Virus record (IMG/VR): IMGVR_UViG_3300032797_000085
Span: 1-31,963 of that record
Direction: 5' to 3' (one strand)
Length of the DNA: 31,963 nucleotides
Source of the DNA: a virus
Shown here: positions 1-31,963 of the stretch, piece after piece
How positions within the stretch are numbered: position 1 is the stretch's first letter
Layout: every line of letters begins with the position of its first letter
The notes under the pieces: generated by a model
Databases searched by the model: none
The model's input: only the letters and a program-made list of their open reading frames with translations
Told to the model about the DNA's origin: nothing
Made by a program: the position numbers and the translations under genes

Positions 1-1
1 T

Positions 2-487
2 AAGAGTGATACGGATAAAGAAGGATGGAAAAAGTATAGATGGGAACGCTTACCTAAAAATAGAGAATATTATAAAGAACATCGAGAAGAGATAAGTAAT
101 TATAGAAAGACTGACGAATATAAGAAAATAACTCGGGAGACAGCAAAAGAATGGTATCATAATAGAGGAGGACGAGAAAGTTATATTAAGCATAGGATGG
201 CTTGTCCTTGGGAAAGCCATTATAATAATATAAAACAACGACTATATCAAAAAAATAGCTCCGCATACAAAAGAGGCTATAAATATTATGCTGGGAAGGG
301 AATACAATTACTTATGACCTTGAAGGAAATAAAAGAACTTTATGTACGAGATGGTGCGGAGTTTATGAAAGAGCCTTGTATTCATAGGAAAGAATCTGAT
401 GGTCATTATACCTTTGAAAATTGTTGTTTTATGGAAACCAAAGACCATAGAAAACTACACGCAGAAATGCGTAAGAAGCCAGAATGA
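2..487 (+). CDS. HNH-type endonuclease-like protein, 5' end outside window
   Basis: The frame is open from the first bases of the window, so the gene begins upstream; 161 residues are visible. The N-terminal part is basic and rich in Tyr, Lys, Glu and Arg, as in many phage HNH proteins. The C-terminal half has the layout of that family: a W..xYNNIKQR helix, a YKYYAGKGI segment, and a CIHRKESDGHYTFENC block that corresponds to the usual LDRIDNDGNY..NCRW. The His of IHR would be the catalytic or metal-binding residue. Such proteins are often free-standing homing endonucleases in phages. An internal ATG at 197 exists but is unlikely to be the start because the similarity pattern continues upstream. 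Recognition is by motif pattern only. The stop overlaps the next gene by ATGA. Confidence 0.55.
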   Translation, partial: KSDTDKEGWKKYRWERLPKNREYYKEHREEISNYRKTDEYKKITRETAKEWYHNRGGRESYIKHRMACPWESHYNNIKQRLYQKNSSAYKRGYKYYAGKGIQLLMTLKEIKELYVRDGAEFMKEPCIHRKESDGHYTFENCCFMETKDHRKLHAEMRKKPE

Positions 488-585
488 GAAAACTACTTTG
501 CTTATTAGGATTTCATAAGTGGAAGCCATTCGTCCATATGATATATTTCTTTCAATGTAAATATTGTGGAAAGCTAAAGAGATGA
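484..585 (+). CDS. Small zinc-binding phage protein, DUF1660-like
   Basis: This 33-residue ORF starts with an ATGA overlap on the HNH-like gene and ends with an ATGA overlap on the methyltransferase. The product begins MRKLLCLLGFHKWK and ends CKYCGKLKR. A hydrophobic LLCLLGFHKW start with a C-terminal CxxC is typical of the small prophage proteins grouped as DUF1660. Cys, His and the CxxC pair could bind one zinc ion. The two coupled junctions argue that it is translated. Function is unknown. Confidence 0.6.
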   Translation: MRKLLCLLGFHKWKPFVHMIYFFQCKYCGKLKR

Positions 586-1289
586 ATAAGATATTTCAGG
601 GGGATTGCTTAAAGATATTGAGGAAGCTCCCGGATAGCTTCGTTGACTTGGTAGTTACCTCTCCTCCATATAATAAGCACTCCGCCGATAGGAAGTGTAG
701 CAAGGCCGACAGTTGGCAACAGGCCAACATAGATTATGGGGACTTCAAGGATGACCTCCCGGAAGAAGAATACCAAGCACAGCAGAAAGCAGTTATTAGG
801 GAACTCCTAAGAGTTCTAAAGCCTTCTGGTAGCATATTTTACAACCATAAGAACAGGATAGTCAACCATAGGATTATATCACCGGAACAGTGGTTATCCG
901 ACTTCATCATAAGGCAGGTTATCATATGGCACAGAGGGAACTCCCCCGCGCTTGAGCCTATTCGGTTTATGCCTACAGTGGAACAGATTTATTGGATTAC
1001 AAAGGAACAAAAGACACCATACTTCACAAGAGAGGGATTCCAGTTCCAAGACGTATGGCGTATCAACCCGGACAACGATAATGACCACCCGGCACCGTTC
1101 CCTATGGAGATACCCAGTAGGTGTATCATAGCAGCCTGTCCGGAGAACGGTATAGTGCTTGACCCTTATAGTGGCAGTGGAACTACTTTAATAGCAGCTA
1201 AAACAGCATATAGGAATTACGTGGGTATAGAGCTGAACCCCAAGTTCGTTGAGATGGCTGAAAAACGACTGAAAAGCTCAATGATATAA
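582..1289 (+). CDS. DNA methyltransferase, beta class (TSPPY type)
   Basis: This is a 235-residue S-adenosylmethionine-dependent DNA methyltransferase that modifies exocyclic amino groups. Motif IV, TSPPYN, lies at residues 26-31, and the SAM-binding motif I, DPYSGSGTT, at about 194-202, followed by YVGIEL (motif II). Motif IV before motif I is the beta-class order. SPPY is commoner in N4-cytosine enzymes but also occurs in N6-adenine enzymes, so the base is not settled. The ATG at 582, overlapping the preceding TGA, is preferred to a TTG at 564. No restriction partner is adjacent. It resembles the enzyme at 20697-21443, sharing the PDSFVDLVVTSPPYN block and RNYVGIEL, so the two are probably paralogues. 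Confidence 0.9.
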   Translation: MNKIFQGDCLKILRKLPDSFVDLVVTSPPYNKHSADRKCSKADSWQQANIDYGDFKDDLPEEEYQAQQKAVIRELLRVLKPSGSIFYNHKNRIVNHRIISPEQWLSDFIIRQVIIWHRGNSPALEPIRFMPTVEQIYWITKEQKTPYFTREGFQFQDVWRINPDNDNDHPAPFPMEIPSRCIIAACPENGIVLDPYSGSGTTLIAAKTAYRNYVGIELNPKFVEMAEKRLKSSMI

Positions 1290-1302
1290 GAGAGGACGGT
1301 GA

Positions 1303-1587
1303 ATGTTATTAAGTGAGAAAGCGAGAGATATACTTACTCGCATTAACGATTATCTGCCAGAATGGGCAGATTTTACAGTAAGGCAATACGGAACAATATA
1401 CCAAGCAACGATATTCATTGAAAGCTATTACTTTGACCCTTTCAAAGTCACCACCGAAAGCACGTGTCTTGATATAGCTTTGGAGCAGATACTTAAAATG
1501 CTTGAAACTTATTGGGTTTATAGTGAGGATGAATCAGAAAGACTTAACGAGTTATTACGAGAATTAGAACGGGACGGGATTACCTAG
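1303..1587 (+). CDS. Hypothetical protein, 94 aa
   Basis: An ATG at 1303 follows an AGAGGACGGTGA Shine-Dalgarno region 13 nt after the methyltransferase stop. The product is acidic with an aromatic, probably mixed alpha/beta core (DFTVRQYGTIYQATIFIESYYF) and a charged helical end (SERLNELLRELERDG). I do not recognise a family. Its last 8 nt overlap the 3' end of the convergent gene on the minus strand, so the leftmost plus-strand operon ends here. Confidence 0.65.
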   Translation: MLLSEKARDILTRINDYLPEWADFTVRQYGTIYQATIFIESYYFDPFKVTTESTCLDIALEQILKMLETYWVYSEDESERLNELLRELERDGIT

Positions 1588-2068
1588 TCCAATCTTCAAA
1601 ACCCGGACCACTTCCGGGTAGACGTAGCTGTTCGGGGAGATGCCACTCCCCACTCTTATTCTGCCTGCTTTTAACCAATACAAATACTCCTTCGGTGCCT
1701 GCTGTAAGCATATACTGAACGTCAGCAACTATTCCCTTAGCCCATCCCCACTCTCCAGGATACCAAACACGCGTTCCGCCTTTAAACTTTTTCTTAGTGT
1801 CTTTTACCCTATCAGCCAGCTCTTTCTTTCTCTGTTCCCTGTATTCTTCTCCACGTTTATCAAGCTCTTTTGGTTCGGCTGGCTTGAATATGTCCTCTAC
1901 TTTTCGGATAAGACTACCTTCGGCAAGGCCCCAGTTTAGGTTAATACCACGCATAGGAACTATGCTTTTGTTCTTTGGATTGGCGATACTATCCTGGTCG
2001 GCTTTGTTAAATGCCAAAGCTCCCTTAAATTTGGACGGTTTCTTGTGTACAATCCAAGACCCGCTCAT
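1580..2068 (-). CDS. Hypothetical protein, 162 aa, last gene of minus-strand block
   Basis: The ATG at 2068 lies 2 nt after the stop of the upstream gene. The middle (about residues 55-95) is highly charged and probably helical (KRGEEYREQRKKELADRVKD). The C-terminal third, RVWYPGEWGWAKGIVADV followed by EGVFVLVKSRQNK, looks like a small beta-barrel or SH3-like fold that could bind protein or nucleic acid; that is inference. The final codons form a GC-rich hairpin that may terminate the minus-strand operon. No family is recognised. Confidence 0.6.
   Translation of the reverse strand: MSGSWIVHKKPSKFKGALAFNKADQDSIANPKNKSIVPMRGINLNWGLAEGSLIRKVEDIFKPAEPKELDKRGEEYREQRKKELADRVKDTKKKFKGGTRVWYPGEWGWAKGIVADVQYMLTAGTEGVFVLVKSRQNKSGEWHLPEQLRLPGSGPGFEDWTR
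1601..1619 (-). terminator. Putative intrinsic terminator inside 3' end of the last minus-strand gene
   Basis: ACCCGGA (1601-1607) and TCCGGGT (1613-1619) form a perfect 7-bp stem with a 5-nt loop. Read on the minus strand the stem runs into TTTTGAAG, a short U tract. It sits where plus- and minus-strand genes converge. The U tract is short and the hairpin is coding sequence, so this is tentative. Confidence 0.35.
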
Positions 2069-2070
2069 AA

Positions 2071-2337
2071 CTATCCGCTGATATTTTCTATTAGTCTTAC
2101 GCTACACCCGGCGGTTGAATATCCCCATATAGCGCCCGCGTAATCTTTCAGGTCTATTCTTGATAAAACACTTGGGGCTACCTGAATTGCGAATCCTGTA
2201 AGGTTAGTTACAGTGGCGTCTCCACCGATATATAGGACATCTGCTCCCTCGTTTTCAAGGAATACTGGATCCCCGAATCCGGTTGTTGCTATTAGTTTTG
2301 CTGTTGCGGCTGCGAGTGTTACTACTCTCGTAATCAT
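2071..2337 (-). CDS. Small beta-rich protein, possible capsid decoration or fibre domain
   Basis: The 88-residue product is uncharged and beta-rich, with no Cys pairs or catalytic motif. It follows a layout seen in small phage virion proteins: a VTLAAATAKL strand, LENEGADVLYIGGD, then TNLTGFAIQVAPS, and a final WGYSTAGCSVRLIENI. Such GGD...G-x-P/I...S/A-G...VR patterns occur in small jelly-roll proteins of virions, but I cannot name a family. It starts by ATGA overlap with the nucleotidyltransferase-like gene. If structural, it is the only visible virion gene here. Confidence 0.55.
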   Translation of the reverse strand: MITRVVTLAAATAKLIATTGFGDPVFLENEGADVLYIGGDATVTNLTGFAIQVAPSVLSRIDLKDYAGAIWGYSTAGCSVRLIENISG

Positions 2338-3236
2338 TTTACTTCCTCCGGTTTATTTTTCATTTCTCTACCTTCTGCTTCGTATTCCGCTACCAACTGA
2401 TTAAACTTTGATAGGACTTGGTTCTTTATCTCCGCGCCTTCGTGTTCTAACCATTGCATCATAGTTTCTACTGATTCTGTTATACTTCTGTCTACTTGGT
2501 CATTCTTAAAGACTATCTTACAAGCTTCGTCGGGGTCGATAGTTACGAGTTCTTTGTCCGCTTCTCCGCCCCATATATCCTTTCGTTCTACCAACTTAAA
2601 TAGCCCAGTTTTGGTCCAAGAATATCCTCTCGCGTGTGCTATAAGCCCTATCAATATGTTTCTGGCAGCTCCTTTCCAAGCACTATCTTTAGGGGACTCG
2701 TACCAGTGATACCTCCACACGTACATAGTGTCGTTCTCGGCAAGTATAAGATCTACTTGGACCTTCTGTCCTGTCAGTTGGTTATCGTTGTCTATTATAG
2801 GGAATAGGAACGAGAACATATCAAAGAGAAAGTCCCTGCCTTTCTCGGCCAAATCTCTTATAGGAAACCCTTCAAGGTATATCCAATCATATATAGTGTT
2901 TTTAAAGTCATTGACATTATCAAATGGTCTGACTGGTTTTATCAATATATCCATATCGCCAAGTGTCGGCTTGGACAGATAGAGTGTGGACCCGACTGGT
3001 TGAACCGTTTCTATATCTATGAATCCTGATTTATCGAGTAGGTTTACTATCTGGCGGAGTGTGGTAGGAACGAATTCCCTAGGAATTCTTGAAGCCATAA
3101 CTACACCTTCGGCAGTTTTAAACGCAAGTCCTCCCTCTTCGATAGAGGTAGGCATCGTGCTGAATCTCTGCGTTGAACCATATCCGTCGGCTATTTGTTC
3201 TAATAGGAGCGACAACTTTAAGTCTAGATAGTCCAT
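2334..3236 (-). CDS. Predicted nucleotidyltransferase-fold protein (Pol beta superfamily)
   Basis: The 300-residue product carries the signature of the polymerase-beta-like nucleotidyltransferase superfamily. G82-S83 (VGSTLYL) is followed by GDMDILI with D94 and D96 as candidate metal ligands, and KVQVDLIL supplies a third carboxylate, D162. These enzymes transfer a nucleotide from NTP to protein, small molecule or nucleic acid; the acceptor here is unknown. The C-terminal region (about 175-300) is helical and may form a substrate-binding domain. The start is the ATG at 3236, and the gene ends by ATGA overlap with the beta-rich protein. The motif spacing is convincing, but overall family assignment needs a profile search. 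Confidence 0.55.
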   Translation of the reverse strand: MDYLDLKLSLLLEQIADGYGSTQRFSTMPTSIEEGGLAFKTAEGVVMASRIPREFVPTTLRQIVNLLDKSGFIDIETVQPVGSTLYLSKPTLGDMDILIKPVRPFDNVNDFKNTIYDWIYLEGFPIRDLAEKGRDFLFDMFSFLFPIIDNDNQLTGQKVQVDLILAENDTMYVWRYHWYESPKDSAWKGAARNILIGLIAHARGYSWTKTGLFKLVERKDIWGGEADKELVTIDPDEACKIVFKNDQVDRSITESVETMMQWLEHEGAEIKNQVLSKFNQLVAEYEAEGREMKNKPEEVK

Positions 3237-3250
3237 ATAACTATATTTAG

Positions 3251-3973
3251 TTAGATTAGGACCCCGTTATTTATCCTATCTTTGGCAAAGCCCATATACT
3301 CTTCGTTGAGCTCTATGCCTATGAAGCTCCTATTAAGCTTTTTTGCGGCTACTCCGGTAGTGCCACTTCCCATAAACGGGTCAAGAACTGTATCCCCCTC
3401 TTTTGTGGAGTACTTTATAAGTTCCTCCATTAACCATACCGGTTTCTGGGTCGGGTGTTTTGTCCGTTCGTGGCCAGCTACTATCGGGTGGTAAAAACAA
3501 TTGCAATGCTGTCCGTTCTCCCACCTAAAACTATCGTGTCCTTTCTCCTTGTGTGCGAGAAAAAATAGTTCTGTGGCGTGCATATATTTTACCTTACGTA
3601 CTTGGGGAACGGGGTTGGATTTAATCCAGACACACGTTTGTCGGTAAACCATACCACTACTTCTTACCATACGTCGTATATCGGACAAGTATCTATCGGA
3701 AGTAAAGCAGTAGAACGTACCACTCGGCTTTAATACACGTTTGGTTTCGTTCACCAACTGACCGATAAGGGATAAGAAGTCTTCATCAGAGAACTTATCC
3801 CATTCAGCTTCTAATGCTATTTTCCTTGATACACCGTCTTTGTATCGTGTATCGTAGACCGGAACAATACCCTCCGCTATGTTATATGGTGGGTCGGTAA
3901 GGACCAAATCTATTGATCCGTCGGGTATCTCTTTAATCTTTTGTAAGCAATCACCTTGTATAAGTGTTATCAT
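3251..3973 (-). CDS. DNA methyltransferase, beta class (DPPY type), probably N6-adenine
   Basis: This 240-residue enzyme begins MITLIQGDCLQKIKEIP and has motif IV TDPPYN at residues 26-31, motif X-like HPTQKPVWLMEELI, and motif I DPFMGSGTT at about 198-206, then FIGIELN. The order makes it beta class, and DPPY favours N6-adenine. It overlaps the acidic gene upstream by ATGA and lies 15 nt before the nucleotidyltransferase-like gene. It is the only DNA methyltransferase on the minus strand, well away from the plus-strand island. No endonuclease gene accompanies it. Confidence 0.9.
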   Translation of the reverse strand: MITLIQGDCLQKIKEIPDGSIDLVLTDPPYNIAEGIVPVYDTRYKDGVSRKIALEAEWDKFSDEDFLSLIGQLVNETKRVLKPSGTFYCFTSDRYLSDIRRMVRSSGMVYRQTCVWIKSNPVPQVRKVKYMHATELFFLAHKEKGHDSFRWENGQHCNCFYHPIVAGHERTKHPTQKPVWLMEELIKYSTKEGDTVLDPFMGSGTTGVAAKKLNRSFIGIELNEEYMGFAKDRINNGVLI

Positions 3974-4140
3974 TCTTCCTCGTCTTTTGGGTAATCTTCG
4001 TCTGGAAACGACTCATTCAAGTCGTCAAGATCTTCTAAATACTCGTCATCATCGCCATTTACTTCCTCGTAAATCGACGTTTTCTTTTTAGGCGGTTCTA
4101 TGTTCTTATTCCGCTTGAAACTGATCTTCTGCTTTGCCAA
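3970..4140 (-). CDS. Small acidic protein, 56 aa, TTG start
   Basis: This ORF fills the gap between the ribonucleotide reductase and the methyltransferase. The start is a TTG at 4140 with AGGAGG about 10 nt upstream. The product begins MAKQKISFKRNKN and turns very acidic after residue 24, with clusters such as DDDEYLEDLDDLNE and DEDYPKDEEE. It ends by ATGA overlap with the methyltransferase start. The basic head and acidic tail suggest a disordered nucleic-acid mimic or interaction peptide, but no function can be assigned. Confidence 0.7.
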   Translation of the reverse strand: MAKQKISFKRNKNIEPPKKKTSIYEEVNGDDDEYLEDLDDLNESFPDEDYPKDEEE

Positions 4141-4155
4141 CTTCCTATATCCTCC

Positions 4156-6351
4156 TTATGTACATTGTGACCATCCACACTGGGGACACTTGACACAGCC
4201 TTCGCTGTATTCAACTGGCGCCCCACAATCCTGGCACATTGTATGGTTGGTCTTTTCTACTATATTCTTTACTGGTGTTCCCTTTTCTTCCATATATCTT
4301 TTTAATGCCTTTGCTATGGCATCTGAACAGGATAATACCTTTTTAGGGCCCATACCAGCTGCCCTATGACATCCAATAGATAAGAGTTGCCTTATTATCT
4401 TATCCGGAGGTATTCTATTTCTGAATGATAAAGATACCATCCTTCCCAAGGCTTCCATATTTGCCTTAGGACAGTTCCCTCCCTTGCCTATTGTAGCGAA
4501 CAGCTCCACCGGAACGCCGGCTTCTGATTCGCATATGTTTATGAATAATCCACCACATCCGGTTACCATCTTGTAGTTCTTACCAACAGTGACGTCCGGA
4601 CGTTTTAGTTCCTCCGGTATTACTATCTCTACTTCTTTCTTTTTTCCGTAGCTCTTTGAGGTGGTTAATGGTTGTTCCTCTTTGCTACCATCCCTATATA
4701 CTGTGATACCCTTTAATCCCTCCTCAAATGCCATACGATACGCCCTGTCCACATCCTCTTTAGGAGCGTCTTTTGGCAGGTTGATTGTCTTGGATACGGC
4801 ATTACAGACGTGTTTCTGGAAAGAAGATTGCATCCTGATATGGCCTTCCAATGGTACTTCTTGCGCGGTTACAAACACCTTTCTTATATCAGAGGGTATT
4901 TCGTCTATTCCTGTCAGAATTCCACCGTTATCTGCTATCTTTTGGATTAGCTTCTTGTTGTGTATTTCCTTCTCTTTTAACTTTTCCTCAAGATATTTAT
5001 TAACATAAAACAATTTCTCTCCTTCGCATACCGTCTTTGTAAAGGCTAAAGAGAAGTTCGGCTCTATCCCAGACGAACAATCTGCTATGATACTTAACGT
5101 TCCGGTGGGAGCTATGGTTATGAGTGTTGCGTTTCTTCTCGGCTCTTCGTCCTTATATATAGACTTACCGAACTCCGGGAAAGGGCCACGTTTCTTTGCA
5201 AGGTAGTGTGTAGATTCCAAAGCACAATCTTTTACAAACTTCATTACCTTTCGTGCTATCCGTAATGATTGGCCGGACCCGTATGCTATACCAGCCATAG
5301 TCAGAAGGTCAGCCCATCCCATTATTCCAAGACCGACCTTTCTTGTCCTGTCGCTGGCTTCCTTTATCTGCTGTAAAGGGAGCTTGTTCATAGTGATAAC
5401 GTTGTCCAAGAACCTTATTGCCGTATCAATATCCTTTGCTAACTCTTTTTCTGTAAGCAGAGTATCGCTTCGTTTGCTGAAATACTTTGATAGATTTATG
5501 GATCCGAGATTACAAGATTCGTAGTCGTTTAAGGGCTGTTCTCCGCAGGGGTTAGTTGACTTTATAGGACTATCAGGTATAGGATTATGTCTATTTATTT
5601 CGTCTATGAATATGATTCCTGGATCTCCTTTTTTCCACGCATTCTCTACGAGCTTGTCCCATACTATCTTAGCCTCAAGCTTGCCTACCGGTTGTTTAGT
5701 GTGAGGGTCTACTAGGTCATAGGATTCACCATTCTCCAAAGCCTCCATAAACTTATCAGTTATGGCTACGGATATATTGAAGTTTGGGAATAGGCCGTCT
5801 TTCTTACACTCCATAAACTGCATTATTTCTGGGTGGTCTACACGTAGAGCTGCTAGAGCAGCTCCTCGTCTTTTTCCTCCCTGCTTTATAGTATCCACAG
5901 TAACGTCGAATACTCTCATAAAGCTTATAACACCGGAGGCTACTCCTTGCGTTGATTGGACTATGGATCCTGCAGGACGAATTGCCGAAAAGTCAAACCC
6001 ACAACCTCCACCACTCTTATAGACTAACGCAGAGTCGTTTACTGACTTGAATATTCCGTCCATACTGTCCGGTATCGGTATTACAAAACACGCCGAAAGC
6101 TGTTGCATATCTGTTCCAGCATTCATTAGGGTAGGGCTATTAGGTAGGAACTTAAGCTCTGCCATTATTCGGTAGAACTCTTCTTCGTAATATTTTCTGT
6201 CTTTTTCGTCTGTCTCTGCTGATGCTATGTTTATCGCAACTCTCTTGAATAGCTCCTCCGGTGTCTCTATTACTTCTCCCTTTGTGTTCTTTCTCAAATA
6301 CCTCTTTTCAAAGACCTTTAACGCGTTCTCGCTCAAGTGTACTTTAGTCAT
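4156..6351 (-). CDS. nrdJ: Adenosylcobalamin-dependent (class II) ribonucleotide reductase
   Basis: The 731-residue product reduces ribonucleotides to deoxyribonucleotides and so supplies DNA precursors in the infected cell. The active-site loop NPCGE places the thiyl-radical Cys at C269 with N267 and E271. C88 (LSACFVIP) and C280 (ESCNLGSIN), 11 residues after C269, form the redox pair. The PTGTLSIIADCSSGIEPNF block is characteristic of NrdJ. The C-terminus has CxxC pairs (MCQDCG, KCPQCGWSQC) for zinc and thiol relay. The start ATG at 6351 follows AGGAGA. It is coupled to small membrane-peptide genes upstream. A class II enzyme needs cobalamin but neither oxygen nor a small subunit, and none is visible. 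Confidence 0.95.
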   Translation of the reverse strand: MTKVHLSENALKVFEKRYLRKNTKGEVIETPEELFKRVAINIASAETDEKDRKYYEEEFYRIMAELKFLPNSPTLMNAGTDMQQLSACFVIPIPDSMDGIFKSVNDSALVYKSGGGCGFDFSAIRPAGSIVQSTQGVASGVISFMRVFDVTVDTIKQGGKRRGAALAALRVDHPEIMQFMECKKDGLFPNFNISVAITDKFMEALENGESYDLVDPHTKQPVGKLEAKIVWDKLVENAWKKGDPGIIFIDEINRHNPIPDSPIKSTNPCGEQPLNDYESCNLGSINLSKYFSKRSDTLLTEKELAKDIDTAIRFLDNVITMNKLPLQQIKEASDRTRKVGLGIMGWADLLTMAGIAYGSGQSLRIARKVMKFVKDCALESTHYLAKKRGPFPEFGKSIYKDEEPRRNATLITIAPTGTLSIIADCSSGIEPNFSLAFTKTVCEGEKLFYVNKYLEEKLKEKEIHNKKLIQKIADNGGILTGIDEIPSDIRKVFVTAQEVPLEGHIRMQSSFQKHVCNAVSKTINLPKDAPKEDVDRAYRMAFEEGLKGITVYRDGSKEEQPLTTSKSYGKKKEVEIVIPEELKRPDVTVGKNYKMVTGCGGLFINICESEAGVPVELFATIGKGGNCPKANMEALGRMVSLSFRNRIPPDKIIRQLLSIGCHRAAGMGPKKVLSCSDAIAKALKRYMEEKGTPVKNIVEKTNHTMCQDCGAPVEYSEGCVKCPQCGWSQCT

Positions 6352-6359
6352 CTACTCTC

Positions 6360-6470
6360 CTAATCATACGGGACGAAATCCTTATCGTCAGGCTGATGTA
6401 TCCAAATAATAATTACAATAACCGCTAGGCATAATCCTACAAACTCTAAACAATTCCTTATTATCTTCAT
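6360..6470 (-). CDS. Small single-pass membrane protein, 36 aa
   Basis: The ATG at 6470 overlaps the stop of the preceding membrane peptide by ATGA. The product is a short positive N-terminus, a hydrophobic segment at about residues 8-24 (FVGLCLAVIVIIIWI), and an acidic tail HQPDDKDFVPYD, probably with the N-terminus inside the cell. It ends 8 nt before the ribonucleotide reductase start. Function is unknown. Confidence 0.6.
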   Translation of the reverse strand: MKIIRNCLEFVGLCLAVIVIIIWIHQPDDKDFVPYD

Positions 6471-6544
6471 AGTTTAACGAATATAAGCAGGAACAAGATA
6501 AACCAAAAGATATACTCCATTAACTCTTTTGTTTGCTTTTTCAT
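6467..6544 (-). CDS. Tiny membrane peptide, 25 aa
   Basis: The ATG at 6544 opens MKKQTKELMEYIF followed by a hydrophobic stretch to residue 23. It lies 8 nt after the stop of the 213-residue gene and overlaps the next membrane peptide by ATGA. The upstream Shine-Dalgarno is weak. The coupled arrangement and the typical basic-head, hydrophobic-tail pattern support expression, but an ORF this short may be chance. Confidence 0.45.
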   Translation of the reverse strand: MKKQTKELMEYIFWFILFLLIFVKL

Positions 6545-6552
6545 ATATTCTG

Positions 6553-7194
6553 CTACGATATGTTACATTCGGCCCCCAATATGGACACGCAAAATGTCCT
6601 CAATTTTTTACCTATTTTTATATACGTTCTTAAGCTTTCAAGGCTTTCCGGTGATGGAACGTCTCTTTTAACGTCGGCATCCAGACTATCGTAATATTCC
6701 GGATACGATTTTATAACAGCCAGAAACGGCTTTGTTATCTGCTTTGTTACTATCCACGTATAGCTTCTTGGGATACCTGAAGGCTGGTCGTTAAACATTA
6801 GAACGTCTTTATAAGAGGGAATACCAAGCTCTACCATCTTCTTATTCATAAACAGGATAGAGCTTTTCAAGGAATCAAGAATAATATCTTTGAACTGCGG
6901 ATCCTTCTCTTTTGAAACGTCTACATCACGCCCCTCTAAAAACTCTGTATACCGTGTAATCGCTTTCTCGGTAACCAACCACGACGGAGAACACTGTCTA
7001 TTAAACTTATGTGCGAAATAGAACTGTGCTTCTACGTATAGGTCTTGGTCTATCTGTGGACACCTGTTAAATAACTCTACCGCTTCCTCAAAGAACTTAT
7101 TATGAGCAGGCGACAGGTTACGGAATTTGTTTGTATATTTGAATTGATACCTCTTAAACTTCTCGGCCAAATGCTGGACTGCTAGTTCTTTCAT
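6553..7194 (-). CDS. Hypothetical phage protein, 213 aa
   Basis: The product is soluble, mixed and mostly helical. The block DLYVEAQFYFAHKFNRQCSPSWLVTEKA followed by RYTEFL resembles phage proteins of unknown function with a YV.AQF...P...L...KA..RY pattern, but I cannot name a family. The start ATG at 7194 has no Shine-Dalgarno; a TATTAATAT box ends only 5 nt before it, so the message may be leaderless. It is the first gene of a transcription unit running through the membrane peptides and ribonucleotide reductase. Confidence 0.7.
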   Translation of the reverse strand: MKELAVQHLAEKFKRYQFKYTNKFRNLSPAHNKFFEEAVELFNRCPQIDQDLYVEAQFYFAHKFNRQCSPSWLVTEKAITRYTEFLEGRDVDVSKEKDPQFKDIILDSLKSSILFMNKKMVELGIPSYKDVLMFNDQPSGIPRSYTWIVTKQITKPFLAVIKSYPEYYDSLDADVKRDVPSPESLESLRTYIKIGKKLRTFCVSILGAECNIS

Positions 7195-7199
7195 ATATT

Positions 7200-7230
7200 A
7201 TATTAATACAACTTTATGTAGAAAAATCCA
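7200..7230 (-). promoter_or_regulatory. Bipartite phage promoter candidate P1
   Basis: On the minus strand TGGATTTTTC (7230-7221) is followed after 12 nt by TATTAATAT (7208-7200), the architecture shared by five other sites here. It drives the gene starting at 7194, with 5 nt between the box and ATG. It overlaps the 3' end of the 7214-7498 gene. Confidence 0.6.
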
Positions 7231-7498
7231 TTTCTTCTGATTCACGCTCATAGTCCTCGTCGGACTTTTCACTGACTTTATACTTCTCTATCAACGGCAT
7301 CCACTTCCTATAATTCTCAAGATATTCCTCGTACATCTTTCTGTTCATCCAATGGTAGTCGCCTTCTTCAAAGAAATAGATAATGTGGTCGGCATTATAC
7401 CAGTTATAATCTTCGTTATCTATACCCTCATCTTTCCAGATGCAGTATGCTATCTCCTTAACGAGATTTTCTCTTTCTTTTAGAACCCACCCTCTCAT
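7214..7498 (-). CDS. Hypothetical acidic protein, 94 aa
   Basis: The product is rich in Trp, Tyr and Glu (YCIWKDEGIDNEDYNWYNADH) and ends in an acidic, Ser-rich tail. It is probably helical and soluble. The start ATG at 7498 lies inside the 3' end of the upstream gene with a 41-nt overlap in a different frame, implying translational coupling. No family is recognised. The 3' end carries the upstream box of promoter P1. Confidence 0.6.
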   Translation of the reverse strand: MRGWVLKERENLVKEIAYCIWKDEGIDNEDYNWYNADHIIYFFEEGDYHWMNRKMYEEYLENYRKWMPLIEKYKVSEKSDEDYERESEEMDFST

Positions 7499-7733
7499 TT
7501 AAGTAAGTAATCCTTTTGACTATCCCGACTGGGATAGAAATTGATACGCAATGCGTAATATCGAAGTCCGGAGGAGTTAGGTTTACCAATATCAACCTCT
7601 CTCTGTCCTTTTTGAATAGAAATCCCACAGATTGCATCGTCGGTAGGGAGCTGGGCTGGCTTCTTATGTCAGCAACGGCATCTACCCAGTCCACTATTAC
7701 TGGTCTATACTTTTTTGAACGGGAGTTTGTCAT
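7458..7733 (-). CDS. Conserved-type small phage protein (WVDAV...IP.G), 91 aa
   Basis: The pattern VIVDWVDAVADI, then SVGFLFKKDRERLILV, then SISIPVGIVKRITYL matches a small phage protein type with a W-D/E-D motif, an SVGWLL segment and a C-terminal IP...I..I..L strand; its function is unknown. I choose ATG 7733, which has AGGA 7 nt upstream. A GTG at 7763 would add ten residues, lie deeper inside the DHH gene and lack a better ribosome site. The gene overlaps both neighbours, 29 nt upstream and 41 nt downstream. The C-terminus is basic (GSKRKRKSR). Confidence 0.65.
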   Translation of the reverse strand: MTNSRSKKYRPVIVDWVDAVADIRSQPSSLPTMQSVGFLFKKDRERLILVNLTPPDFDITHCVSISIPVGIVKRITYLNERVGSKRKRKSR

Positions 7734-8538
7734 AAACGAATCCTGCGGCTCCTTTATGGCCACCGCCTCCGTATTTCTGCGCTATCTCCGACACGTCTAT
7801 CTTTGTGGAGTATAGCCCTATCATCCACTTCTCCCCGTTGAACTCAAAGGAGAGGCACACATCATACTTTTGCATAAGGTCACCGAATACAAGGCTTCCA
7901 AAGTTGTAGAACCCACAGGCATAGCACTTGTGGCCTTCAAATTCGGTTTCAAAGCCATACGATTCACGGTAGTCCTTGCATACCCAATCCCTGAACCGGA
8001 CGCATATAGACCCCTCTTTTTTAATTTGCTCTATGAACTCTTTATCGTCCTGAAACAACCTATCCCACGTGTTGCTCTTCGGATCCTGCGGATAAGGAAG
8101 CAGTCCGGTGGTGAAGTTCTTTGTTTCAAATCCGAACTCCCACTTCCACGCGTCCATATCTGCTATGAGTAGAACTGCCGGTGGGGGGTCTGTCTTGTAG
8201 AAGTATTTCCAACATAGGGAACAGGCAGCCGTTTCAACACTACGGATACCGTCTATATGTTCCATCTTCTTAATCTGTAAAGAGGTCTTATGATGGTCTA
8301 TCCAAACTATATTCTTTGTTCTCTTTAACAGCTGGTCTACTACCTTATCGTCCTCCACGCAGAAATCTACTATGTAAACGTACTCATTCTCCTTGACTTT
8401 ATCTATCGGGAACTCTTTTTCATAATCCATTTCTTCCAATTTTATATCGTCGTGTCCCCAATTTGTTTCAGTAACATACCTGTAAACTATTGCCCCTGAA
8501 CACCTTCCATCCAGGTCCGAATGATGCACTATTAACAT
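7705..8538 (-). CDS. DHH/DHHA1-family phosphoesterase
   Basis: The 277-residue protein has the DHH-superfamily metal motifs: HHSDLDG (residues 5-11), a VDF aspartate (D58), DHH (81-83), and near the C-terminus the DHHA1 substrate-binding motif GGGGHKGAAGF (257-267). Relatives include RecJ, oligoribonuclease NrnA and pAp phosphatases, Mn-dependent enzymes that cleave short oligonucleotides or nucleotide phosphodiesters. The short length favours a nanoRNase or cyclic-dinucleotide-type enzyme over RecJ. In a phage it could recycle oligonucleotides or degrade signalling nucleotides; the substrate is not decidable from sequence. It lies 6 nt after the gene at 8545-8847. Confidence 0.85.
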   Translation of the reverse strand: MLIVHHSDLDGRCSGAIVYRYVTETNWGHDDIKLEEMDYEKEFPIDKVKENEYVYIVDFCVEDDKVVDQLLKRTKNIVWIDHHKTSLQIKKMEHIDGIRSVETAACSLCWKYFYKTDPPPAVLLIADMDAWKWEFGFETKNFTTGLLPYPQDPKSNTWDRLFQDDKEFIEQIKKEGSICVRFRDWVCKDYRESYGFETEFEGHKCYACGFYNFGSLVFGDLMQKYDVCLSFEFNGEKWMIGLYSTKIDVSEIAQKYGGGGHKGAAGFVYDKLPFKKV

Positions 8539-8544
8539 ACTTTC

Positions 8545-8847
8545 TTAAAAGCTGACCTCACCATCGTCGTCAGCTTCATCCTCCACAGCATCCCTAAGGT
8601 CATTAAGCATAGTCCTAAGGGTTTCTATTTGACCGAAAGCTATCATAATGTTGCAACCGTCTTTTGCGTCTAGGAAATCTCCTTTATTCTTACCCTTAGT
8701 TTCAAAGGCAACAAAGTTACCTACAAAGCATACTTTGTCATTATTGGCAGCGGTGAACCGTCTTATCATTTCCATAAGGTCACGAAGTTCACACTGGAGG
8801 GGAGTAGTTTCCTTTTTTTCTTCTTTTTTCTTCTTCCAATCTTCCAT
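8545..8847 (-). CDS. Hypothetical protein, 100 aa, with SSB-like acidic C-terminus
   Basis: The start ATG at 8847 follows GAGGAG. The N-terminus is a Lys/Glu helix (MEDWKKKKEEKKE), the core is mixed (RFTAANNDKVCFVGNFVAFETKGK), and the protein ends in EDEADDDGEVSF. An acidic tail ending in an aromatic residue is the hallmark of partner-recruiting tails on single-stranded DNA-binding proteins such as SSB and T7 gp2.5. Whether this is a DNA-binding or adaptor protein is inference only. It sits between the UvsW-like helicase and the DHH phosphoesterase. Confidence 0.65.
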   Translation of the reverse strand: MEDWKKKKEEKKETTPLQCELRDLMEMIRRFTAANNDKVCFVGNFVAFETKGKNKGDFLDAKDGCNIMIAFGQIETLRTMLNDLRDAVEDEADDDGEVSF

Positions 8848-8857
8848 TTTTATCTCC

Positions 8858-10240
8858 TCATACGACGCTTACTGTATGTCCTTCACTCTTGTAAATGTTC
8901 TTTCTTATCTCTGAATGTCTAGTTAGGTAACGGTTGCCTTCGTCATAGAAGTCATAGACCGAAACATACCCCTTTTGGTTAGGTCTAAGAGCCCTTCCCA
9001 GACGTTGAACTACCTTTCTGAACCCCTTTCCGGCACTTGCTATAATGATAGCATCTATGCCCTTTTCAAAGTCTATACCCTCGTCAAATATCGTGGAGCC
9101 TATTAGGACGTATTTATCGTGGGAATTTATGAAGTTCTGTATCTCTTCGTATCGTTCAAGGGAGTCTACCCCTCCCCATAGGAACGTGGTATTCGGTATT
9201 AGGTGTTGAAGTTCCCGGCCGTGGTCTATATGGTTGATAAGGATAAGGATCCTGCCATCTTCCTTCTCGGCTATCTTGCGAATCATCTCATTACGTATAT
9301 TATTGTTAACTACAAACTCTTTATAGGCAGCTTTCCACTCTACTCCCTTGGCATCCTCGTTCTTTACCGAAAGCATACCGATTATGGGTCGGACCAGTAG
9401 TCCCATATCTATAAGCTCTTTGGTAGTCTTTTCGTAGATAACGTCCCCTATGGACTTCTTGATAGTCCAGTCTATCGCCTTGTCCTCATATGTGAAAGGA
9501 GTAGCATCAAACCCCAGCTTAACCAAAGCAGAGGTCTTTTTGGATAGTTCGGAGTAGGTATTGGCCGCTTGGTGCTTACATTCGTCTACCACTAACACGT
9601 CTGCTGTCTTATAGACCTCCGGGAAATTCATAATGGATTGGATGGTTGAAAAGATATACCTCTTGCCTTTATAGTTCTGTTCCCCTCCCCATATGATGCC
9701 GATTTCCTCGGCCGGGAAACCATAGGATATCATTCGGTCATAGAGTTGCATTACGAGGTTAATTTGACCTGCAACGATAATGGCTCGTTTAGGCTGGTAT
9801 GCTTTCAGGACAGCACAAATTACGACCGTCTTGCCACCCCCGGTTGCGATTTTGACTATGCCAAATCCTTCTCTTAAACAAGTCTGCACGGCTTCTATCT
9901 GATACCCGCGTAGCTTGATATTCGGCAGAAAGTCCTCTGGTATTTCGGAGTATTGCGGCTTTAGGGTGGATCGGTTGTTCTCAAACGAGTAGGATAATGT
10001 GTTAGTATCAAGAAAATGTAGCAGTTCTTTCAATAGACCTATGGGAAGCTTGCCTGCCTGCGTATAGAACTGTATCGTTCCATCCCAACCACCCTCACGA
10101 TACTTTTTGGCAAACTGGGCTCCTGTCTTAAAGACAGTGAAGTATTTTTTCAGGAATTGGTTTATATAACTTGACGTTTCTATCTGCATCCAAAACTGGT
10201 CTATAAACTTGATCCTGACCTGCGCTCTATTATCTATCAT
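8858..10240 (-). CDS. SF2 DNA helicase, UvsW/XPB-like
   Basis: The 460-residue protein is an ATP-dependent superfamily 2 helicase like T4 UvsW, which unwinds branched DNA and R-loops during recombination-dependent replication. Walker A is ATGGGKT (132-138), motif II DECKH (219-223), motif III-like DATPF (245-249), motif V GSTIFDEGID (381-390) and motif VI QRLGRALR (412-419). The first 105 residues form the UvsW-type N-terminal domain (GGWDGTIQFY). ATG 10240 is the earliest possible start because an in-frame stop lies three codons upstream. A six-codon ORF (10250-10230, MKENDR) overlaps this start and has the better-placed Shine-Dalgarno, hinting at coupled translation. Confidence 0.9.
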   Translation of the reverse strand: MIDNRAQVRIKFIDQFWMQIETSSYINQFLKKYFTVFKTGAQFAKKYREGGWDGTIQFYTQAGKLPIGLLKELLHFLDTNTLSYSFENNRSTLKPQYSEIPEDFLPNIKLRGYQIEAVQTCLREGFGIVKIATGGGKTVVICAVLKAYQPKRAIIVAGQINLVMQLYDRMISYGFPAEEIGIIWGGEQNYKGKRYIFSTIQSIMNFPEVYKTADVLVVDECKHQAANTYSELSKKTSALVKLGFDATPFTYEDKAIDWTIKKSIGDVIYEKTTKELIDMGLLVRPIIGMLSVKNEDAKGVEWKAAYKEFVVNNNIRNEMIRKIAEKEDGRILILINHIDHGRELQHLIPNTTFLWGGVDSLERYEEIQNFINSHDKYVLIGSTIFDEGIDFEKGIDAIIIASAGKGFRKVVQRLGRALRPNQKGYVSVYDFYDEGNRYLTRHSEIRKNIYKSEGHTVSVV

Positions 10241-10325
10241 TTTCTTTCATTTTTATCGCCTTTCTTCAACTAAACAGATTGCGGCCAGCGTGTCTTGGTA
10301 AGTAGTACCTTGTTTAGCCTTCCTA

Positions 10326-10592
10326 TCAATTATTTGTACAATTAATAGGGTTTTTAATAGAGGTTTTTGATGAAGGATAATGAAAATCTTTTAATAAGTT
10401 TTTATTACCCTCACCTCTATTATAGGTATATACTTGCTTTGACTTGGAAGAACCTATCGGTGTTCTGACAGGATAGAAAGAGTTCGCTTTTACTGACACG
10501 GGTATTGTCGGCACCCCAGCCGCTTGGACGCGGTCCGCACGCTGCCGGACTACGTATAAATCTTTTGTTCTACTTACCTTGTTTAGTGTCAT
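10326..10592 (-). CDS. Hypothetical protein, 88 aa
   Basis: ATG 10592 follows TTGAGGATAT, a usable Shine-Dalgarno. The product is basic (MTLNKVSRTKDLYVV...) and contains VKANSFYPVRTPIG and an Asn/Lys-rich end; no family is recognised. Its first codons contain CTAAACAAGGTA, and the same 12 nt recur just past its end at about 10306-10317. Coding status is only moderately supported, since the surrounding 560 bp is the least coding-like part of the window. Confidence 0.45.
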   Translation of the reverse strand: MTLNKVSRTKDLYVVRQRADRVQAAGVPTIPVSVKANSFYPVRTPIGSSKSKQVYTYNRGEGNKNLLKDFHYPSSKTSIKNPINCTNN

Positions 10593-10630
10593 ATATCCTC
10601 AACATTTCTAAGGAACCCGCTGGATTGTGG

Positions 10631-10714
10631 TCAGGGTATCTTTCCTATTTCCGTCTTTATGTGTAGGTAAGAGGTTCGACACGCAATGGATTTGTCAGCT
10701 TTTAAGACCGTCAA
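10631..10714 (-). CDS. Possible 27-aa ORF, TTG start
   Basis: GGAGGG lies 7 nt before a TTG at 10714, opening MTVLKADKSIACRTSYLH and stopping at 10631. It is the only ORF with a good ribosome site in the 208-nt gap between the genes at 10592 and 10801. The product is basic and unrecognised. The rest of the gap holds stop codons in all minus-strand frames and nothing else I can identify. Confidence 0.2.
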   Translation of the reverse strand: MTVLKADKSIACRTSYLHIKTEIGKIP

Positions 10715-10800
10715 GCAATTACCCTCCGAATTCACTACACCGGTTGACTCGTTATTTTAGGGAAATAAAAGTCAGAATAAACAAAAACCCTTTAAGGCGG

Positions 10801-11022
10801 TTAAGCCTTCGGTATCGGTCTTAGGATTATGTCGTGGAGTATGTCTTCTCTTTTTAGGTCTGTGTCTACTATGATTTTATGTGTTACTACGAACTGAAGT
10901 CCGTACTTCGTAAGGACGGTATTTACTTCCTCGGCGCATTTCTTTACACTATCGAGAAAAGCCTTCTGTTCCGGGGTTAATTCCGGTGTCTTTGGTGCTT
11001 CTACTTTTACTTCGTCTGCCAT
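10801..11022 (-). CDS. Hypothetical small phage protein, 73 aa
   Basis: ATG 11022 follows AAAGGAGACG. The N-terminal third is a Pro/Glu linker (MADEVKVEAPKTPELTPEQK), then an amphipathic helix with KKCAEEVNTVLTKYGLQFV and a C-terminal beta segment. Small phage proteins with a helix of the form CxxEVNxVLxKYG are common and uncharacterised. It is first in the transcription unit that continues through the helicase and DHH genes, preceded by promoter P2. Confidence 0.65.
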   Translation of the reverse strand: MADEVKVEAPKTPELTPEQKAFLDSVKKCAEEVNTVLTKYGLQFVVTHKIIVDTDLKREDILHDIILRPIPKA

Positions 11023-11042
11023 TTTTATACGTCTCCTTTACT

Positions 11043-11073
11043 ATATTAATACTAAAACGAGCGAAAAATTACT
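11043..11073 (-). promoter_or_regulatory. Bipartite phage promoter candidate P2
   Basis: On the minus strand AGTAATTTTT (11073-11064), 12 nt, then TATTAATAT (11051-11043). The downstream leader is about 20 nt and holds AAAGGAG before ATG 11022. The upstream box overlaps the stop of the sigma-like gene. Confidence 0.6.
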
Positions 11074-11578
11074 CATATTTTTTCATCTCGTCGTAATCCA
11101 CCATTAAGGACTTATAATCGAGGCCCATCTTTGCGGCTACGTTTATTATGTAGTTTTTCGTCAGGACCGGGGATTTATACCAACCCTTACGGAGCTCCTT
11201 CTTAAGCTCGTTCTGTATGCCGTAGACGATACAGCACGTAAAGTAGTTGAATGCCTTTGACTTAACCCGGCCGTCCTTATGCGCGGGCTTCCAGCAGTGG
11301 ATAGCGGTCATCATATTCAACATCATACTCTGGATCAGGTCTTCCTTATCGTGTGAGTTCGGCATAGGGAAATTTCCGGGGCAGATGTTATTGTAGATAT
11401 TACGGACGGCTATGTTGTAGACGGAATTGATTATCTTTTTGAAGATTACGAACAGCTGGTCAAGGGTCTTTGGATCCTTTGTTCTCTTATACCGACGAAG
11501 TAATCGCTCAAACTCATCATTATCTACATACTGGACCTTTGGCTTCTTTTGGGCCGATTCCTGCTTTTTCTTTGCCAT
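11069..11578 (-). CDS. gp55-like phage sigma factor
   Basis: The 169-residue basic protein has a sigma region 2-like core: HDKEDLIQSMMLNMMTAIHCWKP (about 76-98), then KAFNYFTCCIVYGIQNELKKELRK (108-131). The same order, D(E)LIQ..M...AI...KP followed by FAYFT..I..A...I.KE, is seen in T4 late sigma factor gp55 (185 aa), which lacks region 4. It would direct host RNA polymerase to phage promoters. A basic N-terminus (MAKKKQESAQKKPK) precedes. The start ATG 11578 has no Shine-Dalgarno and lies 7 nt after a TATTAATA box, so its own message may be leaderless and come from the same promoter class. It is transcribed divergently from the 11687 operon. Confidence 0.7.
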   Translation of the reverse strand: MAKKKQESAQKKPKVQYVDNDEFERLLRRYKRTKDPKTLDQLFVIFKKIINSVYNIAVRNIYNNICPGNFPMPNSHDKEDLIQSMMLNMMTAIHCWKPAHKDGRVKSKAFNYFTCCIVYGIQNELKKELRKGWYKSPVLTKNYIINVAAKMGLDYKSLMVDYDEMKKYE

Positions 11579-11584
11579 ACATAC

Positions 11585-11615
11585 ATATTAATATAAAAAA
11601 GTGTAAAATTTTACA
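11585..11615 (-). promoter_or_regulatory. Bipartite phage promoter candidate P3 (sigma-like gene)
   Basis: On the minus strand TGTAAAATTT starts at 11615, then 12 nt, then TATTAATAT (11593-11585), followed by ATG at 11578. The upstream box is half of a palindrome shared with divergent promoter P4. The whole architecture matches P6 closely, including a T-rich run before TATTAATAT. Confidence 0.65.
11602..11615. repeat. 14-bp perfect palindrome shared by divergent promoters
   Basis: TGTAAAATTTTACA reads the same on both strands. Each strand supplies the TGTAAAATTT box of one divergent promoter (P3 and P4). It could equally be an operator where a dimeric regulator controls both units. Confidence 0.7.
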
Positions 11616-11632
11616 TACTTTCGCATTAATAT
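11602..11632 (+). promoter_or_regulatory. Bipartite phage promoter candidate P4 (start of plus-strand block)
   Basis: TGTAAAATTT (11602-11611), 12 nt, then CATTAATAT (11624-11632), the same spacing as the other sites with one change in the first base of the -10-like box. It points at the gene starting at 11687, leaving a leader of about 45-50 nt with GGAGGG before the TTG start. Confidence 0.55.
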
Positions 11633-11686
11633 TACTGTTAGGGTATTGACTTTACTCAAAAGTAAGGTAAACTTGGAGGGTAAACT

Positions 11687-11872
11687 TTGAAACAGACGGA
11701 AAAAATAGTTAGGCAGTATATTTTCTCGTTCGCGGAGATAAAGAAAGCATTAGGTATCAGGGGAGAGCTGAAATCTTCTACTCTCTGGGAAGGGCTTTCT
11801 CCGAATGATGAGGAACAGGGTCTTTCACGGGATAAGGAAACGATAGAGATTATAACAGAGGAACAGAAATGA
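11687..11872 (+). CDS. Hypothetical protein, 61 aa, TTG start
   Basis: A TTG at 11687 follows GGAGGG by 6 nt. The product begins MKQTEKIVRQYIFSFAEIKKALGI, which looks helical, and ends in an acidic tail (ETIEIITEEQK). No family is recognised. It is the first gene of the rightward block and overlaps the next gene by ATGA. Confidence 0.6.
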   Translation: MKQTEKIVRQYIFSFAEIKKALGIRGELKSSTLWEGLSPNDEEQGLSRDKETIEIITEEQK

Positions 11873-12063
11873 AACAGGACGTTTCACCGTGCTGTGGCGC
11901 GGAGTTCAGGAGTTATACAGCACACGACTATCCTTTTGAAAGTGGGTATAAATGTTCGTGTTGCGGGCAGGAGTGGAGTTACTTACAGATGTCTAGGGAT
12001 GAACATAAGAAGCCGTGCGAGCCTTGGGCCAGATGTTCGTGTGGAAAGCGTAAAAAGAAATGA
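11869..12063 (+). CDS. Small zinc-ribbon protein, 64 aa
   Basis: Two CxxC-like knuckles, SPCCGAEF and CSCCGQEW, frame a short beta segment, the usual four-Cys zinc ribbon, and a third Cys group (ARCSCGKRKKK) follows. The start overlaps the preceding stop by ATGA and the end overlaps the next gene by ATGA. Such phage proteins may bind nucleic acid or host proteins; no target is evident. Confidence 0.75.
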   Translation: MKQDVSPCCGAEFRSYTAHDYPFESGYKCSCCGQEWSYLQMSRDEHKKPCEPWARCSCGKRKKK

Positions 12064-12533
12064 AGCTTAATATAGGTTGTGGAGTTTGGAGACCTGCCGG
12101 ATATGTTACTTATGATTTGTATGACGCTACGGCTGACGTTCAGGGTGATGCGAGAAAACTTCCTTACGAAGATGGCTCAATAGAAGAGATACTGGCTTCT
12201 CACCTATTAGAACATTTCGACTTTAAAGAAGCTTTCGCAGTGCTGACAGAGTGGAAACGTGTGCTTTGTCACGGAGGGAAGCTGATATTAGAAGTCCCCA
12301 ACCTTGAGAATATCTGCCGTAAATTCGCAGACGATCCAAGCTCAAGAGTAAATTTGTATATACAGATATTCGGAGCTCCTTGGTATCCCGGTCACGGGCA
12401 TTTATTCGGGTACGCGCCAGAGCAGTTGTTATGGACATTACAGACCGTAGGATTTAAGGATATAATAAGGATGCCACCGCAGAGATACTTGGAGCTCGGG
12501 GACCTGTGTATGCGATATGAGTGTTTAAAATGA
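12060..12533 (+). CDS. Class I SAM-dependent methyltransferase (Methyltransf_11-like)
   Basis: The 157-residue protein opens MKLNIGCG, a motif I SAM-binding loop, followed by an acidic residue in YDLYDATADVQGDARKLP and the PYEDGSIEEILASHLLEHF block typical of small-molecule methyltransferases. It lacks the (D/S)PPY motif of DNA amino-methyltransferases, so it is unlikely to modify DNA bases directly. Related domains in phages and bacterial surface loci methylate sugars, lipids or metabolites. It is shorter than most of the family (about 200 aa) but appears complete, with GHLFGYAPEQLLWTLQTVGF near the end. ATGA overlaps on both sides. Confidence 0.75.
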   Translation: MKLNIGCGVWRPAGYVTYDLYDATADVQGDARKLPYEDGSIEEILASHLLEHFDFKEAFAVLTEWKRVLCHGGKLILEVPNLENICRKFADDPSSRVNLYIQIFGAPWYPGHGHLFGYAPEQLLWTLQTVGFKDIIRMPPQRYLELGDLCMRYECLK

Positions 12534-12715
12534 TATCTCCGTGTCCTCACTGCTATTGTATGACCAAGACTATTAAAGGCAAGTGTGGGAAGTGCAAAAA
12601 GACGAAATTCCATAGGCCGGAGGGCAGTTTGGCTTCGGATTATAACGATGTGCAGATGAATGACCACAAGACTTTGCTGACCGACGAGGAGGTGAGGAGA
12701 GGTCAACATCACTAA
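12530..12715 (+). CDS. Small zinc-ribbon protein, 61 aa
   Basis: ATG 12530 overlaps the methyltransferase stop by ATGA and is preferred to a GTG at 12521. The product has CPHCYC and CGKCKKTKF, a four-Cys zinc knuckle pair, followed by a charged tail (DVQMNDHKTLLTDEEVRRGQHH). It lies 22 nt before the primase gene. Function unknown. Confidence 0.65.
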   Translation: MISPCPHCYCMTKTIKGKCGKCKKTKFHRPEGSLASDYNDVQMNDHKTLLTDEEVRRGQHH

Positions 12716-12737
12716 ATAGTATAGTACAAAGGGCATA

Positions 12738-13700
12738 ATGGACGTATCTGCCGAATTCATACAATATATATTAAAGAAACAGGATATAGATTTTAAGCAT
12801 TACCCGGACAAAGGGTTCTTCCAAATCTGTAACCCGTTCACTGACGATAGAAAGTTCCATATGGGACTGAACTATCGGCTTCAAGTTTATAACTGTTTCA
12901 AGACCTCCGAAAAGGGTGGTCTTTTCTTTTTCTTCCGAAAGCTATTGAACGTGTCGGAGGAGAGGCTGATACATATGCTTATGAAGTTCAACAAGCATAA
13001 GCCTATCGTTATCAAGGAGCAGGAAGAGGTAGTAGATGACGGAGTGGTCCACTATCACAACGTTCCTAATAACTGGGTATTGGTTGACGATATACCGGCC
13101 CAACCGGCAAAGAGTATGCACTATGCTTATCTATTACGTAGGAACATATCTAAGGATAAGATACTAAGGAATAAGTTCTATTACTCTACTCAAGATACAT
13201 CGAGAGTTGTAATACCTTACACTATGAATGGGAACTTGGTCTATTGGATAGCACGGGATATATTAGGTAAGGCGGATAAGAAGTACCTATATCCCCCAGA
13301 GAACCTTGTAAAGAACAAGCGCAGTGATCTTCTATATAACTATGACTTCGCAAACCGAGATGAACTAATTATATGCGAGGGGCAGTTCAACGCACTCATA
13401 GTTGATGGGGTTGCCATAGGGGGTAAGGATATATCAGATATGCAGTTGAAGCTGATACGGTTTATGGCACCGAAAAAGGTCATATTGGCATTTGACCAAG
13501 ACGTTCCGGGGAAGAAGGCTATAGCGAAGAACTTGCCTTTACTTGCTCCATACTTTAATGACAACCTATATTTTCTATCGGCAGATGTTACGGAAGAGGA
13601 CTTTGCGGATATGGGAGAAGAGGGAGCTCGTCGGTATATTACATCAAACGTTAGTCGTTATACACCGGCCAGTGCTTATGCCGAAAAATTCTTCCATTAA
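12738..13700 (+). CDS. DNA primase with TOPRIM domain
   Basis: The 320-residue protein is a DnaG-type primase that would make RNA primers for the helicase encoded downstream. The TOPRIM core is clear: ELIICEGQFNAL with E214, then AIGG, and VILAFDQDVPGKKA with DQD at 253-255 binding metal. The N-terminal zinc domain is partly degenerate: ICNPF (C31), H41 and YNCF (C53) fit the CHC2 layout, but the last CxxC pair is reduced to a single Cys. Length is similar to T4 gp61. It has no helicase domain; that is a separate gene at 15619. A short hairpin spans its stop codon. Confidence 0.85.
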   Translation: MDVSAEFIQYILKKQDIDFKHYPDKGFFQICNPFTDDRKFHMGLNYRLQVYNCFKTSEKGGLFFFFRKLLNVSEERLIHMLMKFNKHKPIVIKEQEEVVDDGVVHYHNVPNNWVLVDDIPAQPAKSMHYAYLLRRNISKDKILRNKFYYSTQDTSRVVIPYTMNGNLVYWIARDILGKADKKYLYPPENLVKNKRSDLLYNYDFANRDELIICEGQFNALIVDGVAIGGKDISDMQLKLIRFMAPKKVILAFDQDVPGKKAIAKNLPLLAPYFNDNLYFLSADVTEEDFADMGEEGARRYITSNVSRYTPASAYAEKFFH

Positions 13701-13708
13701 GAATGGAA
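13692..13708 (+). terminator. Hairpin across the primase stop codon
   Basis: TTCCATT (13692-13698) and AATGGAA (13702-13708) form a perfect 7-bp stem with a 3-nt loop, followed by TATTTAG. It is AT-rich with no long U run, so it is a weak terminator or RNA-stability element at best. Its right arm overlaps the upstream box of promoter P5. Confidence 0.3.
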
Positions 13709-13734
13709 TATTTAGAACGGATTTGTATTAATAT
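13704..13734 (+). promoter_or_regulatory. Bipartite phage promoter candidate P5
   Basis: TGGAATATTT (13704-13713), 12 nt, then TATTAATAT (13726-13734), with ATG 13741 only 6 nt further on. It would serve the membrane peptide, the bS21 homologue and probably the genes through the replicative helicase. Confidence 0.6.
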
Positions 13735-13740
13735 CTATGT

Positions 13741-13887
13741 ATGAAAAATTTACTTATTGTTTTGGGCGTTGTCGTATATATTGTGATAGTCATTCTACTG
13801 GTGAACGAAAGGCCGCAACAGCAATATCATAAGTCTTGTTCCACTTGTAGCAGTGGCAAATGCAACGCTGTAATTGAGGTTAGATAA
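13741..13887 (+). CDS. Small membrane protein with Cys-rich tail, 48 aa
   Basis: ATG 13741 opens MKNLLIVLGVVVYIVIVILLV, one transmembrane helix, then a polar tail with CSTCSSGKC, three closely spaced cysteines. There is no Shine-Dalgarno, and the -10-like box ends 7 nt before the ATG, suggesting a leaderless message. An ATG at 13737 in another frame gives a 31-residue product without features and is less likely. Function unknown. Confidence 0.6.
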   Translation: MKNLLIVLGVVVYIVIVILLVNERPQQQYHKSCSTCSSGKCNAVIEVR

Positions 13888-13898
13888 CGGGGGTGTAG

Positions 13899-14345
13899 AT
13901 GTCGGATAAGTTGTCAACACAGGAAATAGCGACGGCCCTTGAGGCCACCAAAACAGCGGAAATTACTGTTACCGCTAACGGAACGATTAAGCCTAGGTGG
14001 GAAGAGAAACCTAGGGAAACCGGTCTACGTATAGAGGTAAGAAGGATGGATAACAAAGATGCACAGATGTTTGAGATTGATAGGTGCTTACGGAAACTCA
14101 AGAAGCGTTGCGAAAAGGAAGGTATCTTTAGCATACTTCGTGATCGTCAGCATTACCGGAAACCATCTGAAATAAGGAGAGAGAAGGCTAAAATAGCCAG
14201 AAGGCTAGCCGAAAGACGTAAGAAGAAGCAGGACGAGAGGGATGCCCTCTACGAAAACACGAAGTTCGTACCAGCAAAAAGACGATATGAAGAAAGAGGT
14301 GATAACTCTAATGTTGTTAATAGACGAAATTTTCAAAAAACTTAA
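13899..14345 (+). CDS. Ribosomal protein bS21 homologue
   Basis: Residues about 44-110 align by eye with bacterial small-subunit protein bS21: LRIEVRRMDNKDAQMFEIDR, then CLRKLKKRCEKEGIFSILRD, then RQHYRKPSEIRREKAKIARR, matching the family pattern IKVRENE..D.ALRRFKR.CEKAG...E.RRR..YEKPS..R.RK. bS21 sits near the 3' end of 16S rRNA and affects mRNA start selection, and phage-encoded copies are known from large phages. This copy is longer than the usual 60-70 residues, with an N-terminal extension (1-43) and a basic C-terminal extension (111-148). GGGGGTG precedes ATG 13899. It would be expected to enter host ribosomes, which is inference. Confidence 0.8.
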   Translation: MSDKLSTQEIATALEATKTAEITVTANGTIKPRWEEKPRETGLRIEVRRMDNKDAQMFEIDRCLRKLKKRCEKEGIFSILRDRQHYRKPSEIRREKAKIARRLAERRKKKQDERDALYENTKFVPAKRRYEERGDNSNVVNRRNFQKT

Positions 14346-14574
14346 AGATGAAAAACAGATGGAATGGACAGATGTTATGAGCGGTCTGGTGGAATGGGCT
14401 GCGAGTAAGTATGGGGATGAGGTAGGCGACGTAATACTTCTTGAAAAATATCCAACCTTCGTCGACATAGTAAACGCATACTACACAGAGTTATCCCTGA
14501 CCGCTCAAGCAGAGGTCAACGCAGCGCCAATAGTTGTACCGATAATAGAAGAAACAGTGTCCCGAACGGACTAA
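14311..14574 (+). CDS. Hypothetical helical protein, 87 aa
   Basis: I choose ATG 14311 because GAGGTG lies 9 nt upstream; earlier in-frame starts at 14242 and 14287 lack a ribosome site and overlap bS21 more. The product is helical (MLLIDEIFKKLKDEKQ..., VMSGLVEWAASKYGDEV) with a Pro/Ile-rich end. No family is recognised. It overlaps the bS21 gene by 35 nt. Confidence 0.55.
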   Translation: MLLIDEIFKKLKDEKQMEWTDVMSGLVEWAASKYGDEVGDVILLEKYPTFVDIVNAYYTELSLTAQAEVNAAPIVVPIIEETVSRTD

Positions 14575-14604
14575 ACAGCGGTATAATGTATTGGTGAGGG
14601 ATAA

Positions 14605-14823
14605 ATGGAACCACTAATACTCGTAACACTATATTTCGGATTAGCATACCTTATGACGATGTTGAAGTTTCAGTACACAAGTTCTTTTGTGGCATTCGTC
14701 GTAGGGCTGTTGCTGTTTTCTACGGAGACACGCATACTCCTATTTTTCTTCCTCGTCGTGATTGCGTGTCAGATAACCAAAAACTTCGATAAATTTAGGG
14801 TTAAATATGCCAAAACAATTTAG
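14605..14823 (+). CDS. Small multi-pass membrane protein, 72 aa
   Basis: GGTGAGGG precedes ATG 14605. Hydrophobic segments at about residues 4-19, 28-40 and 43-56 (LFFFLVVIAC) predict two or three transmembrane helices, and the C-terminus is basic. Possible roles include superinfection exclusion or membrane association of the replisome, but the sequence does not decide. Confidence 0.6.
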   Translation: MEPLILVTLYFGLAYLMTMLKFQYTSSFVAFVVGLLLFSTETRILLFFFLVVIACQITKNFDKFRVKYAKTI

Positions 14824-14864
14824 CCTACACGGACTAAAAATATTCGTTAAAGGAGGGCCTGTTT

Positions 14865-15677
14865 GTGCCAAAGGCCAGGAAAAAGCTTTTAATTGGGGAG
14901 GCAGACGTTGAGCATTGTTGTAGTGCCAAATGGGAGGGGCTGAATAAGGAACAGAAGTTCAATGTAGTTTACGATAAGACACTTGCCTTGCAGATTAGGT
15001 TGGCAAACAAGCTTATCGGGAACCTGAAGCGGTTTGAGTGCTACACTTCAGAGGACTACTTGGAAACAGACGACATTCTCCAAGAATGTTCGGTGTTGCT
15101 GTGGACGTTGTTGAATAGCTACGGTCATATTCCCTACCAGGATTTCCTACGTCTTTATAAAACATCTATTTGGAAAGCGGTATACCTATCTGGTATCAGC
15201 AAAGCCAAGCTGAAAAAGAACGCCTGCCTTACAGCTCCGTCATCAGAATCCAATCCGACACTCCAAGATGATATACTGAGGAGAACAGACGATGTTGAGC
15301 TTGTTCCCGTCAACAGCTTTGATGCTCTGTTTGATAAGATGGATATGGAGTGGATTAAGGAGGGGTTTAATAAGTTTATAAGCAGTGTTCCTACTATGAC
15401 CGATACCGATAAGAAGATATTCAACCTTATCGCAAACCCGTCCGACGGGTTCATAGATTTCTGCCTAAAGAGGAACAACTCAAAGAAGAACACAGCCAAA
15501 AAAATCATAAACAACGTGAACATAGCCAAGTTTCTTGATATCTCTCCAACTGGAGTAGGTATGAGCATCAAAAGAATTACCGACACCTTCAGTCGGTATC
15601 AAAGGAGAACCGAAACAGTTGATAATAGAGAAGTTCAAGAACAAGAAGTTCGAGTTCGGGAAAAATCTGGAGTTTGA
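14865..15677 (+). CDS. Second sigma-factor-like protein, GTG start
   Basis: AAAGGAGGG lies 7 nt before GTG 14865. The 270-residue product has a region 2-like segment, DDILQECSVLLWTLLNSYG (69-87) followed by FLRLYKTSIWKAV, which matches the D-I-x-Q-E...L..AL..Y...F..Y....I..A pattern of sigma factors. The C-terminus (about 220-250) has a possible helix-turn-helix, NIAKFLDISPTGVGMSIKRI, as in region 4. It would bind host RNA polymerase or act as a DNA-binding regulator. It differs from the gp55-like protein in having a C-terminal domain. It overlaps the helicase gene by 59 nt. The assignment rests on pattern, not on strong identity. Confidence 0.5.
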   Translation: MPKARKKLLIGEADVEHCCSAKWEGLNKEQKFNVVYDKTLALQIRLANKLIGNLKRFECYTSEDYLETDDILQECSVLLWTLLNSYGHIPYQDFLRLYKTSIWKAVYLSGISKAKLKKNACLTAPSSESNPTLQDDILRRTDDVELVPVNSFDALFDKMDMEWIKEGFNKFISSVPTMTDTDKKIFNLIANPSDGFIDFCLKRNNSKKNTAKKIINNVNIAKFLDISPTGVGMSIKRITDTFSRYQRRTETVDNREVQEQEVRVREKSGV

Positions 15678-17130
15678 AGTAGCAAAAACAATAATAGACA
15701 ATAGGCGGTTCTTGGTATCAGTAATCGAGTACGTCGATTCTGATTTCTTTGATAGCAAGACCGCTGGTATTGTGGTTGATATAGCAAAGAACCACTTTAA
15801 GAAATACTCTGATTCTCCTACTATTGACATCATAAAGGCCGAGGCTAAGAACTACCTCACCCCAAAAGACGATGTAGACCTATTCTTTTCAGAGCTTAAG
15901 CAGATAGAGGATTTGGTAATTCCCGAAACTGAAAAGCAGTATGTAAGGGATCAGACTATTGCCTTATGTCAGTATAATGCCTTGAAGCTGGCCCTGTTTG
16001 AGGGGGCCGAGATCCTTATCACCGAAACAGACCTGCCGGAAGACTATGTAGGAACTATAAACGAGAAGATTAAGAAGGCAATATCGGTTGCCGAACACAA
16101 GGATTTAGGTCTTAATTATCTTAACAACCCACAAGTTCGTATAGCCGAGGAAATACGCAATAGGAATTCGGAGAACAGAATATCCACCGGTATAAAGAGG
16201 CTCAATGATGTTCTTTACGGTGGTTGGTCCTCGCAGGAATCTACCCTATCTGTTGTAGTTGCTCCCACCGGGATAGGAAAGTCCATCTTCCTCTGTAATT
16301 TCGGAGCCGCCGCTGTAAATAGTGGAAAAAAGGTAATCCATTTTACCCACGAACTGTCGGAAATGAAGACAGCCGCTAGATATGACAGCATACTCTCAAA
16401 GGTTAAGCAAAGCGATAGGTTGGAAGTTCCGTCTGAACGGGAAAAGCTGTTTCGTTCTCTTGCCAAGATACAAAACCAGTATGGAGATATAATACGGATA
16501 AAAGAATATCCTACCAAGACGTGTTCTACTATGACTATACGCAGTTATATTGAGAAAGTGCGTGAGCTAGAGAACTTCGTTCCTGATATCATCATAACCG
16601 ACTACCTTGATATTATGGTTGCGAATTTTAATGCCTTTACGGAGGACGAGTATAATCAGCAGAAACGAATATCGGTTGAACTTAGGGCTCTGGCGCAGGA
16701 GCTAGATGTTCCTATAATAACAGCTTCGCAGACCAATAGAACCGGAGCAAAGGGAGACGATGCTGACGAAAAGGCAAGTAAAAGAAGGATGCTACGGGGA
16801 ACAGACATAGCAGAATCATTCGGCAAGGTGTTTGCTAGCGACCTTTTGATGTCAGTAAACCAGACACCGGAGGAAAGGTCTGTTGGGAAATGTTCTCTGT
16901 ATATAGACAAGAATAGGAATGGTCCTTGTGGTTTGCGTATTCCTATGGTTATAAACTACGACACAATGAGTATACTTGAAGCTTGTGAGTCGGATACAGA
17001 TGCGGATACGGCTTATAAAGCTTATGTAGATGCTAAGAAAAATAAGGATAAACCGGCCAGTGCGGAGCTGGAAGATGACGATTTCATACCAGTTCCCCCA
17101 ACTGATACGGTTAAACCGATAGATATATAG
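15619..17130 (+). CDS. Replicative DNA helicase, DnaB/gp41-like
   Basis: The 503-residue protein is a RecA-fold hexameric helicase that would unwind the fork and partner with the primase at 12738. An N-terminal domain (1-160) like that of DnaB precedes STGIKRLNDVLYGG. Walker A is APTGIGKS (215-222), Walker B IIITDYLD with D328, and SVELRALAQELDVPIITASQ forms the conserved H3-type segment. ITASQTNR supplies the sensor Gln. The C-terminus is an acidic, Pro-rich tail (ELEDDDFIPVPP), plausibly for protein contacts. TTG 15619 is the start, with AAAGGAG 11 nt upstream. It overlaps the sigma-like gene by 59 nt. Confidence 0.9.
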   Translation: MIIEKFKNKKFEFGKNLEFEVAKTIIDNRRFLVSVIEYVDSDFFDSKTAGIVVDIAKNHFKKYSDSPTIDIIKAEAKNYLTPKDDVDLFFSELKQIEDLVIPETEKQYVRDQTIALCQYNALKLALFEGAEILITETDLPEDYVGTINEKIKKAISVAEHKDLGLNYLNNPQVRIAEEIRNRNSENRISTGIKRLNDVLYGGWSSQESTLSVVVAPTGIGKSIFLCNFGAAAVNSGKKVIHFTHELSEMKTAARYDSILSKVKQSDRLEVPSEREKLFRSLAKIQNQYGDIIRIKEYPTKTCSTMTIRSYIEKVRELENFVPDIIITDYLDIMVANFNAFTEDEYNQQKRISVELRALAQELDVPIITASQTNRTGAKGDDADEKASKRRMLRGTDIAESFGKVFASDLLMSVNQTPEERSVGKCSLYIDKNRNGPCGLRIPMVINYDTMSILEACESDTDADTAYKAYVDAKKNKDKPASAELEDDDFIPVPPTDTVKPIDI

Positions 17131-17139
17131 GAAGAAAAT

Positions 17140-17568
17140 ATGAAGAAACTATTTATACCAACAATTGTAATATTAGCAACACTATTATCCGGCTGTGGGA
17201 TACAGAAATACCTAAAAGAAGCCGATGACCTGTATAATAGGCCCTGTTATCGGGGTGAGGATAAAGAGATGCCGGAAGAAGTGGCCAGCTTTTATGAAAG
17301 TAACTATTCGGACACCTCCGACAACGACAAGGCTGTTATGGTGTATGAACGTCTTAAAAAGCAGGGTTGGGACGTGGATATAATAGAACAGCGTGTTAAG
17401 GTTGTTAGAAAGATAGTTACGTGGAACGGTCGGAGGATATGGCCGTGTTCTTACCACGAAGCGTACAGTTGGAGTGAGTGGAGCGCTAATATGAAACAGC
17501 GTAGTCAATCACTCAAAGGCTTGGATAAGCACACACCAGTAGACCAAGCAGAAAAAAGTGTAGAATGA
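17140..17568 (+). CDS. Predicted lipoprotein, 142 aa
   Basis: The start MKKLFIPTIVILATLLSGC is a textbook lipoprotein signal peptide with lipobox LSGC and C19 as the lipidated residue after cleavage. The mature part is hydrophilic with paired Cys (C36, and one in WPCSYHEAYSW). AGGAAG precedes ATG 17140. Phage lipoproteins are often superinfection-exclusion or lysis factors; it is too long and not Pro-rich enough for a typical Rz1. It overlaps the next membrane-protein gene by ATGA. Confidence 0.75.
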   Translation: MKKLFIPTIVILATLLSGCGIQKYLKEADDLYNRPCYRGEDKEMPEEVASFYESNYSDTSDNDKAVMVYERLKKQGWDVDIIEQRVKVVRKIVTWNGRRIWPCSYHEAYSWSEWSANMKQRSQSLKGLDKHTPVDQAEKSVE

Positions 17569-17708
17569 ACTGGTTTATTGTATTAATAGGAGTACTGCAG
17601 GTTATATCGGCAATATACTTTTGGGTGAATAATTCTTATCCGTTAGGGTTCGTCCAATTCTTTATAGGGCTGGCTAACTTTGCTATGGTGTTTGTCAAAT
17701 ATAGATAG
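17565..17708 (+). CDS. Small membrane protein, 47 aa, two hydrophobic segments
   Basis: ATG 17565 overlaps the lipoprotein stop by ATGA. Two hydrophobic stretches (about 3-20 and 28-44) predict a helical hairpin in the membrane. No motif is recognised. A TATTAATA string at 17581 falls inside this gene with a partial upstream box at the expected spacing; it is discussed separately. Confidence 0.6.
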   Translation: MNWFIVLIGVLQVISAIYFWVNNSYPLGFVQFFIGLANFAMVFVKYR

Positions 17709-17716
17709 GGGGTATA

Positions 17717-17863
17717 ATGAACGGTGTTCCTTGGAAGGAAATAATAGAGTTATTGAGGTTTTGGGGGTGGATAGCCTTCGGTATAACTATGGTGAAAATG
17801 ATACAAACCATAATAGTAGAAGTGTTTACGAGAACGTGTAGGCATTGCGGTAAGAGAGTATGA
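17717..17863 (+). CDS. Small membrane protein with C-terminal CxxC, 48 aa
   Basis: GGGGG precedes ATG 17717. The product has an amphipathic N-terminus (MNGVPWKEIIELLRFWGW), a hydrophobic helix and a C-terminal TCRHCGKRV. The stop overlaps the Dam-like methyltransferase by ATGA, making this the last gene of the lipoprotein and membrane cluster. Function unknown. Confidence 0.6.
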   Translation: MNGVPWKEIIELLRFWGWIAFGITMVKMIQTIIVEVFTRTCRHCGKRV

Positions 17864-18675
17864 GAGGATTCAAAAGCCCTTTAAATTGGTATGGTGGAAA
17901 GTATTATATGGCGCCGGAGCTAATAAAGATGTTCCCTAGGCATAGGGTTTACTGTGAGGTCTTTGGTGGGGCTGGCCACGTCCTATTTAAGAAGAACCGT
18001 AGTCTTATAGAGGTCTACAACGACAAGCACGAATGCCTATATTTGCTGTTTAGTATGCTTAGGGACGAGGCTAAGAGAAACATCCTTATACCGAAGCTTC
18101 AGCTAACACCTTATTCAAGGCAGGAATTTAATGCGTGTCGTGATTGGCCGGAAGAGAAAGACCCTATTGAAAAGGTCCGTAAGTTCTATGTAATGACTAT
18201 GCAATCTATATCCACCAACGGTGGTTGGGCGTATGCGAGGACAGTATCAAGACGGGGTATGTCCGGGATAGTGAGTAAGTGGCTTGGGAACGTGGACGAA
18301 AACCTTATAGACGCGATTGAGAGGTTAAGGGAAGTCCAGATAGAGAACCTGGATTGTATTGAGTGTATAGAGAAATATGACAGCGAGGATACGTTATTCT
18401 ATCTTGATCCACCATACGTTTTGGATTCACGAAGCGCTCCGGATTCCGGGTATACGCACGAAATGACCGATGACGACCATAGAAAACTCATTAACTGCTT
18501 ATTACAAATAAAGGGTAAGGTTCTGCTTAGCGGATACGATAACGATATATATAAGGAATTGGAGAATAAGGACTGGCAGAAGATAAAACTAGGGGAATAC
18601 AAGAAGTTCAGTGATATGGATAGGGATATAGCAACAGAATATATTTGGAAGAATTTTGGGAAAGGTGTTATATGA
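17860..18675 (+). CDS. Dam-like (D12 class, alpha) DNA N6-adenine methyltransferase
   Basis: The 271-residue enzyme has the D12/Dam order: an N-terminal SAM-binding region with SPLNWYGGKYYMAPEL and motif I EVFGGAG (33-39), a central target-recognition region, then motif IV YLDPPY (181-186). Dam-family enzymes methylate adenine N6, often in GATC-type sites; the site cannot be read from sequence. It is the only alpha-class enzyme here and starts the methyltransferase island. The start overlaps the preceding stop by ATGA, and the deformylase gene starts by ATGA overlap at its end. Confidence 0.93.
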   Translation: MRGFKSPLNWYGGKYYMAPELIKMFPRHRVYCEVFGGAGHVLFKKNRSLIEVYNDKHECLYLLFSMLRDEAKRNILIPKLQLTPYSRQEFNACRDWPEEKDPIEKVRKFYVMTMQSISTNGGWAYARTVSRRGMSGIVSKWLGNVDENLIDAIERLREVQIENLDCIECIEKYDSEDTLFYLDPPYVLDSRSAPDSGYTHEMTDDDHRKLINCLLQIKGKVLLSGYDNDIYKELENKDWQKIKLGEYKKFSDMDRDIATEYIWKNFGKGVI

Positions 18676-19163
18676 ACAAGATAAACGGAAAAGAAGTTCC
18701 AAGCGGTTCAGTATTACCGATTATAAGTTACATAACCGACGATAAAGGAGATTTATCTAAGCCCTGTGTTCCAGTTACCGAGATTACACCGGAAACAGCA
18801 AAGCTGATAGACGATATGATTCTGACTATGGTGATTGTCGGGGGTCTTGGTCTGTCGGCACCGCAGGTCGGGGTTCATTTGCAGATATTCGTGGTAAGTG
18901 GGGTTGTGGCCGGCCAGGATGAAGCAGTAGTATGCGTCAACCCGGAAATGACTCCTCTTAGTGAGGGAAAGAACAACGCAAAGGAATACTGTTTAAGCTA
19001 CCCAGATATGGGTAAGTATGTTGAGAGGTATAACGAGGTCCAAATAAAGGCATATGGCAGGGACTTGAAACAGCAGTTCGTATTGTGTGGTGAGGGTGTT
19101 CAGGCCCGTGTATTACAGCACGAAATGGACCATATGCGGGGCATAACCCTAATAGACAAGTAG
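18672..19163 (+). CDS. def: Peptide deformylase
   Basis: The 163-residue metalloenzyme would remove the formyl group from new N-terminal Met. All three family motifs are present: GLGLSAPQVG (58-67), EYCLS with metal ligand C107 (usually EGCLS), and QHEMDHMRG (149-157) with two His ligands and the catalytic Glu. ATG 18672 is preferred to an earlier ATG at 18645 because it forms the ATGA overlap and the motifs then sit at normal positions. Phage deformylases are known and are thought to aid translation of phage proteins. It lies inside the methyltransferase island without an obvious link. Confidence 0.92.
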   Translation: MNKINGKEVPSGSVLPIISYITDDKGDLSKPCVPVTEITPETAKLIDDMILTMVIVGGLGLSAPQVGVHLQIFVVSGVVAGQDEAVVCVNPEMTPLSEGKNNAKEYCLSYPDMGKYVERYNEVQIKAYGRDLKQQFVLCGEGVQARVLQHEMDHMRGITLIDK

Positions 19164-19170
19164 GAGATAT

Positions 19171-19338
19171 ATGAAAACATTATGCATAGTTTGTGGAGAG
19201 GAATTAGAAGAGAAAATGGATTTAATAACGTCGTTCCCAGCAAAAACAGAACGCTTTTGTAATAACGAAAAGTGTCCTAGATATGGGCTGATTACCGTAG
19301 TATGGAGAGAGCAGGATTGGAAGACTACCGATGAATAG
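19171..19338 (+). CDS. Small zinc-finger protein, 55 aa
   Basis: AGGAGATAT precedes ATG 19171. The product has CIVCGEELEE and, after about 22 residues, FCNNEKCPRYG, giving a CxxC...CxxxxC zinc site, then a beta-like tail. The stop overlaps the next methyltransferase start by 8 nt. Function unknown; its place before a methyltransferase is the only clue. Confidence 0.7.
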   Translation: MKTLCIVCGEELEEKMDLITSFPAKTERFCNNEKCPRYGLITVVWREQDWKTTDE

Positions 19339-20563
19339 TTGGTTGAATCAAATACACAAAGGCAATGTTCTGGACGTATTATATAATATGCCTAAGAATT
19401 TTGTATCTTGTTGCGTTACTTCACCGCCGTATTGGTCTTTGCGTGATTACGGAGTAGACCCTCAAATTTGGGATGGAGATAAGAGCTGTAAGCACGAATG
19501 GGAACAAGAGGTAACCAAAAGGCCGAATGCGGCCGGGGGAAAGACCGGTTGGAACGCGGCTAAGGGTAAGGATAACGTAAGTGAGTTCGTAGACTATCAT
19601 AAAAGAGAAACCTACTCCGATTTCTGTAAGAAGTGTGGGGCTTGGAAAGGGTGTCTTGGCCTGGAGCCGACGGCAGAGTTATATGTGAAACATATATGCG
19701 ATGTATTTGACGGCGTTCGTCATACTTTAAGGGACGACGGAGTTATATATCTCAATATTGGAGACACCTATATTAGCGGTGGTGGTCCTTCTAGGCATAT
19801 GGGGTATGGGGATCCGAAGAACCCCAAAGTTGGAGAGGTGGATTTCCAAGAGCCGAAAACTATGATACAAAGCTTCCCTGAAAAGTGTCTTGGTATGGTG
19901 CCTTATAGGGTTGCTCTTGGTATGATAGCTCGTGGTTGGGTACTTCGTAATATAATAATGTGGCATAAGCCGAATGCTATGCCTACGTCTGTATCTGATA
20001 GATATACAGTTGATTTTGAGCCAATATTCTTTTTCTCTAAATCATCTGATTACTATTTTGAACAGCAGTTTGAGAAGGTGAGCATTAAAGATATACCCCC
20101 TAGGATAAAGAGAACTACTTGGTCGGTGTCTACGAAACCTCTAAAAGAGGAACACTTTGCTCCATACCCGGAGGAGCTGGTTGAGGATCCTATTAAAGCA
20201 GGCTGTCCCTGTGCCATATGTAACAAGTGTGGTAAGCCGAGGGAGAAGATTATAGAGAGAGTTGGTCCTTCGTCATACGACCTTACAAAGAACGACGATA
20301 AATCTCATTGGAAGTCAGAACAAGGCCAAAAGCAGAATATGAGAGGACCAAGAGAAGCTTACGAAAGGCCGATTAGGGAGCTTGGCTATACCGATTGCGG
20401 ATGCAACGCGGGGTTTCATCCTGGTGTTGTATTAGACCCGTTTATGGGTAGCGGGACTACGGCAATAGCAGCTAAGAAGTTAGGTAGGGATTATGTTGGT
20501 ATAGACCTTAACCAGAAGTATATAGATATCGCATACAGACGATTAAAAACAGTGATGATATGA
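19331..20563 (+). CDS. DNA methyltransferase, beta class (TSPPYW type) with inserted zinc knuckle
   Basis: This is the longest DNA methyltransferase here, 410 residues. Motif IV is TSPPYWSLRDYG (30-41) and motif I DPFMGSGTT begins at D369, then YVGIDLN. SPPYW followed by LRDYG is the pattern of a widespread phage and bacterial group, often N4-cytosine type though adenine cannot be excluded. The target-recognition region contains C292, C294, C297 and C300 (GCPCAICNKCGKP), a likely zinc site, and there are earlier CKHE and CKKCG groups, so it may bind two zincs. ATG 19331 overlaps the preceding gene by 8 nt. It ends in ATGATATGA, coupled to a small gene. Confidence 0.92.
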   Translation: MNSWLNQIHKGNVLDVLYNMPKNFVSCCVTSPPYWSLRDYGVDPQIWDGDKSCKHEWEQEVTKRPNAAGGKTGWNAAKGKDNVSEFVDYHKRETYSDFCKKCGAWKGCLGLEPTAELYVKHICDVFDGVRHTLRDDGVIYLNIGDTYISGGGPSRHMGYGDPKNPKVGEVDFQEPKTMIQSFPEKCLGMVPYRVALGMIARGWVLRNIIMWHKPNAMPTSVSDRYTVDFEPIFFFSKSSDYYFEQQFEKVSIKDIPPRIKRTTWSVSTKPLKEEHFAPYPEELVEDPIKAGCPCAICNKCGKPREKIIERVGPSSYDLTKNDDKSHWKSEQGQKQNMRGPREAYERPIRELGYTDCGCNAGFHPGVVLDPFMGSGTTAIAAKKLGRDYVGIDLNQKYIDIAYRRLKTVMI

Positions 20564-20700
20564 AAAAAAGAAAGAAAATTACTATGGAAAGATATAATAA
20601 GATAATGAATAAGATAATCAAAATGGGTAAGCCTGTAAGTGATACCTTGATTGAAATGTTAGACGAAGCCTCCAAATATACAATAAAGGCTAAGAAATGA
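20560..20700 (+). CDS. Small basic protein, 46 aa
   Basis: ATG 20560 overlaps the upstream stop by ATGA and its own stop overlaps the next methyltransferase start by ATGA, so it is a translational link between two methyltransferase genes. The product is very basic (MKKRKKITMERYNKIMNKII) and helical. It could bind nucleic acid, but no function is assignable. Confidence 0.6.
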   Translation: MKKRKKITMERYNKIMNKIIKMGKPVSDTLIEMLDEASKYTIKAKK

Positions 20701-21443
20701 TAGAACTGAATAAGATTTACAATGGGGATTGTGTGGAGGTATTGAAAACCTTCCCGGACAGCTTTGTGGATTTGGTTGTTACCTCCCCTCCCTATAATTG
20801 TGGTATCAAATATGATTCATACGAGGATAAGATAGATATAGACCAATACTACAAATGGTCTAAGGATTGGATGTCGCAGATATTTAGGGTATTGAAAAAA
20901 GACGGCCGGTGCTGTATAAATCATTATTTAAGTATGGGGAGCTCGCAAATAAGACACGCTCCTTTAATGACATTAAACGAAATAGCTGTTAGGGAGATAG
21001 GATTTAAACATCACGGGGTAGCACTTTGGATGGATAAGACACTTAGTAATAAAACAGCTTGGGGGTCGTGGTTGTCGGCTTCCGCTCCTTATATAGCTTC
21101 TCCGATTGAAGGAATACTTATATTATATAAGGAATTATGGAAAAAGGAAAAAGTTGGAGGTGTTTCCGATATAAGCAAGGAAGACTTTATAATGGGATGT
21201 CGTGGTATTTGGGATATATCAACAGACAGAAAAAGGCTAACTATGGCGACTTTTCCGGAGGAACTTCCGAAGCTCTGTATTCAGCTTTTTAGCTATGTTG
21301 GAGACACTGTTCTTGACCCGTTCTCCGGCAGTGGAACAACGGTTACAGTAGCAAAACGTTTATACAGAAATTATGTTGGTATAGAGTTAAGCCCCAACTA
21401 TACAAAAGTGGGGGAATCGCGGGCAAAGCAGGTGATAATATGA
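20697..21443 (+). CDS. DNA methyltransferase, beta class (TSPPY type)
   Basis: The 248-residue enzyme has motif IV TSPPYN (29-34) and motif I DPFSGSGTT (207-215), then RNYVGIELSPNY. The order is beta class, and SPPY leans towards N4-cytosine without proof. The shared N-terminal block and the RNYVGIEL segment make it a likely paralogue of the enzyme at 582-1289, though the middle, which should hold target recognition, differs. ATGA overlaps couple it to the small basic gene before and the metallophosphoesterase after. Confidence 0.92.
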   Translation: MIELNKIYNGDCVEVLKTFPDSFVDLVVTSPPYNCGIKYDSYEDKIDIDQYYKWSKDWMSQIFRVLKKDGRCCINHYLSMGSSQIRHAPLMTLNEIAVREIGFKHHGVALWMDKTLSNKTAWGSWLSASAPYIASPIEGILILYKELWKKEKVGGVSDISKEDFIMGCRGIWDISTDRKRLTMATFPEELPKLCIQLFSYVGDTVLDPFSGSGTTVTVAKRLYRNYVGIELSPNYTKVGESRAKQVII

Positions 21444-22006
21444 GTATTTGGGTGACAGCCGACACACACTTCGGCCACGATAATATTAGGAAATACTGCC
21501 AACGTCCCTTCAGTTCATTAGATGAGATGGATTATACTTTGATGGAGAACTGGAACCGGGTTGTTAAATCTGGGGATACTGTATATCATCTTGGGGATTT
21601 TGCCTACGGTGACCACGAGCGGGTTAAGAGGTATCGGTGGTCTTTGAAGGGTAAGATAATTCTTATAATGGGTAACCACGACTATAAGAATAGGATTAAA
21701 AACATAAAAGGTCTTTTTACAGAGATAGCAGACCTCAAGACTATAAAGTATAACGGGGAGAAACTTATCCTATGCCACTATGCTATGAGAACTTGGGATA
21801 GCTCCCATTGGAATACCTACCAACTCTATGGCCATTCTCACGGCCGTATGCCTCCAGTAGGTAAACAAATGGACGTAGGCGTGGATGCTAATGGGTTTCA
21901 GCTATTCCATATAGACCAAATTATGAAGACTATGTTGCTTAAGCCAGATAACCCAAATTATATACCACCGGAGGATAGGAATAGAAGTGATAACAGTACA
22001 CGTTGA
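21440..22006 (+). CDS. Calcineurin-like metallophosphoesterase
   Basis: The 188-residue protein has the full metal-site motif set: TADTHFGH (D8, H10), LGDFAYG (D53), MGNHD (78-81), CHYAMRTW (H113) and YGHSHG (131-134). The family includes phosphodiesterases acting on nucleotides, nucleic-acid ends and cyclic nucleotides. Small phage members of this group mostly have unknown substrates. Placement among methyltransferases and beside a nuclease candidate suggests nucleic-acid or defence-signal processing, which is inference. It overlaps the upstream stop by ATGA. Confidence 0.88.
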   Translation: MSIWVTADTHFGHDNIRKYCQRPFSSLDEMDYTLMENWNRVVKSGDTVYHLGDFAYGDHERVKRYRWSLKGKIILIMGNHDYKNRIKNIKGLFTEIADLKTIKYNGEKLILCHYAMRTWDSSHWNTYQLYGHSHGRMPPVGKQMDVGVDANGFQLFHIDQIMKTMLLKPDNPNYIPPEDRNRSDNSTR

Positions 22007-22661
22007 TAGAGAAAGAATTGAGCGGGGTCTATTTTTAGCTCATAAACATTCAAAGAAAGAATGGGCTAATTATAAGACTGGTAAGACTGAATGGAACCGT
22101 GGTTTGAATAATAACGAGTCTCGTCCCTATGACGTTGAGATGCAGGGTATAATGGGGGAATTAGCTTTTGAACAATTAACTGAAATACCAATAGACGAAA
22201 GTTGGGAAAAGAAAGTTGATTTTTATGTAGACCTTTTTATTAAGGAGAAAACATATAGGGTAGGGTTAGACCAAAAGAATCAGACGAGAATGTATTCGGA
22301 TGTATATGACGGGGAGAAATTTTTTGGATATTACGTCAGAGCCAAGGGCGTTAAAGATGAAATAAGTATATATGCTTTTTCTGTTTGGGTGAACTGGGAA
22401 GATTTTAAGGAAGATACAGTTTATGAGAATGGTGTTATTAAGTCTGTTAGCGGTGAATTTCTACTGCCTGAGATAAGATTTTCTCATTGCATCTTCAAGG
22501 AAAATTTATTGAAATGTCCAAGACATATATCTAGGAAAAATCAAGATAATTATTGCATATCAACCATAAACAAAGACCTATTCACAATAGAAGAATTGAT
22601 GTATTTGATGAGAAAAAATATAAAACAGGAGGCACCAATACTAACAGGTGGAATAATATGA
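21987..22661 (+). CDS. Candidate PD-(D/E)XK nuclease-fold protein, GTG start
   Basis: GGAGGATAGG lies just before GTG 21987. The 224-residue product has MQGIMGELAFEQL (E58 in a helix), then WEKKVDFYVDLF (D78) and YRVGLDQKNQ (D95-x-K97), the order of catalytic residues in PD-(D/E)XK nucleases: helix Glu, strand Asp, then (D/E)xK. The C-terminal half has paired Cys and His (CIF, LLKCPRHI) and a helical end. Fit is by pattern only, and the Gln in DQK and the spacing should be checked by structure. If a nuclease, it may be a homing, restriction-like or host-DNA-degrading enzyme. It overlaps the metallophosphoesterase by 20 nt. Confidence 0.45.
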   Translation: MITVHVDRERIERGLFLAHKHSKKEWANYKTGKTEWNRGLNNNESRPYDVEMQGIMGELAFEQLTEIPIDESWEKKVDFYVDLFIKEKTYRVGLDQKNQTRMYSDVYDGEKFFGYYVRAKGVKDEISIYAFSVWVNWEDFKEDTVYENGVIKSVSGEFLLPEIRFSHCIFKENLLKCPRHISRKNQDNYCISTINKDLFTIEELMYLMRKNIKQEAPILTGGII

Positions 22662-23248
22662 AAAAGAAAATGATAGTCGTTGATATTGACGGAGTGTTAG
22701 CCAGGTTTGACGAGCTGTTCGATGCGTTCATACAAAGGATGATGCCGGAGATAGACAAGCCACGAAAAGAGCAAGTTCATTTGACGGATAGGTATAATCT
22801 CCCTACGTCAATGATAGATGTCGTATTTGAGAAATTTGTTAATGATAGTATGTTCGCATACTGCAAACCTTACCCTGATATCCATAGGGTAAACTACCTC
22901 AAAGACCCCGTTATAATAACGGTAAGACCAAAAGAGGCCGCAGAAGATACGTATATGTGGTTAGCTAGGCACGACATATCGTTCAATAAGGTTATTATCA
23001 CAAAAGATAAGTCCAAATACGCAAAAGACACTGCTGTTATATTTGAGGATAGAGGAGAGTATATATTGCCTTTCGCAGAAGCAGGCGCTAGGTGCTTCCT
23101 ATTCGACCAGCCATATAATCAGGATATAAAGCATAAGAACATCATAAGGGTATCCGGCTGGAAAGACATAAATACAAGTGAGATAAACAGTTATGTTAAT
23201 AAAGTATCGGGGATTGGAACTAGAGCTAACGCAGTTGCCAAGCGGTAA
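22658..23248 (+). CDS. HAD-superfamily phosphatase, 5'-nucleotidase-like
   Basis: ATG 22658 overlaps the preceding stop by ATGA and places motif I at the N-terminus: MIVVDIDGVLARFDELF with nucleophile D9 and acid D11. Motif II is IITVRP and motif III-like IITKDKSKYAKDTAVIFEDRGE. The 196-residue length and layout suit small phage HAD proteins related to 5'(3')-deoxyribonucleotidases and polynucleotide 3'-phosphatases. It may adjust nucleotide pools or repair ends. The last 56 nt overlap the next gene in another frame, an unusually long overlap for this window. Confidence 0.8.
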   Translation: MKKKMIVVDIDGVLARFDELFDAFIQRMMPEIDKPRKEQVHLTDRYNLPTSMIDVVFEKFVNDSMFAYCKPYPDIHRVNYLKDPVIITVRPKEAAEDTYMWLARHDISFNKVIITKDKSKYAKDTAVIFEDRGEYILPFAEAGARCFLFDQPYNQDIKHKNIIRVSGWKDINTSEINSYVNKVSGIGTRANAVAKR

Positions 23249-24086
23249 ATACAAGAAGCCGAACATATCTCAGTTCGTTAAATCCGGACGGGGTAGTACG
23301 TGGTTGGACGATTGTAGGATCCCCTATGCTAGTGAGTTCGATAAGTCCCAAGCCACACCGCAAGGCAAATGTACCGCAAACAGCAGTGCCGGAGCCAGGC
23401 CAGACGCGGGTGAGGGTTTGGAACGGGGGGAATTTGATAGGCCGGACCTTGTTGGCAGGTTCCCGTCTAATCTCATAGTGAGTGATGACGTTTTTGGGTC
23501 GGTTCAAAGTGAGGGGGCTATGGCTCCGGTAAAGGCAGGACAGAAGGGCTGGGGAGGGGAGATATACGGAAAGTTCAACGCTGGCGGAGATGACGGAAAG
23601 AGCTTCTATTCTGATAAGGAAACGTCTAAGTCGTTTTCAAGGTACTTTGACCTAGATAAGTGGGCTGCTGACAGAGGAGTTAAAGACACCTTTCCTTTTC
23701 TTATATGTCCAAAGGCAAGTAAATCAGAGAAGAACCAAGGACTAGAAAATACCGACCTTCCGGAGCGTGTGGTTAGCGGGGAGACTACCGATTTCGGTAA
23801 AATGGGTATTAATACTCCAGAAATGCGTGAAAAACGGGGTGTTACGACAGAGCTGCCGAGATACAAGAATTTTCACCCTACGGTAAAGCCGGTAAAGTTG
23901 ATGTCCTACCTTATTACTTTAGGGTCAAGACGAAATGATACTATTTTAGACCCATTTATGGGTAGTGGAACTACCGGTGTGGCAAGTAAGCAGTTGGGTA
24001 GAGATTTTATAGGAATAGAACTTAACTCTGAATATATGGAAATAGCAAAAAAGAGAATAGAGAATACGCAGGAGCCGATGATATGA
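23193..24086 (+). CDS. C-terminal half of a beta-class DNA methyltransferase, copy 1 (no DPPY)
   Basis: The 297-residue product has motif X-like HPTVKPVKLMSYL, motif I DPFMGSGTT (253-261) and FIGIELN, but no (D/S)PPY motif IV anywhere. Internal blocks GRGSTWLDDCRIP, GRFPSNLIVSDDV, SFSRYFDLDKW and PFLICPKASKSEKN are those normally found in the middle of one-piece phage methyltransferases of this family. It is a paralogue of 24718-25563 from the first residues (IKYRGLELELTQLP versus IKYRGVDIELEKLP), and 32 nt at 23283 and 24808 differ at only two positions. It starts inside the HAD gene without a clear ribosome site and ends by ATGA overlap with the N-terminal half. Alone it should bind SAM but not catalyse. 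Confidence 0.8.
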   Translation: MLIKYRGLELELTQLPSGKYKKPNISQFVKSGRGSTWLDDCRIPYASEFDKSQATPQGKCTANSSAGARPDAGEGLERGEFDRPDLVGRFPSNLIVSDDVFGSVQSEGAMAPVKAGQKGWGGEIYGKFNAGGDDGKSFYSDKETSKSFSRYFDLDKWAADRGVKDTFPFLICPKASKSEKNQGLENTDLPERVVSGETTDFGKMGINTPEMREKRGVTTELPRYKNFHPTVKPVKLMSYLITLGSRRNDTILDPFMGSGTTGVASKQLGRDFIGIELNSEYMEIAKKRIENTQEPMI

Positions 24087-24721
24087 ACAAGATAATAAAT
24101 GGGGATTGTCTGGAAGTGTTAAAATCACAACCAGCCAATTCTGTAGATTTGATAGTCACAGATCCTCCTTATGGTTATTCGTTTATGGGTAAAGAGTGGG
24201 ATAAGGCAGTACCTCCAGTAACCATTTGGAAGGAGTGCCTCCGAGTATTAAAGCCGGGTGCGTTTGCGTTTGTAATGAGCGCTCCTAGGCAGGACGTTCT
24301 GCATAGAATGATAGAGAAGTTAGAACAGGCTGGGTTTGATACGTCCTTTACGAGTATATACTGGGCCTACGCAAGCGGTTTCCCTAAGGCTATGAACTTA
24401 GGTAAGGCAGTTGACCGTAAGCTTGGGAACGAGAGGGAAGTGGTAGGAAGAAACCCTAATAGCAGAGAGAACTGCGACAAGTCCAATACCATATACGAGA
24501 GCGGAACTGTCGGAAAGACTGATTACATAACCAAAGGTACTTCTCCATTAGAGGGAAGTTATGGTGGGTTCCAGCCGAAGCCGGCCGTTGAAATTATCAT
24601 AGTGGCTATGAAACCTATGGTTGAGGATACCTATATAGCCCAATCATTAGCTAGGGCAGATGAGGAAGAGCAGATATTAAAAGAGATAGAGAAAGAACAC
24701 GGGATAGAAATAGAACGATGA
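24083..24721 (+). CDS. N-terminal half of a beta-class DNA methyltransferase (DPPY, no SAM motif)
   Basis: The 212-residue product starts MNKIINGDCLEVLKSQP and has motif IV TDPPYGYSFMG (26-36), then ECLRVLKPGAFAFVMSAPRQ and SYGGFQPKPAVEIIIVAMKP. In one-piece relatives the chain continues into TWLDDCRIP and ends with DPFMGSGTT. Here it stops after a new acidic helix (ADEEEQILKEIEKEHG), and the SAM motif is supplied by separate ORFs. DPPY favours N6-adenine. ATGA overlaps join it to a C-terminal half on each side, so all three are translated in series. A recent frameshift is unlikely because both edges are clean start and stop codons with extra sequence on each side. Confidence 0.85.
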   Translation: MNKIINGDCLEVLKSQPANSVDLIVTDPPYGYSFMGKEWDKAVPPVTIWKECLRVLKPGAFAFVMSAPRQDVLHRMIEKLEQAGFDTSFTSIYWAYASGFPKAMNLGKAVDRKLGNEREVVGRNPNSRENCDKSNTIYESGTVGKTDYITKGTSPLEGSYGGFQPKPAVEIIIVAMKPMVEDTYIAQSLARADEEEQILKEIEKEHGIEIER

Positions 24722-25563
24722 ATATAAAGTATCGTGGTGTTGACATTGAACTAGAGAAGCTTCCAAATGGGAAGTATAAGAAGCCGGATATAGCACAATT
24801 TACCAAGTCCGGACGGGGTAGCACGTGGCTGGACGATTGCCGTATACCGATAGCAAAGGGAGACGAGCCTCACGGCGGGTATGGTGAGGAAGTCATAGGA
24901 TTTGGACCATTTGATAACAAGGGAGGGGTAAAGTGGCAGGTTAGTCCTACTGCCGATAAAGGCAGGTTCCCTGCGAACCTTGTTGTAAGCGACGACGTTC
25001 TTAATGACGGGGAAGACCACGTTGGATTTGCCGGACAAACCCATATGACAGAGTTTAATCCTTATGGTGGGAACGCACTTAACCAGAGTTCCACGACGAG
25101 GAAGGGATATGTAGAGGGATTTGATAAGAGCGGGTCTTTTTCACGATTTTTCTCGTTAGATGCTTGGTGGAATAGGCATATATCTAAACTTCCGGAGGAC
25201 GTTAGAAAGGTATTTCCGTTCCTGATATGCCCTAAGGCAAGTAAGTCCGAAAAGAATAAAGGTTTGGAAGATAATATGTTTGATAGGGAATGCCGATGGA
25301 ATAATGCCGGAGAGTGGACAAACCTAAAGACAACCGGATATGGAAATAACCATCCTACTGTAAAGCCGATAAAACTTATGTCTTATCTTGTTGCGTTAGG
25401 TTCTCGTCCGGACGACATAGTATTAGACCCGTTTATGGGTAGTGGGACTACGTGCGTAGCCGCAAAGATGTCCGGAAGAAAATATATAGGGATAGAGTTA
25501 AACAAAGATTATTATTCAATAGCAGAAAAGAGAATAGGGATAACAGGGAGTCCGATGATATGA
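24718..25563 (+). CDS. C-terminal half of a beta-class DNA methyltransferase, copy 2 (no DPPY)
   Basis: This 281-residue paralogue of 23193-24086 has the same N-terminal module (IKYRGVDIELEKLPNGKYKKP), GRGSTWLDDCRIP, GRFPANLVVSDDV, SFSRFFSLDAWW, PFLICPKASKSEKN, HPTVKPIKLMSYL and motif I DPFMGSGTT (237-245). It also lacks motif IV. The two copies diverge most at about residues 45-110 and 180-205, the part that in such enzymes can contact DNA. It overlaps the N-terminal half by ATGA and is its natural partner. The KYRG module of about 35 residues is absent from one-piece relatives as I remember them and may be a docking element. Confidence 0.82.
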   Translation: MNIKYRGVDIELEKLPNGKYKKPDIAQFTKSGRGSTWLDDCRIPIAKGDEPHGGYGEEVIGFGPFDNKGGVKWQVSPTADKGRFPANLVVSDDVLNDGEDHVGFAGQTHMTEFNPYGGNALNQSSTTRKGYVEGFDKSGSFSRFFSLDAWWNRHISKLPEDVRKVFPFLICPKASKSEKNKGLEDNMFDRECRWNNAGEWTNLKTTGYGNNHPTVKPIKLMSYLVALGSRPDDIVLDPFMGSGTTCVAAKMSGRKYIGIELNKDYYSIAEKRIGITGSPMI

Positions 25564-25958
25564 AGATTTTAGTATTGGAAGATGCTCAAGAGAGAATAGA
25601 TTGGTTCAAGAAGTTTCTTATCGGCCACGAAGTAGACTTTGTTGCTACAACAGAGGAAGCTTTCAAGCTTTTGGACGAGAAAGAATATTACGATATGATA
25701 TACCTCGACCACGATTTGGGAGGGGAGATATTTGTCGAGTCTGGAGATAATACTGGATATGCTGTTGCAAAGAAGATGGTGGAAGATGTAAGCGTTTACA
25801 ATAAGTTTAGAACTGCCTTTGTATTCATACACTCTGCCAACTATATCGGAGCTGGAAAGATGCAGGCTTTACTTATGGACAAATATAAGACAATAGCATT
25901 CCCATTTCTAGCTATGATAAACCACTATGGAGGATATATGGGGAGGAAAGATGATTGA
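25560..25958 (+). CDS. cREC-like receiver-domain protein
   Basis: ATG 25560 forms the ATGA overlap and is preferred to an earlier start at 25452. The 132-residue product is receiver-like: KILVLEDAQER (E7, D8), YLDHDLGG (D50, D52) and FIHSANYIGAGKM (H91-N94). DHDLG with a C-terminal HSAN is the signature of the cyclic-phosphate-processing receiver family (cREC), proposed to act on cyclic phosphates at RNA ends or in nucleotides, rather than of two-component regulators. There is no output domain. The gene sits at the end of the methyltransferase island and is coupled by TTGA to the resolvase. A role in RNA repair or anti-defence is inference. Confidence 0.65.
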   Translation: MKILVLEDAQERIDWFKKFLIGHEVDFVATTEEAFKLLDEKEYYDMIYLDHDLGGEIFVESGDNTGYAVAKKMVEDVSVYNKFRTAFVFIHSANYIGAGKMQALLMDKYKTIAFPFLAMINHYGGYMGRKDD

Positions 25959-26443
25959 AAAATTATATAGGAATAGATAATGGAGTATCCGGTAGTATCG
26001 GGATTATATTATTTAATAACAATGAATATACCTACGTACCTACACCAGTTAAGAGGGTACTTGGGTATACAAAGACAAAGCAATGGTTACACAGGGTAGA
26101 CTTCCCCAATATACTTAAAGAGTTAGACGTACCAAATAAAGAGCAGACTTTAGCTATTATTGAACGGCCAATGGTTAACCCCGGCAGGTTCAAAGCCACC
26201 GCATCCGCTCTCCGAGCTTTAGAAACTACACTTATAGCACTTGAACAGTTGGGAATAGCCTACCAATTCATAGACTCAAAGGAATGGCAGAAGGCTATGT
26301 TACCCTCTGGTTTAAAGAGGGACGAGTTGAAATCCGCGTCCTGGCAAGTCGGTAAGCGTCTGTTTCCTACTATAGCTTGGAGTCAGTTCGAGGATGCTGA
26401 TGGAATTTTGATAGCTGAGTATGCCCGTAGAAGTGGAATGTAA
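25955..26443 (+). CDS. RuvC-like Holliday junction resolvase
   Basis: The 162-residue RNase H-fold nuclease has the RuvC acidic residues in order: YIGIDNGVSGSIGI (D8), LAIIERPMV (E70) and FEDADGILIAEYA (D147, D149). RuvC-type enzymes cut four-way junctions formed in recombination and replication, fitting the UvsY, gp32 and RecA genes that follow. KATASALRALETTLIALEQLGI is the usual helix before the third acidic motif. The start is TTG 25955, overlapping the previous stop as TTGA, with GGGAGG upstream. Length is normal for RuvC. Confidence 0.88.
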   Translation: MKNYIGIDNGVSGSIGIILFNNNEYTYVPTPVKRVLGYTKTKQWLHRVDFPNILKELDVPNKEQTLAIIERPMVNPGRFKATASALRALETTLIALEQLGIAYQFIDSKEWQKAMLPSGLKRDELKSASWQVGKRLFPTIAWSQFEDADGILIAEYARRSGM

Positions 26444-26450
26444 CTATTAT

Positions 26451-26481
26451 TGTAAAATTTGTCTAGTTTTTATATTAATAT
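26451..26481 (+). promoter_or_regulatory. Bipartite phage promoter candidate P6 (recombination module)
   Basis: TGTAAAATTT (26451-26460), 12 nt, then TATTAATAT (26473-26481), matching P3 in box sequence, spacing and the T-rich run before the second box. An AGAGGTG ribosome site and ATG 26500 follow at a normal distance. Confidence 0.65.
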
Positions 26482-26499
26482 AGGTATAAGAGAGGTGAT

Positions 26500-27057
26500 A
26501 TGGAATTCGATAAAGAATCGTTGCGTTTTAAGCTTACAGTAACTTCCCCGTCTGGCAAAGTAGTTGATATAGATCCTATGGCTCAGGTCTCCATAGACGA
26601 GGAACGTATAAAAGACCAAATAAAACTATTGCCTTCCCAGTATGCCTTCTTTACCGCTACCTATCTGGTTGCCAAGAGAACAAAGGATTTGGCCGAGTTG
26701 GACTTGAGTAGGATGAAGAACGTGAAGTCCAAAGAGATAAGGAATAAGTATAAGAAGTCTACTGCAAAGGGAGACAAAGAGTTGACTATAAGGGAGGTAG
26801 ACGAATACCTAGCAGAAGACGAGGAAATCTATAAGAAGGAAAAAGAGTTGCTTGAGCTCACAATCCAAGCCGCAAAATGCTATAACCTGTGTCAAGCAAT
26901 AGACAAGAAACAGCAGTCATTATCGTCCTTGTCCTATATGCAGTCGCAGGAACGGAAGTTGCTAGACAACTTGAATAAGGATGCACTTTTAGAAGACCAT
27001 AATATACAAATAGACCCGAATCTATTTGAAAAACAAACCAAAGGAGAAACAAAATAA
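26500..27057 (+). CDS. UvsY-like recombination mediator candidate
   Basis: The 185-residue product is strongly helical, with a long charged coiled-coil region (LTIREVDEYLAEDEEIYKKE, KELLELTIQAAKCYNLCQAI) after LPSQYAFFTATYLVAKR. Phage proteins with a similar shape are encoded next to gp32 and RecA genes, and T4 UvsY loads UvsX on gp32-coated DNA. Position immediately before those two genes supports the guess, but there is no diagnostic motif. It is first in the unit driven by promoter P6, and its stop overlaps the next ATG by 1 nt. Confidence 0.5.
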   Translation: MEFDKESLRFKLTVTSPSGKVVDIDPMAQVSIDEERIKDQIKLLPSQYAFFTATYLVAKRTKDLAELDLSRMKNVKSKEIRNKYKKSTAKGDKELTIREVDEYLAEDEEIYKKEKELLELTIQAAKCYNLCQAIDKKQQSLSSLSYMQSQERKLLDNLNKDALLEDHNIQIDPNLFEKQTKGETK

Positions 27058-27902
27058 TGAACCCGACTTCACAAGACAAGATAGAAAGATTTAAGAGGAT
27101 ACTTGAGGAGACGACCTCAAAAAAGTCGTTGGACAAAAAGTATGCGGACCAGGAAATAAAGGACGGAGATACTATGATAAGGATTCTGCCAAACCAGGAT
27201 CCTAACAAGAACTTCTTCGTCAAGTCAGCTTTCCATAGAATTCTGGGGGAATATTATAACTGCCCCAAGGAAACCAAAAAGGGTGAGAAATGCCCTATTT
27301 GCGAGTACGTGAACAAGCTCTATAAGTCCACGAACATCACGGACTTAGAGATAGCCAAGGAGTTCAAGAAGACCAGACGGTATTACTACAACGTCGTGGT
27401 CAGAGGCGCCGAGGATAAGGGTGTTCGTATCCTCACTTCCGGCATAAAGCTCTTTGAGAGAGTTATCGGAGCTTGCGCCAATCCTGAAGTAGGCGATATC
27501 ACCGATATAAACGAGGGATATGATTTCAGGGTTAATAAGAGGATGAAGGACGGATACTGGAATTACGACCTTTCAGACGCTTCCAGAAAACCCTCCCAGC
27601 TCACCGCAGACCAAGCGAAGGCCAAGGAATGGCTAGCTGCCTGCTATGATTTGGAGAAAGAGATAAAGCTCCTTACATATGACGAGCTCAAGAAGGTTCT
27701 CAGTGACGCAATACAGCAACAGCAAAACGTAAGCCCGGAGTCGTTGGCAAACGTGGAACAGAAAGTAGTTCAGCACGTTGCGGCTCCTAAGCCAGCTCCT
27801 CATCAGCCACCTGCTCCTGTACAGGTAGACGACGACATCGACGAGGAAATCGAAACGTTCAGGAAGAACCTGGAAAATATCCAGGCAGATGGTAAGAAGT
27901 AG
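27057..27902 (+). CDS. Single-stranded DNA-binding protein, T4 gp32-like
   Basis: The 281-residue protein protects ssDNA in replication and recombination. The zinc site H60-x8-C69-x9-C79-x2-C82 (FHRILGEYYNCP..., CPICEYV) parallels the H-x12-C-x8-C-x2-C of T4 gp32. IRILPNQDPNKNFFVKSAFH and KKTRRYYYNVVVRG are the OB-fold strands with aromatic and basic DNA contacts. After a Gln/Pro-rich linker (about 220-260) it ends with acidic DDDIDEEIETF, the usual partner-binding tail. The gene is followed by a hairpin that may control the downstream recA-like gene. Confidence 0.88.
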   Translation: MNPTSQDKIERFKRILEETTSKKSLDKKYADQEIKDGDTMIRILPNQDPNKNFFVKSAFHRILGEYYNCPKETKKGEKCPICEYVNKLYKSTNITDLEIAKEFKKTRRYYYNVVVRGAEDKGVRILTSGIKLFERVIGACANPEVGDITDINEGYDFRVNKRMKDGYWNYDLSDASRKPSQLTADQAKAKEWLAACYDLEKEIKLLTYDELKKVLSDAIQQQQNVSPESLANVEQKVVQHVAAPKPAPHQPPAPVQVDDDIDEEIETFRKNLENIQADGKK

Positions 27903-27917
27903 TTTGTAGGCCCGGGA

Positions 27918-27964
27918 ATTGGGGTGGGGCGTTTTCCAGCCTCCTTGTCAAGCTCCACCCCAAT
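27918..27964 (+). promoter_or_regulatory. Intergenic RNA hairpin with loop complementary to the recA ribosome site
   Basis: Arms 27918-27930 (ATTGGGGTGGGGC) and 27952-27964 (GCTCCACCCCAAT) pair over 13 positions with one G-U. The 21-nt loop holds CTCCTT (27941-27946), complementary to the AAGGAG ribosome site at 27971-27976, so an H-type pseudoknot could hide it. There is no U tract, so a simple terminator is less likely. The rest of the 81-nt gap holds nothing else. Confidence 0.5.
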
Positions 27965-27983
27965 CCTATTAAGGAGCTAAATA

Positions 27984-29066
27984 ATGGCTAAACATAAAGA
28001 GCAGAATAATAATGATAAGGAAATAGAATCTTTTATTTCCGATATAAATACATCATTTAAGGATAACGACTTTTCCGTTGCCTTGGAGAAGGACTTCATA
28101 TCCAAAGTCGAGTGGCTTAGTTCTGGCAACTATGCTATCAATTACGCTTGTACGGGAAGTCCATTCAAGGCAATTCCTTTTGGCAGGATAGTTTCTCTGG
28201 TAGGTGATTCCGGTTCAGGAAAATCCCTGCTGGCAAACCACATCCTCGCAGAAACACAGAAGCTAGGGGGACTTTGCGTCCTGTTTGACGTTGAGAGGGG
28301 TAATTATGTAGAACAGATGGCGAAGCTGAAAATAGACCCGTCAAAGCTGATAGTTTCCGGCGCAAAGATGCTTGAGGATATATTTGAGAAGGCCATATTC
28401 TTCGTAAAGTCCTACCAAGCAAAGAAGCTGTCAATTCCGCTTACGATAGTAATAGATAGTATGTCGCAAGCCTCCTCACGGACAGAAATGGAAGAGGGTT
28501 TTGACAAGTCGGATATGAAGAGAGCCCAAGTTATCAGGAAGGGGCTACGTATGATAAGCAGTCTTATATCCGATAATAAGGTGTGTTTTATCATTATCAA
28601 TCACCTTACTGTCAATATAGGCGCTGCTCAGAATCACGGCCCCTATAAAGTTACTGCCGGTGGAACTGCCGTAGAGTTCTGGCCTTCGCAGGTTATAGAG
28701 GTAAACAAAGGCAAGGTCTACTTGAACGAGATGGAAATGCCTTATGGTATGGATATAAGGGTAAAGATAGCAAAATCTAGGTTCTTTATACCTTTTGTGA
28801 GGGCAACTGTCCAAGTGCTGTTTGATAGTGGCATAGACCCTTATAGTGGTCTATTTAACCTACTGGTGGCAACTGGGGTGGTAAAAAAGGTCAGTTCTGC
28901 GGGTTGGTATGCTTTTGAGGATGACCTTGAAAAGAAGTATAGGGAGTCGGAGCTTATAGACCTGATTAAGACAGATCCGGTTAGATATCTTAGTCGGTTG
29001 GAGACAGTAAAGACTATAACAACGAAGCCGGTGGAGGACATAGTTGAAGAAACTGAAGAAAAGTGA
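27984..29066 (+). CDS. RecA/UvsX-family recombinase
   Basis: The 360-residue ATPase would form filaments on ssDNA and carry out strand exchange. Walker A is GDSGSGKS (74-81), Walker B LTIVIDS (D158), and FIIINHLTVNIG with KVTAGGTAVEFWPSQV corresponds to the L1/L2 DNA-binding region. Length is close to UvsX (391) and RecA (352). The C-terminus is acidic (PVEDIVEETEEK). AAGGAG lies 8 nt before ATG 27984 and may be masked by the upstream hairpin. It overlaps the next gene by 23 nt. Confidence 0.93.
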   Translation: MAKHKEQNNNDKEIESFISDINTSFKDNDFSVALEKDFISKVEWLSSGNYAINYACTGSPFKAIPFGRIVSLVGDSGSGKSLLANHILAETQKLGGLCVLFDVERGNYVEQMAKLKIDPSKLIVSGAKMLEDIFEKAIFFVKSYQAKKLSIPLTIVIDSMSQASSRTEMEEGFDKSDMKRAQVIRKGLRMISSLISDNKVCFIIINHLTVNIGAAQNHGPYKVTAGGTAVEFWPSQVIEVNKGKVYLNEMEMPYGMDIRVKIAKSRFFIPFVRATVQVLFDSGIDPYSGLFNLLVATGVVKKVSSAGWYAFEDDLEKKYRESELIDLIKTDPVRYLSRLETVKTITTKPVEDIVEETEEK

Positions 29067-29634
29067 TATAGTTCCGTTTGGTGAACCCGTAGACTTCAAG
29101 GACTTCAAGGACAAGTGGGAGTGGAGAAAGAAGCAGTGGTGGTATCCCTGGTCCCAAGTATGGTGGTGGATACGGCACGGTATCTGGCAAAAGATAGGTG
29201 ATATACCGAATCATATAAAATGGTTTTTCCAGAGAGGTCTTAGGGGATACTCCGACTTCGATTTATGGGGTACGTGGGATTACCTAGGACCACTTATCCT
29301 CAATATGCTTGTAGACCTGAAGAGGATAAAGCACGGAACTCCGGCTACAGAGGATCCTATTACTGGTAAATTTACAGGCGACGCAGACAAGGACTATGAC
29401 GAGAAGAGGTGGGACGAAATACTGGACAAGATGATACGTGGGTTCGCTATTATTGCCAAGATACAGAACGGAGAACTTGAAGTAGGTACTGGTATGAGTG
29501 ACGAACAGAAGGCGGAGATGAACGAACATTGGAAAAAGGAAGGATGGGGAAGGTTTACAACCAAAGAGGAAGAGGAACAAATACAGGAGTCTTTCAGACT
29601 TTTAGGTAAGCACTTCTTTTCTCTATGGGATTAA
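29044..29634 (+). CDS. Hypothetical Trp-rich phage protein, 196 aa, TTG start
   Basis: The start is TTG 29044 within the recA 3' end. The N-terminal third is very rich in Trp and aromatics (WEWRKKQWWYPWSQVWWWIR), then FFQRGLRGYSDFDLWGTWDY and a helical region with LILNMLVDLKRIKHG. Proteins with a W-rich start followed by D-x-D-LW..WDYL are frequent near phage replication genes and have no known function. No membrane helix is obvious despite the Trp content. Confidence 0.6.
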   Translation: MKKLKKSDIVPFGEPVDFKDFKDKWEWRKKQWWYPWSQVWWWIRHGIWQKIGDIPNHIKWFFQRGLRGYSDFDLWGTWDYLGPLILNMLVDLKRIKHGTPATEDPITGKFTGDADKDYDEKRWDEILDKMIRGFAIIAKIQNGELEVGTGMSDEQKAEMNEHWKKEGWGRFTTKEEEEQIQESFRLLGKHFFSLWD

Positions 29635-29642
29635 ATAATAGT

Positions 29643-29798
29643 ATGTCGCGCGGCTGCGACTGGGATAAGCCTTTCTTTACTGTTTATATGAATAGCCCGG
29701 ATGTAATGAAGTGTAATGAGTGTGGAAACGTAATAGACGATAAGACATTATATAAGGTTAATGGTAAGCGAATTTGTAGGGAGTGTTGGAATAAATGA
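29643..29798 (+). CDS. Small zinc-finger protein, 51 aa
   Basis: The product MSRGCDWDKPFFTVYMNS... contains KCNECGN and, after 20 residues, ICRECWNK, a CxxC...CxxC treble-clef or LIM-like zinc site. The ribosome site before ATG 29643 is weak. The stop overlaps the next start by ATGA. Function unknown. Confidence 0.6.
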   Translation: MSRGCDWDKPFFTVYMNSPDVMKCNECGNVIDDKTLYKVNGKRICRECWNK

Positions 29799-29989
29799 AA
29801 AAGAAAAAAGAGGAAGTTTACACACTTACATTTAAGGGTTGGATAAGCACATATGTAAGCGATGTTGATCGTATTTTAAACGACCTTAAAGTTTATATGT
29901 ACGAATCAAAAAAGAACGGAATTGTATTAGACGAAGGCACTTTTAGTTTCGTTGAGATAGCGAAGGTAAAGGAGAAAAAGAAGAAATGA
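29795..29989 (+). CDS. Hypothetical basic protein, 64 aa
   Basis: ATGA overlaps join it to both neighbours. It has Lys-rich ends (MKKKKEEV, KVKEKKKK) around a beta-alpha-beta-like core (YTLTFKGWISTYVSDVDRIL). No family is recognised. It precedes the GroES-like gene in the same series. Confidence 0.6.
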   Translation: MKKKKEEVYTLTFKGWISTYVSDVDRILNDLKVYMYESKKNGIVLDEGTFSFVEIAKVKEKKKK

Positions 29990-30255
29990 ACATAAAGTTA
30001 ATGAAGAATACCCTATTCTTTGAGTTTGACAAGGAGGGAGGAGAGGAAACAAAGACCGACGGCGGTATTATAGTTCCAGAACAGAAGGATACCTTTATCC
30101 GAAAGGTTACCATAGCCGGTGAGAATGAGTTAGGAATTAAGGTTGGAGATAAGGTATTGCTCAATCCTCACGCACAGCTTATGGAGTTTAGGTTAGGGCT
30201 TAAGTGGTATAAGCTTTGCCCGGTATCAATGGTGGTAGCTGTCATTGAGGACTAA
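29986..30255 (+). CDS. GroES-like co-chaperonin
   Basis: The 89-residue product has the Cpn10 layout: MNIKLMKNTLFFEFD, a mobile-loop region with GGIIVPEQ (26-33), then VTIAGENELGIKVGDKVLL (41-59) and a final hydrophobic strand (SMVVAVIED). GroES is about 95 residues. Phage co-chaperonins such as T4 gp31 replace GroES on host GroEL and help fold large capsid proteins. The G-x-hhhP in the loop fits GroEL contact. It starts by ATGA overlap. Confidence 0.7.
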   Translation: MNIKLMKNTLFFEFDKEGGEETKTDGGIIVPEQKDTFIRKVTIAGENELGIKVGDKVLLNPHAQLMEFRLGLKWYKLCPVSMVVAVIED

Positions 30256-30281
30256 ATATCTATAAGGGAGGATTTACAATA

Positions 30282-30659
30282 ATGGGGAAATATACTAAAT
30301 GGATTAAGGCAGCTTATAGGTATTACAATGATGAAGTTCGGAATTATATTCCGGACGCAGACGATATAATCGGAACTGTTATAGATTTTATGGAGAACGA
30401 AGGCCATACTTTAACAGACGAAGATATAAGACAAATTGAGAAAGAAGTGGGAGTAAATGAACAGACTGGAGCTGGGGCTGCGGGGGGAACGACGACAGCA
30501 ACGTTCCAACCGGCAGTAGGTCCAGCGGGTTCTCCATCTAAATCTGGTGCATTCCCCGGAACAGAGCTAAAGAGAAAAAAGAAGAAAATAAACGAAAAAA
30601 TTGAGGGAGCCGTTGACTTTTATGGCAGGATTAAAGGGTCAAGTGTTAAGGAAAAATAA
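30282..30659 (+). CDS. Hypothetical protein, 125 aa, low-complexity middle
   Basis: GGGAGGATTT precedes ATG 30282. Residues 1-60 are helical (KWIKAAYRYYNDEVRNYI, DDIIGTVIDFMENEGH), residues 60-95 are Gly/Ala/Thr/Pro-rich (TGAGAAGGTTTATFQPAVG) and the end is basic (ELKRKKKKINEKIEGAV). It looks like a small folded domain with a flexible basic tail. No family is recognised. Confidence 0.6.
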   Translation: MGKYTKWIKAAYRYYNDEVRNYIPDADDIIGTVIDFMENEGHTLTDEDIRQIEKEVGVNEQTGAGAAGGTTTATFQPAVGPAGSPSKSGAFPGTELKRKKKKINEKIEGAVDFYGRIKGSSVKEK

Positions 30660-30680
30660 AGTTACGGGGGGTAAAAATGT

Positions 30681-31031
30681 TTGGACAACCTTTCAAAAGA
30701 GAAGGAGATTATAGAGGGAATTGTATTTGATTCCAGAAGTGAATTAAGCAATCTATTAAAAGATTACAGTAAGAATATAAAAGACCACGACATTGAAGCT
30801 GAAACCATTACGCAGATAATAGAGTATTTCATAAAAGTCATATATAAATTGAATAGGTTTAACGAGTTCAAAAGTAGGTTCCGAGTGTTAGAACGTGGTG
30901 ATAAGGTATCAAAGAAAGAACTTGATAGGTGCGATCTAGTGTTGCGGCTTTCTGATAATAATACTGTAAATATAATCAAAAATTCTATTAATAGTATTGA
31001 GGGTTCTTTCGTTAGGAAAAAGAAAAAATAA
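30681..31031 (+). CDS. Hypothetical helical protein, 116 aa, TTG start
   Basis: GGGGGG precedes TTG 30681. The product is helical throughout (MDNLSKEKEIIEGIVFDSRS..., TQIIEYFIKVIYKLNRFNEF) and ends in SFVRKKKK. A coiled-coil or four-helix form is likely. No family is recognised. An ATG at 30677 in another frame closes after 17 codons and is discarded. Confidence 0.55.
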   Translation: MDNLSKEKEIIEGIVFDSRSELSNLLKDYSKNIKDHDIEAETITQIIEYFIKVIYKLNRFNEFKSRFRVLERGDKVSKKELDRCDLVLRLSDNNTVNIIKNSINSIEGSFVRKKKK

Positions 31032-31048
31032 AGGCGGAATTATGTTAA

Positions 31049-31768
31049 ATGAAGCATATATCGTATTCAAAGATAAATTCATTCATAACCTGCCCCCTGA
31101 AATACAACTTTCAGTATGTAGAGAAGGCCGATGCAGATCCGGTAGCTTCGTCAAGTCAGCAGTTAGGTAAGTACATTCACGAAGTTTTGGAACATTGGAG
31201 AGAAGGTCTAGACATAAATGAAGTAGGAAAGTTGTTTGAGAGTAAGTGGGTTATAGCGGACGAGGAGTTAAAGGTCGTTCCGAGATTATTAGACAACGCA
31301 AAAGAGATGTATCAGCCATACTTCGGTATGCCGTTTGAATCTGAATTTGAGCTGGAATATAAGCTTCTTATTCCAAACGCAGAAGAAATATTGATAAATG
31401 GCATAGTAGACAAGCTATACAAGCTCCCAGACAATAAATATGCGATAGTTGATTTTAAGACAGGGAGGGGACGAATTGACACCTCCCTTCAGATGAAGTT
31501 TTATGTATACCTATTATGGAAGTCGAGAGGGTACAAACCGGAAGATGTGGCTTGCCAGACGTTCTGGCTACGGACAAAACAAACAGTAACGCACCAGTTT
31601 GATACACCAACAATACAAGAATTTGAGAACTGGTTACTTACTATGAACGAGATAGTGGATAGTATGGCAAAATATAAGCATCAGTTTTCGTCATCCTGTA
31701 CCTACTGTCAGTTCAGGAATACGGCTTGTGTGCCGTATAAAATAAGGAAGGAGAAATATGGAGTATAA
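31049..31768 (+). CDS. Cas4/RecB-type PD-(D/E)XK exonuclease with Fe-S cysteines
   Basis: The 239-residue product begins ISYSKINSFITCPLKYNF (C15) and has LGKYIHEVLEHW (H44), NGIVDKLY (D121) and YAIVDFKTGR (D135-x-K137), the nuclease core of the RecB/Cas4 family. The C-terminal SSCTYCQFRNTACVPY (C217, C220, C227) completes a four-Cys iron-sulfur site with C15, as in Cas4 and AddB. These enzymes resect DNA ends. No CRISPR array or cas genes are visible, so a recombination role alongside RecA and gp32 is favoured. ATG 31049 is the start. Confidence 0.85.
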   Translation: MKHISYSKINSFITCPLKYNFQYVEKADADPVASSSQQLGKYIHEVLEHWREGLDINEVGKLFESKWVIADEELKVVPRLLDNAKEMYQPYFGMPFESEFELEYKLLIPNAEEILINGIVDKLYKLPDNKYAIVDFKTGRGRIDTSLQMKFYVYLLWKSRGYKPEDVACQTFWLRTKQTVTHQFDTPTIQEFENWLLTMNEIVDSMAKYKHQFSSSCTYCQFRNTACVPYKIRKEKYGV

Positions 31769-31963
31769 AGACAAGTATCCAAACGCAAAGCTTAATGAGG
31801 AAGTGGACGTATGTATCCTAAAGGTTGACAAAGCCGGTCCTTGCCTCCATTGTGGCAAGCCTTCCCAATTTGTAGACCTTGATTTTGAAGCTAACTTCTG
31901 TTCAGAAGAATGTAATAGAGCCAAGTGGAAAGAATATGAGGAAGCCAACGAGGCTGCCGAAGA
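31758..31963 (+). CDS. Zinc-finger protein, 3' end outside window
   Basis: AAGGAAGGAG precedes ATG 31758, inside the end of the nuclease gene. The visible 68 residues include PCLHCGKPS and, after about 15 residues, FCSEECNRAKW, a CxxC...CxxxC zinc knuckle like those of FCS/MYM-type fingers. The frame is still open at the window edge. Confidence 0.6.
   Translation, partial: MEYKDKYPNAKLNEEVDVCILKVDKAGPCLHCGKPSQFVDLDFEANFCSEECNRAKWKEYEEANEAAE

Follow-up and report, generated by a model that had tools for sequence, protein, structure and literature searches.

Does a phage gene lying among replication genes encode a genuine ribosomal protein bS21 and, if so, what might a bS21 of about double the usual length do to the ribosomes of an infected cell? 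The question was addressed in the window, i.e. the entire virus record of 31,963 nt, which is a fragment in which neither matching ends nor tRNAs were found. The gene set is phage-like (UvsW, UvsX, DnaB, primase, gp32-type SSB, a RuvC-like resolvase and a class II RNR), and the locus in question is arranged as follows:

12738–13700 (+): DNA primase, upstream of bS21 (phrog_47, E=2.7e-41)
13726–13734 (+): TATTAATAT promoter-like motif, ahead of the gene run that contains bS21
13741–13887 (+): 48-aa hydrophobic ORF directly 5' of bS21, candidate leaderless first gene, with its ATG 6 nt past the motif
13889–13895 (+): Shine-Dalgarno (SD) sequence GGGGGTG of the bS21 gene, read from the sequence, with a predicted pairing of −12.5 kcal/mol (duplex energy)
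13899–14345 (+): bS21 gene, 148 aa, supported by Pfam, NCBIfam, PHROG and PDB matches, codon usage and AlphaFold2 core helices
14311–14574 (+): 87-aa ORF sharing 35 nt with the 3' end of bS21, with an SD inside bS21 (−11.5 kcal/mol)
15619–17130 (+): DnaB-like replicative helicase, downstream of bS21 (phrog_19, E=8e-71; PF03796, E=9.5e-23)

The ORF extends exactly from 13899 to 14345, its ATG being directly preceded by an in-frame TAG, and assignment of its product as a phage-encoded bS21 is secure. Residues 60–102 match PF01165 of Pfam (40.5 bits, E=2.3e-10; curated cut-off 27 bits), residues 59–106 match the NCBIfam S21p equivalog TIGR00030 (42.5 bits, E=4.3e-11; curated cut-off 28.95 bits), and residues 60–118 match phrog_21469, ribosomal protein S21 (E=6.7e-9); many bS21 chains in the PDB also match, the best with E=4.5e-7. 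With both curated cut-offs passed, and significant matches in all three profile collections, the reading of the first-pass annotation, that a bS21 gene with extensions occupies 13899–14345 and should be recognised by a search against bS21 family profiles, is borne out. The boundaries drawn there require revision. A bS21 span of residues 44–110 had been proposed, of which residues ~59–106 match, whereas the ~15 N-terminal residues match no profile; similarly, the string VRRMDNKD (residues ~47–54), offered as part of the bS21 pattern, falls outside every profile match, although the remainder of the family call stands. Residues 60–118 align to residues 12–71 of E. coli bS21. The core is intact, with the pattern R..G..R.R..Y.KP present and R65, G75, R83, Y86, K88 and P89 invariant among 31 aligned viral bS21 proteins. 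It is also divergent, scoring 33.8 bits in a six-frame profile search versus mostly 50–89 for the cellular bS21 examined.

Relative to E. coli bS21, the core is flanked by an N-terminal extension of ~48 residues (~1–48) and a C-terminal extension of ~30 residues (~119–148). The resultant 148 aa is about double the usual length of bS21, which is typically ~55–100 aa by family habit rather than by any model criterion. Codon usage shows that both extensions are coding: log-odds trained on 18 other genes of the window are +0.24 per codon for the N-terminal part (13899–14045, residues 1–49) and +0.30 per codon for the C-terminal part (14205–14311), with trusted genes of the window at +0.24 ± 0.15 and off-frame readings at −0.20 ± 0.12. 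These values bear on whether the N-terminal extension is simply a start-site error. Initiation at ATG 14046, which follows a GAGG-type sequence at a distance of ~7 nt, would yield a near-normal bS21 of 99 aa, a more ordinary length. However, it would also leave an intergenic gap of 158 nt that scores as coding, 13899–14045 scores as high as trusted genes do and far higher than off-frame readings, and ATG 13899 has a strong SD ahead of it and lies 11 nt past the preceding stop codon. A misplaced start is, on this evidence, very unlikely.

No relative with such extensions was found among the viral and cellular bS21 examined. An alignment-based scan of IMG/VR gave 88 relatives, 80 of which were retained, and at the 55 loci inspected for ORF length the credible viral bS21 ORFs are 70–97 aa and have no long N-terminal extension. 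A few longer viral readings look like over-extended upstream start codons, and at two loci where the script misread the ORF (L055 and L073) the encoded bS21 is of ~70 aa. A tblastn search of 50,697 phage records revealed no bS21 relatives at E≤0.01, and single-protein scans of viral contigs with bS21, the primase and the product of the gene at 14865 gave no matches. It had been claimed that the extensions are absent from host proteins. This agrees with cellular bS21 from ~290 genomes of two phyla, where nearly all matching genomes carry one and open frames are mostly ~53–100 aa; a minority of open frames are longer, up to 365 aa, and may be over-extended starts. The doubly extended 148-aa protein is a new form of bS21, known from a single contig.

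An AlphaFold2 model, built from the 31-sequence alignment, has core helices at residues 52–74, 76–84 and 89–120, as expected for bS21, with block means mostly of 82–98 pLDDT and a whole-model pTM of 0.33. Within the N-terminal extension, a weak helix (residues 7–18) and short strands (22–24 and 30–32) were predicted at ~71–75 pLDDT, the remaining parts of the model being of low confidence. Foldseek returned no significant match to the model in either of two libraries, hence the extensions have no recognised fold, and comparison of the N-terminal extension with the PDB gave nothing meaningful.

The TATTAATAT motif matches seven times in the window versus 0.99 expected, and none of 100 shuffles reached seven; the matches represent five sites, two of which match on both strands. 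Besides the site ahead of bS21, these sites and the sigma-like gene associated with one of them are:

7200–7208 (−): TATTAATAT motif, 5' of the gene starting at 7194
11043–11051 (−): TATTAATAT motif, 5' of the gene starting at 11022
11069–11578 (−): gp55-like late-sigma relative (phrog_234, E=1.5e-6), leaderless candidate behind a TATTAATAT motif
11585–11593 (−): TATTAATAT motif, 5' of the gene starting at 11578
26473–26481 (+): TATTAATAT motif, 5' of the gene starting at 26500

The motif recurs in a sister contig (L082), with near-equal spacing before the homologue of the 7194 gene, and 53 bp surrounding the 11578 copy (11580–11632) are 96% identical there. At 7194 (−), 11578 (−) and 13741 (+), an ATG lies 5–6 nt past the motif and no SD is present; if TATTAATAT is a −10-type element, these three genes would be leaderless, judging from sequence. 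The 48-aa ORF at 13741–13887 shows negligible pairing (−0.1 kcal/mol), has no NCBIfam match, and has a codon score that did not separate coding from non-coding. Since this ORF lies directly upstream, bS21 may be the second gene in a transcript from 13741, with an SD of its own. On the 3' side, the non-overlapping part of the 87-aa ORF (14311–14574) has a coding score of +0.31 per codon and its product no convincing Pfam, PHROG or NCBIfam match; its translation is probably coupled to that of bS21. The listed start of the DnaB-like gene is TTG, and the true start may sit slightly 3'. Since the gp55-like sigma gene itself bears TATTAATAT, and a second motif-bearing gene is the immediate neighbour 5' of the SSB gene, late activity of the motif is not required. 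From the position of bS21 among replication genes, we infer that it is made at an earlier, replication stage.

The gene at 14865–15677 (+) has a GTG start and a strong SD, and encodes a 270-aa protein that by eye resembles sigma-70 regions 2 and 4 (DDILQECSVLLWTL...; IAKFLDISPTGVGMSIKRI). Support for a sigma identity was found in none of Pfam, PHROG or NCBIfam. If it is a sigma factor, the order primase-bS21-sigma would be reminiscent of the bacterial rpsU-dnaG-rpoD operon.

The kind of initiation that a phage bS21 might favour can be approached through the starts in the window. Median SD pairing is −7.0 kcal/mol versus −3.35 kcal/mol in the background, indicating that the phage relies on SDs, and 17 of 42 window starts pair at or past the strongest 5% of background. 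Most window genes, bS21 included, are SD-led, and candidate leaderless genes number only three. In turn, bS21 serves SD initiation, being needed by SD-led mRNAs, whereas 61S ribosomes without bS1, uS2 and bS21 select leaderless mRNAs (PMC4929434; also PMC12186496). The first-pass suggestion of a bias towards leaderless phage messages is therefore unsupported, since the ribosomes that select such messages are those without bS21, bS1 and uS2, and most genes here are SD-led. The three putative leaderless genes, with TATTAATAT 5–6 nt before the start, are what a bS21 that specifically steers ribosomes to leaderless phage mRNAs would act upon, but depletion of bS21 (with bS1 and uS2) is the condition that favours such mRNAs (PMC4929434). 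Steering of this kind is extremely unlikely.

Two schemes known from Bacteroidota were also considered and rejected. Self-regulation through an exceptional SD, the case described for Bacteroidota rpsU (PMC9976891), was set aside: at −12.5 kcal/mol the SD is strong, but two other window genes have a stronger one. Sequestration of the anti-SD (ASD) by bS21 involves Tyr54 in F. johnsoniae (PMC9723584); the equivalent position appears to be Arg102 in the phage protein, in a register taken from 7jil chain z (query 59–100 to chain 11–52, a single ungapped range extended by two residues), and there is no aromatic in residues 100–106. The ASD-blocking scheme does not fit a phage with so many SDs and, apparently, Arg102 in place of Tyr54.

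Phage-encoded bS21 and the ribosome-takeover hypothesis are already published, and copies in large phages, mentioned in the first-pass annotation, are indeed a known feature of large aquatic phages. Pelagimyophages, including HTVC008M, resemble this phage in encoding bS21 and peptide deformylase (PMC6375957, PMC7029224), both of which are core genes of that group (PMC7029224). Many of the recovered viral relatives have bS21 near UvsX and DnaB; UvsX, DnaB or SSB genes homologous to those of the window flank 42 of 80 viral bS21 loci (fetched flank ≤6 kb), which stem from few lineages and do not represent 42 independent events. The recovered relatives differ from the 148-aa protein in length and sequence, being 70–97 aa and ~30–49% identical to it over the aligned part. 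Sister contigs were recovered via the RNR, namely L082 (86%) and L083 (~74%), both of which stop short of the bS21 locus and contain no bS21 match; a UvsW scan refound L082 only, and a DnaB scan of viral contigs gave only helicases ~30% identical. For large Bacteroidetes-infecting phages, too, replacement of the host protein by the phage bS21 has been proposed (Chen et al. 2022, PMC9723584). However, in that clade the gene is late-expressed and lies among terminase/capsid (structural) genes on the opposite strand, whereas in the present phage it lies between the primase and DnaB helicase genes and runs in their direction. Cellular rpsU of the E. coli rpsU-dnaG-rpoD macromolecular-synthesis operon (PMC10931766) shares the core family and a nearby primase gene; it differs in that the phage primase is upstream of bS21, the phage protein has ~48 + ~30 extra residues, and the gene context is that of a phage.

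The preferred reading, to which we assign a probability of roughly 0.6, is that the phage bS21 replaces the host copy in host ribosomes and favours SD-led phage mRNAs, the extensions adding contacts to rRNA, mRNA or a factor. Published work already models phage bS21 as swapping into host ribosomes (PMC6375957, PMC9723584). In general, bS21 is late-assembled and exchangeable (PMC10931766), and it adjoins the anti-SD and supports SD-led initiation (PMC6375957, PMC10931766); moreover, HTVC008M bS21 enters E. coli ribosomes (PMC6375957). Against the reading stands the one published functional test that was found, in which ribosomes with this phage bS21 were nearly inactive (~5%) in vitro in the heterologous E. 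coli system (PMC6375957); the divergent core and the failure to find a relative with the extensions also count against it. Favouring of phage mRNAs is plausible in this phage, and not a new idea. In outline, bS21 would be produced together with the replication genes, displace the host bS21, which is bound loosely and can be exchanged, and dock via its conserved two-helix core in the host 30S platform, beside the 16S rRNA 3' end. SD-dependent initiation on phage mRNAs would thereby stay, or become, efficient on the ribosomes of the infected cell. Further contacts to rRNA are probably made by the long, basic helix at the C terminus. The N-terminal extension would protrude on the side where mRNA exits, and mRNA, bS1 or some other factor could be its partner there. 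In a more ambitious version, this extension would have evolved in the phage as a specificity arm at the 30S mRNA exit, recruiting phage mRNAs or displacing bS1, so that ribosomes dedicated to the phage arise as early as the DNA-replication stage; this version is improbable.

The extended protein could conversely act as an inhibitor of host translation, occupying the bS21 site and blocking or slowing initiation on host mRNAs with no specific favouring of the phage. The ~5% activity of ribosomes carrying HTVC008M bS21 is in keeping with this, and big extensions beside the mRNA path could obstruct it, but that loss of activity may, according to its authors, reflect host mismatch (PMC6375957). The phage itself needs the same ribosomes, and no extension-bearing relative was found with which conservation could be tested; inhibition is considered unlikely. 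Alternatively, a bS21-derived protein may have been repurposed, off the ribosome, to serve the replication module by binding RNA or DNA. Placement of the gene between primase and helicase, the two extensions and the divergent core could all be read in this way, and a cellular bS21 is reportedly found within a non-ribosomal RNP. However, the invariant core positions are kept and the TIGR00030 equivalog cut-off is passed; such a role is considered unlikely.

Other genes of the window include:

4156–6351 (−): adenosylcobalamin-dependent class II ribonucleotide reductase
18645–19163 (+): peptide deformylase
29986–30255 (+): GroES-like co-chaperonin (weak match)

The peptide deformylase and GroES-like genes represent further translation and folding functions of this phage. 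DNA methyltransferase-like genes are unusually many for 32 kb (564–1289, 3251–3973, 17860–18675, 19331–20563, 20697–21443 and 23193–25563); that at 17860–18675 was confirmed as a D12-class enzyme, the others being assigned by eye from motifs, and some are apparently split or duplicated, 23193–24086 and 24718–25563 being alike. The nearest cellular copies of the RNR, in Acidobacteriota, Omnitrophota and Aminicenantes MAGs, are ~45% identical, and naming of a host from this gene was rejected because they are too distant.

Among ribosomal proteins encoded by viruses, bS21 is the commonest. The protein described here, with an intact core and additions on both sides, is a natural construct in which separate deletions could probe mRNA selectivity, and its location within a replication module suggests that phages do not always reserve bS21 for the late phase.
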